Below are positions 1 to 64,000 of a stretch of 64,000 nt of DNA, piece by piece. The DNA is from Nitrospirota bacterium (GTDB lineage Bacteria > Nitrospirota > Thermodesulfovibrionia > UBA6902 > JAJYJJ01): the NCBI GenBank assembly GCA_021789595.1, contig JAJYJJ010000006.1, forward strand, positions 19,477 through 83,476, written 5' to 3'. Under the pieces are notes generated by a model that had not been told where the DNA came from, made no database searches, and saw nothing but the letters and a program-made list of their open reading frames with translations. Numbering within the stretch: the stretch's first letter is position 1; every line of letters begins with the position of its first letter. The translations under genes and the position numbers were made by a program.

Positions 1-62
1 GCATTGCTGACCTCCTGCAGATCAACCTTTGAAACAATGTCAAACGAATGTTCTTCAGCCAT
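1..62 (-). CDS. yajQ: YajQ-family nucleotide-binding protein, N-terminal fragment
   Basis: Only the first 20 codons are in the window; the rest lies beyond position 1. The visible N-terminus reads MAEEHSFDIVSKVDLQEVSN, which matches the start of the YajQ (UPF0234) family, where SFDIVS-VD-QE-NAV is characteristic. The family binds cyclic di-GMP or nucleotides in some species. The start is supported by a GGAGG about 6 nt upstream of the ATG at 62. It follows the formate dehydrogenase gamma gene by 23 nt on the same strand, so it may be co-transcribed. The assignment rests on a short stretch. Confidence 0.72.
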   Translation of the reverse strand, partial: MAEEHSFDIVSKVDLQEVSN

Positions 63-85
63 TTTCTTCCTCCATTATGTTTATG

Positions 86-700
86 CTATTCAGCCCCTAT
101 CTCTTTAATCCACTTCTCATGTCTTTTCTTTGCCCAGTCAAGTGGAACAGTGCCGTACACCATTATCCTGAATGTCCCTGGATTTGCAAGGCTCGCCAGA
201 TATATGTGAAGCGGAATGGCTATAACAAGCAGGTCAAAGCTTATGTTATGAATGAGATGAGAAAGCAGAACCCACTTTTTTATATCGCTGACATCTGGCC
301 TTAGCCAGATTACAAGGCCTGATGCTGCAGCCGCTATGCCAAGTAAGAGGATAGCGAGATAGTAAAGTTTCTGCCCTGCGTTCAGCCTGTCCTGTGGCGG
401 TGACTTAACCTTTTTAGAGAAATATCCGCCACCCTTTAGAATCCATGTAACATCATCAGAACTAAATCTGAGAGAGACAGGCAGGTAATCAAATACTGTG
501 AGAACGAGGGATACAGCAAAAACAACCCCTGCCCAGTTGTGCACTACCCTCATCTGATTAAAGCTGCCGAAAATGGAATTTAACTGTTCAAGGTGAAAAA
601 GGAAACCAAATCCGGTTATGGCAAGGACAAAGAAGCTTACAGCCAGGGCCCAGTGGTTTACTATTTCAAATGCTGTTGCCTTTTTTATCATTTTATCCAT
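86..700 (-). CDS. fdhC: Formate dehydrogenase gamma subunit, membrane cytochrome b
   Basis: A 204-residue integral membrane protein with about four hydrophobic segments, the fold of the FdnI/FdoI di-haem cytochrome b that takes electrons from the iron-sulfur subunit and reduces quinone. A histidine in the first membrane segment (NHWALAV), one in VVHNWAG and those in LLSHLIHNISFDLL and IPLHIYLA are candidate haem ligands. The start at 700 follows GAGGAGGTG by 7 nt and overlaps the end of fdhB by 8 nt, implying translational coupling. It lies last in the formate dehydrogenase set, after fdhB; fdhA lies 5.4 kb away. The hydrogenase cytochrome b family is related, but the context decides. Confidence 0.85.
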   Translation of the reverse strand: MDKMIKKATAFEIVNHWALAVSFFVLAITGFGFLFHLEQLNSIFGSFNQMRVVHNWAGVVFAVSLVLTVFDYLPVSLRFSSDDVTWILKGGGYFSKKVKSPPQDRLNAGQKLYYLAILLLGIAAAASGLVIWLRPDVSDIKKWVLLSHLIHNISFDLLVIAIPLHIYLASLANPGTFRIMVYGTVPLDWAKKRHEKWIKEIGAE

Positions 701-1460
701 CTTTTTTCACCTCCTCGTCCTTCTTGGGACCAAAGACAATATAGTGAAGCAGGGATGCAGCTACTGCGCCTCCAAGCCCGATATATGCAAGAGGTTTTAA
801 AACATTGTGCCAGAACACCACTGTCTCGGGGATTGCAGGATGCTCATTCATGTCGTAGGTCTTTGGCGCGTCTTTAAAAGCATAAAGCACACCGAGTCCT
901 CCGAGGTCTGCCTCGCCGTAAAGTTTTTGATAGCCCGCTTTCTGTGCCCTGCCAATCATAGTATCCCTATCGCCATAAGATATTGCACCTGTAGGACAGG
1001 TCTTTGCGCAGGCAGGCATAAGTCCTTCAGAGATTCTGTCATAGCAGAGGTGACATTTCGAGATCTTATCCTTAGCATCATATCTAGGGATGTCAAATGG
1101 ACATGCAGCAATACAGAGTTTACATCCGATACACTTATCCTTATTAAATGCCACTATACCTTCCTTGGTTTTAAATAAGGCATCAGGCGCAGGACATATC
1201 TTCATGCATCCTGCATCATCGCAGTGCATACACCTCTGGCTCACAAAGAGCCATCGCATACCTCTTTCTGAATTTACAGAAGACATCTCAATAAAGTGTA
1301 TCTTATTGTATAGATAAGGCGTAAGGTCAGGTGGATTTTCATATGTCCCTGTTTCTGTTGTCTTATCAGCAGGAAGCTGGTTCCATTCCTTACAGGCTGT
1401 CTGGCAGCCCCTGCAGCCTATGCACAATTCAGGAGAAATTAACAACGCCTTTCTTGCCAT
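693..1460 (-). CDS. fdhB: Formate dehydrogenase beta subunit, four-cluster ferredoxin
   Basis: A 255-residue FdnH/FdoH-type electron-transfer subunit. It carries four cysteine groups for [4Fe-4S] clusters: CIGCRGCQTAC near residue 13, CMHCDDAGCMKIC, CIGCKLCIAAC and CHLCYDR with CAKTC. A single C-terminal membrane helix (about residues 217-240) would anchor it, as in E. coli FdnH. It passes electrons from the molybdenum subunit to the cytochrome b. AAGGAGG precedes the ATG by 7 nt. Just upstream lies the left end of an insertion sequence (1483), which separates this gene from its usual partner fdhA, so transcription must read through the element or start near its end. Confidence 0.9.
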   Translation of the reverse strand: MARKALLISPELCIGCRGCQTACKEWNQLPADKTTETGTYENPPDLTPYLYNKIHFIEMSSVNSERGMRWLFVSQRCMHCDDAGCMKICPAPDALFKTKEGIVAFNKDKCIGCKLCIAACPFDIPRYDAKDKISKCHLCYDRISEGLMPACAKTCPTGAISYGDRDTMIGRAQKAGYQKLYGEADLGGLGVLYAFKDAPKTYDMNEHPAIPETVVFWHNVLKPLAYIGLGGAVAASLLHYIVFGPKKDEEVKKDG

Positions 1461-1482
1461 AGTATTACCTCCTTTTTCAATC

Positions 1483-2992
1483 GAGCCTGTTCAATATCTC
1501 ACAAACCCTTGTGAAACAAGGCTCCGTGAGCATTTTTTAATTTCCTTCTACCGCAAAATCTGTTAAAATATCTCATCAATTCCGAAAGGAGGACATTGAA
1601 TGAGAACCGAAAGACAGCTTAATTTTGTTGACCTTAAAATATCCTCTCTCATTCCATCCAACGACCCCCTTAAAGTACTCTTTGAAACTGTGGACTTTTC
1701 TTTCATCTATGACCTTCTTAAAGACAAATACACAAATGAAGGGCCTAAGGGTTATGATCCACAGGCACTCTTTAAAGCCCTCCTTCTCCTTTATCTCGGT
1801 TTTGCATCCTCTGAAAGAGACCTTGCCAGAAGACTCTGCTTTGATGGAAGACTTGCTTTCCTCTGCGGCTTCTCCTATGGGGAAACTCCAAAACATAACA
1901 CCTTCCATTATTTCCGTAACAGAATTGGCAAAGAGATATTCCATGAAATCCTTATTAATCTTATCGCTCAGTGCCTCTGCCTCGTTAAAGGCAAAAACCT
2001 CAATCTCTCTACAGATTCCTCTCACATCGAGGCATTCCCAAAAGACACCGATGCCAAATGGGGATACAAGACTGCGGAGTTCTCCTTTTTTGGTTATAAG
2101 ATCCATCTTCAAGTTACCACTACTGAGCTGCCCATCACAGCTTCCATAAAGATAACAGAAGGTAATGAATGGGACGGAAAATTTCTGCCCCCTTTGACTG
2201 AAAATGCAAAGGAAATCTTCGGTCATACTGAAAAGAGTATCAAAGCGGTTATTGCTGATGCAGGGTATGATTCTACTGACAATGCCTCTTATCTTATTAA
2301 AGAGAGTATCCTTCCTTATATAGCAATGAACCCAAGGGGAAGGGAAAACCCCATCCATCGTGGAGACATCACTATCTCCACTGACGGCAAATTCTTCTGC
2401 AAAGCCGGTGTGGAGCTTTGCTACTGGGGAAAAGAGAAAACAAGAAAGAGATTCAAATTCCGTTGTGGTCATTATAAAGAAAAATCTATGGATTGTCTCT
2501 TTAAAAATGAATGCTGGAAGGGCAAATACGGCCCTACCTTCTACCTTAAAGAAGACCATGAGGCTCAGGATATTTTGAAGACGCTGCGTGCTACCCGTTC
2601 CTTTAAGAGAATCTATAAGAAAACAACTACTGTCGAGAGATTCTTCAGTATCCTTAAGGGAAACCATAGCCTTGAAGCACTCAGATTTAGTGCAATAAAG
2701 GAAGTCAGCATCCATGTGTTTATGAGTATATGTGCGTATCTCAGTAGACTCATTGCCGGGATGAAACTGAAAATAGGGCTTCTGCCTATCTAAGATAGAT
2801 AACAGAGGCGATTTATCAACTAAGAAAGGGGGCAATGTATCTTCAGAAGGTATAAGACTGCCTTCTTTAAGATAACGGTTCTGTTTTGCGAGGTGATTAT
2901 ATGATGTAACCCTTGTTTTCATATCCTTGCCTTTGCTTTGATGTCCCAAATATCCCTATCTTGATAAATATTGCCAGTTATTGAACAGCCTC
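1483..2992 (+). mobile_element. Insertion sequence, about 1.5 kb, DDE type
   Basis: The element is bounded by imperfect 22-bp terminal inverted repeats: 1483-1504 (GAGCCTGTTCAATATCTCAC...) and the complement of 2971-2992 (GAGGCTGTTCAATAACTGGC...), matching at 18 of 22 positions. It holds one transposase gene running left to right. I found no clean target-site duplication; the flanks are T-rich and differ. A short stem (CCTTG/CAAGG) lies near the left end. The element sits between fdhB and a secreted-protein gene whose stop codon is only 7 bp from the right end. Confidence 0.8.
1600..2793 (+). CDS. IS transposase, DDE family (IS1182/IS5-like)
   Basis: A 397-residue transposase with an N-terminal DUF772-like domain (about residues 30-110, containing the region around GYDPQALFKALLLLYLGF) and a C-terminal DDE_Tnp_1 catalytic domain. 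Likely catalytic acids are D139 (STDSSH), D220 or D224 (IADAGYD) and E346 (TTVERFFSILKG). A cysteine cluster at about residues 267-305 resembles the zinc-like insert of IS1182 members. The start follows AAAGGAGG. The frame is intact, so the element may be active or recent. Family assignment within the IS4/IS5/IS1182 clan is by motif only. Confidence 0.85.
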   Translation: MRTERQLNFVDLKISSLIPSNDPLKVLFETVDFSFIYDLLKDKYTNEGPKGYDPQALFKALLLLYLGFASSERDLARRLCFDGRLAFLCGFSYGETPKHNTFHYFRNRIGKEIFHEILINLIAQCLCLVKGKNLNLSTDSSHIEAFPKDTDAKWGYKTAEFSFFGYKIHLQVTTTELPITASIKITEGNEWDGKFLPPLTENAKEIFGHTEKSIKAVIADAGYDSTDNASYLIKESILPYIAMNPRGRENPIHRGDITISTDGKFFCKAGVELCYWGKEKTRKRFKFRCGHYKEKSMDCLFKNECWKGKYGPTFYLKEDHEAQDILKTLRATRSFKRIYKKTTTVERFFSILKGNHSLEALRFSAIKEVSIHVFMSICAYLSRLIAGMKLKIGLLPI

Positions 2993-2998
2993 TTTTAA

Positions 2999-4795
2999 TT
3001 ATCTCACAACCACCAGGGTTGTATCAGTTAATGTATTGTTTTCCATATTTGGGTCTCTTGAATAAGGATTTGTTACCATCACTGTTGCCCTTAATGTATG
3101 AGTGCCTGCGGTAGTTGGACTATAAGGAATCTTGACCCTTATTCCACCTCTGCCAGCACTCTCTATTCCCGTTGCAGTTCCTATGATTTTACCTTCTGTC
3201 ACATCTTCCAGAGTGACCTTAAAGCTTGCATCTATTGATGATAGGTTTTTAACAACAATAGTTACTTCTTTGGTATCTCCTATAACCATTCTTGATGGTG
3301 CTCTCAGTGACCTAAGGCTAATGTCTATATATGTAGGCTCAATGGCTGTAACAATTACAGTATCTGAAGAACTGCTATTAACAAAGAAATCGCTTACTGT
3401 AAGTTGAATAATATACTGGCTAGCAATATCCGGAACAAAACTTGGAGTCTTGGTCTCTGAATTTGTTAAAGTAGCTATACTTCCAGTAGGTTTTGATATT
3501 ATAGCCCACGTGTATTTTAATGGGTCTCCATCAAGGTCATAACTTCCACTTCCATCAAGGGTAACAGTGTCGTCTATCAATACAGTCTGATCTGTTCCTG
3601 CATTGGCAATAGGAGATTGATTAGTAGTAGTAATTATTGTCTGACCTGTTGTAGGTGAGTATTGAAGGCGATAGACCTCTACCATTCCTGGATATGCTGT
3701 GCCGGTAATGATAGATGTATCAGGGATGTTGGTGCCAGAATCACTCGTCCCTGACATCATAACAGTAAAAGGTCCGTCACCTATACCAAAAACCCTTATT
3801 ATATAATTGCCTGAAGGCGGTTCATCTATCATAAGAACATTGCTTGGCTCTGATGGAGGGGCTTCTGGGTCAATAGAATCTATCGACTCTTCAAAGTAAT
3901 TCGCACTGGGGATGTTTTTGATCGTACCTCCAGTAGCAGGGTCGTAACCTGTTATCAATCCTTGAGGGTTGATGATCTGGTATTGTATTGGTGATAGGTC
4001 ATAGAAATATAAATATCCTACACTTGGGGCAAGATTGGTGTAAACACCCTCGTATCTATAAATCCGAAGGATTTTAGCCCCTGGATAAAAATCACTAAGA
4101 GCGGGTGCCAACTCACCCTCTTGAGTAGGCGGAATATAACTTTTCCCAGGATCGTGAATTGTGTAGGAAAGTTTTTGAGAATTATAGCCGGATATTACAA
4201 CAAAGTGATTACCCCACGCTGCACAAGAGCCATCAGAATTTCTTTTCTTACAATACTTAATCTTCCCCATATCAGGTTGGTATATCAAAAGGTCGAAATC
4301 CAGAAGCTTCTCCGCCTGAGAAGACCAATCAACAAGAAAACAGTTACCTTGCAAACTTGAAGGATAACAACTTTTAACAGGTATGAGGTATTGATAAAAC
4401 CATCCAGGATATACCCCACAGTAATAAAATTTCTTCATGGATAGCCACTGGACATTTCCTTTACTGTCGTAGCCATTGTGGTAATTCAGCCAGTCATTTA
4501 AAAATAATGGGTTTGTGGGACTTGAATCAATTCCGCAGTAAGGCCAAGAGATAGGGAGATAGCTTAATCCCCAATATGTAAAAAGCATAGAAAGCGATGT
4601 AAGAGCACATCCCTTTTGTCTTATTGTATTGTTGGTATGATCATATAGCACATTTGCCCATTGTGGGTCAAACTGCCAGTATGGATATAAATATAGCTGG
4701 TAGTCGGAAGATAAAGCTGCATGAGTAGTAGAGTTAAAAGCTGTTAAAAAAAGTGAAAATACAATCCATGTTATTAAAAAATATCTTTTACCCAT
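2999..4795 (-). CDS. Secreted C39-like peptidase domain protein with PKD and CARDB domains
   Basis: About 598 residues. A signal peptide (MGKRYF then a hydrophobic run ending near THA) directs export. Residues about 30-220 look like a peptidase_C39-like domain: Cys63 in KGCALTSLSML, His197 in GNHFVVISGY and Asp215 in IHDPG are placed like a papain-type triad. A PKD-like domain follows at about 393-485 (PIANAGTDQTV, GSGSYDLDGDPLKYTW), then a CARDB-like adhesion domain to the C-terminus. The ATG at 4795 is preferred to the upstream GTG because GAAGG lies 5 nt before it. It lies between the Ycf48-like gene and an insertion sequence. Proteolytic activity is inferred only. Confidence 0.68.
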   Translation of the reverse strand: MGKRYFLITWIVFSLFLTAFNSTTHAALSSDYQLYLYPYWQFDPQWANVLYDHTNNTIRQKGCALTSLSMLFTYWGLSYLPISWPYCGIDSSPTNPLFLNDWLNYHNGYDSKGNVQWLSMKKFYYCGVYPGWFYQYLIPVKSCYPSSLQGNCFLVDWSSQAEKLLDFDLLIYQPDMGKIKYCKKRNSDGSCAAWGNHFVVISGYNSQKLSYTIHDPGKSYIPPTQEGELAPALSDFYPGAKILRIYRYEGVYTNLAPSVGYLYFYDLSPIQYQIINPQGLITGYDPATGGTIKNIPSANYFEESIDSIDPEAPPSEPSNVLMIDEPPSGNYIIRVFGIGDGPFTVMMSGTSDSGTNIPDTSIITGTAYPGMVEVYRLQYSPTTGQTIITTTNQSPIANAGTDQTVLIDDTVTLDGSGSYDLDGDPLKYTWAIISKPTGSIATLTNSETKTPSFVPDIASQYIIQLTVSDFFVNSSSSDTVIVTAIEPTYIDISLRSLRAPSRMVIGDTKEVTIVVKNLSSIDASFKVTLEDVTEGKIIGTATGIESAGRGGIRVKIPYSPTTAGTHTLRATVMVTNPYSRDPNMENNTLTDTTLVVVR

Positions 4796-4835
4796 AAACA
4801 CCTTCACTTATTATTCGATTGTTATTATCATTAAA

Positions 4836-6368
4836 TCAAAAAGGTCTCCATGGATATTTATGGAGTCCTAGTTTTTGTTTTCTCCATGTCTTTCCGTCAT
4901 CCTCTGTAAGAAGTATACCCCTAACATAAACATCTAATCCCTCGCCCTCCACAGATTCGTCTACTAAAATCCACCCCTTTCTCTCATTAACGAAGAATGG
5001 AGAGATGAAACTACCTCGTTCAATCTCTCTCTTGTGCCAGGTTTTCCCGCCATCATCTGTATAGAGAAGCAGGTTGTCTCCAGTTATCCACCCTTCGGTA
5101 GAGTTTACAAAGAACATACCATATAACCATTCATTTTTCTTTAACCACTGTATATGCCAGTGCCCTCCTCCATCTCTTGTATGCAGAATAATATCCTCTG
5201 TCTCGAAGTCATTTTTATCTGTGTAGCCTCCTCCTATAATCCAACCTTCATCATTATTAACAAAATATACCCTATTTAAAGTAAGCTTGGTTCCACTCTT
5301 TTGAGATTTCCATGTCTTCCCAGCATCTTTTGTATGAAGTATAAGTCCACCATCCCCTACTACCCAGCCTGTGTCAGTATCTGTAAAGTACACATTGAGA
5401 AGCTCAACTACTGGTCTTTTAGATTGGACTTCCCATGTATTGCCTCCATTTGTTGTATGAAGGATAAGAGAGTTTTGTATCATAGGTCCTCCTTGTGTAT
5501 CTTTCCATTGCCAGCCAACCATCCAACCAGTAGAAGAATTAATAAAAAAAGAACTATTTATAGTAGTAGGTAGAGCAAATTTTTTCTGGACTTCCCATGT
5601 ATCACCTCCATCATCTGTCCTCATAATAACACCACCTGCGCCTATCTCGCGATAAAGGAAACTGCCGCCTCTTACTCCCCAGCCTGTCTTTGGATTAATA
5701 AAATCAATATAATGAAGATCCTTTGCACCGCGTGTCGCTACTTTCCATTTCTTTCCCCCATCCTCAGTCTTCATTATCAGCCCATCTCTTCCCACAACCC
5801 AACCCGTGTTATCTCCAAAACCTCCTGCGAATAACTTGACTGAAAAACCATTTATTGGTTTATATGGGTTGCCTAATTCAATCCCGAGACGTTCTTTCCA
5901 TGTCAATCCTCCATCTTCTGTGCAAAAGATAGTGTCACCTATTGCACAGCCCTTTTTGTTATCAGTAAAAAAGAAAGAGTTCATAAAAAGGGCCTGGCCT
6001 GTAAAAGAACCTAACCCAGGTGCCTGTATGCCACCCGGGACAATACAGGGCTTAGGTGGGTTATATGTTCTCATGCCCCCAGAGAATTGAAATTTCCATG
6101 TCTTTCCACCATCCCCCGTATGGAATATCTGACTGCCAAGGATTGTGGAAATCAAAACCCATCCTTCATTGTTATTTGCAAAGTAGATATCTCCTCCTGC
6201 CATTGGAACACAAGGTTGGGGTGGTGTAGGTGGTAGGAATAGTGACAAGGGTCTACCTTGTGTTACAGGGTCTTTCACTGAAAGTCCAGCCGATTTCCAG
6301 GTCTTTCCTCCATCTGTGGTTTTGAAGACTTCATTGTCTGCAAGTATCCAGCCAATATTTGAATCCAT
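4836..6368 (-). CDS. Ycf48-like beta-propeller protein, downstream part of a frameshifted gene
   Basis: 510 residues composed of repeated DGGKTW/DGGNTW blades spaced about 40-50 residues apart, each with a GW(I/V)(V/I)G-type strand, typical of YCF48/HCF136-like and BNR/sialidase-like propellers. There is no signal peptide because this is not the true N-terminus. The same frame stays open upstream from 6368 to about 6496, encoding another complete blade (GWIIGCDIDKNESIILHTK, DGGETW), and joins the piece at 6460-6894 after a one-base slip in an A5 run. Together the two would give about 685 residues. The biochemical role is unknown; in cyanobacteria Ycf48 assists photosystem assembly, and here assembly of the neighbouring formate dehydrogenase is only a guess. 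Confidence 0.7.
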   Translation of the reverse strand: MDSNIGWILADNEVFKTTDGGKTWKSAGLSVKDPVTQGRPLSLFLPPTPPQPCVPMAGGDIYFANNNEGWVLISTILGSQIFHTGDGGKTWKFQFSGGMRTYNPPKPCIVPGGIQAPGLGSFTGQALFMNSFFFTDNKKGCAIGDTIFCTEDGGLTWKERLGIELGNPYKPINGFSVKLFAGGFGDNTGWVVGRDGLIMKTEDGGKKWKVATRGAKDLHYIDFINPKTGWGVRGGSFLYREIGAGGVIMRTDDGGDTWEVQKKFALPTTINSSFFINSSTGWMVGWQWKDTQGGPMIQNSLILHTTNGGNTWEVQSKRPVVELLNVYFTDTDTGWVVGDGGLILHTKDAGKTWKSQKSGTKLTLNRVYFVNNDEGWIIGGGYTDKNDFETEDIILHTRDGGGHWHIQWLKKNEWLYGMFFVNSTEGWITGDNLLLYTDDGGKTWHKREIERGSFISPFFVNERKGWILVDESVEGEGLDVYVRGILLTEDDGKTWRKQKLGLHKYPWRPF

Positions 6369-6459
6369 AAAAAATATGCCATTTATCTGTCTGAAATTAT
6401 GCGATTGTTTTCCCCATGTCTCCCCCCCATCCTTAGTGTGAAGTATAATACTCTCGTTT

Positions 6460-6894
6460 TTATCTATATCGCATCCAATAATCCAGCCTTCTTTTTGGAT
6501 CTACAAAAAAGACTTTATACAACTCATAGTTGTTAAAGCCGCTATTCTGTGATACCCATTTTTTGCCTCCATCCGCTGTATATAAAATTGTTCCCCCCGC
6601 TCCCACAATCCATCCTATTTTATCGTTAATAAAAAACAGATTTGTTAAACCCAAATTGGTACTACTTTCTTGTAATCCCCATGTATTGCCGCCATCTTCT
6701 GTGTATAGAATGGTCCCAACCTGACCAACAAGCCACCCTTTATCAGGACTGACAAATTTAACATCGGTGAGTGTGTATGATGTTGGATAGGGATTCTGAT
6801 AGAGCCAGCCCCGAGCATAGGCAGAGGAGGTTAGAAGTGCTACTACAAATAGCATTAGGAGAAAAAAGCTATTTCCTATCCTTATAGCCTTCAT
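6460..6894 (-). CDS. Ycf48-like beta-propeller protein, N-terminal part (frameshifted)
   Basis: Begins with a signal peptide (MKAIRIGNSFFLLMLF... cleaved near SAYA) and two propeller blades (GWLVGQVGTILYTEDGG, GWIVGAGGTILYTADGG). The frame ends at 6460 after FFVDPKRRLDYW, where the other frame would continue VDPK-EGWIIG. The slip lies in five adenines (minus strand, 6492-6496); four would restore one gene with 4836-6368. The start at 6894 lies 10 nt after the fdhA stop; an in-frame upstream ATG at 6921 would overlap fdhA and spoil the signal peptide. Pseudogene, assembly error or programmed slippage are all possible. Confidence 0.65.
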   Translation of the reverse strand: MKAIRIGNSFFLLMLFVVALLTSSAYARGWLYQNPYPTSYTLTDVKFVSPDKGWLVGQVGTILYTEDGGNTWGLQESSTNLGLTNLFFINDKIGWIVGAGGTILYTADGGKKWVSQNSGFNNYELYKVFFVDPKRRLDYWMRYR

Positions 6895-6904
6895 CTCGTC
6901 ACTT

Positions 6905-9900
6905 CTATGCCTTCTCAACATTGGCCATAAAGGCCTTGGATTCAGGAATCATTGTATTGGGATCGCCGACTGTAGGCGTAAGGAGGTTTGAGCTGTCTCC
7001 AGCACTTCCATCCTCTGGGTACTGCCAGCCAAAACACCATGGAAGGCCGATCTGATGGATTGTGCTGTCCATCACCTTAAAGGGTTTAAACCTTTCGGTA
7101 ACAATGGCGATTGCCCAGACCCTGCCGCGGGCTGAAGATACAGTAACCTTATCGCCGCTCTTTATCCCCTTGTCTTTTGCAAGCTCTTCGCTGATCTCCA
7201 CAAACTGCTGAGGCATCATCTCAAGCTGCCATGACTCGTGTCTTGTCAGAACTCCTGTCTGCCAGTGTTCAGTTACCCGATATGTGGTCGCTACATAGGG
7301 ATATTTAGGATCATCAAAGTAAAAGACATCCTCTGGGCCGGAGAATATCTTGATGGTTGGATTTATCCTCTGCCCTGAAAGTGGATTCTCTTTAAGCGGA
7401 GACTCCAACGGCTCATAATGCTCAGGGAATGGCCCGTCTACAAGCCCGGGCCCGAATATGGCACCCATACCATCGGCCCTCATGATAAACGGATACTTCC
7501 CGCCTTCCATAGCCATAGGCGGTGCAGGGCCGTCTGGGACATCGCCTTCCCATGTGCCTGGCTTGTTGGTCAGTGGATTTATCTTTGTCGGATTCCATTT
7601 TATGACTGCCCGCTTCGGGTCCCAGGGTCTCCCCTGGGGGTCTACCGAGGCACGATTGTATAGAATCTTTCTGTTTACAGGCCAGCACCATGCCCACTCA
7701 GGGAGGAGGCCAAGGCCTGTTGGATCGGTCTTTTTCCTCCGTGCCATCATGTTTATGACCTTACCATCCTTCTGTATATAACTTCCGCTATATATCCAGT
7801 TTCCACACGAGGTCGTCCCATCTGCCTGTAAGGTAACAAAGTTTGTACAGAGTTCCCCCTTTTTGCCGACCTGCTTTGGCGGGGTGACTGTCTTGTCATA
7901 AACATCTTCTATATAGTAGCCGTTAATCTCCTTTGCCACACGGTGTATATCAATCTTCTTTATCCTGCCATCAGGTCCCTTCTCGCCATAGTCCCATGTC
8001 AGGTTAAGTATAGGTGCAGGGGATTTGCTACCCTTGTTCTGGTAGAGCCGCTTGACTCTGAAATAAAACTCATTCATTATCTCAGAATCAGGTCTTGATT
8101 CTCCGATTGGTTCTATGGCTTTATATCTCCATTGTGCAAGTCTGCCTGAATTGGTGATACTGCCTTCTTTTTCCACACATGAGCAGGCAGGAAGCTGAAA
8201 GACCTCTGTCTGTATCTCTTTAGGATTCATTTCAGGACCCCTCCAGAAGGAACCTGTTTCATTGTCAAAGAGGTTCACATTCACCATCCATTTCAGCATA
8301 GATAATGCCTTTCTTATCTTCCCAGCGTTGGCGCTTGAACAGGTAGGATTCTGCCCCCATGCGAAAAAGCCTTCAAACTTGCCCTTATACATCTGGTCAA
8401 AGAGCATGAGCCACGATGCATTCATACCTTCATCAAGCTTTGGAAGCCAGGAATAGCCGAAGTCATTATCCTTAGTAGCTTTATTTCCCCATATGGCCTT
8501 GAGATAGCTCGCAATATATTTGCCTCTGTTAGCCCACCAGTTTACACTTTTTGGGTCTTTTGTCTTAGGGGTGAATTTTTCGATATAGGATTTGAGATCT
8601 ACAATAGAAGCAGTTGGCATAGGATTATACCCTGGCAGTGTATTGAAAAGAAGTCCATGGTCTGTAGAACCCTGAACATTAGATTCCCCCCTCAGGGCAT
8701 TTATACCGCCACCAGCCATTCCAATATTGCCGAGGAGAAGCTGTATCATTGCCATTGCCCTTATGTTCTGCGTCCCTACTGTATGCTGTGTCCAGCCCAT
8801 TGCATAAAGCTCAGTGCCGACCCTGTAAGGCCTTCCTGTTGATGCATAGGTCTTATAGACCTCTATGAGTTTTTCTTTTGGAGTGCCTGTAATTGCTGAA
8901 ACCTCATCAAGGGTATAGCGCGAGTATTGTTTCTTAAGAAGTTGGAATACGCAGTGAGGATTCCTCATAGTCATATCTTTTTTAGGAATACCATTTTCAT
9001 CCATCTGATATGACCATGTTTTCGTATCATATTTCCTTGCCTTCGGGTCATATCCTGAAAATAGGCCATTCAGTTCTCCAGGTCCTTTAAATTCAGGGTT
9101 TACGAGGAAAGCGGCATTGGTATAATTGACAACATATTCCCTGAAGTAAAGATTGTTATCCAGGATGTAATTGATCATGCCGCCAAGGAATGCTATATCA
9201 GTACCAGAACGCATTGGTGCATAGATGTCTGCCTTCGCTGCAGTCCTTGTGAAACGAGGGTCAACGACAATAAGCTTTGCACCATTGTCTTTTGCCTTCA
9301 TAACCCATTTCATGGAGATAGGATGATTCTCTGCGGCATTACTTCCCATTATAAGGATTACATCCGCATTCTTAATATCGATCCAGTGGTTTGTCATTGC
9401 CCCGCGACCAAACGACTCTGCCAGAGCCGCTACGGTTGCAGAGTGTCATATTCTGGCCTGATGTTCTATGTAGACAAGGCCCCATGAGCGGAGAAGTTTC
9501 TGGAGCATATAGCATTCTTCGTTGTCCAGCGCTGCACTTCCGACATGGGCTATACTGTCTGTCCTGTTTACTACAAATTCCTTCTCTACAGTGACCTCTT
9601 TACCATCGGGTCTTTTTTCTTTCACCTTTGACCTGGATCTTGTCTTGAAGGTTCTGTCACGGGTCTCTTTAATCCTCTTTGCTATTTCATCCAGTGCCCA
9701 GTCCCACTCAACCTCCTTCCATTCTGTTGCACCAGGGGCGCGATACCTTGGTTTTGTCAATCTCAGTGGATTGTTTATAATCTGGTATAAGGAAGCTCCT
9801 TTTGAACAAAGAGTTCCCTCATTGATCGGGTGGTCAGGGTCACCTTCTGCATCAATAACCTTGCCATTGAGGGTGTAGATTATAACGCCACACCCTACTG

Positions 9901-10051
9901 CACAATAAGGGCAGATGCTCGTTGTTTGTTTGGCGAGTTTGAGAGGCAAGGTTTGAGCATTAGCCCTCTGTGGCTCAAACTCAATCCCCATGGTGCTTGC
10001 TATAGCAGTTCCTCCAGAGATTTTTAGAAAATCCCTCCTTGTAAATCCCAT
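6905..10051 (-). CDS. fdhA: Formate dehydrogenase alpha subunit, selenocysteine- and molybdopterin-dependent
   Basis: A 1048-residue FdnG/FdoG-type catalytic subunit that oxidises formate to CO2 on the periplasmic side. A Tat signal (TRRDFLK, residues 4-10) directs folded export. The [4Fe-4S] ligands are C47, C50, C54 and C82 (CPYC-AVGC...CSKG). Naive translation stops at TGA 9448-9446, codon 202, but the frame continues immediately with HSATVAALAESFGRGAMTNH, the sequence that follows selenocysteine in FdnG (Sec196 in E. coli). The ATG follows AAGGAGG. The C-terminal molybdopterin dinucleotide-binding domain (about residues 890-1040) contains the LTRHESWQLEMMPQQFVEIS region. fdhB and fdhC are displaced 5.4 kb downstream. 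The selenocysteine machinery is not in this window. Confidence 0.9.
9415..9448 (-). promoter_or_regulatory. UGA selenocysteine codon with candidate SECIS hairpin
   Basis: The UGA is at 9448-9446. Starting one base after it, ACTCTGC (9444-9438) pairs perfectly with GCAGAGT (9421-9415), giving a 7-bp stem around a 16-nt loop that includes a small CCG/CGG pairing. Position just downstream of UGA matches bacterial SECIS elements read by SelB. I did not fold it computationally. Confidence 0.65.
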
Positions 10052-10189
10052 CGGAGACCTCCTTACTAAAAATGTTTTTAAGGACTAAATATCAGGATTA
10101 AATCAGGATGGTCTTTCACCCCCTTGTGAAACCTGCTTAGTTATTCTAATCTATCTTGGAAAATTCTATCGCTCTATTTAATTAAATAA

Positions 10190-10218
10190 AGACTATCACC
10201 AAAAGGTGTCATTGTCAA
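10190..10218 (-). promoter_or_regulatory. Sigma-70-type promoter of fdhA
   Basis: TTGACA (10218-10213), 17-nt spacer, TAGTCT (10195-10190) preceded by TG (extended -10). It would start transcription near 10183, leaving a leader of about 130 nt before fdhA. The rest of the 219-bp interval to the kinase gene shows no coding sequence. Confidence 0.55.
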
Positions 10219-10270
10219 GTAGAGCACTCTATTACAGCTAACAGGTGCATCGACTCTCATAGAAGCCCAT

Positions 10271-13003
10271 TCACTGTCTCAGAACCTTCGAGATAGCTGT
10301 TAGGAGTGTCATCGGTGAAACAGGTTTTTGTATAAACATCATCGCACCTGATGCTATCATCTTATCTATATCGGGGTATATCTCTGCGCTGTATCCTGAT
10401 GAAAGTATAACTCTGGCCTTTGGACTCAACTGCATCAATATCTGAAAGGCCTCCCTTCCACTCATCTGAGGCATAATAAGGTCTAATATCACTACATCAA
10501 TCTCAGGATTTTCTTTAAATATCTTTACCCCTTCCCTTGCATCTGTTGCCCTAAGCACCTTATATCCGGCATTTGTAAGGACATCGCAATAGAGATCGCA
10601 TATGTATGCCTCATCATCTATCACAAGTATCGTCTCTCCCTTAGCCTCTAAGACCTCTTCCCTTCCCTCAGTTTCTTCTATTGTTCCAAGGTATGCAGAA
10701 AAATAAACATTGAACCTTGAGCCCTTGTTTGGCTCGCTGTAAAGGTTGATATAACCACCGTAATTTGTGATAATGGAATGCACCATATAGAGTCCCAGAC
10801 CTGTGCCTTTGCCAGGGTCTTTGGTGGTAAAGAATGGGTCAAAGATCTTACTCTGGTAATCCTTGGGTATGCCTGTGCCTGTATCCTCGACAGTCAACCT
10901 AACAAAGTTCACACCCCCTTCAGGCCTAAGGCCATTAGCAGCGCCATTTTCACTCCCAACAAGGCTCGTTGCTATCAAAAGCCTTCCACCCTGAGGCATG
11001 GCATCCCTGGCATTTATTGCAAGATTCAGTATGACCTGACTGATCTGTGAGCGATCAGCCTTTATATTCGGGAGCCCTCCATCGAGCTTTACATCAAGCT
11101 CTATCTCCTTAGGTATGCTTCTTTTAAGGAGTTCAACCGTCTCCATTACAATGGAATTTAGATTCACAGACTTAAACTCGAGGTGCTCTTTTCTTGTGAT
11201 GCTCATTATCCTCTTTGAAAGGTCAGTACCCCTATTCGCAGATTTCTCTATAATATCTACATACCTGAAAAGCTTACTGTCGGGAGACATAAAGGACTTA
11301 AGGAGTTCTGCATACCCGAGAACACTGGTGAGGATGTTATTAAAGTCATGGGCGATTCCTCCAGCGAGCGTACCTATAGCCTCCATCTTTTGGGCCCTTA
11401 GAAGTTGCTCATAGAGTTTCTTTTCTTCGGTTATGTCTCTCTGAATGGAGACAAAATTGGTTATAGAGCCATCTGTAGAAGTAACAGGGAATATAATGGC
11501 TGAGGTCATGAATAACCCCCCATCTTTTCTCCTGTTTATAAGCTCACCCCTCCATGGCAATCCGCTTGTTATCTTTCCCCATAATCCTTTGTAAAATTCT
11601 GTATCATGAAGTCCGCTTCTGAGGATATTCGGTTTTTCCCCTATCACTTCATCCCTTTTATATCCTGTTATACTCTCAAATGCCCGATTTACATAGACTA
11701 TATTGTCTTCCTTATCTGTTATGGTAATAATATCAAAGGCGCCATCAATAATCCTCTTGAATCGCTCCAGTTCTTCAATGAAAAATCCCCTCTCAATTAT
11801 AATTGCCGCATCGGCCGCTATTCCTGCAAGGATATTCATATCATCGTCGGTGAAATCATCTTTAAATTTATTCGCAAGATGTAGAGAGCCAAGAGGTTTG
11901 CCTTTGCCTGAAAACAGAGGAAAACCGAGAAGATTTTTTATTACAGAATTGCCTTCCTGGAATTCGCCATTAAAGGCCGGATGGGTTTTTACATCGGATA
12001 TGCTCACCGGAACCAATGAACACTGCATGAACCTCAAGATACTCCCCTCAAGAACTTCCTTCTCCTGTGTTGTCTTCACACCCCTTGTTATGAGCTTTTT
12101 TACCACGCCTGCATCGTCATAGAGGGCGAGGGCAGCAAATTCAGTTCTTAACATATCCCTTGAAAAACAGACTATCATATCAAGAATTTCACTAATGTCC
12201 GTGCTCCTGTTAATTTCTACAGCAATATCATGGAGCATTTGATAACGGTTTTTCTCCGAAACCAGAGACCTTTCGGTTGAACTTAATTTCTGCGAGGCAT
12301 AATTGAGTGCATTGCTAAGCTGTTCAATCTCAATGAAACCATGTTCCACAGAGATTCTCTCACCCTTTATCTCATCAAGCCTTCTTGCAAAATCAGCGAT
12401 CCTCTTTATGGAACGGACAGGCGGTTCAAGGATGATCAGAAGGGCTATAAAGCTTATAATAATTCCAATGATGCCGACAAACAGACTGTTTTTCCAAATA
12501 ATTCTCTGGGCCTCTTTAATCGTATCCAAGCTATAGGTGACCTTTACCCAACCGAGCACACTACCAGCAGCTATCGGCTGAAGAATGATCATTTTGCTAT
12601 CTTTAAACTGGAGGGAGGTCTGCACCGACTCAGGAATTTTTAACATTAACAATCCAAATCTAATCGCCGGGGATTGTCCTTTCTCGTGAACAATATCGCT
12701 TAGGCTATGCCCCTTACTGTCATAGACCTGAATCTCTAAAACGTCAGGAAACTCAGCGAACCTTTTAAGAAATACCTCCATGCCAGCATAATCATTGACA
12801 ACAAGATAATCCGCACAGCTAATGGCCAGATTCTTTGCCATCAGCATTGCATTTTGTTTTATCACTTCTTCAGAGTGTCTTGATTGTGTCGTGGAGTTGA
12901 TCCAGCCATAACCAAAAATGCCCGCAATCAATATCAATGACACAACTAAAACAAGTCTCCCATATAACCCTCGGGGCATCAATACCATATTACTCTGCTC
13001 CAT
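10271..13003 (-). CDS. Hybrid sensor histidine kinase (HAMP-GAF-PAS-HisKA-HATPase-REC)
   Basis: 910 residues. Two membrane helices (about 14-33 and 175-195) flank a periplasmic region of about 140 residues; then come HAMP, a GAF domain (about 260-405), a PAS domain (about 415-530, containing [19 protein letters not shown]), HisKA with the phospho-acceptor His in [20 protein letters not shown], a HATPase domain ([28 protein letters not shown]) and a C-terminal receiver ([17 protein letters not shown]). No DNA-binding output is present. Its start overlaps the end of the PhnD-like gene by 14 nt, so the binding protein and kinase are co-translated, suggesting that the binding protein supplies the signal. 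Confidence 0.87.
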
Positions 13004-13865
13004 TGACTATAAATTTCCCAAGGCCAAGCCTTTCCAGAGGCATATAATCTCTTTTATAATCTGCCTTAACAGGCTCTGGCATCTGGATTCTGTTTAGCAT
13101 ATCGTGATTATCCCTTTCTCTGGCAAGTCGCAATACCGCATCAATCACAGCCTGCCGTAAATTTTCTGGAACCCTGGGATGAGCAGCCAACGGGTGTGAT
13201 GCTATAGGAGGTGTCTCATAGATTGTTCGGAGCTGAGACCTCACTTCATCTGGCTCTTTTTTAAACGATGTATCAAGTGTCCCCCCAGCAGATGCTTTGC
13301 CGAGGATGACATTTCTATATACATTGCTGGCTGTCCCAACATATTGCGGTATAAAATGAATCTTCTCCTTCCTTGTTGATAATCCACGTCTGAGCAAAAG
13401 GCTACAGATTGTTTTTGATGAAACAAAAGTAATCCTCTTACCGTTTAGATCCTTTATTGATTGAATAGGTGAATCCTTACGAACAGAGATCATGCCTTTA
13501 ATTGTCTTCTTATCTCTAACCAATGGGATGTAACCCTCTGTCTTTCTTACCACGACAACCTCATATGGATTCATGAAGGCAAAATCAGGCACGCCGTTCA
13601 TTATATCATCTTCAAATTGCGAAGTTGCCTCATAGACCCTCAGTTGAATATTTACACCCAATTCCTTAGAAAGCCTCTCCACAAAGGGTGCCCATCTTCT
13701 GTAGATATCAAGAGGCGGAAACTGTGGCAAAACAGCAAGGACATAGGTATGTCTATCATCTTTTAGCTCCGGAGGATTTTGTGCCTTTAAAGGAGAAGTT
13801 AGAGATAGAGCCACTAATAAAGTAAATAAATGGGCTATTTTGATAAATCTGAATCTTTCTTTAAT
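12990..13865 (-). CDS. PhnD-like phosphate/phosphonate-type periplasmic binding protein
   Basis: About 291 residues if started at 13865. The body matches the PhnD/SsuA-like binding protein fold (YVLAVLPQFPPLDIYRRWAPF, MNPYEVVVV, ISVRKDSPIQSIKDLNGKRI). With the first conventional start (GTG, 13814) the signal peptide loses its basic N-region. Reading upstream in frame gives an intact signal peptide, KERFRFIKIAHLFTLLVA then LKA, beginning at an ATT codon at 13865 with AAGGGGGAA 4-5 nt before it. ATT is therefore the likely start, as in E. coli infC. No transporter permease or ATPase is adjacent; coupling to the overlapping kinase suggests a sensory role. The ligand is unknown. Confidence 0.72.
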   Translation of the reverse strand: MKERFRFIKIAHLFTLLVALSLTSPLKAQNPPELKDDRHTYVLAVLPQFPPLDIYRRWAPFVERLSKELGVNIQLRVYEATSQFEDDIMNGVPDFAFMNPYEVVVVRKTEGYIPLVRDKKTIKGMISVRKDSPIQSIKDLNGKRITFVSSKTICSLLLRRGLSTRKEKIHFIPQYVGTASNVYRNVILGKASAGGTLDTSFKKEPDEVRSQLRTIYETPPIASHPLAAHPRVPENLRQAVIDAVLRLARERDNHDMLNRIQMPEPVKADYKRDYMPLERLGLGKFIVNGAE

Positions 13866-13908
13866 GGTTCCCCCTTAGTCTTTATATTCAGAGATTTCCA
13901 ACAGATTA

Positions 13909-13937
13909 ATTTTAGATGATATATTACCTTATGTCAA
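13909..13937 (-). promoter_or_regulatory. Sigma-70-type promoter of the PhnD-like/kinase pair
   Basis: TTGACA (13937-13932), 17-nt spacer, TAAAAT (13914-13909). Expected transcription start near 13902, giving a leader of about 37 nt to the proposed ATT start. Confidence 0.6.
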
Positions 13938-13990
13938 TTTTTAATTCGCTCATATATCATCGATAAGAGCGGCAAATTCAGGAGGAAGCA

Positions 13991-14020
13991 TTGACATTTC
14001 CACTTTATTATTGGTAAATT
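13991..14020 (+). promoter_or_regulatory. Sigma-70-type promoter of the rpsU operon
   Basis: TTGACA (13991-13996), 18-nt spacer, TAAATT (14015-14020) preceded by TGG, an extended -10. The expected start near 14027 leaves about 44 nt before rpsU, including a strong GGGGGAGGGAGG ribosome-binding region. Confidence 0.55.
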
Positions 14021-14070
14021 ATCCTGTCTAACTTTTAGTAAAATCTAAAAAAAGGGGGGAGGGAGGCGAA

Positions 14071-14268
14071 ATGCCCTCTGTCAGGGTTAGAGAGAATGAG
14101 TCCTTCGAGAATGCCCTTAAGAAATTTAAGAAGCAGTGCGAGAAGGAGGGTATCCTCTCTGAGGTAAAAAAACGAGAACACTACGATAAGCCCAGTGTCA
14201 AAAAGAAAAAGAAGGCCATTGCTGCTCGTAAAAAGGCTCTGAAGCGTGTGAGGCTCGTATCGAGGTAG
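14071..14268 (+). CDS. rpsU: 30S ribosomal protein S21
   Basis: 65 residues, standard length, opening [19 protein letters not shown] and with a lysine/arginine-rich tail ([16 protein letters not shown]). A small-subunit protein that helps initiation by assisting mRNA base pairing with 16S rRNA. It opens the macromolecular-synthesis operon rpsU-yqeY-nif3-dnaG-rpoD, the same association of rpsU, dnaG and rpoD known in E. coli. GGGAGGGAGG lies 5 nt before the ATG. Confidence 0.96.
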
Positions 14269-14270
14269 CA

Positions 14271-14717
14271 ATGTCCTTATCTGAAAAGCTTGCTGATGAT
14301 TTAAAGTCGGCCATGAAGTCGGGCGACAGGGCGAAGGTCTCTGTTATCAGGATGGTTAAATCGGCCGTAAAAAACAGGGAGATAGAGAAAGGTTCCCCTC
14401 TTTCCGATGATGAGATAACTGCGGTCATTCATTCTATAAGCAAACAGGTAAAAGACTCTATCGAACAATTCTCAAAAGGCGGCAGACAGGACCTTGTCCA
14501 GAAGGAGTCTGAGGAGCTTGCTATTATACAGTCCTATCTTCCGCAGCAGCTTTCTCCAGATGAAGTAAAAACTGAGGTAGAAAAGGTTATAAGGGAGATC
14601 AACGCCACATCTGTTAAAGACATGGGGCGGGTTATGAAAGAGGTTATGTCGAGGCTGAAAGGCCGTGCTGATGGCAAACTTATAAACCAATTCGTCAAAG
14701 ATGTCCTTGGCGGCTGA
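14271..14717 (+). CDS. yqeY: GatB/YqeY-domain protein
   Basis: 148 residues, the usual YqeY size, with the family opening (SLSEKLADDLKSAMKSGD) and the QSYLPQQLSPDEV motif followed by VKDMGRVMKEVMSRLKGRADG. The domain is shared with the tail of GatB and is thought to contact tRNA; the cellular role of the free protein is not settled. It starts 2 nt after the rpsU stop, with a GAGG just upstream, so it is coupled to rpsU. Confidence 0.92.
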   Translation: MSLSEKLADDLKSAMKSGDRAKVSVIRMVKSAVKNREIEKGSPLSDDEITAVIHSISKQVKDSIEQFSKGGRQDLVQKESEELAIIQSYLPQQLSPDEVKTEVEKVIREINATSVKDMGRVMKEVMSRLKGRADGKLINQFVKDVLGG

Positions 14718-14747
14718 TCTTTGCTATATAAAAACCGAGGAGGCATG

Positions 14748-15713
14748 ATGCTCTTAAAAGACCTATACAACCAGGTAGTATCCAAAGGCATTGATTTTGA
14801 CCCAAGAGGAAAGGACAATGTCCTCAAGGAGCTTGACAAGAAAAAGAGGCAGTATGAGGAGCTTAAGGAAAAGGAAAAAGAGACATTTGATATGGAGTCC
14901 CTAGAAAATCCATATGCTGATACAAGGATACTTAACGGCACAGGAGATGAGGATATTAAGGGGGTCATTGTAGGCATTGATATGGAGGTGGGTGAAGTTG
15001 TTTTGTGCGATAGGCTCAGGGAAAAGGGTATGAAGATAGACCTTATCCTATCACATCATCCCGAGGGAAGGGCATATGCAAACTTCTACGAGGTCATGCA
15101 TATGCAGGCCGATATACTTAACAGGTTCGGCGTCCCAATCAATATTGCCGAAGACCTCATCGAGGAAAGGATAAAGGAGGTAGGGAGAAAACTCTCTCCT
15201 GTCAATCATACAAGGGCGGTTGATGCTGCAAGACTCCTTGATATCCCATTTATGTGTGCTCATACCCCTGCAGACAATATGGTTGCCACACATCTTCAAA
15301 AGACCTTCGATGAGAAAAGACCTGATACAGTTGGTGATATTATAGATATCCTCAAGGAGATACCTGAGTACAAAGAGGCAATAAGGAACAATGCAGGCCC
15401 GAGGCTTCTCATTGGCTCCAGGGAAAGAAAGGCAGGCAAGGTCTTTGTCGATATGACAGGAGGCACAGAGGGTTCTAAGGACATATTCCAGAGCATCGCC
15501 AATTCTGGTATAGGAACGATTGTTGCAATGCACCTCAGCGAGGAGCACAAGAAAGAGGCAGAGAAGAACCACATAAATATTGTCATTGCAGGGCATATCA
15601 GCAGCGATAATCTTGGAGTGAATCTCCTTATAGATGAGATAGTGAAAGAGCAGAGGGTTGCCTTTGAAATACTGCCCTGCTCGGGGTTTAGAAGATTTAG
15701 CAGGCTTTCCTGA
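14748..15713 (+). CDS. NIF3-like (NGG1p-interacting factor 3) protein
   Basis: About 321 residues. Metal-binding features of NIF3/DUF34 proteins are visible: LILSHHPEGRA near the N-terminal third, IPFMCAHTPADN, and the C-terminal IVIAGHISSDNLGVNLLIDE. NIF3 proteins bind a di-metal centre and are variously described as hydrolases or GTP cyclohydrolase-like. The start is placed at the second ATG because GGAGG lies 4 nt before it; an upstream TTG at 14721 has no ribosome site. The first 60 residues, rich in Lys/Glu (KELDKKKRQYEELKEKEKE), are an extension compared with short NIF3 proteins. It sits between yqeY and dnaG. Confidence 0.8.
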   Translation: MLLKDLYNQVVSKGIDFDPRGKDNVLKELDKKKRQYEELKEKEKETFDMESLENPYADTRILNGTGDEDIKGVIVGIDMEVGEVVLCDRLREKGMKIDLILSHHPEGRAYANFYEVMHMQADILNRFGVPINIAEDLIEERIKEVGRKLSPVNHTRAVDAARLLDIPFMCAHTPADNMVATHLQKTFDEKRPDTVGDIIDILKEIPEYKEAIRNNAGPRLLIGSRERKAGKVFVDMTGGTEGSKDIFQSIANSGIGTIVAMHLSEEHKKEAEKNHINIVIAGHISSDNLGVNLLIDEIVKEQRVAFEILPCSGFRRFSRLS

Positions 15714-15742
15714 GAGATACCCTATAACTATACAGGGGAAAC

Positions 15743-17452
15743 ATGTCAGATGACAGGGTATTAGAGGATATAAAGAGCAGGCTCGATATAGTTGATATAA
15801 TCTCAGAATATGTGCCTCTTAAAAAGGCAGGCCAGAACTGGAAGGGGCTGTGCCCATTCCATGCTGAGAAAACTCCATCTTTTGCGGTAAGCCCATCAAA
15901 ACAGATGTTCCACTGCTTTGGCTGTGGTGCAGGTGGAGATGTCTTCAGTTTTCTTATAAAGCATGAGAATATAACCTTCCAGGAGGCGATGAGGTCCCTT
16001 GCAAAAAGGGCAGGAGTATCCCTCAGAGAGGCGAAGATAGACCATAGGATAAGGGAAAAGAGGGATGTCCTCATAAGATTATGCAGTGATGCAGCAGATT
16101 TTTACAGGAGAAATCTCTCCCGTGACAGAAGGGCAATGGATTATCTAAAAAACAGGGGCATTACCGATGAGTCCACCAATACTTTTTCTATTGGATATGC
16201 TCAAAAAAACTGGGATGCCCTTTATAGAGAGATGAAGGCAAAGGGCTATACAGCAGATGTCATGAAGGAGGCAGGCGTTGTAACCACCGGAAAAGGAAAT
16301 CCATATGATATATTCCGCGACAGGATAATCTTTCCTATCATCAACCTTCAGGACGATGTTATTGCCTTTGGCGGAAGGGTGATGGATGCATCAGAGCCAA
16401 AATACCTCAACTCCCCTGATACCCTCATATACAATAAGGGCAATATACTTTATGCCCTCAATCTCGCAAAGGAAGCAATCAGGCAGAAGGGATATGCAAT
16501 CATAGTTGAGGGATATATGGATGTTGTGACCTCTCACCAGTATGGATTCAGGAATGTAGTTGCTCCCCTTGGAACCTCGCTCACCCAAGGCCACATAAAA
16601 CTGCTTAGACGGTTTACAGATAGGGCTATCCTTGTTTTTGATTCTGATGAGGCAGGAATAAGGGCCGCTAAAAGAGGGATTGGACTTTTACTTGAAGCCG
16701 GAATGGAGGCAAAGGTTCTTATACTTCCCAACGGGCATGACCCTGATAGTTTTCTCAGGCAAGAGGGCAGAGAACAAATGTCAGGGCTTCTGAAAAAGGC
16801 AATGCATCTTCCTGAATTCTTCCTTTCCCTTACCAGAGACTCGGGGGATAATGTTGCCATTGCTACAGAGGCAGTAGAGATAATAGCAAGGATACCTAAC
16901 AGGATGCGGCAAGGGCATTATATAAATGATCTGTCTGACAGACTCGGTATAAATGAAGGGTTTTTAAGGGAGGAACTAAAGCGGATTAAGGTGCCGCAAA
17001 ACACAGCTACAAAACGCATGTCCTTAGTCCCAAAGAAATCGAGGCCAAAGCATGAGGAGCTTATCTTAAAGATAATCCTTAATGATATAGGGTTTTTGAA
17101 TAAGGTTTCTCAGTTGATATCAGAGGAGGATTTCAATGATCCACTTCTCAAGGAACTCTATAAGAAACTGTGCTCTTTAAAAGAGATCAACCATGTTATT
17201 AAGGAGGCCACAGATGAGGAAAGGGCGCTCATAACCGAGCTGTCGATGGCAGAGTCGCAGGAAGAGCCAGAGAAGGCCGTGACCGATTGCATAAAAAGGA
17301 TTAATGACCGCAGGTTTAAACAGGTGCTTGAGGAATTACAAAAAAAGATAAGGACGGCAGAGGATGCAGGCAATACAGTCCTTCTCAATAACCTTTTGAA
17401 CGAGAGGAATCTCTTATATAAAAGGAGGGCCAAGGATGTTGGAGCACTTTGA
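15743..17452 (+). CDS. dnaG: DNA primase
   Basis: 569 residues. The CHC2 zinc-binding domain is at the N-terminus (C37, H40, C58, C61 in CPFH...CFGC), followed by the RNA-polymerase core with Toprim ([11 protein letters not shown], then VFDSDEAG) and a C-terminal DnaB-binding helical region. It synthesises RNA primers at the replication fork. AGGGGAAAC precedes the ATG. Its last 17 nt overlap rpoD, so the two are translationally coupled. Confidence 0.96.
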
Positions 17453-19001
17453 TGTCTTTGATTTTGAAGAAGACGGTTACAGTGAACGCATCATAGAACA
17501 GATAGAAGATGATACTCTGCTTGAGGAAGAGACGCAGGAGGAGACTGTTCTGGATGACCCAATAAAGATATACCTGAGGGAGATGGGCAGTGTGCCCTTG
17601 CTGACAAAGGACGGCGAGGTAGAGATCGCAAAAAAGATAGAGGCAGGCAAAAACAGGATTGCAAAGGTTATCTTTACCATTCCGTATTGTCTTCAAAAGA
17701 TACTTTCCCTTGGCGACATGCTGAATAAAGGAAGTATCCCGATAAACGAGGTAATCTCAGGCTGTGAGATGGAAACGGAAGAGATAGATGAGGTGATAAA
17801 GGATGCATTTATCGAGGCCATAAGAAAGATAAAGGGCCTTTCTATACAGAGGAGGAATATACTTAAAAAGCTCTGTGATAGGAGGCTGGGCGTAAATAGC
17901 AAGAGAGAGATCATGCACAAGCTTAAGGACAACAGAAACAGGATAATAGGTTTAATGGGAGAGTTGAATCTCAAGGAGGAGATAATAGAGGCATTCTTAG
18001 AACAGTTTAAGACAGCAGTTTCAAAGATTGAGGAGAGACAGAGGCATATCTCCGGTATCCTGAGGAAGATAAAAATCCCTGTTTCTGACCTTGAAAGCAA
18101 CAGGAAACTCAAGGCCATCCAGAAGAAGACCGGGAGGGCTGAGGCAATCCTGAAGGCTGCGGAACAATACAGGAAACTGCGTAAGGAGATACAGGACATC
18201 GAGGTGCAGTATAGTCTTCCCTATGCAGAGATGAAGAAGGCCCTTCGCATCCTTCAGGCAGGCGAAAAGGAGGTGCTTGAGGCAAAGATGACGCTGGTGG
18301 AGGCAAACCTGAGGCTTGTTGTAAGCATTGCGAAGAAGTATATCGGCAAGGGTTTGAATCTTTCTGACCTCATACAGGAAGGGAATATAGGGTTGATGAG
18401 GGCGGTGGATAAATTTGAATACAAGAGGGGATACAAATTCAGCACATATGCCACATGGTGGATAAGGCAGGCAATAACAAGGGCATTGGCTGACCAGGCA
18501 AGGACAATAAGGATTCCAGTGCATATGGTGGAGACCATGAACAGGCTGCAGAGGGTATCAAGGGAGCTTGTCCAGGAATTAGGGAGGGAGCCTTCACCTG
18601 AAGAGATAGCAGAGAGAATGGGACTTACGGTAGATAAGGTCAAGGGCATATTAAAGATCTCGAAAGAGCCCATATCCCTTGAGACGCCTATCGGAGAAGA
18701 AGATACCCACCTGAGGGATTTCATAGAGGACAGGGCAACGCTTTCACCCCTTGATATTGCAATAAAGGGCGACCTGCAGGCAAACATAGAAAAGGTGCTT
18801 CAGAGCCTTGCCCCGAAGGAAGAACAGATTATACGCAGGAGATTCGGGATAGGGGACGGCGCTGCAAAGACACTCGAGGAGGTCGGGCAGGAGTTTGAAG
18901 TCACAAGGGAGAGGATAAGGCAGATAGAGATGAAGGCATTAAGGAAACTTCGACACCCTGCAAGGAGCAAGTGGCTCAGAAACTTTGTGGAGGCAACATA
19001 G
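17436..19001 (+). CDS. rpoD: RNA polymerase primary sigma factor (sigma-70/RpoD)
   Basis: 521 residues. Region 1.2 ([22 protein letters not shown]), a non-conserved middle, region 2 ([35 protein letters not shown]), region 3 and region 4 ([20 protein letters not shown]) are all present. Region 1.1 appears short. The conserved 2.4 and 4.2 helices agree with the TTGACA/TATAAT promoters seen across the window. AAAGGAGGG lies before the ATG inside the dnaG end. Last gene of the operon; a convergent nuoG homologue begins 63 nt further on, with no obvious terminator hairpin between them. Confidence 0.96.
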
Positions 19002-19064
19002 GATAATAACAGCCCCCTTAATGTGAAATGTAACTATACAAACCAGCACTGCGACAAGGTTGTT

Positions 19065-21548
19065 TTATTTTGCTGCCTCAATCCTCACAGCATCTGTAGA
19101 GTTCTGTCCATCTTTCGATGGATGGGTCAGTGCATTTACCTTTGCATGTGGAAAATGCACAGGGACAAAGAGCATACCCTCTGGCACCTCTGTAGATACC
19201 CTTGTCTTGATAAATACAGCGCCCCTTCGTGATGTAATCCTTGCAAATTCGCCGTCATGCAGGTTGTATCTTTCTGCGTCAGCATGATTAATCTGGATAA
19301 ATGCGTCTGAGAGAACATGGCTGAGGCTCTTGGACATTACAGACAATGCCCCTGAGTGCTGCATTATATTGCCTGTCACCATGATAAGGGGATATTCTTT
19401 ATCCGGCTCCTCGCCAGCCAGATATGGGGCAGGGACAAATGACCACTTCTCAGCAGCGTCCTTCATCTTTATTTGAACTATCTCCTCTTTCAATGCACCA
19501 AGGTCCCTTGCACCGAGGTCTACCCCCATTACCCTTGAAAGGTTTCTTATAATCTGCCAGTCAGGAATGCTGTCCCCTGTTACAGGGACAACCCTATTAA
19601 CAGGCTGCGGCAGCCCTCCTGCATTGATAAATGTGCCGTCCTTTTCTGCCCAGCCTGCTGCAGGCAATACAACATGGGCAAGTTTGGCTGTCTCTGTAAG
19701 GCGGATATCCTGTACAATGAGGAGGTCGAGATTGCGGAGGTTTTTCTCCAGGGTAACTGCATCAGGGAATACTGTAAGCGGGTCTTCTCCCATTATATAA
19801 AGGGCATTTACTGCCCCGGGCGTGTAGAGCATTTCAATGAGGTCATTGCCTTCACTGCCTCTTATTTGTTTCCCACCAGGTGCCATATCCGGTGCAATAC
19901 CCATCTGCCACAATCCATAGGTATTGCAATACTCCGCAGGTATCTGTAGCGATGAATGGCCGTCGCCTGTAAGCATCATCAGGTTTGAGGCAGCAAGGAC
20001 TGTGTTGAGTCCTTTTGTATTCTCCGCAGCCCCCATTGTTAAGACAACCATTCTGCTTTCTGCACGGAGAAACTCGGTAGCAGCGGCAAGCAACTCATCC
20101 TCACTGATGCCTGTTATCTCAGCTACCTTCTCAGGGGTGTATCCCCTCAGCATGGTTTCAAGGGCGGAGAAGTTTTCAGTTGCAGTAACCGTTTCTTTTT
20201 CATAGTGCAGACCCCTGGTAAGTGCGATATTCATTATCCCGTTTATAAGTGCTGTAGATGTGCCAGGTTTAATCCTTAACCATGTACTGCTGTGCCTTGT
20301 AAGCTTGGTCTCTCTCGGGTCTGCCACAATGAGTCTTGAACCCTCCTGTTTTGCCTCGAGAAACTTCAATCCCCATACAGGGTTTGTGGATGTAATATCA
20401 GACTCAATAACAAGTATTGCCTCTTTTCCAATTGGAGAGTCTATTCTTATCGGAAACCTCTTAAGCCCGAATGCCATTTCAACAGCCCTTAACGCCTTTG
20501 CATATCCGAGTCTTAAAGAGGAATCTATATTATTTGAGCCTATGGCGTTGCGCATAAACTTCTGGAGCATGTAGTTGTCTTCAATGGTGCACCTTGGTGA
20601 GCCAATAGCACCAACCGAAAAGGCACTATGACGGTCTATAACCTCTTTGAGCCGTGTAGATGCATAATAGAGTGCCTCTTCCCATGAGGTCTCCTTTAGT
20701 TGTCCATCTTTTCTTATAAGCGGGCTCTTGAGACGGTTTTCTGCATATATAAAGTCAAAGCCGAATCTGCCTTTACCGCAGAGGTCGCCTTGATTTACAC
20801 CCTTACCATCTACACCCCTTGCCCTGAGGATCCTACCTTCCCTTGTATCAAGCGTTACAGTACAGCCGACACCGCAGTAAGGACATATAGTATCATGCTC
20901 TTCAAGAAACCATGCCCTTGCCCTGTGTTTGTAAGGTTTACTTCCAAGGGCACCTACAGGGCATGCATCAATGCACTGGCCGCAGAATTCGCAGTCGAGC
21001 GTTTCCTCAAACGCAGGGCTTATCTTTGTCTTAAAACCCCTGCCTATGAAGTTGATAGCACCAACGCCCTGATGCTCCCAGCATACCCTTACACACCTTC
21101 CACAGAGTATGCACCTGTTTGGGTTTCTTTCTATGAGCGGGCTGCCTGTGGCCTCAGGCTCGTGTTTCCTCTCACCATAGAATCTGCTTGTTGCAGGGCC
21201 ATACTGATATGCAAAGTCCTGGAGCCTGCATTCCCCTGCCTTATCGCATATGGGACAGTCAAGGGGATGGTGTATCAACAGGAGTTCAAGCACTGTCTTC
21301 CTTGCCTTTCTCAGGTTTGGGGTGTCTGTATGAACAACCATGCCGTTTTCTGCCGGTGTAGAGCATGAGGCAAGCAGTTTTCTCTGGCCTTCTACCTCAA
21401 CAATACACAGCCTGCAGCCGCCATATGGTTTGAGCCGTCTGTCATAACAGAGGTGAGGTATATAGATGTCATTCTGTATGGCTGCCTTAAGAATGGTTGT
21501 ACCCTTTTCTCCCCTGATCTTTCTGTCATCTATTGTTAGCTCTATCAT
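19065..21548 (-). CDS. NuoG-type molybdopterin/iron-sulfur subunit (second copy)
   Basis: 827 residues. The N-terminus has a [2Fe-2S] ferredoxin (C34, C45, C48, C62), an HxxxCxxC-type cluster site (HHPLDCPICDKAGEC) and two [4Fe-4S] motifs (CILCGRCVRVC, CEFCGQCIDAC), then a molybdopterin-oxidoreductase body beginning ICPYCGVGC. At the place of the catalytic Sec/Cys of formate dehydrogenases it reads SSLRLGYAKA, so it is unlikely to oxidise formate and is more likely an electron relay as in NuoG. It overlaps nuoF2 by 4 nt. It is a paralogue of the NuoG at 33387-35975. Confidence 0.85.
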   Translation of the reverse strand: MIELTIDDRKIRGEKGTTILKAAIQNDIYIPHLCYDRRLKPYGGCRLCIVEVEGQRKLLASCSTPAENGMVVHTDTPNLRKARKTVLELLLIHHPLDCPICDKAGECRLQDFAYQYGPATSRFYGERKHEPEATGSPLIERNPNRCILCGRCVRVCWEHQGVGAINFIGRGFKTKISPAFEETLDCEFCGQCIDACPVGALGSKPYKHRARAWFLEEHDTICPYCGVGCTVTLDTREGRILRARGVDGKGVNQGDLCGKGRFGFDFIYAENRLKSPLIRKDGQLKETSWEEALYYASTRLKEVIDRHSAFSVGAIGSPRCTIEDNYMLQKFMRNAIGSNNIDSSLRLGYAKALRAVEMAFGLKRFPIRIDSPIGKEAILVIESDITSTNPVWGLKFLEAKQEGSRLIVADPRETKLTRHSSTWLRIKPGTSTALINGIMNIALTRGLHYEKETVTATENFSALETMLRGYTPEKVAEITGISEDELLAAATEFLRAESRMVVLTMGAAENTKGLNTVLAASNLMMLTGDGHSSLQIPAEYCNTYGLWQMGIAPDMAPGGKQIRGSEGNDLIEMLYTPGAVNALYIMGEDPLTVFPDAVTLEKNLRNLDLLIVQDIRLTETAKLAHVVLPAAGWAEKDGTFINAGGLPQPVNRVVPVTGDSIPDWQIIRNLSRVMGVDLGARDLGALKEEIVQIKMKDAAEKWSFVPAPYLAGEEPDKEYPLIMVTGNIMQHSGALSVMSKSLSHVLSDAFIQINHADAERYNLHDGEFARITSRRGAVFIKTRVSTEVPEGMLFVPVHFPHAKVNALTHPSKDGQNSTDAVRIEAAK

Positions 21549-23455
21549 GCCTTGACCTCACTTTCATTTAAGGGAATCTCAGATTTTCCCTGGGACTTTT
21601 TGTCCTTGAACATGTCAGCAGGCCCTACCTTTACAGCGCCAAACTTGCATGCCTCATAGCATGTCCTGCACTTTATGCATAGTTCCTGGTTGATGGTATG
21701 GGGTTTTTTCTTCTCCCCTGTAATCGCCTTCTGAGGGCATGCCCTCAGACATGCCATGCAGCCTTTGCATGCCTCCTCATCTATATAGAATGTTGACAAT
21801 ACCCTGCATACACCTGCATGACACCATTTCTCTTTTATGTGAGCCTCGTATTCGTTTCTGAAATACCGTATAGTTGTCAATACAGGGTTTGGCGCTGTCT
21901 GGCCAAGACCGCAGAGTGCAGTCACTATTATATCCCTTGATAGGTCTTCAAGAAGCTCTATATCCCCATCTTTACCCCTGCCTTCAGTGATATCTATGAG
22001 TTTGTCCAGCATGACCTTTGTGCCTATCCTGCATGGAGGGCATTTGCCGCAGGACTCATCGGTTGTGAATTCAAGAAAGAACCTGGCCACATTAACCATG
22101 CAGTTAGAATCATCCATTACTACCATCCCTCCTGAACCCACGATTGCGCCTGTCTGGACAATATCCTCGTAGGTAACAGGGGTATCAAGCAGATGCTCAG
22201 GGATGCATCCGCCAGAAGGACCTCCAAGTTGGACTGCCTTAAACCTCCTGCCTTTTTTGATGCCGCCGCCAATGTCATAGATTATTGTCTTTAACGGTAT
22301 ACCCATCGGCACCTCGATCAGTCCAATGTTCTTTATAGCACCTGTCAGTGCAAAGACCTTTGTGCCTGTTGACTTTTCTGTGCCAAGGCTCTTAAACCAG
22401 TCAGCACCATTCAGGATTATCGGGGGTATATTTGCGTATGTCTCCACATTGTTAAGCACCGTGGGTTTTCCCCAGAGCCCCTTATTAACAGGGAAGGGCG
22501 GTCTTGGTATAGGCATGCCCCTTTTGCCTTCAAGCGACCGCATCAGGGCTGTCTCTTCACCGCAGACAAATGCACCTGCACCCTGATAGATCTCGATGTC
22601 AAGATTAAAACCTGTACCGAGGATATTGTCGCCTAACAGGCCGTATTCCTTTGCCTGGTCTATGGCCATCTGGAGTCTCTTTACAGCCAGGGGATATTCT
22701 GCCCTTACATATATGTAGCCCTTAGTTGCTCCAATGGCCTTTGCACCTATTATCATACCTTCAAGCACAACATGGGGGTCTGCCTCCATAACAGACCTGT
22801 CCATGAATGCACCTGGGTCTCCCTCGTCTCCATTACAGAGGATATACTTCTGGTCTGCCTTGGACATGGAACATAATTCCCACTTGAGCCCTGTTGGAAA
22901 GCCTGCACCTCCCCTGCCTCTAAGACCTGATGCCTTTACCTCTTTTATAATGTCATCGGGGGACATCTCTGTAAGTGCCTTTGCCGCTGCCTGATAGCCG
23001 TCCCTTGCAATATATTCTTCTACCTTTTCTGCATCTATAAGACCCTTGTTCCTTAATGCCCTCAGAAACTGTAGATTAAAGAAGGGAATATCTGATGGGG
23101 ATGCATATTCTTCCACCACCCTTCCTTCCATAAGGTGTTCCTTGAATATCCTCCTTGTCTTATCCCCGTTAAGATAGCAGTATATTACTGGCGACTTGTT
23201 AATAATCTCCACGGTTGCCATCGGTTCTCTGCTACAAAGCCCTGCGCATCCGGATGTAGTCACGATTATATCCCTCACACCGCTCTTTGTAACCTCATCA
23301 AGCAACGCATCCATTACCTTTCTTGCGCCTGCAGCAAGACCGCATGTGCCCATATGAACCGTAACCTTTGCCCTATAGGCCCCTTCCCTTAAGGCAAGGG
23401 CTGACTTATATTCTTCCTTTATCTTTTTAAGGTCTGCTATTGTCAATTCTGGCAT
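21545..23455 (-). CDS. NuoF-type NADH/FMN-binding subunit with C-terminal ferredoxin (second copy)
   Basis: 636 residues, in the HoxF/HndC-like long form. The N-terminal thioredoxin-like domain carries a CGLAAGA and CAGLC pair, the central part the FMN/NADH domain (GLRGRGGAGFPTGLKW, CNGDEGDPGAF, GAGAFVCGEETALM), then the cluster site ESCGKCPPCRIGT, and two [4Fe-4S] motifs at the C-terminus (CKGCMACLRACPQ, CIKCRTCYEACKFG). It would oxidise NADH or reduce NAD+. It lies between the receiver-NuoE fusion and the NuoG homologue in one operon. The extra C-terminal ferredoxin is absent from the complex I copy at 32118-33380. Confidence 0.88.
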   Translation of the reverse strand: MPELTIADLKKIKEEYKSALALREGAYRAKVTVHMGTCGLAAGARKVMDALLDEVTKSGVRDIIVTTSGCAGLCSREPMATVEIINKSPVIYCYLNGDKTRRIFKEHLMEGRVVEEYASPSDIPFFNLQFLRALRNKGLIDAEKVEEYIARDGYQAAAKALTEMSPDDIIKEVKASGLRGRGGAGFPTGLKWELCSMSKADQKYILCNGDEGDPGAFMDRSVMEADPHVVLEGMIIGAKAIGATKGYIYVRAEYPLAVKRLQMAIDQAKEYGLLGDNILGTGFNLDIEIYQGAGAFVCGEETALMRSLEGKRGMPIPRPPFPVNKGLWGKPTVLNNVETYANIPPIILNGADWFKSLGTEKSTGTKVFALTGAIKNIGLIEVPMGIPLKTIIYDIGGGIKKGRRFKAVQLGGPSGGCIPEHLLDTPVTYEDIVQTGAIVGSGGMVVMDDSNCMVNVARFFLEFTTDESCGKCPPCRIGTKVMLDKLIDITEGRGKDGDIELLEDLSRDIIVTALCGLGQTAPNPVLTTIRYFRNEYEAHIKEKWCHAGVCRVLSTFYIDEEACKGCMACLRACPQKAITGEKKKPHTINQELCIKCRTCYEACKFGAVKVGPADMFKDKKSQGKSEIPLNESEVKA

Positions 23456-23465
23456 CTAAACCTCC

Positions 23466-24329
23466 TTATTTGTATTGCTCAAGGATTTCTGTTGCCTTCA
23501 CAGGGTCTACTGCCCCATATGTATCATGGTCTACCACTACCACGGGTGCAAGGCCGCATGCACCGAGGCATCTAACAGTTTCGAGGGAGAATCTTTTATC
23601 AGGTGTTATCTCGCCCTGCTGTATCTTTAGAAAGTCTTTTAGTTTCTCCAGTATCTCTGCAGACCTCTTTACATAACATGCTGTCCCGAGACATACCCTG
23701 AGGTTATGTTTCCCCTTTGGTTTCATGGTAAAGAACGAGTAGAATGAGACAACTGCATGGACCTCACTTACGGGGATATTCAATCCCTTTGCAATCAATC
23801 TCTGGACTGACGGTGGTAAATAGCCTATAAGCTCCTGTGCCTGTTGCAAAACAGGGATAAGACTGCCAGGTTTATATTTGTTTTTCTCGATAATGCTTAG
23901 GAGTTCCATGGATTTTTTTTCAATCTCCTCCTCTTCTGTCGTCTCCTTTACATGGGCCATTGCCTTGACAACAGACATGGCCTTTGATGCGACATCTATC
24001 AAGATCTCAGGGGAAAATGGTTTTGGAAGGTAATCAATAATCCCGAGTTCAAGGGCATCCTTTATGCTTTCCTGCGAGGGATAACCTGTAATAACTATAA
24101 TCCCTACAGATGGATTGATATTCCTGAGCCAGCGGATGAGTTCAATGCCGTCCACCTCTGGCATCTTCAGGTCTGTTATAATGATGTCAAAGGCGTTGTT
24201 TTTAAGAAGCCCCATTGCCTCTTGTGCGCCTGATGAGCCCTTTACCATATACCCTTCGGGCTGAAGTATCCTTTCGCAGCTTTTTATCACTACAGGCTCG
24301 TCATCGACAATTAGAATATTGCCTGCCAT
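23466..24329 (-). CDS. Receiver domain fused to NuoE-type [2Fe-2S] subunit
   Basis: 287 residues. Residues 1-120 are a CheY-like receiver (D9/D10, phospho-acceptor D53 in IITDLKMP, K103 in LPKPF). A charged linker (EEEEIEKK) leads to a complete NuoE domain with the [2Fe-2S] cysteines C213, C218, C254 and C258 in CxxxxC...CxxxC spacing. The start at 24329 follows AGGAGG by 6 nt; a longer frame upstream has no support. NuoE partners NuoF in NADH oxidation, so the fusion puts a phosphorylatable switch on an NADH dehydrogenase module. It is not an artefact of a frameshift: the two domains are in one open frame. Confidence 0.88.
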   Translation of the reverse strand: MAGNILIVDDEPVVIKSCERILQPEGYMVKGSSGAQEAMGLLKNNAFDIIITDLKMPEVDGIELIRWLRNINPSVGIIVITGYPSQESIKDALELGIIDYLPKPFSPEILIDVASKAMSVVKAMAHVKETTEEEEIEKKSMELLSIIEKNKYKPGSLIPVLQQAQELIGYLPPSVQRLIAKGLNIPVSEVHAVVSFYSFFTMKPKGKHNLRVCLGTACYVKRSAEILEKLKDFLKIQQGEITPDKRFSLETVRCLGACGLAPVVVVDHDTYGAVDPVKATEILEQYK

Positions 24330-24348
24330 AGATATCCTCCTTGATGGA

Positions 24349-25116
24349 TTATATTTCCAGGGGTAAGACCCTTGCCAGCCATATAAGCCAGCCCTCAGAG
24401 AGATGCTCCTTAAACAGGGAGCATATAACATCATTTGCCCTTACATTCGTTTCCTTTATCTCTGCAGTCATCGGGGAAGGAAGCTCGATTATCTTACCTG
24501 TGCCTGAAAGAAGCCTTGCAAATGGTTCACCTGCATTTACCATGGACAGATCTTTTACAAAGTCCACATAGAGCAGCTCTCCTGACAGCATCTCATACCT
24601 GATGTCACATCCAATCTCCCAGAGTCCACTGTCCTTCATAGGTCTTGCCCATACCCCTTCTTTATAGAATATGACAGGGTTTTCTCTATCCCTTAACGGC
24701 ACAATATAATCCCTGAACTCTGCGATGTATGCCTGCCTCAATATCCAGCCCCTTTTGTCAAAGACCTTCTTGGCAACATTGATCATGAAATCAGGGGTAA
24801 AGGGCTTCTCTATATACTCAAAGGCCCCAAGCCTTATGGATTCCTTGGCATCTTCAAGCGTGGGATAGCCTGTGATAACAACTACATCAGTGCTGGGTTG
24901 GATAACCCTTGCCTCTTTGAGGACCGTTATCCCATTGATATCAGGCAGTCTTATGTCTGTAATCAACAGGTCAAACTCATCCTTTGAAAGTTTATTCAGG
25001 GCATCTTCTCCCCTGCCAGCAGGGATTATTGTATAGCCCTCGGCCCCTAGTATCCTTTTGCAACTGAGGGTTACTACAGGGTCATCGTCCAGTACGAGTA
25101 TTTTTCCTTTTTCCAT
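24349..25116 (-). CDS. Receiver domain fused to GcvH/lipoyl-like domain
   Basis: 255 residues. Residues 1-120 form a receiver (D10-D12, phospho-acceptor D54 in LLITDIRLP, K104 in IEKPF). Residues about 150-250 resemble the glycine-cleavage H-protein fold: LWEIGCDIRYEMLSGELLYVD, NAGEPFARLLSGTGK, LPSPMTAEIKETN and EGWLIWLARV follow the order of GcvH. K208 (GTGK) lies about where GcvH carries its lipoyl lysine, allowing a one-residue gap, so lipoylation is possible but unproven. AGGAGGG is 4-5 nt before the ATG. First gene after the sigma-54 promoter, followed 19 nt later by the receiver-NuoE fusion. Confidence 0.78.
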   Translation of the reverse strand: MEKGKILVLDDDPVVTLSCKRILGAEGYTIIPAGRGEDALNKLSKDEFDLLITDIRLPDINGITVLKEARVIQPSTDVVVITGYPTLEDAKESIRLGAFEYIEKPFTPDFMINVAKKVFDKRGWILRQAYIAEFRDYIVPLRDRENPVIFYKEGVWARPMKDSGLWEIGCDIRYEMLSGELLYVDFVKDLSMVNAGEPFARLLSGTGKIIELPSPMTAEIKETNVRANDVICSLFKEHLSEGWLIWLARVLPLEI

Positions 25117-25142
25117 GTTGCCCTCCTTTCTGCCGAAAGGAT

Positions 25143-25158
25143 AGCATTCCTTATGCCA
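25143..25158 (-). promoter_or_regulatory. Sigma-54 (RpoN) promoter of the receiver-GcvH/receiver-NuoE/NuoFG operon
   Basis: TGGCATAAGGAATGCT reads GG-N10-GC with the exact -24/-12 spacing of sigma-54 promoters. Expected start near 25132, just upstream of the ribosome-binding site at 25127-25121. An NtrC-type activator is encoded directly upstream at 25698-27110. Confidence 0.72.
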
Positions 25159-25220
25159 AAACAGAAAATGGCCATAAACAGGCGTAAAACAACAAACTGA
25201 TTAAACAGACGGTGTGTTTA

Positions 25221-25239
25221 TGTATAGATCTTTTATACA
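25221..25239. promoter_or_regulatory. Candidate enhancer-binding site 1 (TGTAT-N9-ATACA)
   Basis: TGTATAGATCTTTTATACA, a 19-bp inverted repeat centred about 98 bp upstream of the predicted sigma-54 start. It has the same arms and spacing as site 2, which suggests a dimeric activator such as the adjacent NtrC-like protein. Confidence 0.6.
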
Positions 25240-25278
25240 GCGCTTTTTTATAAAGGCAGTATTATGGAGCAAAACAGG

Positions 25279-25297
25279 TGTATTTTATTTTTATACA
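25279..25297. promoter_or_regulatory. Candidate enhancer-binding site 2 (TGTAT-N9-ATACA)
   Basis: TGTATTTTATTTTTATACA, 19 bp, with arms extendable to GTGTAT/ATACAC. Centre about 156 bp upstream of the predicted start and 58 bp from the centre of site 1. Lies just after the stop of the lone receiver gene. Confidence 0.58.
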
Positions 25298-25304
25298 CAG
25301 CATG

Positions 25305-25676
25305 TTATTTTTTATCCTCTAATGACCTTTTTACTGCACTGAGTATATCTTCAGGATTGAAAGGCTTTTCAATATACTCATATGCGCCAAGTTTTATGGC
25401 CTGGACAGCAGTGCTGATGGTGCCGTATCCTGTGATAATAATCACAGGGATGTGCGGCCATTTCTCCTTAATCTTTTTCAGGACCTCAAGCCCATCCATG
25501 TCAGGCATCTTTAGATCAGTAAGGACAAGGTCAAACCTCTCAGCATCAAGCCGTCTTAATGCCTCATCCCCCCTTGAGGTTAATTCAACATCATAGCCTT
25601 CAGGCCCAAGCACCCTATCACAACTGACCCTCACAATCGCCTCGTCATCGATAACAAGTATCCTCTGCTTATCCAT
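25305..25676 (-). CDS. Single-domain response regulator
   Basis: 123 residues, receiver only (D10/D11, phospho-acceptor D54 in LVLTDLKMP, K104 in IEKPF); no output domain. It may act as a phosphate sink or relay between the kinase at 27275-28861 and the receiver fusions downstream. ATG at 25676 is preferred over GTG at 25691 because GGGGGG lies 4 nt before it. It starts 21 nt after the NtrC-like gene and is separated from the sigma-54 promoter region by its own stop codon. Confidence 0.88.
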   Translation of the reverse strand: MDKQRILVIDDEAIVRVSCDRVLGPEGYDVELTSRGDEALRRLDAERFDLVLTDLKMPDMDGLEVLKKIKEKWPHIPVIIITGYGTISTAVQAIKLGAYEYIEKPFNPEDILSAVKRSLEDKK

Positions 25677-25697
25677 CGCTCCCCCCTTCACCGGCTT

Positions 25698-27110
25698 CTA
25701 TGAGCAATCCTGGGTGATCCGGTATTTTTTTACAAGCGCCTGGAAATTTGTCCTCTGCATACCCACATCCCTTGCAGCATGTGTTATGTTCCAGTTATTT
25801 CTCCTCAATGCCTCTATGATAAATGCCCGTTCAATCTCCTCTATGGATCTGTGCCTTAGATTCTTTTTCACCTGCCTTAGCTCTTCGCTGTTTTGTGGTA
25901 TTGTTGCTAAGCTTTTTGGAGGCTGAATAAAACTGAGGTGTTCTATCTCAATGGTTTTACCTGTGCATAGGAGTATTGCCCTCTGTATAGAACTTTCTAA
26001 CTCTCTCACATTGCCAGGCCAGTCATGAGAAAGCAGGAGCCGCATTGCTTCAGCAGAGATGCGGCTTACAGACGGCTTATCCAACTCGTTTGAGTATTTC
26101 TTCAAAAAGTGGTTTGCAAGGATTGGGATATCCTCTTTTCTATCCCTCAACAGAGGTATGTGGATGGGGAATATGTTGAGCCTGTAAAAGAGGTCTTCCC
26201 TGAATAAGCCCTTCTCTGTCATTGCCTTGAGGTCTTTGTTTGTTGCAGCAATAAATCTAATATCTACCTTAATACTCTTTTTAGAGCCTATCGGCCTAAA
26301 TTCCTTCTCCTGAAGCACCCTCAAAAGCTTTGCCTGCGTGGACGGCCCTATGTTGCCGACCTCATCTAAAAAGAGCGTTCCAGCGGTTGCTTCCTCTATA
26401 AGTCCTTTTTTGTCAGCGACTGCTCCTGTGAATGAGCCCTTTGTATAACCGAACAGTTCTGATTCTATCAGGTTGTCGGGTATGGTCCCGCAGTCAACCA
26501 CAACAAAAGGCTGGTCCTTTCGCGGACTATTGTAGTGGATTGCCCTTGCGACAAGTTCCTTGCCTGTTCCGGTCTCGCCTGTGATGAGGACAGTGCTCCC
26601 TGTGGGTGCAACATATGCTATCAACTGAAAGACCATCTCCATGGCCTTTGAAGAGCCGACGATATTGCGGATGTATCGCGTGCTTAATTCCCTCTTCAGT
26701 TGAAGGTTTTCAAAGAGGAGCTGTCTTCTTTCAATAGCCCTTCTAACCACTGCACTAAGCGTCTCAGGGGTAAAGGGTTTTTCTATGTAGTCATAGGCGC
26801 CCAATTTCATCGCAGAGACCGCTGTATCTACGGTTCCGTATCCTGTTATGATGATTACTTCTGTGTCTGGATAGTCCTCCTTGACCCTCTTTAATATCTC
26901 AATGCCGCCGATGCCGGGCATCTTCAGGTCGGTAAGGACGAGGTCAAACGGCTTCTGCCCTAAGATCTTGAATGCCTCCTCAGGTCCTGCTAACAGTTGT
27001 ACCTCATATCCTTCAGGTTCAAGTATCCTCTTACAGCTTATCCTCACGACCTCCTCGTCATCTATTACAAGGACCCTTTGCCTTTCTGCATCTGTTTTAT
27101 TTGTCTTCAC
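25698..27110 (-). CDS. NtrC-family sigma-54-dependent response regulator
   Basis: 470 residues: receiver (phospho-acceptor D61 in LVLTDLKMP), AAA+ domain (Walker A GETGTGKE, the sigma-54 contact loop ESELFGYTKGSFTGA with Ser in place of the usual Ala, Walker B GTLFLDEVGNI, then RLNIFPIHIPLLRDRKEDI) and a Fis-type helix-turn-helix at the C-terminus (NWNITHAARDVGMQRTNFQ). It is expected to activate the sigma-54 promoter at 25143-25158 by binding the paired inverted repeats. The start is GTG at 27110; no strong ribosome site is visible. Confidence 0.93.
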   Translation of the reverse strand: MKTNKTDAERQRVLVIDDEEVVRISCKRILEPEGYEVQLLAGPEEAFKILGQKPFDLVLTDLKMPGIGGIEILKRVKEDYPDTEVIIITGYGTVDTAVSAMKLGAYDYIEKPFTPETLSAVVRRAIERRQLLFENLQLKRELSTRYIRNIVGSSKAMEMVFQLIAYVAPTGSTVLITGETGTGKELVARAIHYNSPRKDQPFVVVDCGTIPDNLIESELFGYTKGSFTGAVADKKGLIEEATAGTLFLDEVGNIGPSTQAKLLRVLQEKEFRPIGSKKSIKVDIRFIAATNKDLKAMTEKGLFREDLFYRLNIFPIHIPLLRDRKEDIPILANHFLKKYSNELDKPSVSRISAEAMRLLLSHDWPGNVRELESSIQRAILLCTGKTIEIEHLSFIQPPKSLATIPQNSEELRQVKKNLRHRSIEEIERAFIIEALRRNNWNITHAARDVGMQRTNFQALVKKYRITQDCS

Positions 27111-27127
27111 CTGAAAATCTTCCCCAG

Positions 27128-27197
27128 CCCCTCTTTTCCAAAGAGGGGGAATCCCTCATTTATTCCCCCCTTTACCAAAGGGGGGCGAGGGGGGATT
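27128..27197. repeat. Double GC-rich hairpin repeat
   Basis: CCCCTCTTT/AAAGAGGGG (27128-27136 with 27140-27148) and CCCCCCTTT/AAAGGGGGG (27165-27173 with 27177-27185), then GAGGGGGGATTTTTT. This resembles dispersed intergenic repeats seen in many environmental bacteria. It lies between the sensor kinase and the NtrC-like gene and could attenuate transcription between them. Confidence 0.55.
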
Positions 27198-27274
27198 TTT
27201 TCATGCTCCTTTGTGCTGACTTGCCGGCATGTATGTTTCATTCCGTTTAATGAATAGTCATCCCTTAGCATCAA

Positions 27275-28861
27275 TCAACTGCTCTTATTAACGGGAAGTC
27301 TCACAAAGAAGCTTGCACCCTTGCCTGGTCTGCTCTCCACATGTATATAGCCTCCGTGTTTTTTGACGATGCCGTGGCTTACTGCAAGCCCAAGACCCGT
27401 GCCTTTCCCAACAGGTTTTGTTGTAAAGAACGGCTCAAATATCTTGCCTATGTAGTCCTCGCTTATTCCAGGCCCTGTGTCGGTAAATTCTATCTCGATA
27501 TAGCCCTCTGCATCTTCACTGATTGTCCTTGTTGCAATATTTATTGTGCCCCTGTCATTCATGGCATCTGCTGCATTGATAAGGAGATTTAAGAATACCT
27601 GTTCAAGCTGTGATGCGTCTCCTGCTATTGGAGGAAGAGAGCTATCGATCTCTTTAATAATCTTTATATTGTGGAATTTTGCCTGATTCTGAACCATATC
27701 GAGGGTGTGTCTCAGGGTTTCATTTACATCCATTTCAGTTTTCTCAGACGCGATTGACCTTGAAAAACCGAGAAGTCCCTTGATTATCTTTGAGCATCTC
27801 TCTGCCTGTTCGATGATGACCTCCAGGTCTTCTCTGTCGAGCTTATTTCCAGGAGGGGTTCTTTTGAGCATCAGATGGGCAAATGTAACAATCCCTGTAA
27901 GCGGACTGTTTAATTCATGCGCCACACCTGCTGCCATCCTTCCAAGGGAGGCCAGTTTTTCCGAGGCTATCATCTGCTCCTGTGTCTTCATAATCTCTGC
28001 CGTTTTCTTCCGAACCTCTTCCTCCAATGTCTTTGTCCAGTTCTCCATGTTTTCCCTATATGCCTTTATGTCCTTGGACATAGAGTTGAAAGTCCTCGCC
28101 AGCAGCCCCATCTCGTCCTTTGACTGTATTGGTATGGCGTAATCTAAATCACCCTTTCCCAATCTCTTCATTCCCTCCTCAAGAAGCGCTACAGGTTTTG
28201 AGACAAATATATAGAGTATGATGCAAAGCGAGATTGATATAACGAATATGAATGAGGCGCCATAAAGGATAATGGCAAGTCGGTTTCTCTCGATGGCTGC
28301 ATCTACGGTAGTGGTGCTGAACTCGGTCTCAAGCAGGCCAAGTACCCTCTGGCCTTTTTGGTGGACATGACAGGCCGCTGTATAGCAGGACGGCTCGTTA
28401 TAGATTGGAACTACAAACTTAAGAAGCCTGACACCCTTGTTGTCTGTTATGCTCCAGTTCTTTTTGTTGAATAATGTCTCCCGTGGTCTCTGGGGATTGG
28501 AATGGCAGGAACGACAGACAGGGGAGTTTTTATCAACCTGAAGGCCTATCTCTGCCCGTTTAGATGAATAAAATATCTTGCCTTTCGAATTGAATACCCT
28601 GATTACCTGAATGTCTTCCCCTTTGCCAATAACCTCCACAGTCTGCTGTATGGCCTCCCGATGCCGTGTAAGCATGCCGTAATATACTGCCTTCTTAGCA
28701 AGGTCGGCAGAAGAACCGGCATAGTTGATGAGGTTTTTCATAAGGACATTCTCTTCATAGCGGATAAAGATATACCCGAAAATGGTACTGCCGGCAAACA
28801 TAAGACAGGCGATAGTAATTATCAGCTTGGAGGCCAGAGAGTGTATAGATTTCTTTATCAT
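27275..28861 (-). CDS. Sensor histidine kinase with periplasmic haem-c-type motifs
   Basis: 528 residues. Membrane helices at about 13-32 and 196-221 enclose a periplasmic domain with CRSCH (116-120, a canonical haem c site) and CYTAACH (159-165, a CX4CH variant). HAMP (220-275), a coiled linker, HisKA (phospho-acceptor H315 in GVAHELNSPLTGI) and HATPase ([24 protein letters not shown]) follow. The periplasmic haem motifs suggest sensing of redox state or a gaseous ligand. It heads the regulatory genes that lead to the receiver-fused NADH module and is divergent from nuoA. There is no strong ribosome-binding site. Confidence 0.88.
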   Translation of the reverse strand: MIKKSIHSLASKLIITIACLMFAGSTIFGYIFIRYEENVLMKNLINYAGSSADLAKKAVYYGMLTRHREAIQQTVEVIGKGEDIQVIRVFNSKGKIFYSSKRAEIGLQVDKNSPVCRSCHSNPQRPRETLFNKKNWSITDNKGVRLLKFVVPIYNEPSCYTAACHVHQKGQRVLGLLETEFSTTTVDAAIERNRLAIILYGASFIFVISISLCIILYIFVSKPVALLEEGMKRLGKGDLDYAIPIQSKDEMGLLARTFNSMSKDIKAYRENMENWTKTLEEEVRKKTAEIMKTQEQMIASEKLASLGRMAAGVAHELNSPLTGIVTFAHLMLKRTPPGNKLDREDLEVIIEQAERCSKIIKGLLGFSRSIASEKTEMDVNETLRHTLDMVQNQAKFHNIKIIKEIDSSLPPIAGDASQLEQVFLNLLINAADAMNDRGTINIATRTISEDAEGYIEIEFTDTGPGISEDYIGKIFEPFFTTKPVGKGTGLGLAVSHGIVKKHGGYIHVESRPGKGASFFVRLPVNKSS

Positions 28862-28894
28862 AATTTTAAATTAAGCCTTTAGCCTGTTAAAAAT

Positions 28895-28924
28895 ATTATA
28901 TAACATTGCAAACTTAAAAGCCAA
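28895..28924 (-). promoter_or_regulatory. Sigma-70-type promoter of the haem sensor kinase
   Basis: TTGGCT (28924-28919), 18-nt spacer, TATAAT (28900-28895). An imperfect operator-like inverted repeat TGTTA-N11-TAACA (28885-28905) covers the -10 box. Confidence 0.5.
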
Positions 28925-28963
28925 AATGTAGCAAAACCTAAAATCACAGCTTTAAGTTTTTGC

Positions 28964-28993
28964 TTGACAAGTTAGATGCATTTTGAGTATAAA
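28964..28993 (+). promoter_or_regulatory. Sigma-70 promoter of the nuoA-N operon, apparently leaderless
   Basis: TTGACA (28964-28969), 18-nt spacer, TATAAA (28988-28993). Only 7 nt separate the -10 box from the nuoA ATG at 29001, so transcription should begin at or next to the start codon. No Shine-Dalgarno sequence precedes nuoA. Confidence 0.65.
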
Positions 28994-29000
28994 AGTAACC

Positions 29001-29372
29001 ATGCCAGGAAAATATATCCCATCTGATTATCTGCCGATACTTATCTTTCTCATGGTTGCAACAGCCGTCGGTCTTGGTGTTCTCATTGCTGGCAGTATTT
29101 TTAGATTAAAAAGACCCTACCCTGAAAAACTCATGCCCTATGAATCTGGAAACCTGCCTGTTGGCGAGCCACGATATAGATTCTCTGTCAGATTTTATAT
29201 TATCGCCATGCTCTTTGTTGTATTTGATGTTGAGGCTGTGTTCCTCTACCCATGGGCAGTTGTCTTCGGCAGTATAGGTTTTTATGCCTTTGTAGAGATG
29301 ATGGTCTTTATTGTTATCCTGGTTGTAGGTTATGTATATGCCTGGAAAAAAGAGGCATTCAATTGGGATTAA
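29001..29372 (+). CDS. nuoA: NADH-quinone oxidoreductase subunit A
   Basis: 123 residues, three membrane helices, with the family motifs PYESG (MPYESGNLPVG), the FYIIAMLFVVFDVEAVFLYPWA segment and a final helix ending YVYAWKKEAFNWD. It forms part of the membrane arm near the quinone site. ATG 29001 is chosen over TTG 28983, which would lie inside the promoter. First gene of a contiguous 14-gene complex I operon running to 43339. Confidence 0.94.
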   Translation: MPGKYIPSDYLPILIFLMVATAVGLGVLIAGSIFRLKRPYPEKLMPYESGNLPVGEPRYRFSVRFYIIAMLFVVFDVEAVFLYPWAVVFGSIGFYAFVEMMVFIVILVVGYVYAWKKEAFNWD

Positions 29373-29397
29373 TAGCAGAACACAGAGGTGATGGCAA

Positions 29398-29919
29398 GTG
29401 ATAATAGACGGCGTAACAGCAGTGGTAGAGGTTGAGGAAGGGGTAAAGATAATCCCTGGGGCAAATACGATTATCACTACAATGGATAAACTTATAAACT
29501 GGGGCAGGGCATCATCGCTTTGGCCGATGACATTTGGCCTCGCATGCTGTGCTATAGAGATGATGACAACAGGCTCAAGCCATTACGACCTTGACAGGTT
29601 CGGTATTATATTCAGGGGCTCACCGAGACAGGCAGATTTTATGATTGTGGCAGGAACTGTCACAAAGAAGATTGCCCCGGTTGTCAGAAGGGTCTATGAC
29701 CAGATGCCAGAGCCGAAATATGTTATATCCATGGGTAGTTGTGCATGTTCAGGTGGAATCTTCAATACATACAGCACTGTTCAGGGCGTTGATACATTTT
29801 TGCCTGTGGATGTGTATGTCCCTGGATGCCCGCCAAGGCCTGAAGCATTGATGCATGGGATTATCAAACTGCAGGAGAAGATAAAGAAGGAACACCTTAG
29901 ATGGAGCCGCTGGCGGTAG
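29398..29919 (+). CDS. nuoB: NADH-quinone oxidoreductase subunit B
   Basis: 173 residues; carries cluster N2, the last iron-sulfur centre before quinone. The ligands are seen in [20 protein letters not shown] and [11 protein letters not shown]. The start is GTG at 29398 with AGAGGTGA about 7 nt upstream; the first 30 residues ([17 protein letters not shown]) are a common extension. Its end overlaps nuoC by 19 nt. Confidence 0.95.
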
Positions 29920-30464
29920 CACAGAGGTTAAAAGAGAGATGCCCTGAAGAGGTTTTGAATATAACCGAATTCAGGGGGCAGGTATCTGTTGTCCTTAAAA
30001 AGGACAGGATACTTGAGATATGCAGATACCTGCACGATGAGCCTGAACTCTATTTTGACTACCTGAAAGACCTCTGCGGCGTGGATTATCTTGGAAAGAA
30101 GGGAAAGAGGTTTGAAATAGTATATCATCTCTATTCCATAAGGCACAGGCATATGATCAGACTTAAGGCAGAGGTTACAGAGGATGACTGTACTATTGAC
30201 AGCGTTATGCCGGTCTGGATTGGAGCAAACTGGCATGAGAGGGAATGCTTTGACATGTATGGGGTTGTCTTCAAAGGCCATCCTGACCTGAGAAGGCTTT
30301 TGATGCCTGAGGACTGGGAAGGCCATCCCCTGAGGAAGGATTATCCGGTTAAGGGTCCTGAAAAGGAATGGTCAGGTTTTGTCGAGGTGCTTGAGAAGGC
30401 AGAGAGGTTTAAGGAATTCCAGTGGGTCAGCATAAAAGCAGGCGAAGGTGGCAGAGGTGAATGA
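29901..30464 (+). CDS. nuoC: NADH-quinone oxidoreductase subunit C
   Basis: 187 residues, the 30-kDa subunit of the peripheral arm. The signature [20 protein letters not shown] and the C-terminal [16 protein letters not shown] are present. NuoC and NuoD are separate here rather than fused. It overlaps nuoB at its start and nuoD by 17 nt at its end. Confidence 0.95.
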
Positions 30465-31635
30465 GGTAAAAGAGCTTGTAGTAAACATGGGCCCCCAGCA
30501 TCCTGCAACACACGGGGTCTTGAGGCTTGTGCTTCAACTTGACGGAGAGACCGTTGTCAAGTGCACTCCGCATGTAGGATATCTCCACAGGGGGATTGAA
30601 AAGCTTGGAGAAAACATGACATACCTCTCCGCCCTTCCACTTACAGACAGGCTTGACTATATCGCATCCATGTCAAACAATGTCGGCTATGTTGTTGCAG
30701 TAGAAAAACTCTTTGGAATAGAGGCACCTGAAAGGGCAAAGTTTATCAGGACAATGGTTGCCGAGATGTCAAGGATATCGAGCCATATAATCTGGCTTGG
30801 CACCCACGCCCTTGACATCGGGGCTATGACGCCGTTTCTTTATGCATTCAGGGAGAGGGAATGGATCCTCGACCTCTTTGAGATGCTCTGTGGTGCGAGG
30901 CTTACAGTCAGTTATCCGAGGATAGGCGGTGTCCGCAATGATGTAACACAGGAGTTCCTTGACAGCCTCTATAGGTTTGCTGAAGAGTTTCCAAAGAGGA
31001 TTGAAGAATATGAGACCCTGATAGACAAGAACCGCATATGGCTCAAGAGGACAAAGGGTATTGGCATTATATCCAAGGAGGAGGCAATAAACTGGGGGCT
31101 CACAGGCGCCACCCTCAGGGGCTCAGGCGTCCCTTACGATGTGAGAAAATATGCACCCTATGATGCATATGACAAGGTCGAGTTTGATATCCCGATTGGG
31201 GAAAATGGCGATGTCTATGACAGATACAGGGTCAGGATGGCAGAGATGAGGCAGGCAAACAGGATCTTAAAGCAGTGTATAGAGAAGCTTCCAGAAGGCC
31301 CTATCATGGCGCCTGATGCGCCCAAATTTACACTCCCGCCAAAAGACCGTGTGCTTAAGGACATGGAGTCATTAATACATCATTTTGTCCTGATTACCAA
31401 GGGGCCGATGGCTGCTCCTGAGGGTGAGATATATGTTGCAACAGAGGTCCCAAAGGGTGAGCTCGGCTTCTACTTTGTAAGCGACGGCACAGGCAGGCCT
31501 TACAGGATGAGGGTCAGGGCGCCGTCCTTTGTGCATGCCTCTGTTCTTCCGAGACTATGCGAAGGAGGCCTTGTGGCAGATGTTATTGCAAATATAGGGA
31601 CGATTGATATCGTGCTTGGAGAATGCGATAGATAG
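30448..31635 (+). CDS. nuoD: NADH-quinone oxidoreductase subunit D
   Basis: 395 residues, the 49-kDa subunit lining the quinone-binding site. It opens with [19 protein letters not shown] and includes [12 protein letters not shown], the RIGGVRNDV segment, and ends near [25 protein letters not shown] start at 30448 inside nuoC, with GGCGAAGGTG upstream. Related to the large subunit of Ni-Fe hydrogenases but without the metal-binding cysteines. Confidence 0.96.
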
Positions 31636-31648
31636 CAGGACAGGTCTG

Positions 31649-32113
31649 ATGTTAAGCGAGAAGGCAATAAAACAGGTAGATGAGATAATTGCGAGATACC
31701 CTGCAAAGAGGTCAGCCGTGATGCCTGCCCTCTATATAGCGCAGATGGAATTTGGATGGCTGACTCCAGAGGCAATAGAGGCGGTGTCCGAGGCTACAGG
31801 CGTGCCGAAGGCCACTGTTAAGGGTGTTGCCACATTCTATGCAATGTATAAACATAAGCCGATAGGGAGGCATCTGATCCAGTTGTGCACAAATGTCTCC
31901 TGCATGATATTCGGCGCTGAGAGGCTCGTTGATATTATTAAGAATAAGTACGGACTTGAGGCCGGCGGCACAACAGCCGACGGAAGGTTTTCTCTTGTGA
32001 TTATGGAGTGCATCGGTGCATGCGGGACTGCACCTGCAATGCTTGTGGATACAGATTTTCATGAGAACCTGACGGAAGAAAACATAGTGAAGATACTGGA
32101 GAATTACAAATAG
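31649..32113 (+). CDS. nuoE: NADH-quinone oxidoreductase subunit E
   Basis: 154 residues, thioredoxin-like, binding one [2Fe-2S] cluster with C80, C85, C121 and C125. The start is ATG 31649 (MLSEKAIKQ), 13 nt after the nuoD stop; an in-frame codon at 31604 would lie inside nuoD. This is the plain version of the domain that is fused to a receiver at 23466-24329. Confidence 0.94.
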   Translation: MLSEKAIKQVDEIIARYPAKRSAVMPALYIAQMEFGWLTPEAIEAVSEATGVPKATVKGVATFYAMYKHKPIGRHLIQLCTNVSCMIFGAERLVDIIKNKYGLEAGGTTADGRFSLVIMECIGACGTAPAMLVDTDFHENLTEENIVKILENYK

Positions 32114-32117
32114 ATTC

Positions 32118-33380
32118 ATGGAAACAATATTGTTGAAGAACATCGAAAACCCAAACTCTGCTGATATAGATGAGTATATAAAGGCAGGGGGGTACAGGAG
32201 CCTTCAAAAGGCCATTGAGATGCAGCCAAAGGCTATCATAGATGAGGTAAAAAAATCAGGTCTCAGGGGACGGGGCGGTGCAGGTTTTCCAACAGGCATG
32301 AAATGGACCTTTGCATCGTCAGACCCTAAGACGCCGCGGTATCTCCTGTGCAATGCAGACGAGGGAGAGCCCGGAACATTTAAGGATAGGCCAATCCTGG
32401 AGAAGAATCCCCATCTGTTAATAGAGGGTATGGCAATAGCAGGTTATGCGATTGGTGCAGAATACGGCTATATATACCTGAGGGGAGAATATCCAGGGGC
32501 AAAGGATATACTGGATACGGCCATAAGACAGGCATATGACAGGGGTCTTCTTGGCGATAATATCCTCGGCAGGGCAGTTAGGTTTCACCTGTCGGTTCAC
32601 CAGGGTGCAGGGGCCTACATCTGCGGCGAGGAGACAGCACTCATCGAATCCCTGGAAGGTGAGAGGGGACAGCCGAGGATAAAGCCTCCATTCCCTGTTA
32701 ATGTTGGTGCATGGTCAAAGCCGACGGTTATAAACAATGTGGAGACATTATCTAACATCCCTTACATTATTGAGACAGGCGCAGAGGCATACTCAAAGAT
32801 AGGCAGCCGTGATTGCCCCGGGCCAAAGCTCTACTGTGTAAGCGGCCATGTCGAGAGGCCAGGTGTGTATGAGCTTCCAATGGGTATAAACCTCAGGGAT
32901 ATAATCTATACACATGCAGGAGGTATAAGAGGCGGGGAAAAACTTAAGGCAGTCATACCTGGAGGGGTCTCAACCCCAATACTGCCGCCTGATAAGATTG
33001 ACTGCCCTATGGATTTTGTCAACATGCCGAAGCACGGCAGCATGCTCGGTTCAGGTGCTGTGATGGTATTTGATGACACGGTATGCCTTGTAAAGGTGTG
33101 TTACAGGGCATTGAGGTTTTTTGACCATGAATCCTGTGGAAAGTGCACCCCCTGCAGGGAAGGCACAGGCTGGCTTAGCAACATCCTTGGCCGCATAGAG
33201 CATGGAAAGGGAAGGGATGGAGATATAGAACTGTTGCTCGATGTGGCAGGCAATATGCTTGGCAAGACATTCTGTCCTCTCGGAGACGGCGCAGCATCTG
33301 TTGTGCAGAACTTTATAAGGCATTTCAGGCCAGAGTTTGAAGGGCATATAAGGGATGCAGGGTGTAGATTGCAAAATTAA
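32118..33380 (+). CDS. nuoF: NADH-quinone oxidoreductase subunit F
   Basis: 420 residues, binds FMN and NADH and carries cluster N3. Motifs: GLRGRGGAGFPTGMKW, CNADEGEPGTFKDR, GAGAYICGEETALIESLEG and ESCGKCTPCREGTGW. Normal complex I length, without the C-terminal ferredoxin found in the second copy at 21545-23455. It starts 4 nt after nuoE. Confidence 0.96.
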   Translation: METILLKNIENPNSADIDEYIKAGGYRSLQKAIEMQPKAIIDEVKKSGLRGRGGAGFPTGMKWTFASSDPKTPRYLLCNADEGEPGTFKDRPILEKNPHLLIEGMAIAGYAIGAEYGYIYLRGEYPGAKDILDTAIRQAYDRGLLGDNILGRAVRFHLSVHQGAGAYICGEETALIESLEGERGQPRIKPPFPVNVGAWSKPTVINNVETLSNIPYIIETGAEAYSKIGSRDCPGPKLYCVSGHVERPGVYELPMGINLRDIIYTHAGGIRGGEKLKAVIPGGVSTPILPPDKIDCPMDFVNMPKHGSMLGSGAVMVFDDTVCLVKVCYRALRFFDHESCGKCTPCREGTGWLSNILGRIEHGKGRDGDIELLLDVAGNMLGKTFCPLGDGAASVVQNFIRHFRPEFEGHIRDAGCRLQN

Positions 33381-33386
33381 AGATCT

Positions 33387-35975
33387 ATGATTACAGTAAC
33401 CATAAACGGTAAGGACATCAAACTTGAAAAGCCTGTGACCATCCTTGAGGCAGCAAGGACGGCAGGCATAGAGATCCCTACGCTCTGTTACCACGAATCC
33501 CTTGAGCTATATGGCGGCTGCAGGCTCTGTCTTGTTGAGGTGGAGAAGATGCCAAAGCTGCAGACGGCATGCACACTCTATGTCACAGACGGGATGGTTG
33601 TGAGGACAGAGTCAGAACAGATTGCAGATGCAAGGAGGGGGATACTTGAATTCCTCTTGATCAATCATCCGCTTGATTGCCCTTATTGTGATAAGGCAGG
33701 CGAGTGTGATCTGCAGGACCTCGTTGAAAAATACGGCCCGACAGCAGGGAGATTTGCTGAGGGAAAGAGGAAACACCCTGAGAGCTTTGATGACCCCATT
33801 ATTGTAAGGAATATGGAGCGATGCGTCATGTGCACACGGTGCGTGAGGATGTGCGATGGGGTACAGGGGGACTCTGCCATAGCAGTTACAAACAGGGGCA
33901 GTCATTCATTTATAGAGCCCTTCTCAGGCGGCAGGTATAACTGCGAATACTGCGGCAATTGTCTCACAGTCTGCCCTGTCGGGGCCATCATGTCAAGGCT
34001 TCACAGGCACAGCTACAGGGCATGGCTTGTTGAGACAGAGGTTAATACTGTATGTTCATACTGCGGCGTCGGCTGTTCAATGGTCATACAGGTCAGGAAT
34101 AATTCCATCAACAGGGTAGTCCCGAGGTTCGGGCTTGGCATAAATAATGGCCTGCTGTGTGTGCGTGGCCGTTTTGGTTATGACTATGTGGGGAACGAAC
34201 AGAGGATTAAATCACCCCTTGTAAAAAAGGGTGGGAAGCTTGAGCCTGTAACATGGAATGAGGCATTTAATACGGTGGCAGACAGGTTAAAGGCATTAAG
34301 GGAAAGATACGGCGGTTCGGCTTTAGCCGGGATTGCATCGGGCAGGTGCACAAACGAGGAGAACTATGTATTTCAGAAGCTCATGAGATGCGGGCTTGGA
34401 ACAAACAATATAGATTCATCTGCCCGGCTCGGATACAGTGGTGCACAGAGATACCTTGAGAATATATTTGGCCAGGGTGTGACAGCAAACCCCATCTATG
34501 GGATAGCCAACTCCGAGGCAATACTTATCGTAGGCGGAGACCCTACAGCCATAAATCCCATACTGGGCCTTCAGATCAGAACTGCATCAAGAAACGGTGC
34601 AAGGGTTATAACCATAGGCTATGCCCCGGGCCTTGAAAGATTTAACAGCATAGGACTTAAGCCCCGCATATTTACAGAAGGTATTCTGCTGAGCGGAATA
34701 CTATGTGAGATACTGAAGATTAAGCCATTTACAGGCGAAAATCAGACATTGGAATCCGTGATAAAGGGGCTTTCCCTTCGTCCTGCCAGGGAGATAGCAG
34801 AGATATGCAGGCTTGCAGAGGATGACATAAGAAAGGCTGCAGAGGCGATTTGCAATGTTTCATCAATATCCATTGTTATAGGACAGGACATTATACAGAG
34901 GAGCAATGGTAACAGAAACCTGTTCATGCTTTCATCCATAGGATATATGCTTAATGCCCGGATGACACTTCTTTCTGAAAGGCCGAATGAGCAGGGCACA
35001 ATAGATATGGGCTGTCTGCCGGATATGCTTCCTGGCGGAAGACCGCTTGAGATAGAGACATTCAGGAAGAGGTATGAGGGTTTAGCTGGCACAGAGATTC
35101 CATCAGGGCCTGGGCTTACATTGATGGAGATGGTTGAGGCAGCAGAGGCAGGTCAGATAAAGGCAATGTATATAATGGGTGAAAACCCCGTGTTTAACCT
35201 CCCGGATTCCAACGCTGTAAAGAAGGCCCTGGGCAGCCTTGAGTTCCTTGTTGTGCAGGACATCTTTCTTTCAGAGACGGCAAAGATAGCGGATGTTGTC
35301 CTGCCTGCCCTTGCATGGTCAGAAAAGGAAGGCACATATACAAACCTTGAAAGAAGGATGCAGCATGTAAGAAGGGCTGTAGATATACAGGGGATGGAGG
35401 ACTGGAGGATAATCTCTGAGATAGGGAAGAGGCTTGAGGTCTCCATGCCTTATAACTCTTCTGAGGATATTATGGCAGAGATGGTCAGGGTATCGCCGCT
35501 TCATACGGGTCTTACCTATGAGGATGTGGATAAAGGCAATGCCCTCTGGCCGTATAAGGGAGAGCCATTGAGGGCTGAGATGCCATCATTAAGTCTATCA
35601 GATGAAAACATTATTGCAGATAAAGGGAAGCTATATCTTATGGTAAGAAGGCCGCTGTTTCATTCAGGCACACTGAGCAGGAGGTCTTATGCGTTAAACA
35701 ATATATGTTCTGAGCCATATTTAAGGATAAGCAGAGCTGTTGCAGAAAGGCTATCTGTCAAGGACGGCGATGTGCTAAAGGTTTCAACAGTAAAAGGGAG
35801 TCTTCAGGTTAAGACAAAGGTGGACATCTCATTGAATGATTCTGCGGTGCTTCTCACAAACAACTTTGAAGGCATGGGAGCATTCAGTCTGTTAGGATAT
35901 AAACTCGACCCTGTCACAAAGGCTCCAGGCATTGAAGGGACAGAGGTTACTATTGAGAAGGGAAAGCCAAGGTAG
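33387..35975 (+). CDS. nuoG: NADH-quinone oxidoreductase subunit G
   Basis: 862 residues. N-terminal [2Fe-2S] ferredoxin (CYHESLELYGGCRLC), HPLDCPYCDKAGEC, two [4Fe-4S] motifs (CVMCTRCVRMC, CEYCGNCLTVC), then a molybdopterin-oxidoreductase body beginning VCSYCGVGCS. The residue expected to be Sec/Cys in formate dehydrogenases is Gly in SSARLGYSG, so it is an electron relay, not a formate dehydrogenase. It starts 6 nt after nuoF and its stop abuts the nuoH ATG. Confidence 0.93.
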   Translation: MITVTINGKDIKLEKPVTILEAARTAGIEIPTLCYHESLELYGGCRLCLVEVEKMPKLQTACTLYVTDGMVVRTESEQIADARRGILEFLLINHPLDCPYCDKAGECDLQDLVEKYGPTAGRFAEGKRKHPESFDDPIIVRNMERCVMCTRCVRMCDGVQGDSAIAVTNRGSHSFIEPFSGGRYNCEYCGNCLTVCPVGAIMSRLHRHSYRAWLVETEVNTVCSYCGVGCSMVIQVRNNSINRVVPRFGLGINNGLLCVRGRFGYDYVGNEQRIKSPLVKKGGKLEPVTWNEAFNTVADRLKALRERYGGSALAGIASGRCTNEENYVFQKLMRCGLGTNNIDSSARLGYSGAQRYLENIFGQGVTANPIYGIANSEAILIVGGDPTAINPILGLQIRTASRNGARVITIGYAPGLERFNSIGLKPRIFTEGILLSGILCEILKIKPFTGENQTLESVIKGLSLRPAREIAEICRLAEDDIRKAAEAICNVSSISIVIGQDIIQRSNGNRNLFMLSSIGYMLNARMTLLSERPNEQGTIDMGCLPDMLPGGRPLEIETFRKRYEGLAGTEIPSGPGLTLMEMVEAAEAGQIKAMYIMGENPVFNLPDSNAVKKALGSLEFLVVQDIFLSETAKIADVVLPALAWSEKEGTYTNLERRMQHVRRAVDIQGMEDWRIISEIGKRLEVSMPYNSSEDIMAEMVRVSPLHTGLTYEDVDKGNALWPYKGEPLRAEMPSLSLSDENIIADKGKLYLMVRRPLFHSGTLSRRSYALNNICSEPYLRISRAVAERLSVKDGDVLKVSTVKGSLQVKTKVDISLNDSAVLLTNNFEGMGAFSLLGYKLDPVTKAPGIEGTEVTIEKGKPR

Positions 35976-36989
35976 ATGAGCATCTTTGAGACGATCATCC
36001 AGCCGGACACATTCGATGTCCTGATAAAAATAGGGATTATATTGTTGAAGATTGTGATTGTGGTTGCAGCAGCAATGCTGCATGTCATGTATGCCACATA
36101 CTTTGAGCGCAAGTCTATAGGCCATATGCAGGTCAGGCTTGGCCCGATGGAGGTTGGGCCTCACGGTGTTTTACAGCCTATTGCAGATGGCGTAAAACTA
36201 TTCTTCAAGGAGGACATAATCCCTGCTGATGCGGATAAGCCTGTATTCTACATAGCCCCTGTAATCTCGCTTGTTGCAGCCCTGTCTTCACTGTCGGTTA
36301 TTCCGTTTTTTAAGGGCTTTGTTATAGCCAATATAAACATCGGGCTGCTCTTTATACTGGCAATGTCATCGCTCGGTGCCTATGGGATAATCATATCAGG
36401 GTGGGCATCCAATTCAAAGTATTCCTTCCTCGGCGGGCTGAGGTCATCTGCACAGGTAATAAGTTATGAGATTGCAATGGGCCTGAGCCTTGTTGGTGTA
36501 ATGATGATGGCAGGCTCGCTTAATATTTCTGATATTGTAAATGCCCAGGCAGCATATCCACTAAGGGTATATGCAATACCACAGATGCTCGGCTTCTTTG
36601 TCTTCATGGTTGCAGGCATCGCAGAGACCAACCGTGCACCTTTTGACCTCCCGGAGGCAGAAAGTGAGCTTGTGGCAGGGTATTTTGTTGAGTATAGCGG
36701 GATCAGGTTTGCGATGTTTTATCTGTCAGAGTATATAGGGATGATTGTTATATCGTTAATTGCAGTTGTCTGTTTTCTTGGAGGATGGAGCGGCCCGTTT
36801 GACATACCATATGTGCCGTTTGCATGGCTGCTGCTCAAGGTCTATTTCTTTATATTCTTTTACTACTGGATAAGGGCGACATTGCCGAGGTACAGGTACG
36901 ACCAGCTCATGTCACTGGGCTGGAAGCTGCTCATACCTCTGGCACTGCTAAATATCGTGATTACAGGTATAGCGAAATTGATGCTATGA
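35976..36989 (+). CDS. nuoH: NADH-quinone oxidoreductase subunit H
   Basis: 337 residues, about eight membrane helices, joining the membrane and peripheral arms at the quinone site. Motifs include YFERKSIGHMQVRLGP, VGPHGVLQPIADGVKL and AETNRAPFDLPEAESELVAG. It starts directly after the nuoG stop and ends overlapping nuoI in ATGA. Confidence 0.95.
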   Translation: MSIFETIIQPDTFDVLIKIGIILLKIVIVVAAAMLHVMYATYFERKSIGHMQVRLGPMEVGPHGVLQPIADGVKLFFKEDIIPADADKPVFYIAPVISLVAALSSLSVIPFFKGFVIANINIGLLFILAMSSLGAYGIIISGWASNSKYSFLGGLRSSAQVISYEIAMGLSLVGVMMMAGSLNISDIVNAQAAYPLRVYAIPQMLGFFVFMVAGIAETNRAPFDLPEAESELVAGYFVEYSGIRFAMFYLSEYIGMIVISLIAVVCFLGGWSGPFDIPYVPFAWLLLKVYFFIFFYYWIRATLPRYRYDQLMSLGWKLLIPLALLNIVITGIAKLML

Positions 36990-37555
36990 AGGTTCAAGAA
37001 AAGAAAATGATGGTTAAGAGATTTTTCAGGACCATATTCTTTATAGAGATAATCCAGGGGCTGTCGCTTACCCTGAGCAGGCTGTTTTCCCATGCTGTTA
37101 CAAGGCGCTACCCCAAGGTAAAGCGGCCTGCAAAGCCTGGCTTCAGGGGGCTTCATGCGCTGGTGAGGGACCCTGATACAGGCAAGGCGAAGTGCGTTGG
37201 CTGCTGCCTCTGCGCTGCCATTTGTCCATCTAAATGTATATACATCTACACAGATGACGGGCCAGACCATAGGAAGATAGTGGAGAGATATGAGATAGAG
37301 GTTCTTAGATGCGTCTACTGTGCGTTATGCGTTGAGGCATGTCCGTTTGGCGCAGTGGTTCTAACAGAACACTACGAATACTCTGATTATTCAAGGGATG
37401 CGATCTATATGACCAAGGAAAAACTCCTCTCCAACTGGGATAGGTATATGGAAGGGCAAAAGGGTGCAGAGTATTTCAAGAGGTTCTGGAGGCCGATGCC
37501 AGAGGACTTCGTAGCCCATAAAGACCAGGCAGTGTTCAGAAAAATGAAGGATTAA
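36986..37555 (+). CDS. nuoI: NADH-quinone oxidoreductase subunit I
   Basis: 189 residues; two [4Fe-4S] clusters, with ligands in CVGCCLCAAICPSKC and CVYCALCVEACPFGA. The start is the ATG at 36986 that overlaps the nuoH stop (ATGA); the open frame upstream lies within nuoH and is not used. It carries electrons toward NuoB. Confidence 0.94.
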   Translation: MKVQEKKMMVKRFFRTIFFIEIIQGLSLTLSRLFSHAVTRRYPKVKRPAKPGFRGLHALVRDPDTGKAKCVGCCLCAAICPSKCIYIYTDDGPDHRKIVERYEIEVLRCVYCALCVEACPFGAVVLTEHYEYSDYSRDAIYMTKEKLLSNWDRYMEGQKGAEYFKRFWRPMPEDFVAHKDQAVFRKMKD

Positions 37556-37563
37556 GGAGTATT

Positions 37564-38082
37564 ATGCTTGCTGAGATCTTTTTTGCATATTTTGCAGTAG
37601 TTATAGTTTTGACTTCTATCCTCGTTATAGCGAGCAGGAACCCTGTGCACAGCGTCCTATGGATGCTCCTGCTGTTTTTTCATATAGCAGGACTATACCT
37701 TATGCTGGATGCTGAATTCCTTGCGGCAATACAGATAATAATATATGCAGGTGCAATCCTTGTGCTCTTCCTTTTTGTTGTATTGCTGCTGAATCTGAAA
37801 GAGGAGATAAAGGGAAGGCCGTTTAGCAGGATATTTGTTATTGCCCTTGTGCTGGCTATAGGGATGGCCGTTGTGATATCCTCAACGATGAAACTCTTAC
37901 CCCCTGGACCGGTTGGACAATACTCGATGGATATGATAAGGGCAACAAAGGGAGGGAATTCCTCGATTATAGGCCGGGTCATGTATACGGAATTTCTTTT
38001 CCCCTTTGAGATTGCCTCGACAATACTGCTTGTGGCAATTATAGGTGCTATAGTCCTGGCAAAGAAAAGGCTGAGGAGTTAG
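37564..38082 (+). CDS. nuoJ: NADH-quinone oxidoreductase subunit J
   Basis: 172 residues, about five membrane helices, with the ND6-like segment FLAAIQIIIYAGAILVLFLF and the tail ATILLVAIIGAIVLAKK. Proton-pumping arm. Starts 8 nt after nuoI and abuts nuoK directly. Confidence 0.94.
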   Translation: MLAEIFFAYFAVVIVLTSILVIASRNPVHSVLWMLLLFFHIAGLYLMLDAEFLAAIQIIIYAGAILVLFLFVVLLLNLKEEIKGRPFSRIFVIALVLAIGMAVVISSTMKLLPPGPVGQYSMDMIRATKGGNSSIIGRVMYTEFLFPFEIASTILLVAIIGAIVLAKKRLRS

Positions 38083-38385
38083 ATGGTTCCTATTCAGTGG
38101 TATCTATGGCTTAGTGTCATAGTATTTAGCATTGGTGTCTTCGGCTTCCTCTCAAGGAGGAATATCATCGTGATATTTATGTCCATTGAGCTGATGCTCA
38201 ATGGGGTAAATATAAGCCTTGTTGCCTTCAGCCATTATCTGCAGGACATGAGGGGACAGATACTTGTATTCTTTGTTATAGCAGTTGCTGCGGCAGAGGC
38301 GGCCATAGGCCTTGCCATTATCATATCTCTTTTCCGAAACAAGGCAACTGCACATGTGGATGATATAGACGAGATGAAGGGATGA
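38083..38385 (+). CDS. nuoK: NADH-quinone oxidoreductase subunit K
   Basis: 100 residues, three membrane helices, with the conserved membrane glutamate in [17 protein letters not shown] and the second in [15 protein letters not shown]. Antiporter-like (MnhC/MrpC-related) subunit of the pumping arm. Starts immediately after nuoJ with no gap. Confidence 0.95.
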
Positions 38386-38428
38386 TATACAGATTGAAGA
38401 TAAATATTGAATTCTCATGGAGTGAGAT

Positions 38429-40360
38429 ATGAGTAAATACCTGTTGATCCCTGTCTTACCGCTACTGGCCTTTTTCATAAACATCATCCTCGGCAGGAGG
38501 TATCTAAAGGACAATGCACAATGGGTTTCCATAGCCGCTGTCCTCGGTTCATTTGTTATTGCGGTGTCGAGCCTCTTTGATGTCATCTCTGGCAGTAGAT
38601 TCTACGGCGATATCTATACCTGGGTTGTTGCAGGGAATTTCAGGGCATCTGTTGGATTCAATATTGATGAGCTGACATCCATAATGTTAATTGTTGTTAC
38701 AACCATAAGCTCTCTTGTCCATATATACTCTGTTGGCTACATGCATGGGGATAAGGGCTATTACAGGTTCTTCTCATACTTAAGCCTCTTTACATTTTCC
38801 ATGCTTATGCTTGTCATGTCAAATAACTTCCTCCAGCTTTACTTCGGATGGGAGGCCGTTGGACTCTGCTCATATCTGCTTATCGGCTTCTGGTATGAAA
38901 AGAGATCTGCATCTGACGCAGGCAAGAAGGCCTTTATAGTAAACAGGGTTGGAGACTTTGGTTTTGCCCTCGGCGTATTTATGATATACCTTACCTTTGG
39001 AAGCCTTGATTACAGGACTGTCTTTAATTCCCTGTCCATGCACCTGAATGACCCGCTTGTCCACATGAACCTCGGTATAACCGCTGTTGATGTCAACCTG
39101 TTCACACTAATAGCCCTCTTACTGTTCTGCGGCGCGGTTGGAAAATCTGCACAGATACCCCTTCATGTGTGGCTGCCTGATGCAATGGAAGGCCCAACCC
39201 CTGTCAGCGCACTTATCCATGCTGCCACTATGGTTACTGCAGGTGTCTTTATGGTTGCAAGGTGCAGCCCGATATTTAATCTCTCACCTTTTGCCATGAA
39301 TGTTGTTGCAGTAGTGGGTGCAGTGACAGCCATCTTTGCCGCATCCATTGGACTTGTGCAGAATGACATAAAGAGGGTGATTGCCTATTCAACTATAAGC
39401 CAGCTCGGCTACATGTTCCTCGCGGAGGGTGTTGGGGCATATTCAGCAGGCATATTTCATCTCTATACCCATGCATTCTTCAAGGCACTCCTATTCCTCG
39501 GCGCAGGTAGTGTTATGCATGCCATGGAAGGAGAGTTGAATATCCAGAAGATGGGTGGGCTTCGTAAATACATGCCCTGGACATACTGGACATTCCTTCT
39601 GGCCTCCCTCAGCATCTCTGGTATCCCTGGTTTTGCAGGCTTTTTCAGCAAGGACGAGATACTCTGGCAGGCATATTCATCAGGAGGCCCCGGGAGGCTC
39701 GTATGGATAATAGGTTCTATCACTGCCTTTATGACTGCCTTATATTCATTCAGGGTATTTTTTATGGCCTTCCACGGCGAATTCAGGGGGACACATGAAC
39801 AGGAGCACCACCTGCATGAATCCCCAAAGGTGATGACTATACCGCTTGCAATCCTTGCAACTGGTGCAGTTGTTGCTGGATGGGTTGGGATCCCATCGCT
39901 ACTTGGCGGTGGAAATCAGATTGCTGGATATCTCGGACATGTGCTTGGACATCCAAAGGGAGAAGGAACAGGCATGCAGGAGATGATGGTCATGGGCTTC
40001 TCCACAGCACTTGGTATTTTAGGCATAGGGCTTTCATATATCATGTATGGCAGGAGGTCAGAGCTTCCGCAAAAAATCGCAGCCGCATTCAAACCGCTTT
40101 ATACGCTCTTTTACAACAAGTATTATGTGGACGAACTCTATAGCTACACAGTGGTGAAACCAACGCTCTGGATTGGTAAGAACATCCTTGGGAAGGTTAC
40201 TGATGGCACAATCATAGAGGGTGTTGTTAATGGTGTGCCAGGGCTGATAGGCTGGTTTAGTGCGAGGTTCAGGCGGATACAGACAGGCCTTGTCCAGGAA
40301 TATGCTGCAGTAATGGCTATCGGAATTCTTATAATAATGGTGGTATTAATCGTATGGTAA
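38429..40360 (+). CDS. nuoL: NADH-quinone oxidoreductase subunit L
   Basis: 643 residues, an antiporter-like proton-pumping subunit at the distal end of the membrane arm. Motifs include FGWEAVGLCSYLLIGFW, HVWLPDAMEGPTPVSALIHAATMV and the long C-terminal amphipathic region. GTGAGAT precedes the ATG. 43 nt separate it from nuoK. Confidence 0.95.
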   Translation: MSKYLLIPVLPLLAFFINIILGRRYLKDNAQWVSIAAVLGSFVIAVSSLFDVISGSRFYGDIYTWVVAGNFRASVGFNIDELTSIMLIVVTTISSLVHIYSVGYMHGDKGYYRFFSYLSLFTFSMLMLVMSNNFLQLYFGWEAVGLCSYLLIGFWYEKRSASDAGKKAFIVNRVGDFGFALGVFMIYLTFGSLDYRTVFNSLSMHLNDPLVHMNLGITAVDVNLFTLIALLLFCGAVGKSAQIPLHVWLPDAMEGPTPVSALIHAATMVTAGVFMVARCSPIFNLSPFAMNVVAVVGAVTAIFAASIGLVQNDIKRVIAYSTISQLGYMFLAEGVGAYSAGIFHLYTHAFFKALLFLGAGSVMHAMEGELNIQKMGGLRKYMPWTYWTFLLASLSISGIPGFAGFFSKDEILWQAYSSGGPGRLVWIIGSITAFMTALYSFRVFFMAFHGEFRGTHEQEHHLHESPKVMTIPLAILATGAVVAGWVGIPSLLGGGNQIAGYLGHVLGHPKGEGTGMQEMMVMGFSTALGILGIGLSYIMYGRRSELPQKIAAAFKPLYTLFYNKYYVDELYSYTVVKPTLWIGKNILGKVTDGTIIEGVVNGVPGLIGWFSARFRRIQTGLVQEYAAVMAIGILIIMVVLIVW

Positions 40361-40394
40361 AGGAAAGGGTCCCCGAAAAATGCAGGGTGAGATA

Positions 40395-41909
40395 ATGAAC
40401 CAATTGGGCTATCCAATCCTGAGTGTAGTAATATTCCTGCCGCTCCTTGGAGCCCTGATGGTTTTATTGATAAACAGGAAGAATGAGAGCCTTATAAGAT
40501 GGGTTACACTCATTACCTCGGTATTGACCTTTATCCTTGCCATACCACTTCTCACACATTTTGATAAGACCACATCAAAGATGCAGTTTGTTGAGAGCCA
40601 CACCTGGATACCTCAGTGGAATATAAGATACTCTGTTGGCATAGATGGGATAAGCATCCTCTTTGTTATGCTGTCAACCCTTATCACTGTCCTCTGCGTC
40701 CTGATCTCCTGGAAGGCGATAAAGGACAGGATCAAGGAGTTCCATATAGCCCTTCTGATCGTGGATACGGCCATGGTTGGTGTGTTTTCTTCTCTCGACT
40801 TCTTCCTATTCTACCTGTTCTGGGAGGCGATGCTCATCCCGATGTATCTGCTTATAGGCGTATGGGGCGGACCGAGGAGACTCTATGCAGCCATCAAATT
40901 TTTCCTGTATACACTTGTTGGAAGCGTGCTTATGCTCGTCGGGATTATAGTGCTTTATTTTGCAGGCGGCAGGACATTCGATATTGTCCAGCTTTCATCG
41001 CAGAACCTTCCATACGGGCTGCAATTCTGGCTTTTCTGGGCATTCTTCGCTGCCTTTGCAGTAAAGGTGCCGATGTTCCCGGTGCATACATGGCTTCCAG
41101 ATGCACACACAGAGGCCCCAACTGCCGGCAGTGTTATCCTTGCCGCGATACTGATAAAGATGGGTGCATACGGCTTTCTGAGGTTCTCAATACCACTTTT
41201 CCCCGAGGCAACAAAGACCTACCTTGTGCCCATGATGCTCCTGTCAATGATTGCAATAATCTATGGCGCAGTCATATGTCTTGTCCAGTCTGACCTGAAG
41301 AGGCTTATTGCCTACTCAAGCGTAAGCCATATGGGCTTTGTCACACTCGGACTGTTTGCGCTCAATGCAACTGGCCTTGAAGGCGGCATCCTTCAGATGA
41401 TAAACCACGGCATAGTTACAGGTGCGCTATTCCTCGGTGTTGGTATAATCTATGAAAGGACGCATACAAGGGAGATCGCAGATTATGGAGGGGTTGCCAG
41501 CAGGATGCCTGTCTATGCAGCGTTTTTTATGATATTTACCCTCGCTGCCATAGGGCTTCCAGGGCTGAACGGCTTTATAGGAGAGTTCCTTATCCTGTTT
41601 GGCGCATTCAGTGCGAAAAAGGCAATAGCGGTGTTCTCTGCAACAGGTGTTGTCATTGGTGCAGCATATATGCTCTGGCTGTATCAGAAGGTATTCTTCC
41701 AGACTGTTAATCCAAAGATAGAAGCCATTCCTGATATGGATCTGAGGGAGATAGTAACCCTTCTTCCACTTGTGATACTTATTGTATGGATAGGCGTTTA
41801 TCCCAATACATTCTTAAGCTATATGCATGCCTCTGTTCAGCACCTTCTGGAGAGGGTAAACATAGCGCCTGAATCTTTGAGTATAGCCAGGTTATTACCA
41901 TGGAGGTAA
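40395..41909 (+). CDS. nuoM: NADH-quinone oxidoreductase subunit M
   Basis: About 504 residues, antiporter-like pumping subunit. Motifs: FYLFWEAMLIPMYLLIGVWG, HTWLPDAHTEAPTAGSVILA and MGFVTLGLFALN. The second ATG (40395, MNQLGYPILS) is preferred because GGGTGAG lies just before it; the ATG at 40380 is possible and adds five residues. Confidence 0.94.
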   Translation: MNQLGYPILSVVIFLPLLGALMVLLINRKNESLIRWVTLITSVLTFILAIPLLTHFDKTTSKMQFVESHTWIPQWNIRYSVGIDGISILFVMLSTLITVLCVLISWKAIKDRIKEFHIALLIVDTAMVGVFSSLDFFLFYLFWEAMLIPMYLLIGVWGGPRRLYAAIKFFLYTLVGSVLMLVGIIVLYFAGGRTFDIVQLSSQNLPYGLQFWLFWAFFAAFAVKVPMFPVHTWLPDAHTEAPTAGSVILAAILIKMGAYGFLRFSIPLFPEATKTYLVPMMLLSMIAIIYGAVICLVQSDLKRLIAYSSVSHMGFVTLGLFALNATGLEGGILQMINHGIVTGALFLGVGIIYERTHTREIADYGGVASRMPVYAAFFMIFTLAAIGLPGLNGFIGEFLILFGAFSAKKAIAVFSATGVVIGAAYMLWLYQKVFFQTVNPKIEAIPDMDLREIVTLLPLVILIVWIGVYPNTFLSYMHASVQHLLERVNIAPESLSIARLLPWR

Positions 41910-41911
41910 TG

Positions 41912-43339
41912 ATGCAATCTTCCTATGCAGATGTAGCAAGGATAATACCAGAGATATTTCTTACATCCCTGGCCCTCCTCCTGTTGATGATGGAGCTTGT
42001 AACAAAGAAAAAGGAGTTTATTGGGTTTATAGGCATAATAGGCGTTGTCATAACTGCCTATCTCACGCTCATAACCAATCCTGGCCGTGCATTCTCAGAT
42101 ATGTTTATAGTGGATGGGTATTCTAACTTTTTCAAGCTCATCTTTTATCTTAATGTTATCCTCACAATATTAATCTCTATAAGGTATCTGAAGATAGAGG
42201 GGGTAAACCTTGGAGAATACTATAGCCTCATCCTGTTTGCAACGCTTGGTATGATGATAATGGCATCGGGGACAGACCTCATAGTCATCTACCTGGGGCT
42301 TGAGCTCATGGCCTTAAGCACATATGTGCTTGCAGGTTTTTTAAGGCATGAGATACGCTCAAACGAGGCTGCATTGAAATATTTCCTTTTAGGTGCATTC
42401 TCATCTGCATTCCTCCTTTATGGCATAGCCCTTACATACGGTATGACAGGCACGACAAACCTAAAGGACATTGCCTCCTATGTCACCCAGCACGGGATTG
42501 CTAAAAATCCAGTATTCACACTCTCCATGATCATGTTTATCATTGCCTTTGGCTTTAAGATTGCAGCGGCGCCGTTTCACATGTGGGCACCTGATACATA
42601 TGAGGGGGCACCGACATCCATTACTGCATTCATGTCTGTCGGCCCAAAGGCTGCAGGTTTTGCAGCAATGGGAAGGGTCTTCTTTGATGCCCTCGGACCA
42701 ATAAGGCTGGACTGGGTGGCGGTCATTATCCCGATTGCTATACTCACAATGGCTGTTGGCAATATCATTGCCATTTCTCAGACAAATATAAAGAGGATGC
42801 TCGCATACAGCTCCATTGCACATGCAGGCTATGCCCTGCTCGGTCTCATTGCAGGCGGCAGTGAAGGCCTGTCAAGCATGATGAACTACCTCCTGATATA
42901 TGCCTTTATGAATGTTGGTGCATTTGCAGTAATCATAATGCTGAGAAGGGAAGGGTTTAAAGGAGAGGATATAGATGATTACAGCGGCCTTGCGAAGAGA
43001 CACCCGCTTGCAGCCGGGCTCATGCTCGTGTTCATGTTCTCACTTACTGGTATACCGCCAACCGCTGGTTTTGTTGGAAAGTTTTATCTCTTTATGAGTG
43101 CAATAAGGGCAGGATACACAGGGCTCGTTATAGTTGCCGTTATCTTCAGCGCCATATCTGCCTACTTCTATCTGAGGATTGTCATGTATATGTATATGAG
43201 GGAGCCAAAGGCGGAGGTAGAGTTGAGCACATCTGCACCCCTCGGCATTGCCCTTGCCATTACTGTTGCAGGGGTATTAATCCTCGGCGTCTTCCCGTCC
43301 ATTGTTATCCACCTTGCAAAGGCATCTTTGCTTGGGTAA
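41912..43339 (+). CDS. nuoN: NADH-quinone oxidoreductase subunit N
   Basis: About 475 residues, antiporter-like pumping subunit, with LGLELMALSTYVLAGF, HMWAPDTYEGAPTSITAFMS and LTGIPPTAGFVGKFYLF. GGAGG (41902-41906) lies 5 nt before ATG 41912; ATG 41909, overlapping the nuoM stop, and ATG 41900 are alternatives. Last gene of the operon, 3 nt from the convergent ATPase gene. Confidence 0.94.
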   Translation: MQSSYADVARIIPEIFLTSLALLLLMMELVTKKKEFIGFIGIIGVVITAYLTLITNPGRAFSDMFIVDGYSNFFKLIFYLNVILTILISIRYLKIEGVNLGEYYSLILFATLGMMIMASGTDLIVIYLGLELMALSTYVLAGFLRHEIRSNEAALKYFLLGAFSSAFLLYGIALTYGMTGTTNLKDIASYVTQHGIAKNPVFTLSMIMFIIAFGFKIAAAPFHMWAPDTYEGAPTSITAFMSVGPKAAGFAAMGRVFFDALGPIRLDWVAVIIPIAILTMAVGNIIAISQTNIKRMLAYSSIAHAGYALLGLIAGGSEGLSSMMNYLLIYAFMNVGAFAVIIMLRREGFKGEDIDDYSGLAKRHPLAAGLMLVFMFSLTGIPPTAGFVGKFYLFMSAIRAGYTGLVIVAVIFSAISAYFYLRIVMYMYMREPKAEVELSTSAPLGIALAITVAGVLILGVFPSIVIHLAKASLLG

Positions 43340-43342
43340 AGG

Positions 43343-45994
43343 TTACAGCCTTCTTGATACGGCCTTTCTTAACTCCTCAAGTACGAACAGGCCGAGGCTA
43401 AAGGTTAAAAGGATAAGCCATATCTTTAAGTCTACAGGGGCTGTCCCGAATACAGCATTCCCCCATGGATGGTAGATGATAAAGGCGCTGAGGATTATCT
43501 CGGTTAGAATGCCCCAGAGTATTAGTCTGTTGCTGAAGATGCCAACCCTGAATACGGATTCCGTCTTTGTCCTGCATGCAAAGACATTCCCTATCTGCAT
43601 GATTACTATCCCCAGAAATGTAGCTGTTGTTGCCTGATGCACTAAGGGGTCGTTCAGCGGCAATTCAATACCCCAATGCCAGCCGCCTTTATAGAGTACA
43701 AGGAAATAGGCAAACAAGACTCCTGCTGTGCTGACAAGTCCGAGGAATAGATAGCCTCTTAAAAGAAGCGCCCTGTCTATGAGCCCTTTGTCTTTTGGCC
43801 TTGGAGGATGTTTCATTATAGCGGCCTCAGGCGGTTCAATACCGAGACCGAGCGCAGGGATGGTCTCTGTGCCGAGGTCTATGGCAAGTATCTGCATCAC
43901 TGTCAGGGGGAGGGGTATCCTTAACAATACAAAAAGGATATAGGGCACTGCCTCTGGTGTGAGATGCGCAAAGATATATGTGATAAACTTCTTTATATTA
44001 TCGAATACTGCCCTGCCCTCCTCCACGGCATTTACAATGGTTGCAAAGTTGTCATCAAGCAGGACCATGTCCGCTGCCTCCTTTGCCACATCTGTTCCTG
44101 TAATGCCCATGGCAATACCTATGTCTGCCTTTTTTAGTGCAGGTGCATCATTCACCCCATCGCCTGTTACAGCAACCCTCTCGCCTTCTTCCTTTAATAT
44201 GGACACAACCCTCATCTTGTGCTTCGGTGTCATCCTCGCAAAGATTATCTCCCTTGCTGAGAGGGCATCCCTTAGCTCTGCATCGCTCAATGTTGAAAAC
44301 TCATGCCCTTCAATAATCCTCGGCATATCCTGAATAAGCCCTATCTCCCTTGCAATGGCAGCGGCAGTTCTGCTTCCATCGCCTGTTATCATTATCACCT
44401 TTATCCCTGCCTCATGGCATCTCTTTATTGCATCAGGAACCTCATGCCTTGGCGGGTCTTCAAGACCGATCAAACCTGCAAAGACCATGTCATTTTCAAT
44501 AACATCTCCCTGTACTTCCTTATAGGCAAAGGCAAGCACCCTCAGCCCCATGTCCATGAAGCCATGGTATAATGATGAAACCCTTTCAAGGCTGTCCTTA
44601 TCAAATGGGGCATGAATACCGTTGACAAGGATATGGGAGCACAGGGGCATTATGGATTCAGGCGCACCCTTTGAAAGGCCAATCCTTTTGCCATTGACAA
44701 TATTCAGCGTTGTCATCCTCTTTCTTTCAGAGTCAAATGGGATCTCAGAGAGACGGATAATCGGGTTGGGCTCCTGAGAGAGGATTCTCCTATCAAGGAC
44801 ATCCCTTGATGTCTGATAAAGGGCAACCTCTGTTGGATCGCCTACGATTCTTCCATCCCTTTCCTTTGCGTTATTACACAGATATGCAATCTGCATAAGT
44901 CTTTCAATATCCTTATCAGCCACATCCATCTCATTTATATTAAGCTCTTTCAGGCCAACTGCTATTTTTGTTACAGACATCATATTCTGCGTGAGTGTCC
45001 CTGTCTTATCCGTGCATATAACAGTCACAGAGCCGAGTGTCTCAACAGAGGTAAGGGTTTTAATCAATGCCTTTCTCTTTGCCATCCTCTGGCTTCCCAT
45101 TGCGAGGGAGAGCGTGACTGTTGGCAGAAGACCCTCAGGAACATTGGCTATAATAATCCCGACTGCAAAGAGAAAGTTTTCCCAGAAACTTCTGCCGATA
45201 ATAAAGCCTATGGAAAAAAAGAATATACCTGTTATGGCCGCAATCACAGCAACAACCCTTGTGACCTTAATTATCTCTTTCTGAAGGGGGCTGAGCCCTG
45301 GCTCTACTGCACTTGTGAGGTGGGCAATACGGCCAAACTCTGTGGACATGCCTGTTGCAAATACAGCGGCCTTGCCCGAGCCGCTTAAGACAGATGTCCC
45401 TGCAAATACTATGTTAAGACTTTCAAGGAATTCGCCGCTGAAGGCATCTGCATCTCTTGGTTTTGCATCTGATTCTCCTGTAAGGGAGGCATTGTTCACC
45501 ATGAGGAAATTGGCCTCTATCAGCCTTGCATCAGCAGGGACCTTATCGCCCTCTCCTATAAGTATAATATCCCCTGGCACAACCTCCTGAGCAAGGATCT
45601 TCCTTTCTTTACCGTCCCTTATCACATTTACATAAAAGGGCAGCAGCCTCTTAAGCGCCTCAAGCGCCTTTTCTGCCCTATATTCCTGGATAAAACTGAA
45701 GATGGCATTTATAAATATGACCGCAATAATGGCAATCCCCATGGTGAGCATCCCCTCACCTGGATGGAGGTGTTCTGAGATAAAGGAAAGTATTGCGGCT
45801 ATCCACAGAAGCACTGCAAGGAAATGCGTAAGCTGTGAAAGGAACCTTAGATATAGAGGCCTTTTTCTTACCTCTTTTATCTCATTCGGGCCGAATTCCT
45901 TGAGCCGTCTTAAGGCAACCTCTTCGCTGAGACCTGCCTCTGAGGTTACAAGATTCCTTAGGACATCCTCTTTCTTAAGGCTGTGGATTAGCAT
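43343..45994 (-). CDS. P2-type cation-transporting ATPase
   Basis: 883 residues with the actuator loop NASLTGESD (TGES 172-175), phosphorylation site D329 in CTDKTGTLTQN, the nucleotide-binding domain, VAVTGDGVNDAPALKKADIG and a C-terminal six-helix block with a cation ATPase C domain. The membrane-4 segment IANVPEGLLPTVTLSLA followed by RMAKRKALIKTLTSVETLGS resembles the Na+/K+-ATPase (P2C) branch more than SERCA. No beta subunit is nearby. The ion is not established; Na+ or Ca2+ are candidates. It overlaps the universal stress gene upstream by 20 nt. Confidence 0.86.
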   Translation of the reverse strand: MLIHSLKKEDVLRNLVTSEAGLSEEVALRRLKEFGPNEIKEVRKRPLYLRFLSQLTHFLAVLLWIAAILSFISEHLHPGEGMLTMGIAIIAVIFINAIFSFIQEYRAEKALEALKRLLPFYVNVIRDGKERKILAQEVVPGDIILIGEGDKVPADARLIEANFLMVNNASLTGESDAKPRDADAFSGEFLESLNIVFAGTSVLSGSGKAAVFATGMSTEFGRIAHLTSAVEPGLSPLQKEIIKVTRVVAVIAAITGIFFFSIGFIIGRSFWENFLFAVGIIIANVPEGLLPTVTLSLAMGSQRMAKRKALIKTLTSVETLGSVTVICTDKTGTLTQNMMSVTKIAVGLKELNINEMDVADKDIERLMQIAYLCNNAKERDGRIVGDPTEVALYQTSRDVLDRRILSQEPNPIIRLSEIPFDSERKRMTTLNIVNGKRIGLSKGAPESIMPLCSHILVNGIHAPFDKDSLERVSSLYHGFMDMGLRVLAFAYKEVQGDVIENDMVFAGLIGLEDPPRHEVPDAIKRCHEAGIKVIMITGDGSRTAAAIAREIGLIQDMPRIIEGHEFSTLSDAELRDALSAREIIFARMTPKHKMRVVSILKEEGERVAVTGDGVNDAPALKKADIGIAMGITGTDVAKEAADMVLLDDNFATIVNAVEEGRAVFDNIKKFITYIFAHLTPEAVPYILFVLLRIPLPLTVMQILAIDLGTETIPALGLGIEPPEAAIMKHPPRPKDKGLIDRALLLRGYLFLGLVSTAGVLFAYFLVLYKGGWHWGIELPLNDPLVHQATTATFLGIVIMQIGNVFACRTKTESVFRVGIFSNRLILWGILTEIILSAFIIYHPWGNAVFGTAPVDLKIWLILLTFSLGLFVLEELRKAVSRRL

Positions 45995-46823
45995 CTCTCG
46001 GCTTTAACACGATGAGGTCACACCTTGTCTCCCTCATAACCTCCTCCACAGGGTTTCCGCGGAGGATACTGCTTAGAAGGCTTCTTGCTGTTGCACCCAT
46101 TATAATCAGGTCATTTCTCTTTAATGATGCCTCTATGCTTATTGCCCTTCCTGCCCTGCCAGGCCGAATCCTCTTGTCATATGAGACCCTGTATCTGCGG
46201 AGGCATTCTATAAAATCCTCCACATCCTTTGGAAGACGCCTTTCCCATTCCAGAGGGCTTATGTGCATCTCGCCTTTGAAAAAGCTTTTTATAGGCTCAG
46301 GGGAATGGAAGGCAACGACCTTTGAGCCGAATGCCTGTGCAAGCTTTGCCACAAAATATGCCCTCTCCCTTAGATGCCCTATCCCTCCCCTGACAGGGAC
46401 AAGGATATTGCCTGGATGCACCCTTCCCATGCGCACAACCCTTATAACCGCAACAGAACACGGCAGATGGAGCATAAGGCCTCTGGCAACTGTTCTGACA
46501 AAAAACCTTTTCTCTACATCCTCTCTCCTCGCTGCTGCAAAGGTAATATCTATCGCCTCATCCCTGACAATATCCTTTATATCTTTAAGCACATCGCCCT
46601 CTTTTATAATGCTCTGGACATCTACATCCATCGCCCTTGCCTCAAGAAAAAGCCTTTCCATGGCCTCCTCGACCTGTTTGAATAGAGGCATTGTTAAATC
46701 CCTCGGAGCGATGAAGACAAGATACAGCCTTGCACCGCAGGCCTTTGCGAGATGAATGGCATACCTCGATGATACCTCAGAGTTTACATGCTCATTGACG
46801 GTTGTGAGTATACTGCGATACAT
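45975..46823 (-). CDS. Tandem universal stress protein
   Basis: About 282 residues with two UspA-like domains: the first opens MYRSILTTVNEHVNSEVSSR, the second begins near GNILVPVRGGIGHLRERA and ends with LIIMGATARSLLSSILRGNPVEEVMRE and CDLIVLKP. The second has a GATARS...GNPVEEV stretch near the usual nucleotide-binding motif. It overlaps and probably accompanies the P-type ATPase. The start at 46823 lacks a Shine-Dalgarno but lies 6 nt after a TATAAT box. Confidence 0.82.
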   Translation of the reverse strand: MYRSILTTVNEHVNSEVSSRYAIHLAKACGARLYLVFIAPRDLTMPLFKQVEEAMERLFLEARAMDVDVQSIIKEGDVLKDIKDIVRDEAIDITFAAARREDVEKRFFVRTVARGLMLHLPCSVAVIRVVRMGRVHPGNILVPVRGGIGHLRERAYFVAKLAQAFGSKVVAFHSPEPIKSFFKGEMHISPLEWERRLPKDVEDFIECLRRYRVSYDKRIRPGRAGRAISIEASLKRNDLIIMGATARSLLSSILRGNPVEEVMRETRCDLIVLKPRDANPQP

Positions 46824-46829
46824 AAGGCC

Positions 46830-46858
46830 ATTATAATGCATGAAGCTTATGGCTGCAA
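46830..46858 (-). promoter_or_regulatory. Sigma-70 promoter of usp-ATPase, apparently leaderless
   Basis: TTGCAG (46858-46853), 17-nt spacer, TATAAT (46835-46830). Six nt separate the -10 box from the ATG at 46823. Confidence 0.62.
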
Positions 46859-46978
46859 GCAATTAACAATCCCTTCAAATTGCCGCTGAAAGATGGCATG
46901 ATTTAAGTAAATGGGAGAAGGTTTAAGATTGAAGATTTATCTGTTCTATTTATTTATCAGCGCAACAGAGGAGAGGAA

Positions 46979-47110
46979 GATAGCGGTCAAGATCTACTGA
47001 AGTTCCTTGAGAAACTTGGTTATCAAATGGTTAGACAGAAGGGCAGCCATATAAGGTTAAGAAAGGTAACGACTACTCTGTGTCCCTATTTATACCTTGG
47101 GCCATTGTAG
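46979..47110 (+). pseudogene. Degraded HicA-like toxin gene
   Basis: The frame encodes SGQDLLKFLEKLGYQMVRQK then GSHIRLRKVTT, the core of a HicA/YcfA RNA-binding toxin (usual form SGKE-I-L-K-GF-VVRQKGSH-R-), then loses similarity and stops at 47108. There is no good start codon or ribosome site and no hicB partner nearby. The 435-bp stretch 46824-47258 otherwise holds the usp promoter and the palindrome at 47144-47203; no other gene is visible in it. Confidence 0.65.
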
Positions 47111-47143
47111 TTACTAATAAGACCATAAGTAAAGCCACTTGTA

Positions 47144-47203
47144 TGTCATTCCCGCTTGTCGGGAATCTTTCTTCAGAAGGATTCTGGACAGGCCAGAATG
47201 ACA
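47144..47203. repeat. 60-bp imperfect palindrome
   Basis: Begins TGTCATTC and ends GAATGACA, with inner arms CGGGAATC/GATTCTGG and TCTTCAGAAGG at the centre, so nearly the whole element can fold back. It resembles widespread small palindromic elements containing CATTCCCGC. It lies downstream of the cytochrome operon and may serve as its 3' hairpin. Confidence 0.6.
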
Positions 47204-47258
47204 GAATTGACATTAGTAAGGATGTGGTTTTACTTGTGAACTTCTTAGTACATGGCAG

Positions 47259-48014
47259 CTATGGATGCAACTTGTTCGGCGACAGGTTTTTCAGAGAATC
47301 ATCCACATCCTGCAGGTGCCTTATAATGGCGTCAAGGTCAAATCTATGCCATTCCAGTTTTGCAGAGTAAAGAGATGATTGAGCCTTCTCCAGATAAAAA
47401 GCGTCTTTAGTGCCTTTTGCAGGATGATAAAGCCGTTTATCCGCCGTAATAAGGGCCTGGCTTTCTTTGAGCAAAAGCAATACTGCCTTTGCCTTTTGTG
47501 GCACATACGGGAATATACCTATCCTTTCATTATGACACCTGTCGCATACATTTGCAATATCATCAGGGGTTAAGATAGATGTAACCATTGAGCCGTGACA
47601 TGTTACACAGTTTGGCCCCTTACCTGCTGCCTCAAGCTTTTTAAAATGATAGCTCTGGATAAAGTTATAAAACTCAGCGCCATGGCATCTGCCGCATGTC
47701 GATGGGATATTCTTATAGTAAACCCTGCTTTGTGGATTGCTTGAACCCATGACACCTGCATGTGCCTCTCTCTCATCCATAGCAGAGGGATTACCGCCAT
47801 GACACTTGTCACATGTAACACCATGTTTCTGATGTATCGAGCCCTTCCAATCATGCGATTTTACCCCTACAAAGCTGCTGCTCGGGAGTTTTGAATGACA
47901 ATCAACACAGGAATTTTCTGTTTTTTTAACCTTAGCCGCACGGCCTGATGCTGATAGAATAAATATGCCGCTTAATATAATAAAGAAACCTACAATATAC
48001 CTAAGCCTTGACAT
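47259..48014 (-). CDS. Pentahaem cytochrome c, soluble/periplasmic
   Basis: 251 residues. A signal or anchor sequence (MSRLRYIVGFFIILSGIFIL) is followed by five haem c sites: CVDCH, CDKCH, CGRCH, CVTCH and CDRCH. The C-terminal 80 residues lack haems and form a helical region (AKAVLLLLKESQALI, AQSSLYSAKLEWHRFD). The block DWKGSIHQKHGVTCDKCHGG is shared with the cytochrome at 50155-50874, so the two are paralogues. GGAGG lies 5 nt before the ATG, inside the end of the cytochrome b gene, which it overlaps by 14 nt. Last gene of the quinol-oxidising complex operon. Confidence 0.85.
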   Translation of the reverse strand: MSRLRYIVGFFIILSGIFILSASGRAAKVKKTENSCVDCHSKLPSSSFVGVKSHDWKGSIHQKHGVTCDKCHGGNPSAMDEREAHAGVMGSSNPQSRVYYKNIPSTCGRCHGAEFYNFIQSYHFKKLEAAGKGPNCVTCHGSMVTSILTPDDIANVCDRCHNERIGIFPYVPQKAKAVLLLLKESQALITADKRLYHPAKGTKDAFYLEKAQSSLYSAKLEWHRFDLDAIIRHLQDVDDSLKNLSPNKLHP

Positions 48015-49266
48015 TATAGCCTCCATTTCTTTTTCTATTGTAAAGCCGCAATAGCAGATATGGGACAACCCATGCTGCCACGCTTGCCACAATCGTATAG
48101 ATTATCATTGTGTTTGGTGTAATATGAAGCACATCTATATAACCGGCAACTACAAGCATGCAGAGGAAAACCCCGCCTCCAATGCCGAAGGATGTCATAA
48201 AAGGCCTGTGAAGTGGGTTCTCAATATATTTTACAGGCTCTTTCGCCCTGTCAAGAAATGGTATCAATGCAAAGACAAGGATCGAGAGTGTTGGAAAGAT
48301 AACGCCACCAATGGTCTCAGGTGTAATCTGGCCTCCAAATATAGAAAATGACAGGTTGCCTGGTATTAACTTCAAAAAACCGTATACAATAAGGAAGTAC
48401 CAGTCAGGCCGCAGGGCAGGCGTTCCTGCCCCTGGCGAAGGTGGGCCATAGGTTTCTATTGGATTTAAAGGGATATATGTGGCAATCAGAGCAACTATGA
48501 ACAATAAAAAGAAGTAGTAAGAGATACTGATGACAGCTTGCTCTGGCCAGATTGGAATGCCTATAAGCCTCTTGCCGCCCTGAGCCTCCTTTTTATTTTT
48601 ATTTGAAAGCGGTTCTGTGTGTTTCTGCTTTACAAGGATCAGCATGTGCAGGCCGATAAGGCTGAAAAGCAGTATTGGTATTAACATCACATGCATAAAG
48701 AAGAAGCGGGGGACAGTGGCATCGGAAGGGAAATCTCCTGCAAATAGCAGCCTTGCAATCCAGTTGCCGACCCATGGCACTGACTTCGCCGTATAATAGA
48801 CTATGGATGTGGCTGTCACAGAAAAATTACTGTAGGGCAGCAGGTAGCCGGTAAATGCCGCAAACATTGAAATACTCCATAGAGTAAGTCCAACAAGCCA
48901 ATTGATTTCCCTTGGTTTTCTGTATGATGCAGTAAAATAGATCCTCATAAGATGAGCGAGGATAGCGGCTATCATTATCATTGCCGACCAGTGATGTATG
49001 CGCCTTATGATCATACCCATGGGGAGCAGGTCTATTCTTACCACGCTTGCATAGGCTGACGGAACCATTGCACCAAACAAAGAAACAAATTTGCTTGAAG
49101 GCTCATAGAGGAATCCGAGGAAGATGCCTGTTATAAGAAGTGTGATAAAGGAGAACAGCGCTATCTCTCCAAGTAAAAATGTTGGATGTGTCGGGAATGT
49201 CTTAGTTAAAAATTTATCCTTGAATTTTTTAAGCTCCAGTCTTTCATCAAACCATTTGAAGATCAT
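48001..49266 (-). CDS. Cytochrome b subunit of a bc/b6f-type quinol complex
   Basis: 421 residues, at least eight membrane helices, both the b6-like and subunit IV-like halves in one chain. Haem ligands: H-x13-H in IHHWSAMIMIAAILAHLMRI and H-x14-H in MHVMLIPILLFSLIGLHM; 14 residues in the second pair is the b6f-type spacing. The quinol-site motif is PDWY (LRPDWYFLIVYG) in place of PEWY. It follows the Rieske gene by 15 nt. It oxidises quinol and passes electrons to the Rieske protein and probably the pentahaem cytochromes. Confidence 0.9.
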   Translation of the reverse strand: MIFKWFDERLELKKFKDKFLTKTFPTHPTFLLGEIALFSFITLLITGIFLGFLYEPSSKFVSLFGAMVPSAYASVVRIDLLPMGMIIRRIHHWSAMIMIAAILAHLMRIYFTASYRKPREINWLVGLTLWSISMFAAFTGYLLPYSNFSVTATSIVYYTAKSVPWVGNWIARLLFAGDFPSDATVPRFFFMHVMLIPILLFSLIGLHMLILVKQKHTEPLSNKNKKEAQGGKRLIGIPIWPEQAVISISYYFFLLFIVALIATYIPLNPIETYGPPSPGAGTPALRPDWYFLIVYGFLKLIPGNLSFSIFGGQITPETIGGVIFPTLSILVFALIPFLDRAKEPVKYIENPLHRPFMTSFGIGGGVFLCMLVVAGYIDVLHITPNTMIIYTIVASVAAWVVPYLLLRLYNRKRNGGYNVKA

Positions 49267-49281
49267 TTTACCAACCTCGTC

Positions 49282-49896
49282 TCATGATAGTTGTGGTCCT
49301 ATAGGGCCTGTAAAATCGCTTGTAAAGACTATTGTCTCATCAGCCGTCACCTTGACACCAATCTGTGCGAGAGGAATTGGTGCAGGTCCGCCTATAACCC
49401 TTGCTCCCTTTGCTGGATCGAATATGCTATTATGGCAGAAACATTCGGTATACGATGTATCGGGTGATTTTTCATTTTTCACCCATGAAACATTACATCC
49501 AAGATGCGTACATATTGCGCTGTAAGCTACAAAGCCCTTATCTGTAAGTTTAATGTTGGTGGGGGGGCCAAAGTCTGCTGCATTTAATCTAATTAACTGG
49601 ACAATGTTTGCAGGGTTTGATGATTTGCCTGCTGGATAGGCAAGCACTGCATCACCAACATTTAGCGCTGAGGCCTTTATATATGCCCCTAAGTTATTGC
49701 CTGCCGCATAGACGAGTTTGTCCCCTGGTGTAATGGTTGACACATAACCCCCGCCTTTCTTCGAGGGGGACAGGACCTTAAGGAGCGATAGTAGAGAACC
49801 GAATGCACCTGCGATAGACGCAATGATAACACCAAAAATAAATCTTCTTCGTGTTGTGGCTGTCCTGTCTATTTTAGCGGTATCTTGATCTACCAT
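49282..49896 (-). CDS. Rieske [2Fe-2S] protein
   Basis: 204 residues. A twin-arginine-like N-terminus (TRRRFIFGVIIASIAGAFG) with one membrane helix anchors it; the cluster ligands are in CTHLGCNVSW and CFCHNSIFD (CxCHxS with Phe and Asn at the variable positions). It takes an electron from quinol at the cytochrome b and hands it to a c-type cytochrome. AGGAGG lies upstream of the ATG and its start overlaps the small membrane protein gene by 7 nt. Confidence 0.92.
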   Translation of the reverse strand: MVDQDTAKIDRTATTRRRFIFGVIIASIAGAFGSLLSLLKVLSPSKKGGGYVSTITPGDKLVYAAGNNLGAYIKASALNVGDAVLAYPAGKSSNPANIVQLIRLNAADFGPPTNIKLTDKGFVAYSAICTHLGCNVSWVKNEKSPDTSYTECFCHNSIFDPAKGARVIGGPAPIPLAQIGVKVTADETIVFTSDFTGPIGPQLS

Positions 49897-50153
49897 AATA
49901 GTTCCTCCTTACGGTCCTCCGATACCTCTCTGAATGCAATAAAATATCTTGCATAGAGAATAACTTCAATGCCTGCAACCAAAAATTCAGCGGCCAACAG
50001 TGTGCCCATTATATAATCATTACCTTCCCCTGATATAAAGAGATAGGCGAAGGCAACCCCTATGCCAAGGAGTATCATGGAAAGGACTACAATTACGGCT
50101 GCAGCAGATTTTGAATATGAAGGCCTCCTTTCTTTTATAACCTCAAAGCCCAT
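49890..50153 (-). CDS. Small two-helix membrane protein of the cytochrome operon
   Basis: 87 residues with two hydrophobic segments (AAAVIVVLSMILLGIGVAFAY and IMGTLLAAEFLVAGIEVILYA) and a charged C-terminus (REVSEDRKEELLW). I do not recognise a named family. Its location between the first pentahaem cytochrome and the Rieske gene suggests a small subunit of the complex. The start at 50153 has GGGGAGG 4 nt upstream; a start at 50171 would overlap the previous gene. Confidence 0.7.
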   Translation of the reverse strand: MGFEVIKERRPSYSKSAAAVIVVLSMILLGIGVAFAYLFISGEGNDYIMGTLLAAEFLVAGIEVILYARYFIAFREVSEDRKEELLW

Positions 50154-50154
50154 A

Positions 50155-50874
50155 TTACCTCCCCTTTTCAAGTATCATATAAACAATATAACCAATGATA
50201 AATAATACAAGGACCACACCAAAGGCTACAAATCCTATTTGGAATGAACCAAGTTCTTCAGGAAATTCAGGTAGCAGTGGCTTGCCTTTTGCCTTCTCCT
50301 CGGCGAGTTTTATCTTTATCTTCGATAGTTTCTCAATGGTTGTAGCATTCACATTCATTGGATCTATCTGGTCAAAGCCCGCTGTATCTTTATGACAGCT
50401 CTCACATGCCTTTGGAACATCTGGCATGGAATTATTATGGGCATTATGACAGGTAACGCATGAAGGCCCGCCCTTCTTATTGAGATATGCCTCACCCATG
50501 ATGCTATTTTCATATCTATTAACAGATACGCTGTGACACTGCTTACACATATCAAACATGGCCTTTCCATCAGGGATGCCAACGAAGCCGTGAGATTTCG
50601 ACATTGCAAGGGCTTTTTGGGCTGCAAGTTCCTGTTGGGACAGTTGTTTTATATTACCAACGCTGACATCTGCATTCCCACCATGACAATTATCACATGT
50701 AACTCCATTCTGTTGATGGACCGAACCCTTCCAGTCTAAAACAGGCTTCGCAAGTTCACCACCGAGTGATTCGTGGCATGTTATACATGCATTCTGTCTT
50801 TTCTGATCTGCATGGGCATTCACTACGCAGATGATCAATGCAATCGTTATAAATACATATCTCTTCTTATTCAT
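50155..50874 (-). CDS. Pentahaem cytochrome c with C-terminal membrane anchor
   Basis: 239 residues. Signal peptide (MNKKRYVFITIALIICVVNA), five haem c sites (CITCH, CDNCH, CKQCH, CVTCH, CESCH), then a linker and one C-terminal membrane helix (VAFGVVLVLFIIGYIVYMIL). It shares DWKGSVHQQNGVTCDNCHGG with the cytochrome at 47259-48014. First gene of the operon cytochrome - small membrane protein - Rieske - cytochrome b - cytochrome, and probably an electron acceptor of the Rieske/cytochrome b core. Confidence 0.87.
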   Translation of the reverse strand: MNKKRYVFITIALIICVVNAHADQKRQNACITCHESLGGELAKPVLDWKGSVHQQNGVTCDNCHGGNADVSVGNIKQLSQQELAAQKALAMSKSHGFVGIPDGKAMFDMCKQCHSVSVNRYENSIMGEAYLNKKGGPSCVTCHNAHNNSMPDVPKACESCHKDTAGFDQIDPMNVNATTIEKLSKIKIKLAEEKAKGKPLLPEFPEELGSFQIGFVAFGVVLVLFIIGYIVYMILEKGR

Positions 50875-50949
50875 AATCTCTTTTCCCTATTACTACAGAA
50901 TTTTAATATCCTGTGCAGCTAATACCTGATATAAATTCACATGCCCATA

Positions 50950-50979
50950 ATCATATTACAAAGAAATGGTGTCTGTCAA
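50950..50979 (-). promoter_or_regulatory. Sigma-70-type promoter of the cytochrome operon
   Basis: TTGACA (50979-50974), 18-nt spacer, TATGAT (50955-50950). Start expected near 50943, about 69 nt before the first cytochrome gene. Confidence 0.62.
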
Positions 50980-51047
50980 TAGGACAAGCCTTTTTTTTCT
51001 TAATCAAAATAACCACACATTAATGATAATAAATCATCCCTGCAACA

Positions 51048-51076
51048 TACACATCGTATGAATTGTATGCTATATT
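51048..51076 (+). promoter_or_regulatory. Extended -10 promoter before the small membrane protein gene
   Basis: TACACA (51048-51053), 17-nt spacer, TGC then TATATT (51071-51076). Five nt separate it from the GTG at 51082. Confidence 0.45.
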
Positions 51077-51081
51077 TTTAA

Positions 51082-51348
51082 GTGTATGGGTCTCCTATGA
51101 AGCTAAAGCCCTTTGCCTTAGGCATTGCCCTTGGAACCGTGTGGGGAGTATCGCTTTTTCTCACTACATGGCTCTCATATTTCACAGGTTATGGAAGATT
51201 ATTCCTTGAGGTACTTGCGCAATCGATCTATCCCGGATATAAAATCTCCCCCCTTGGCAGTTTTCTCGGGCTCCTCTACGGATTCATTGACGGCCTTATC
51301 AGCGCTACCATCATGGGGTGGATTTATAATAGGACTATTGGAAAATAG
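51082..51348 (+). CDS. Small membrane protein of the 'holin-like' GxxxG family
   Basis: 88 residues with two membrane segments (LGIALGTVWGVSLFLTTWLSY and the LGSFLGLLYGFIDGLISATI region) and the block YPGYKISPLGSFLGLLYGF, which I recall in short proteins annotated as bacteriophage holin-like in many environmental genomes. No phage genes are near, so a holin role is doubtful. The start may be GTG 51082 (5 nt after a -10 box) or ATG 51097; neither has a Shine-Dalgarno sequence. Confidence 0.62.
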   Translation: MYGSPMKLKPFALGIALGTVWGVSLFLTTWLSYFTGYGRLFLEVLAQSIYPGYKISPLGSFLGLLYGFIDGLISATIMGWIYNRTIGK

Positions 51349-51388
51349 TTCTCTAACAAACCCTTAAAAACATCTGGAAAGTTGTTGT

Positions 51389-51417
51389 TTGACTTCCGTA
51401 GCAATATGATTTAAAAT
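51389..51417 (+). promoter_or_regulatory. Sigma-70 promoter of dnaE, apparently leaderless
   Basis: TTGACT (51389-51394), 17-nt spacer, TAAAAT (51412-51417). Five nt separate it from the dnaE ATG at 51423, which has no Shine-Dalgarno sequence. Confidence 0.62.
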
Positions 51418-51422
51418 TTTGT

Positions 51423-54400
51423 ATGCATTCCGATTATGTCCCGCTTCATCTGCATACACACTATAGCCTTCTTGATGGGGCTATAAGGATAGAGGAACTG
51501 ATTGAAAAGGCCAGCGAGTATAAGCTGCCTGCCATGGCCATTACAGACCACGGCAACCTCTTTGGGGCAATCGAGTTCTATAAAAAGGTCTCAAAGGCAG
51601 GCATCAAACCTATTATAGGCTGCGAGGTCTATATTGCTCCAGGCTCACGGTTTGATAGGGAGCCTAATACAGGCAATGGTGCTGAAAAGTCCTTCCACCT
51701 TATCCTGCTTGCAAGGGATATAAATGGCTACAGAAACCTCACTACCCTTGTTACAAGGGCATATCTTGAGGGTTTCTATTATAAACCGAGAATAGACAAG
51801 GATCTGCTCGAGCAGTATAGCGGCGGTCTTATCGGTCTTACATCCTGCCTCAAAGGAGAGGTCCCATATCTTCTTGAAAAGGGGCTGATAGACAAGGCAA
51901 GGGAGGCAGCAATTCAATACAGGCATATACTCGGACCGGATAACTTCTACATAGAGTTGCAGGCAAATGGGCTGCCTGAGCAAGAGAGGGTAAACAAGCT
52001 TTTGGTTGAGTTGAGCAGCGACCTGCACCTGGGGCTTGTTGCAACAAATGACTGCCATTACCTCAACAGGGAGGATGCAAAGGCACATGATGTCCTTATC
52101 TGCATCCAGACAGGCAAGAGCCTTGATGACAAAGACAGGATGAGGTTTTCAGGAGATGAATTCTATTTTAAATCACCTGATGAGATGAAGGCAGCCTTTA
52201 GGGAGATACCAGAGGCAATAAAAAATACAAGGGCCATTGCCGAGAGATGCAACCTCGACCTGAAGTTTGGATGCAGCCATCTGCCGCAATACAATGTCAT
52301 GCCAGGCCATGACTTTAACTCCTATCTTGAAAAACTCGCATGGGATGGTCTGGAAAAGAGATTTAATGGAGATGCCCCACAGTCTTATAAGGAGCGGCTT
52401 GAACTGGAACTTAAGATAATAAAGGAGATGGGTTTTTCATCATACTTCCTTATAGTCTGGGATTTTATAAGGTTTGCCAAAGACAAGGGTATCCCCGTTG
52501 GCCCCGGAAGGGGCTCTGCAGTGGGTAGTCTTGTCGCCTATTGCCTCAGCATTACTGAGCTTGACCCATTAAGATACGACCTCCTCTTTGAGAGATTCCT
52601 TAATCCCGAAAGGATAAGCATGCCTGATATAGATGTGGATTTCTGTCAGGACAGGAGGCAGGAGGTAATAGACTATGTGGCTGAAAAATATGGCAAGGAC
52701 CATGTATCGCAGATAATAACATTCGGGACGATGGCTGCGAGGGCAGCCGTAAGGGATGTTGGAAGGGCAATGAACATACCATACGGCGATGTTGATAGGG
52801 TTGCAAAACTTATCCCCAATGTCCTGAACATAACATTGAAAGAGGCATTGGGACTTGAGCCGAAGCTAAGGGAACTCTATGATGTAGATGAAAAGGTAAG
52901 AGAACTCATTGATATTGCCATGAGACTTGAGGGCCTTTGCAGACACGCCTCCACCCATGCAGCAGGGGTGGTCATATCTCCTGAGCCATTAACCAGCTTT
53001 GCGCCGCTTTATAAAAGTGCAAACGAAGAAACCATAACAACCCAGTTTGATATGGAATCTATCGAGTCGCTTGGTCTTCTGAAGTTTGACTTCCTCGGCC
53101 TAAAGACCCTTACCATCATAGATAAGACAGAAAAACTCCTTAAGAAGTCAGGGACAGAATTTTCCGCTGCTGATATACCACTTGATGACAGGAAGACCTT
53201 TGAACTATTAAGCTCTGGTCAGACAACAGGAATATTCCAGCTTGAAAGCAGGGGCATGAGGGATTTTCTCACCAGGATGCGGCCTGAAAGATTTGAAGAC
53301 CTTATTGCCCTTGTAGCCCTTTATAGACCAGGGCCGCTTGGAAGCGGCATGGTGGATGATTTCATAAAGAGAAGGCGCGGTGAGGTGCCGATTAAGTATG
53401 AGCTGCCACAGCTTGAAGAGATATTGAAGGAAACCTATGGTGTAATCCTGTATCAGGAACAGGTCATGCGCATTGCCAATAAACTTGCAAACTTCACAAT
53501 GGGCCAGGCTGATACATTGAGAAAGGCGATGGGCAAGAAAAACCCTGAGGTAATGGAAAGATTAAAGGGCACATTTATAGATGGAGCAAAGGCAAACAAG
53601 ATACCTCCAAAAAAAGCGGAGCGGATTTTTGACCTCATGGCCTATTTTGCAGGATACGGCTTTAATAAATCGCATTCAGCGGCCTATGCCTATATCGCCT
53701 ATCAAACCGCATATCTGAAGGCCCACTATCCTGTTGAATTCATGGCTGCAAGCCTGAGCGCAGATATGGACAACACAACAAAGGTCGTAAGTTTTATCAA
53801 TGAGTGTAAGGAGATGGGTATCGAGATCCTTCCCCCTGACATAAACGAAAGCGACAGGGAGTTCAAGGTCTGCGGCAATTCCATACGCTTTGGACTTGAG
53901 GCTGTAAAGGGTGTTGGCGGCTCTGCTATAGAGGCAATACTTAATGCAAGGGCTGAGGGAGGGACATTCAAATCCTTGTATGACTTTTCTGCAAGGGTAG
54001 ATTCAAGAAGGGTAAACAGAAAGGTAATCGAATCCCTGATAAAGGCAGGGGCATTTGATTCCACGGGAAAGAGGGCACAGCTCATGGCTGCTGTAGACAG
54101 GGCTATACAGCAGGGCGCCATTGCTCAGAAGGCAATATCTATTGGCCAGGGAAACATATTTGACCTGACACCGCCATCGAATGATGACCTGCCGGATATG
54201 GATGAATGGGATGAAAGCGAACAGCTAAGGATGGAAAAGGAGGCACTTGGATTTTATATCACAGGACATCCGTTGAACAAATACAGAGAACAACTGATGA
54301 AGACCGTAATACCCACATCAGAGCTTTCAGAGATAGATGATAAATCGGAGGTGACTGTTGGCGGGGTTATGAGAGGGATAAAAAAGGTTCAGACAAAGAA

Positions 54401-54923
54401 TAAGGGCGAAACAATGGCCTATCTGACCCTTGAGGACCTTGATGGCACTGTCGAGGTGATACTGTTTCCTGAGCTTTACAAGGGTTCGATGGATGTGCTT
54501 TCAGGGGATATTCCGGTAATCATATCAGGAACCCTTGATAAGACTGACAAGGGCTGTAAGATAATAGCAAGGAGGCTCTCTGCCATTGACTCTAACGGCC
54601 AGACAGGCTCTTTAGAACAGGGCAGAAAGAGAGATCCTGCGGCCTCAGGGGGATACAGGCATCAAAGACCTGAAGGCCAAAAGACAGTGTCAAGGGTTGA
54701 CATTGCAGTAGTTCATTCGGCAACAGACAGGGAAAAGCTTTCGGCACTAAAGGCCATTGCTGATAGATACAGCGGTAACTGTCCGCTTTATATAAGGATC
54801 ACCTATCCTGACCTGTGGGAGGCTGTCATAGCTACAAAGGTTGAAATAGAGCCTACATCAGAAATGATTTCAGATGTGGAGGCCCTCCTTGGGCAGGGCG
54901 GCGTGAGATTGATACTCAAGTGA
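51423..54923 (+). CDS. dnaE: DNA polymerase III alpha subunit
   Basis: 1166 residues. N-terminal PHP domain ([18 protein letters not shown]), the catalytic core with [15 protein letters not shown] and [12 protein letters not shown], the fingers ([13 protein letters not shown]), helix-hairpin-helix and an OB-fold near residues 980-1060 ([20 protein letters not shown]). It is the replicative polymerase. It starts directly downstream of a -10 box and ends 31 nt before accA, with which it may be co-transcribed. Confidence 0.96.
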
Positions 54924-54954
54924 AAAACAAAGATGTTGCATAACAACACAAAAT

Positions 54955-55935
54955 ATGCATTATTATCTTGATTTTGAACAGCCTGTAGCAGAACTCGAAA
55001 GAAGGATCGAGGACCTGAGGCGCCTCTCGGATGGAAGGGATATTAATCTTACAGCAGAAATAAAACGGCTTGAGAAGAAGGCCAAGGAACTTCGCACAGA
55101 GATATTCTCCTCCCTTACCCCGTGGCAAAAGACACTGCTTGCAAGACACCCAGAGCGGCCTTACACAGAGGACTACATCCATTTTCTCTTCACCGATTTC
55201 CTTGAGATGCACGGAGACCGAAGGTTTTCCGATGACCCTGCTGTTGTTGCAGGGATTGGGAGGTTTGAGGATGCGCCGGTAGTGGTTATCGGACACCAGA
55301 AGGGAAGAGGGACAAAGGAGAGGATTATAAGGAATTTTGGCCAGCCGCATCCAGAAGGATATAGAAAGGCGCTCAGGGTCATGAAATTTGCAGAGCACTT
55401 CAGAATGCCCATAATTACATTTATAGATACGCCTGGGGCTTTCCCTGGAATAGGCGCGGAGGAGAGGGGGCAGGGCGAGGCAATAGCAACAAATCTCCTT
55501 GAGATGTCAAAACTCAAGACCCCGATTATTGTGGTTGTTATAGGCGAGGGGGGAAGCGGCGGTGCGCTTGCCCTTGGAGTTGGCGACAGGGTATTCATGC
55601 TTGAACATTCTGTGTATTCGGTTATAGCCCCTGAAGGCTGCGCTGCAATCCTGTGGAAAAAGAACGACAGGGAGGTAGGGCCTGATGACTATGCAAAGGC
55701 AGCAGATGCCCTTAAGCTTACAGCCGCCGATCTCCGGAAATTCGGGGTAATCGATGGGATAATTGAAGAACCCCTTGGAGGCGCCCACAGAGACCCAAAG
55801 GTCGCAGCAGATGCCATTGCAGTGATAATCAGGGAGAGCCTTCAAGAACTTATAAAAACCCCTATCCCCAATCTCCTTGATGAAAGGTATGCGCGGCTGA
55901 GAGCCGTTGGCTCTTTTACAGAGCGAATGGATTAA
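54955..55935 (+). CDS. accA: Acetyl-CoA carboxylase carboxyltransferase subunit alpha
   Basis: 326 residues, full length. Opens [19 protein letters not shown] and contains [58 protein letters not shown] and [15 protein letters not shown]. Makes malonyl-CoA for fatty-acid synthesis with AccB/C/D, none of which are here. No Shine-Dalgarno sequence is seen before the ATG, and I found no convincing -10 box at the start, so it probably depends on dnaE transcription. It converges on a universal stress gene 14 nt away. Confidence 0.95.
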
Positions 55936-55949
55936 AAATATGTTCTATC

Positions 55950-56369
55950 CTATTTTACCACAAGTACAGAGCAGGGGGCATGGTCAACTATCTTTGAAGA
56001 GACGCTTCCCATCAGGAATCTCTTTGCCCCATGCCTTCCATAGGAGCCTGTAACAATCAGGTCTGTTTTTTGTTTTATGGCTGTATCTATAATCCTATCA
56101 GCAGGGCTACCCTGCCTTATCAAAAATTTCTGTCTTATCTTCTTGCCTTTGAGCGATGTCTTCACCCTGTTCATCAGTGATTTTGTCTCCGCAATAAGCA
56201 GTTCTGATAGGTTTTCCCTGTCAATGTCCGTGATCTCTGTGAGATACAGTTCAGGCACAACAGAGATAACTGTAAGTGATGCGCCGAAGCTCGTTGCAAG
56301 CCTTATAGCCTCTTTTAACGCCTTTTCTGACTGCCTTGAACCATCATGGGCGACCAGTATCCTTTTCAT
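55950..56369 (-). CDS. Universal stress protein, single domain
   Basis: 139 residues, one Usp domain, opening MKRILVAHDGSRQSEKALKE and ending with the ATP-binding motif GSYGRHGAKRFLMGSVS (GxxG...GS) and CSVLVVK. Overlaps lgt by 4 nt, making it the last of five tightly packed genes from ileS. Confidence 0.9.
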   Translation of the reverse strand: MKRILVAHDGSRQSEKALKEAIRLATSFGASLTVISVVPELYLTEITDIDRENLSELLIAETKSLMNRVKTSLKGKKIRQKFLIRQGSPADRIIDTAIKQKTDLIVTGSYGRHGAKRFLMGSVSSKIVDHAPCSVLVVK

Positions 56370-57157
56370 CCTTCTACCTCCTTTTTATCCTTTTTTTTAT
56401 TCTCTATCCTGAGCATTAAGAACACGAAGACGGCAATTGGAAACACAATAGCGCTTATACCCTGTGATACAGAAATCCTGCCATATATAAAACCCCTTAT
56501 ATCATCGCCCCTGAAGAATTCAACAAGGAAGCGCAAGGGGGCATAGAGCATCACATAGAGCCAGAACAATTGCCCATCAAAGGACTTAGCCCTCCGTGTA
56601 ATCATTAATACAATAAATATCGCAAATTCACCGATGGATTCATAGAGCTGGGTTGGATGCAGAGGAACCCCTTTTGGCGCAAGGCACTCTGGATTTGAAA
56701 AGGTTACTGCCCAGGGGAGGTCTGTCGGTTTACCATAACAACATCCCGCTGCAAAGCATCCGAGCCTGCCTATGGAATGTCCAATAGCTATTGCAGGTGC
56801 AAAGATATCAGCGGTCTTCCAGAGTGGGAGACTATGCCTTCTTATATAAAATATGGCCACTGGAATGGCCAAAAGAAGTCCTCCGTAGAATACAAGCCCG
56901 CCCTCCCATAACTTCAATATCCCTATGGGATTCTTGAGATAGTATCTCCATTCTGTAATCACAAAAAGGAGCCTTGAGCCGACAAGTGCAGCTATAAGGA
57001 TAAAGAAACCTAGGTCTAATATCTGCTCCTTTCCTATGCCTTCTCTGCCAGCAGTCTTCATGGCAAGGCCGAGTCCAAGAAAGAAACCAGTGGCTACAAG
57101 CACGCCATATGTATATATAGTAAGGGGGCCTATCCTGAAAAGGATTGGGTGCATCAA
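56366..57157 (-). CDS. lgt: Prolipoprotein diacylglyceryl transferase
   Basis: 263 residues, seven-helix membrane enzyme that adds diacylglycerol to the lipobox cysteine of prelipoproteins. The signature HSIGRLGCFAAGCCYG is followed by HPTQLYESIGEF and FRGDDIRG. It overlaps its neighbours by 4 nt on each side and shares the operon with lspA, the next enzyme of lipoprotein maturation. Confidence 0.94.
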   Translation of the reverse strand: MMHPILFRIGPLTIYTYGVLVATGFFLGLGLAMKTAGREGIGKEQILDLGFFILIAALVGSRLLFVITEWRYYLKNPIGILKLWEGGLVFYGGLLLAIPVAIFYIRRHSLPLWKTADIFAPAIAIGHSIGRLGCFAAGCCYGKPTDLPWAVTFSNPECLAPKGVPLHPTQLYESIGEFAIFIVLMITRRAKSFDGQLFWLYVMLYAPLRFLVEFFRGDDIRGFIYGRISVSQGISAIVFPIAVFVFLMLRIENKKKDKKEVEG

Positions 57158-58047
57158 CTCCTCTTATTTATGAATCTCGCTGCATCCTTCAGGAGTTTAT
57201 CTACAAGGGGATTGTTCGGATCGTCTCTCTTGGCCTCTTGAAGTTCCTCGATAGCCTCCTTAAAATGCATACTGGTAATAAGGACAGCGCTGAGGTCTAT
57301 CCTTGCCTGTGTATTTTTCGGGTTTATCTCGATTGCCTTTCTCAGGGTCGTTATTGACCTGTCTGTCTGCCCTATCATGTTTAATGCCCAGCCGAGCTCC
57401 CTTAATGTCTCATCTGTCTCAGGGGCAAGGTTTATGACCTGTTCCCACTCTTTTATGGCAGATTCCCAGAGTAATTGCTTTGAGTATATAATGCCGAGCA
57501 TGTGGTGGGCATTGAGGTGGTCGGGTTCTAACTCAAGGATAATCTTGAATGCATCTTCCGAGCTTCCCATATCGCCCCTCTCAAAGTATATCCTGCCTGC
57601 CATGTCGTATGCGTCTAAGAAATAGGGGTCAAGTTCTATGGCCTTTTCCAGGGAATCAATTGCCTTCTTGCTGTTACCAATTGCATGATAGGCCATTGCC
57701 ATATTGAAGCAGAGCTCAGCAGATGTATCCCTGAGTTCCTCATTTATCTTGAGATAGACCTTGAGCGCCTCCTTTGGCTGGTTTTTTGCAAAAAGGAGAT
57801 TGGCAAGTGCAAAATTACCCTGAAGGTCATTGGGATTAATCTCAAGGGCCTCATTGACTATCTTTATAGCATCATCTATGAAACCCCTTCTATAATAGAT
57901 CTCGGCAATCTCATAATAGGAAGGCAGGAATTCAGGAGCAATATCCTTTGTCTTTAAAAAGTAATGCAGGGCCTTTAACCAGTTTTTCTTAAGGTTTTCC
58001 CGTCCTCTCCTGTATAAAAATTCTGCCCTCTTTGCCATATTATGCAC
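57154..58047 (-). CDS. Tetratricopeptide repeat protein
   Basis: 297 residues of TPR repeats from about residue 40 to 285 (for example FLPSYYEIAEIYYRRGFIDD, AIELDPYFLDAYDMAGRIYF, AIEINPKNTQARIDLSAVLI). No signal peptide is evident, so cytoplasmic or peripheral. Wedged between lspA and lgt with 4-8 nt overlaps, it may scaffold some step of envelope or lipoprotein biogenesis, but nothing in the sequence fixes a partner. Confidence 0.85.
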   Translation of the reverse strand: MHNMAKRAEFLYRRGRENLKKNWLKALHYFLKTKDIAPEFLPSYYEIAEIYYRRGFIDDAIKIVNEALEINPNDLQGNFALANLLFAKNQPKEALKVYLKINEELRDTSAELCFNMAMAYHAIGNSKKAIDSLEKAIELDPYFLDAYDMAGRIYFERGDMGSSEDAFKIILELEPDHLNAHHMLGIIYSKQLLWESAIKEWEQVINLAPETDETLRELGWALNMIGQTDRSITTLRKAIEINPKNTQARIDLSAVLITSMHFKEAIEELQEAKRDDPNNPLVDKLLKDAARFINKRS

Positions 58048-58504
58048 CTGTATCTATAGCACATTCGTTTTTAGTGAATCCAAACCCTATGGCAAACAAT
58101 AGCATACCGATAACCAGGCAGGAGTCTGCAACATTGAAGGCTGGCCAGTGCCATCTACCGATATGGAAGTCTATGAAGTCAACGACCTTACCGAGATAGA
58201 GCCTGTCTATGAGGTTGCCTATGGCCCCGCCGAGGATAAAGCAGAGCGCTACTGCCTTAATTCCACTGCTTTTAAAGAGGTAAACGGAGAGGAAGATGAT
58301 GGCGAGGGAGGATATAACGATAAAAGGCAGGTTGCCGAGGTTAGAGAAGAGGCCAAAGGCAGCCCCTTTGTTCCTAATGCTTACAATCTGAAGAAATGGA
58401 AAAACCTCTATTGTTTCATATGGAGCCATGAATCGCTTTATGATGAGTTTTGTTGCCTGATCAAGGGCTACAACCAATGGCACTATAAAAATAGCCTTTT
58501 TCAT
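58040..58504 (-). CDS. lspA: Lipoprotein signal peptidase II
   Basis: 154 residues, four membrane helices. Catalytic aspartates D109 (GKVVDFIDF) and D127 (NVADS) are present, with the NLIDR motif preceding. It cleaves the signal peptide of diacylglyceryl-modified prolipoproteins. Its start overlaps the ileS stop by 4 nt, the classical ileS-lspA arrangement. Confidence 0.95.
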   Translation of the reverse strand: MKKAIFIVPLVVALDQATKLIIKRFMAPYETIEVFPFLQIVSIRNKGAAFGLFSNLGNLPFIVISSLAIIFLSVYLFKSSGIKAVALCFILGGAIGNLIDRLYLGKVVDFIDFHIGRWHWPAFNVADSCLVIGMLLFAIGFGFTKNECAIDTGA

Positions 58505-61374
58505 ACCCTGATTACCTCTATTACCTCATAACATTTCTTGCAGAGTCCTGGATGCTCCTTAAAACTCCCTACCCCCTCACTCCAGTTCCAGCACCTCTCA
58601 CATTTCTTACCTGAGGCATGCTCCACCAAGATACCAAGGCCTTCTATCTCCTCACTCTTATAAGCCAGCTCCGGGATTCTCCCGTCAGGGCTTAAAACTG
58701 CCTCTGATACAATGAACAGCGTTGCAAGATTTGCGATGTAAGGACTGAGGAGTCCCATATATTCATTCGAGATATAGAGCGTAACCTTTGCCTCAAGGGA
58801 ATTGCCCAAGAACCTCTCCTGCCTCTTTATCTCAATGGCCTTATTTACCTCGTCCCTTATCTGTATCAGCCTCTTCCATCTCTCCTCAAGCTTATCGTCA
58901 AGGAATTCAGATTCTACCTCAGGGAATGATGAAAGGAATACACTTTCTGCAGGCGGCCTCTTCATATGCTGCCATACCTCCTCTGCCGTGAATGAGAGTA
59001 TTGGTGCCATCATACCGGTAAGTGCAAGCAGTATCCTCCTCAGGACCCACTGCGCTGCCCTTCTTTCAGGAGAATCCACAGCATATGTGTAGAGTCTGTC
59101 CTTCAGGACATCTAAATAAAATGAACTCATATCTGTCACACAGAAGTTATAGATGCAGTGGAATATCTCGTGAAATTCATAAGATGCAGATTCATACGAC
59201 CCCCTAATCCTCTTTATCAGGTTCTGCAGCCTGCTCATGGCAAACCTGTCTATCTCAAGCAGGTCGTCTTTACTGAATCGGCTTTCAGGGTCAAGACCCT
59301 CTATGTTTGCAAGGAGGAAACGGCATGTATTTCTTATCTTCCTGTATGCCTCTACAAGGCGGTCTATAATCTCACTTGATATCCTTATGTCATCCTTGTA
59401 ATCCGCTGCTGATGCCCACAGTCTCAATATCTCTGCGCCGTGCTTTGCTATGACCTCATCTGGAGCTATGACATTTCCAAGGGATTTGGACATCTTTCTT
59501 CCCTGACCGTCAACAACAAAGCCGTGTGTCAGGACTGTCTTATAAGGTGCCCTGGCCTTTGTGCCAACAGATGTAAGAAGGGAGCTTTGAAACCATCCCC
59601 TGTGCTGGTCGCTGCCTTCAAGATACATATCGGACTGTTTCTCAGGCTGACCCTTCAACAGCCTTTCATCATCCTCCATTACTGCTGCATGGCTTACACC
59701 TGAATCAAACCACACATCAAGTATATCTGTCTCCTTTGAGAATTCATCACCACCGCATCTCTGGCATCTGTATCCATCAGGCAGAATCTCCTTGTCAGTC
59801 TTTTCAAACCAGACATCTGCGCCTGCCTTTTCAACCTCTGAGACTATCTTGTCCATAACCTTTTCATCCATTACAAACTCTTTGCATTTCTTGCACCTGA
59901 ACAATGTTATTGGTACACCCCACGACCTCTGCCTTGATATGCACCAGTCAGGCCTGTGCTCGACCATACCATAAATCCTGTCTCTACCCCATCTGGGGAC
60001 CCAGTTGACCTTTTCTATCTCGGCAAGGCTCCTCTGCCTCAGAGCATTCTTCTCAACAGAGATGAACCACTGCTCAGTTGCCCTGAAGATAACAGGGTTT
60101 TTGCACCTCCAGCAATGGGGATATGAATGGGTTATCTTCTCAGACCTCAGGAGGGCACCCTTATCTTTTAGTATATCAATAATCCTTTGATTTGCCTTAA
60201 ACACATGCTCGCCTGAAAGCTCCTTAACATCATCTGTAAACCTTCCCCTGTCATCAACAGGTGCATAGATGTCAAGGCCATACCTTAGCCCTATCTCATA
60301 ATCCTCCTCGCCATGACCAGGCGCGGTATGGACTACCCCTGTGCCATCTTCCATAGTCACATGCTCTCCAGTTATGACCTTTGATTCTCTATCAATAAAT
60401 GGATGTTGGCATATTATCCCTTCAAGCTCTTTACCATTGAGGGCTGCAACTGCCTTATATTCATTTTCGTCAGGCTCTTGTTTGTAGAGACTATTTTTAA
60501 AGCCAAACCTCTCCATGCATCCTTCCATAAGTTGGGCTGCAATTATATAGACCTCAAACCTTTCATTGCCAACATTAGCCTTTATCAGGCGATATTGATT
60601 CTCAGGATGGACAGTGAGCGCCTGGTTTGCTACAAGTGTCCACGGGGTGGTTGTCCATGCAACAAAACAGTGCTCAATGCGGGGGTATTCACTAAACCTG
60701 CCTTTTAGATCCCCCGGAATATCTTTTATCTTAAACTTGACAAATATGGATGGCGACTCTTTTTCATAGTATTCAACCTCTGCCTCTGCAAGCGCAGTAA
60801 CGCATGACGGACACCAGTGCACAGGCTTTTTGCCCTTATATACATAACCTGATTTAACAAATCTGCCGAATTCCCTTACTATAGATGCCTCATAAGGGAA
60901 AGACATTGTCAGATACGGCCTCATCCAGTCGCCAAACACACCAAGCCTCATAAACTCAGCCCTCTGGATGTCAACAAACCTCAATGCATATTCCCTGCAG
61001 AGCCTCCTCTTTTCGATAACAGTTACGCTGTCCTTTTTTGAACCGAGGTTTTTATCCACCTGGTGTTCTATTGGAAGGCCGTGGCAGTCCCATCCTGGGA
61101 CATATGGCGCATAGTAGCCATTCATGGATTTATATTTGATAATTATGTCCTTCAATATCTTATTGAGTGCGTGGCCGATGTGGATATGGCCGTTGGCATA
61201 GGGAGGGCCGTCATGGAGCATATAGGTCTTTGCCCTGCTTCTTTCCTGAAGCCTTTTATAGATGTCCTTTTCTTTCCAGAACCTTAGTACCTCAGGCTCT
61301 CTCTGGTTCAGGTTTGCCTTCATGGGGAAGGCAGTCTTTGGAAGATTCAGGGTATCCTTGTAGTCGTCTTTCAT
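58501..61374 (-). CDS. ileS: Isoleucyl-tRNA synthetase
   Basis: 957 residues. Class I signatures: the HIGH-type GPPYANGHIHIGHALNKIL and KMSKS in GRKMSKSLGNV; an editing domain; and a C-terminal zinc site (CERCWNW...CKKC). It begins MKDDYKDTLNLPKTAFPM, the usual IleS start; an ATG at 61389 would add five residues inside the promoter. No Shine-Dalgarno sequence precedes it, but a -10-like box ends 5 nt upstream. Heads the operon ileS-lspA-TPR-lgt-usp. Confidence 0.95.
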   Translation of the reverse strand: MKDDYKDTLNLPKTAFPMKANLNQREPEVLRFWKEKDIYKRLQERSRAKTYMLHDGPPYANGHIHIGHALNKILKDIIIKYKSMNGYYAPYVPGWDCHGLPIEHQVDKNLGSKKDSVTVIEKRRLCREYALRFVDIQRAEFMRLGVFGDWMRPYLTMSFPYEASIVREFGRFVKSGYVYKGKKPVHWCPSCVTALAEAEVEYYEKESPSIFVKFKIKDIPGDLKGRFSEYPRIEHCFVAWTTTPWTLVANQALTVHPENQYRLIKANVGNERFEVYIIAAQLMEGCMERFGFKNSLYKQEPDENEYKAVAALNGKELEGIICQHPFIDRESKVITGEHVTMEDGTGVVHTAPGHGEEDYEIGLRYGLDIYAPVDDRGRFTDDVKELSGEHVFKANQRIIDILKDKGALLRSEKITHSYPHCWRCKNPVIFRATEQWFISVEKNALRQRSLAEIEKVNWVPRWGRDRIYGMVEHRPDWCISRQRSWGVPITLFRCKKCKEFVMDEKVMDKIVSEVEKAGADVWFEKTDKEILPDGYRCQRCGGDEFSKETDILDVWFDSGVSHAAVMEDDERLLKGQPEKQSDMYLEGSDQHRGWFQSSLLTSVGTKARAPYKTVLTHGFVVDGQGRKMSKSLGNVIAPDEVIAKHGAEILRLWASAADYKDDIRISSEIIDRLVEAYRKIRNTCRFLLANIEGLDPESRFSKDDLLEIDRFAMSRLQNLIKRIRGSYESASYEFHEIFHCIYNFCVTDMSSFYLDVLKDRLYTYAVDSPERRAAQWVLRRILLALTGMMAPILSFTAEEVWQHMKRPPAESVFLSSFPEVESEFLDDKLEERWKRLIQIRDEVNKAIEIKRQERFLGNSLEAKVTLYISNEYMGLLSPYIANLATLFIVSEAVLSPDGRIPELAYKSEEIEGLGILVEHASGKKCERCWNWSEGVGSFKEHPGLCKKCYEVIEVIRV

Positions 61375-61379
61375 GTGTA

Positions 61380-61409
61380 AAAGTAACATCTATGCTGCTT
61401 TCATGTCAA
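61380..61409 (-). promoter_or_regulatory. Promoter of ileS, apparently leaderless
   Basis: TTGACA (61409-61404), 18-nt spacer, TACTTT (61385-61380) preceded by TGT, an extended -10. Five nt separate it from the ATG at 61374. The -10 hexamer itself is weak. Confidence 0.45.
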
Positions 61410-61485
61410 GGCATAGGGATTACCCAAATATAGACGCAGGACAGGGAGTTTCAGGATTTTTATAATAGCTGTCACTATACCTGTA

Positions 61486-61515
61486 TTGTCAAATGCATTG
61501 GCTATGGGGTATCAT
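61486..61515 (+). promoter_or_regulatory. Sigma-70 promoter of hisH, apparently leaderless
   Basis: TTGTCA (61486-61491), 18-nt spacer, TATCAT (61510-61515). Five nt separate it from the ATG at 61521. Confidence 0.55.
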
Positions 61516-61520
61516 AAAAT

Positions 61521-62135
61521 ATGATTGCAATTGTTGATTATGGCATGGGAAATCTGAGGAGCGTGGAAAAGGGCTTTCTCAGGGTCGGGGTAAATAGCGT
61601 TGTTACAAGTAGCCAGGAGATAATCAATACTGCAAAGGCTGTGGTGCTGCCAGGGGTTGGCGCCTTCAAAGACTGCATGAAAAACCTCACAGACCTTGCT
61701 CTGACAGAGGCAATAGTACGCTCGATTGAAAAGGGGAAACCCTTTCTCGGCATCTGCCTTGGCCTTCAGCTTCTCTTCAGCGAATCGGAGGAGTTCGGCA
61801 GGTGCAAAGGCCTTGATGTGTTTCGCGGCGGTGTTGTCAGATTTCAAGAGGACGGATTAAAGATCCCGCACATGGGCTGGAACAGCATACAGATTGTGAA
61901 AGACAATCCCCTGCTCAAAGACATACCGGATAACGCTTATTTCTATTTTGTGCATTCCTATTATGTATTGCCAGATGACAGGGATATAATATCTACTGTA
62001 ACAGACTATGGTTCAGCATTCACATCCATGGTCTGGAAAGACAATGTATTTGCAACACAATTCCACCCCGAAAAGAGCCAGGAGCTTGGCCTAAAACTCC
62101 TCAGGAACTTTGGGGTTTTCGCAGGGGTTATATAG
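61521..62135 (+). CDS. hisH: Imidazole glycerol phosphate synthase, glutaminase subunit
   Basis: 204 residues, class I glutamine amidotransferase. Nucleophile C79 in GICLGLQLLF, H182 and E184 in FHPEKSQE. It provides ammonia to HisF in histidine biosynthesis. No other his gene follows; the next genes are a convergent toxin-antitoxin cluster, which suggests that a histidine operon was interrupted or that hisH is isolated in this genome. Confidence 0.94.
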   Translation: MIAIVDYGMGNLRSVEKGFLRVGVNSVVTSSQEIINTAKAVVLPGVGAFKDCMKNLTDLALTEAIVRSIEKGKPFLGICLGLQLLFSESEEFGRCKGLDVFRGGVVRFQEDGLKIPHMGWNSIQIVKDNPLLKDIPDNAYFYFVHSYYVLPDDRDIISTVTDYGSAFTSMVWKDNVFATQFHPEKSQELGLKLLRNFGVFAGVI

Positions 62136-62150
62136 CAGCTTACCTTTGGG

Positions 62151-62363
62151 TTATTTCCCTGCCCAAATTTTGTGATTTTTTGGATCTGGGATTCCAAGTT
62201 GTCTACAAATCTTAATTGCCAATAGGTCGGCAATCTCATTGTGTCTCGGAACAGTAGTAGATTTCTCAATATTGGCAAGATTTATATAACGGCTGTGTTT
62301 AGCTCCTTCTCTCAAAAGAACACAACCATGGCGTTCTAAATGCCTGATTAGTTCTTTCCCAAT
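62151..62363 (-). CDS. hicA: HicA-like toxin, probable AUU start
   Basis: About 70 residues: GKELIRHLERHGCVLLREGA, then HSRYINLANIEKSTTVPRHN and LAIKICRQLGIPDP, the YcfA/HicA form of small mRNA-cleaving toxins. No ATG, GTG or TTG occurs at the expected start; the codon before GKEL is ATT (62363), and the in-frame stop just upstream rules out a longer frame. The usual family start lies about there, so ATT is proposed. It overlaps the hicB stop by 16 nt. It could instead be silent. Confidence 0.65.
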   Translation of the reverse strand: MGKELIRHLERHGCVLLREGAKHSRYINLANIEKSTTVPRHNEIADLLAIKICRQLGIPDPKNHKIWAGK

Positions 62364-62560
62364 ACCTCAATTTCTTCTAACAGAATTTCTTTTTTGGGCA
62401 GCTTAGAAATGTCAACAGGCTGCTGCATTTCTCTTATAGCATCAATAAGATTTTCTTTTGCCTCTTCAAGAGTTTTACCTTGTGTCATAGCGCCTGGGAC
62501 ATCATCCGTCCATGCCACCCACCACTTCCCATCTTTTACAAAAGTAGCCTTTATTTTCAT
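62348..62560 (-). CDS. hicB: HicB-like antitoxin
   Basis: 70 residues with the HicB fold: IKATFVKDGKWWVAWTDDVP, GAMTQGKTLEEAKENLIDAI. It would neutralise the adjacent HicA. There is no added DNA-binding domain, so it is a short form; the helix-turn-helix gene just upstream might supply regulation. ATG 62560 follows AGGAGG by 8 nt; GTG 62569 overlaps the ribosome site and is less likely. Confidence 0.85.
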   Translation of the reverse strand: MKIKATFVKDGKWWVAWTDDVPGAMTQGKTLEEAKENLIDAIREMQQPVDISKLPKKEILLEEIEVLGKN

Positions 62561-62565
62561 TCTGC

Positions 62566-63105
62566 TCACCTCCTATTTAAAGATATTTTACCCTTTCCCT
62601 TCCGCAATCTCAATCTCCCGCCCTCTGCTGATGGATAATGTGCCCTGCCCCTTTTCTTTTTCTCCTTTTGAACGTCGGTAACGTTTTCGGTAAAGCCCAT
62701 TCGCTGGGCAAACTCGGCATTTGCCTTTTTCCATTTGCCAAACCAACGTGTAAGGCCGAGAAATTCTATATATCGCGATGCTATCTTGGAACTGATATTT
62801 CTTATGCTCACGTTTTCGATATAGTCGAGCTGGTATTTCGGGACTTTAAGGGAAGCTGCCGCTTCCTTCAGGGTCATGCCTCTTGCTGTGCGGGCCCCCG
62901 CAAGGCGAGCAGCAACCGGCTGAAAACGGAGAGTATCTTCAAGGCTGATGGCGTACTTATCGGACAGCGCGGCAAATGTCGGTCCCATGAATTTCCGCAT
63001 ATGTCCGGCAAATGCCTTGATCTCATCATCTGTAAGAATCCGTCTGCGAAATGGCTGATGTTTCTTTGTCAAAGGCATCTTCTTATGTCTGTTTTCCTTG
63101 GTCAT
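62566..63105 (-). CDS. Helix-turn-helix protein with repeat-derived C-terminus
   Basis: 179 residues. A central HTH-like region (GARTARGMTLKEAAASLKVP then YQLDYIENVSIRNIS) resembles XRE-type regulators. The N-terminus is basic (RHKKMPLTKKHQPFRRR). The last 30 residues (RGRAHYPSAEGGRLRLRKGK) are encoded by a copy of the short repeat found at 63119 and 63625, so the C-terminus may have been changed by repeat insertion. It lies 5' of hicB, ending within that gene's ribosome site. Role not established. Confidence 0.68.
   Translation of the reverse strand: MTKENRHKKMPLTKKHQPFRRRILTDDEIKAFAGHMRKFMGPTFAALSDKYAISLEDTLRFQPVAARLAGARTARGMTLKEAAASLKVPKYQLDYIENVSIRNISSKIASRYIEFLGLTRWFGKWKKANAEFAQRMGFTENVTDVQKEKKKRGRAHYPSAEGGRLRLRKGKGKISLNRR
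62612..62655. repeat. Short interspersed repeat, copy A (within a coding region)
   Basis: ATCTCCCGCCCTCTG, then GGATAATGTGCC and a T/C-rich tail. It shares ATCTCC(T/C)GCCCTCTG and GAT(A/G)ATG-(G)GCC with copies B and C. Confidence 0.6.
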
Positions 63106-63118
63106 TCTCCCTTTCTCT

Positions 63119-63165
63119 CATCTCCTGCCCTCTGCACTTCAGATAATGCGCCTGTGCTTTTTCTC
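63119..63165. repeat. Short interspersed repeat, copy B
   Basis: ATCTCCTGCCCTCTG, then AGATAATGCGCCTGTGC and a T-rich tail. It fills most of the 73-bp gap between the DUF3024 stop and the helix-turn-helix gene. Confidence 0.65.
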
Positions 63166-63178
63166 TCGCTGTTCATTT

Positions 63179-63526
63179 TTATCCCCAGAAGATTCCCGTA
63201 GGATCGCGGTCAATTTCAGCCAATATTTGATCGATATTTTTTGTCGGCAATAGACCATCGTATTTGTGCCATCGGTTATTGCGATCAGCGCAATAGAGAG
63301 TCCATTCTCCTGTCGTTTCATTGTATCTTATCTGGGCAATAGGCATTGAAGTCCATTCTTTTATGTCCTTGTGCCACGGCGCCCTATTTTCAAAGATGGT
63401 AACGCTGTTGCCCCTTATTTTATATGACAGGTTCACCTTATCAAGCACATGCGCCGGGACTCTCCTCTTGCAGAAGTCGCCAACTTTCTTTTCAATAAAT
63501 GTTTTTACTAAAACCGGAAGCGGCAT
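63179..63526 (-). CDS. DUF3024-family protein
   Basis: 115 residues. WTSMPIAQIRYNETTGEWTL followed by YCADRNNRWHKYDGL resembles DUF3024, a family without known function often found beside toxin-antitoxin genes. No signal peptide or membrane segment. GGGGG precedes the ATG. It lies in the accessory cluster between the mazF-like toxin and the helix-turn-helix gene. Confidence 0.7.
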   Translation of the reverse strand: MPLPVLVKTFIEKKVGDFCKRRVPAHVLDKVNLSYKIRGNSVTIFENRAPWHKDIKEWTSMPIAQIRYNETTGEWTLYCADRNNRWHKYDGLLPTKNIDQILAEIDRDPTGIFWG

Positions 63527-63624
63527 ATAAACCCCCTAAGTTTTTTAATGCTCTCACTCTCCTTGCCTATCTTTTTTTCTTCCACTTCTGCGCTAAGGCA
63601 CTACTGTGCTGTGGAACTTTGTTG

Positions 63625-63671
63625 AATCTCCTGCCCTCTGGACGCAGATGATGGGGCCGTGCCGCTCTTTG
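63625..63671. repeat. Short interspersed repeat, copy C
   Basis: ATCTCCTGCCCTCTG, then GCAGATGATGGGGCCGTGCC. It abuts the stop codon of the mazF-like gene. The 145-bp gap 63527-63671 contains no gene. Confidence 0.62.
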
Positions 63672-64000
63672 TTATGCAATGAGCTTAAGAAAAAAGTCCT
63701 TTATTTTGGAAAGAATGTCAGGTTGTACCCTGCCAAATGTTTTAAGGGCAATTGATTTATTCAAAGTGTAAACTTTATCAGCCCTTATCATGTTCGTAAC
63801 TTTTAAAGTACCTTCCTCCATGTCATCGCCTGTAAGCATAATGGTAAAGTCACGAGATTCAACATTCGAGGTAAGGGCAGCAACTACAATGTCTTCATGA
63901 GTTTCATTGTAATTATCACTGGAGATTATAACAGCAGGACGTTTTTTCTGGGAAGTTAAATCTGTAAAAGGTATGGGGATAAGAATAATATCGCGCTGTT
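63672..64000 (-). CDS. MazF/PemK-family toxin, N-terminus outside window
   Basis: The visible 108 residues begin in QRDIILIPIPFTDLTSQKKR and continue PAVIISSDNYN, the core of the MazF/PemK mRNA interferase fold (family pattern G-RG-I-...PF-D...KKRPAVV). It continues to ADKVYTLNKSIALKTFGRVQ, also typical. The start lies beyond 64000. No antitoxin is visible in the window. Confidence 0.82.
   Translation of the reverse strand, partial: QRDIILIPIPFTDLTSQKKRPAVIISSDNYNETHEDIVVAALTSNVESRDFTIMLTGDDMEEGTLKVTNMIRADKVYTLNKSIALKTFGRVQPDILSKIKDFFLKLIA

Follow-up and report, generated by a model that had tools for sequence, protein, structure and literature searches.

The minus strand of the window (the whole 64 kb stretch of DNA that was analysed) carries, from 28861 to 19065, a block of genes in the order sensor kinase, NtrC-type activator, lone receiver, REC-GcvH-like protein, REC-NuoE, NuoF and NuoG. 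The gene row described in the sequence-only reading, including its two receiver fusions (to a GcvH-like domain and to NuoE), is therefore present in its entirety. The kinase gene (27275–28861) encodes a histidine kinase of 528 aa with the motifs CRSCH and CYTAACH ahead of HAMP, HisKA and HATPase_c domains, and is followed by the activator (25698–27110), which combines a receiver, a sigma-54 interaction domain and a Fis-type HTH, and by the stand-alone receiver (25305–25691), for which the likely start is the ATG at 25676, after GGGGGGAGCG. A sigma-54-like promoter, TGGCATAAGGAATGCT (25143–25158, same strand), called from its pattern and its conservation in relatives, starts 42 nt ahead of the gene for the 255 aa REC-GcvH-like protein (24349–25116). 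REC-NuoE, a receiver joined to a BfuC/HydC-type subunit (23466–24329), has D9, D10, D53, T81, K103 and four cluster cysteines invariant; its start at 24329 (ggaggatatctATG, 287 aa) is more likely than that at 24434. The final two genes specify a NuoF of 636 aa (NuoF2, BfuB/HydB-type; 21545–23455), with a thioredoxin-like N-terminus, an FMN domain and a C-terminal 2×[4Fe-4S] domain, and a BfuA-like NuoG of 827 aa (NuoG2; 19065–21548), which retains all cluster cysteines and has Gly348 in place of the molybdenum ligand. Divergently from this block, on the plus strand, lies the proposed partner, a complex I operon (nuoA-N, 28983–43339). All 14 genes were found, among them its own NuoE (31604–32113), NuoF (NuoF1; 32118–33380) and NuoG (NuoG1; 33387–35975), in agreement with the earlier description of a full complex I next door.

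Conservation of the receiver-NuoE fusion

REC-NuoE was present in 149 of the 230 genomes searched from this Nitrospirota class. A core order was common to 60 full-fusion loci from 59 genomes (G186 supplies two; L055 was left out and L164, having no full fusion, was dropped), and NuoF and NuoG followed REC-NuoE in 55 of these, so that the arrangement is more than chance. Whether the order might be unique to this assembly had been raised at the outset, and the synteny found here answers that it is not; an artefact of a single assembly is likewise rejected by the recurrence across genomes of the class. In a sample of the phylum the fusion occurred in 108 of 395 genomes, all of them the window's own or from the same order or class, and, among the matches listed, it was found in none of 73 loci without a full fusion match (L059–L131). 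Named organisms among the best 120 homologues per search were all Nitrospirota or unplaced BMS3 bacteria. Magnetotactic Nitrospirota are among the names of the matches listed. Additionally, a 127 aa HndB-like protein occurs in relatives. Their DRTGG/HATPase/PHP cassette is also found beside NuoEF in 28 of the 73 loci of other types; it appears to be missing from the window's genome, where a search by DRTGG alone gave one match, in a 366 aa frame on another contig.

A bifurcating-type NuoF and a NuoG without a molybdenum ligand

The best solved relatives of NuoF2 are bifurcating HydB/NfnB-type chains, at 742–771 bits versus 393 for Thermus Nqo1. Its Pfam domains PF01512, PF10589 and Fer4 score above cut-off and SLBB below it (23.5 versus 27 bits), and the BfuB domain set (FMN domain, SLBB, NADH_4Fe-4S and a 4Fe-4S pair) was scored as present. 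All five of the unusual ligands of the B2 cluster (C438, C/T476, H525, C531 and C536 in 7t2r_B numbering) have equivalents in NuoF2 (C452, T490, H539, C545 and C550), and in its relatives, counting rows with a letter at the position, they are Cys in 39/39, Thr/Ser/Cys/Ala in 30/4/3/2, His in 39/40, Cys in 40/40 and Cys in 39/39. Only three of the five are found in NuoF1 (the C438, H525 and C531 equivalents); as this protein keeps the B2 histidine too, that residue alone is no mark of bifurcation. The markers A202 and M204 correspond to A216 and M218 in NuoF2, are kept in 39/39 relative rows with a letter, and are occupied by Thr and Lys in NuoF1. At the marker F182, the chain's Phe being counted at 180, NuoF2 has L194 and its relatives Phe (33), Leu (4) or Ser (3). 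The relative alignments for NuoF2 and NuoG2 cover 42 loci, with L055 and L150 from the same genome both included; some rows are tandem copies of one genome and two NuoF2 rows are fragments. In a NuoF tree (69 rows given, two left out by the program; the NuoF of L049 and L051 not entered), NuoF2 and NuoF1 fell into two distinct groups, each with full support, on long branches.

Glycine occupies the molybdenum-ligand position of NuoG2 in 41/41 rows, and the following residue, a histidine in formate dehydrogenase, is Tyr in 38, Phe in two and His in one. With the Cys/Sec ligand lost, a role for NuoG2 in an NAD-dependent formate dehydrogenase was rejected. Of the earlier interpretation, a kinase-wired redox module distinct from the NuoEFG of complex I, with receivers fused to enzyme-like domains, holds up. 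The module had been proposed as a second NADH dehydrogenase; it is not a generic one, having a NuoF of the bifurcating HydB/BfuB type and a NuoG devoid of the molybdenum ligand. Given the HydB/BfuB character of NuoF2 and its 2×[4Fe-4S] domain, ferredoxin is a likely co-substrate.

Receivers, sensor kinase and candidate promoter

The residues required for phosphorylation of the REC-NuoE receiver (acidic pocket, phosphoacceptor Asp, Thr/Ser and Lys) were kept in 40/40 and 16/16 sequences of two overlapping sets, and those of REC-GcvH in 43/43 aligned sequences. A helix-1 motif, [VI]VxxSCxR[IV]L, is common to the four receivers of the operon and was seen in 0/7 other receivers; counted against this is that, over the whole domain, the NtrC receiver is 42–43 % identical to the fused receivers of the operon, versus up to 47 % to outsiders. 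The GcvH part of the window's protein falls below the Pfam cut-off (E-value 0.0048) and that of the relative L139 just above it, whilst the first PDB matches of a low-confidence model were H-proteins (1onl, TM 0.61 on target). At the position nearest the lipoyl site, REC-GcvH-like proteins have Lys in 18/43 and Gln in 17/43. As the lipoyl lysine is not conserved, the domain is H-protein-like but probably not lipoylated, and a role as lipoyl carrier was rejected. The structure models are too weak for domain placement (REC-NuoE, pTM 0.44; REC-GcvH, mean pLDDT 63).

REC-NuoE corresponds to HydC/BfuC. The mobile domain of HydC is the proposed electron gate (PMC8880783; PMC9304861), and the published Bfu model has NAD(H) binding control the electron-bifurcation step (PMC9304861). 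Invariant receiver residues, together with fusion to the proposed gate subunit, make direct modulation by phosphorylation likelier; with the receiver fused to NuoE, the neighbouring kinase would likely switch the enzyme directly, besides inducing its genes. The kinase itself is predicted to be a haem-binding sensor: CRSCH was kept in 17/18 and CYTAACH in 18/18 homologues compared, and its sensor part matched no Pfam family.

Because the sigma-54-like site lies just ahead of REC-GcvH, its output would be limited to the final four genes of the block. Its pattern alone is at chance level (one found versus 0.76 expected in 64 kb), and it is retained as a candidate because it is conserved in relatives: in a scan of 35 loci (L055 left out), the site was found in 4/4 of the relative loci that have an upstream NtrC (p 0.001 by permutation). 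The promoter reported earlier thus stands as a candidate site supported by its conservation, with a reach of four genes and a pattern that by itself is not significant, whilst the idea of induction through NtrC gains support from the same four loci. Counted against it are that 4/8 loci with a strong site had no NtrC in the 1.2–5.2 kb of upstream sequence examined, and that NtrC was found in 8/60 and the kinase in at most 28/60 fusion loci (the latter count takes in L179, a doubtful 27 % match), many loci being cut by contig ends.

Linkage to complex I and relation to known systems

Among the matches listed, nuoA lay within 20 kb of the fusion in 33 of the 97 genomes checked, versus ∼1–2 expected by simple arithmetic; the count drew on at least 147 genomes with the fusion and at least 145 with NuoA. 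From this linkage, complex I emerges as the leading candidate for the electron partner of the module. Counted against coupling are the genomes in which, among the matches listed, nuoA was on another contig (61/97) or further off on the same contig (3/97), as well as the fact that complex I in the window keeps its own NuoEFG. Ten genomes of the class had no NuoA match, seven of them among the 149 fusion carriers. Five of the seven have a NuoF 73–80 % like the window's NuoF1, and in G337 a strong match to NuoH was the only one. In G166 (98 % complete, 160 contigs), searches for NuoA, NuoH, NuoD and a close NuoF1 found none, which is also counted against coupling; in the other six, the missing nuoA looks like an effect of contig ends.

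Our preferred reading, to which we assign a probability of roughly 0.45, is that of a receiver-bearing BfuABC module that is induced through NtrC, switched by the kinase and likely to be coupled to the complex I next door. With haem as its sensor, the kinase would respond to a redox signal in the periplasm and phosphorylate all four receivers; phosphorylated NtrC would raise transcription from the sigma-54-like site, and the phosphorylated receiver on BfuC would alter where the cluster domain of this subunit sits or how freely it moves, this domain being the gate that is proposed to lie between FMN and the ferredoxin path. As NuoG2 has no substrate site, electrons would go via a docked partner, being exchanged between it and NADH plus ferredoxin; this partner would most likely be the quinone module of complex I, for which the receiver-bearing module would be an alternative input to NuoEFG. 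In a more far-reaching form, which we consider unlikely as a whole, complex I would have two exchangeable heads, NuoEFG for NADH alone and the receiver-bearing BfuABC for NADH plus ferredoxin, between which the haem-sensing kinase would shift gear quickly by phosphorylating the receiver of the gate subunit, with induction of the second head as the slower route.

A tentative alternative, somewhat on the unlikely side, is that the same two-component-controlled BfuABC is a soluble NADH/ferredoxin oxidoreductase with an unlinked acceptor, its linkage to nuoA reflecting co-regulation only. The many genomes with nuoA on another contig, the separate NuoEFG of complex I and the absence of a detected complex I from G166 would fit this, as would the identity of the first 346 residues of NuoG2 to the formate dehydrogenase of the genome (44.7 %), versus 36.6 % to NuoG1 over the full length. 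Inspection of the neighbourhoods, however, gave no recurring acceptor gene, and both the lack of a substrate site in NuoG2 and the excess of nearby nuoA genes weigh against this alternative as well. It is less probable again that the receivers on NuoE and GcvH are phosphate sinks, scaffolds or aids to assembly or localisation, control being transcriptional only: the REC-NuoE model leaves the position of its receiver open, yet the five invariant receiver residues and the retention of the fusion across the class both weigh against such a role. An ordinary duplicate of the complex I NADH module would have the same three subunit types, and the molybdenum ligand is absent from NuoG1 as well as from NuoG2. 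We nevertheless regard this as highly improbable in view of the separate NuoF groups, the Bfu ligands and extra ferredoxin domain of NuoF2, and a NuoE2 that is nearer the CODH- and FDH-linked NuoE of the genome (38–42 %) than NuoE1 (31 %); a recent duplication of the complex I NuoEFG is rejected by the tree and the B2 ligands.

The preferred reading, a switched BfuABC module coupled to complex I, has several counterparts amongst known systems. Nuo-Bfu is a predicted bifurcating complex I reported in Nitrospirae, among others (PMC9304861). As there, a BfuBC core with a NuoG-type BfuA is linked to complex I genes; in Nu­o-Bfu, however, BfuABC takes the place of NuoEFG within a single cluster of 14 genes, whereas here it is additional, encoded by an operon of its own next to a full nuoA-N, and its BfuC carries a receiver. 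A text search of the main text of PMC9304861 did not find the term 'response regulator'. The HydABC/HndABCD hydrogenases (PMC8880783) share the NuoE-like C and the NuoF-like B subunit with extra clusters and, as regards relatives of the module, the 127 aa HndB-like protein and the same helper cassette; they differ in having HydA where a NuoG-like protein without molybdenum ligand is found here, and our operon adds a receiver on the C subunit, a kinase and NtrC. A receiver protein encoded near nuo genes and tied to NADH dehydrogenase is also described in mycobacteria, where the orphan response regulator Rv3143 is reported to act on complex I by contact; it is, however, a separate protein that binds NuoD, neither fused nor on NuoE (PMC9274095). 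Finally, the kinase, NtrC and sigma-54-like site before target genes resemble NtrC-type two-component operons; the block differs from these in having three additional receivers, of which two are joined to enzyme-like domains. Among the matches listed from the open-licence literature, we found no publication on a receiver-NuoE/HydC fusion, though an earlier report may exist.

If the preferred reading is true, the module would be a case in which a signal directly controls an energy-conserving enzyme, and it would offer a way to test the gate model. The question whether ferredoxin plus NADH can drive complex I in anaerobes also becomes testable, in a group of largely uncultured Nitrospirota that includes magnetotactic members.

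Gene block and enzyme type

The sequence-only reading had placed a sensor kinase, an NtrC activator, receivers, receiver fusions, NuoF and NuoG in one row, and this was borne out: running from 28861 to 19065 on the minus strand we found the sensor kinase, NtrC, a lone receiver, a receiver fused to a GcvH-like domain (REC-GcvH), a receiver fused to NuoE (REC-NuoE, or REC-BfuC), NuoF2 and NuoG2. The full complex I reported next door is likewise present, with all 14 genes (nuoA to nuoN) starting at 28983, divergent from the kinase block and including NuoE, NuoF and NuoG of its own. Between kinase and NtrC, the gap (27111–27274) contains C-rich/G-rich repeats that look inverted, namely CCCCCTTTGGTAAAGGGGGGA and another copy.

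The closest solved structures to NuoF2 were chains of bifurcating enzymes (742–771 bits), with Thermus Nqo1 scoring 393. PMC9304861 names five B2-cluster ligands and marker residues for the electron-bifurcating Bfu family, and gives Thr as the second ligand in about two thirds of its members; NuoF2 carries all five ligands (C452, T490, H539, C545 and C550) and two markers (A216 and M218); at the likely place of the third marker, a Phe, the window's NuoF2 has L194. NuoF1, belonging to complex I, has T and K at the A/M marker positions, lacks both C536 and the C-terminal ferredoxin domain, and keeps three of the B2 ligands; as these include the His, that ligand alone is no proof of Bfu type. In a 67-row tree the NuoF2 and NuoF1 proteins fell into separate, fully supported groups. 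The N-terminus of NuoF2 (window 21545–23455) matches a 127-aa protein that relatives encode separately; no such separate gene was seen in the window or at L132, L154, L168, L175 and L177, where the domain sits on NuoF. For NuoG2, 19 cluster-type cysteines are kept in 41/41 rows, in all of which the Mo-ligand Cys/Sec position is Gly.

Further NuoEF sets of the window's genome are CODH-, formate dehydrogenase- and Nfn-like. They comprise a set with a CODH catalytic subunit (TIGR01702; L049), a similar set that lies at the end of a contig (L051), a set in which formate dehydrogenase alpha is split over two frames, probably by a selenocysteine UGA (L048), and a set whose partners are Nfn-like (L050).

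Spread and conserved gene order

At a cut-off of E 1e-80, REC-NuoE was found in 149 of 230 class genomes (82 of 115 genera) and in 108 of 395 genomes sampled across the phylum, all 108 being the own genome or from the same order or class. Relatives named among the matches listed were Nitrospirae, Thermodesulfovibrionales, Dissulfurispiraceae and Candidatus Magnetomonas, Magnetominusculus and Magnetoovum. A search for conserved synteny, suggested earlier as a check, covered 60 full-fusion loci out of 59 genomes and recovered the core order: NuoF then NuoG in 55, and REC-GcvH directly before REC-NuoE (counting searched genes) in 47. The 127-aa Trx-like protein occurred in 49 loci, the kinase in 28 (one doubtful), the stand-alone receiver in 25 and NtrC in eight; like the counts for the core order, these are lower bounds, because contig ends cut many loci. 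From a DRTGG-HATPase-DRTGG-PHP-HATPase helper cassette present whole or partially in relatives, the last gene occurred in 38 of the 60 loci and PHP in 27. At 28 of 73 listed loci of other types (by title largely Bacillota/Clostridia, Deltaproteobacteria and Bacteroidales), NuoEF has at least three cassette genes beside it, and none of these 73 carries a receiver fusion.

Several individual loci differ in layout. L140, L147 and L149 carry at least two tandem NuoF–NuoG pairs behind a single REC-NuoE, and L169 (G210, 9133–9993) is an orphan REC-NuoE (49 %) with no NuoF or NuoG within about 20 kb. One REC-NuoE reading frame (G013:C44:736-1587) has an internal TGA. Downstream of nuoA, Nitrospirae bacterium GWC2_56_14 (L059) has the cassette, NuoE, the 127-aa protein, NuoF and NuoG; its NuoE match begins past the receiver part, making it a possible unfused counterpart. 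L058 (DYHX01000015.1) is titled Nitrospira japonica; its position is that of G269, in the class of the window genome, and the title may be wrong.

Receivers, kinase and transcriptional control

Phosphorylation residues are kept in 40/40 and 16/16 sequences (overlapping sets) for the REC-NuoE receiver and in 43/43 for that of REC-GcvH. The first helix of a receiver is the usual kinase-docking surface, and here a helix-1 motif, [VI]VxxSCxR[IV]L, is common to the four operon receivers and occurs in none of seven other receivers of the genome. Among 50 matches to the REC-GcvH receiver, the top non-self ones were the three other operon receivers. Whole-domain identities give a less distinct picture, the NtrC receiver sharing 42–43 % with the fused receivers and up to 47 % with outsiders. 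CRSCH and CYTAACH precede the HAMP domain of the kinase and are kept in 17/18 and 18/18 homologues, respectively, and c-type haem binding is therefore predicted.

The sigma-54 promoter proposed from sequence corresponds to a sigma-54-like site at 25143–25158. When this site was scored in 35 relatives, eight reached 25.5 or more out of 28 and the remainder 22.5 or less; all four relatives with an upstream NtrC were among the eight (permutation p 0.001), and the other four had no NtrC in the 1.2–5.2 kb fetched upstream.

Linkage to complex I and proposed mechanism

At 17 of the 60 loci nuoA and the kinase are arranged divergently; at one more (L178) nuoA precedes the kinase and points the same way. 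In a set of 97 genomes of at least 90 % completeness for which fusion and nuoA are both listed, the two lie within 20 kb in 33, against ∼1–2 expected from random placement by our own arithmetic; they are farther apart on one contig in three and on different contigs in 61. In seven genomes the fusion occurs without a NuoA match. Six of these have other complex I genes; in the seventh, G166, those looked for (NuoH, NuoD and a close NuoF1) were not found.

The best explanation, to which we give a probability of about 0.45, is a Bfu-type enzyme predicted to be gated through its receiver by the kinase and induced by NtrC, and likely coupled to complex I. Rather unlikely, in our estimate, is a complex I with two exchangeable heads, NuoEFG and a receiver-bearing BfuABC, switched by the kinase. 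G166 and the ligands retained in NuoF1 lower both estimates. Doubts about the best explanation also come from the partial nuoA linkage, from complex I having its own NuoEFG, from NtrC occurring in a minority of loci, and from the start of NuoG2 being nearer to FDH (44.7 % over the first 346 residues, vs 36.6 % for NuoG2 overall against NuoG1). Structure models could not place the receiver on the enzyme.

For HydABC, PMC8880783 and PMC9304861 describe a C-terminal cluster domain of HydC, a proposed gate, whose movement takes it between the FMN and the path to ferredoxin; REC-NuoE adds a phosphoacceptor to this HydC-type subunit. Direct contact of a response regulator with complex I, with an effect on it, has been reported for Rv3143 (PMC9274095). 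In the receiver-gated Bfu-type enzyme, the kinase would act at two levels, raising transcription by phosphorylating NtrC and altering the gate by phosphorylating REC-BfuC. Given a NuoG without the Mo ligand, a docked partner would supply or accept the electrons; the quinone module of complex I is favoured for this role because of the linkage to nuoA.
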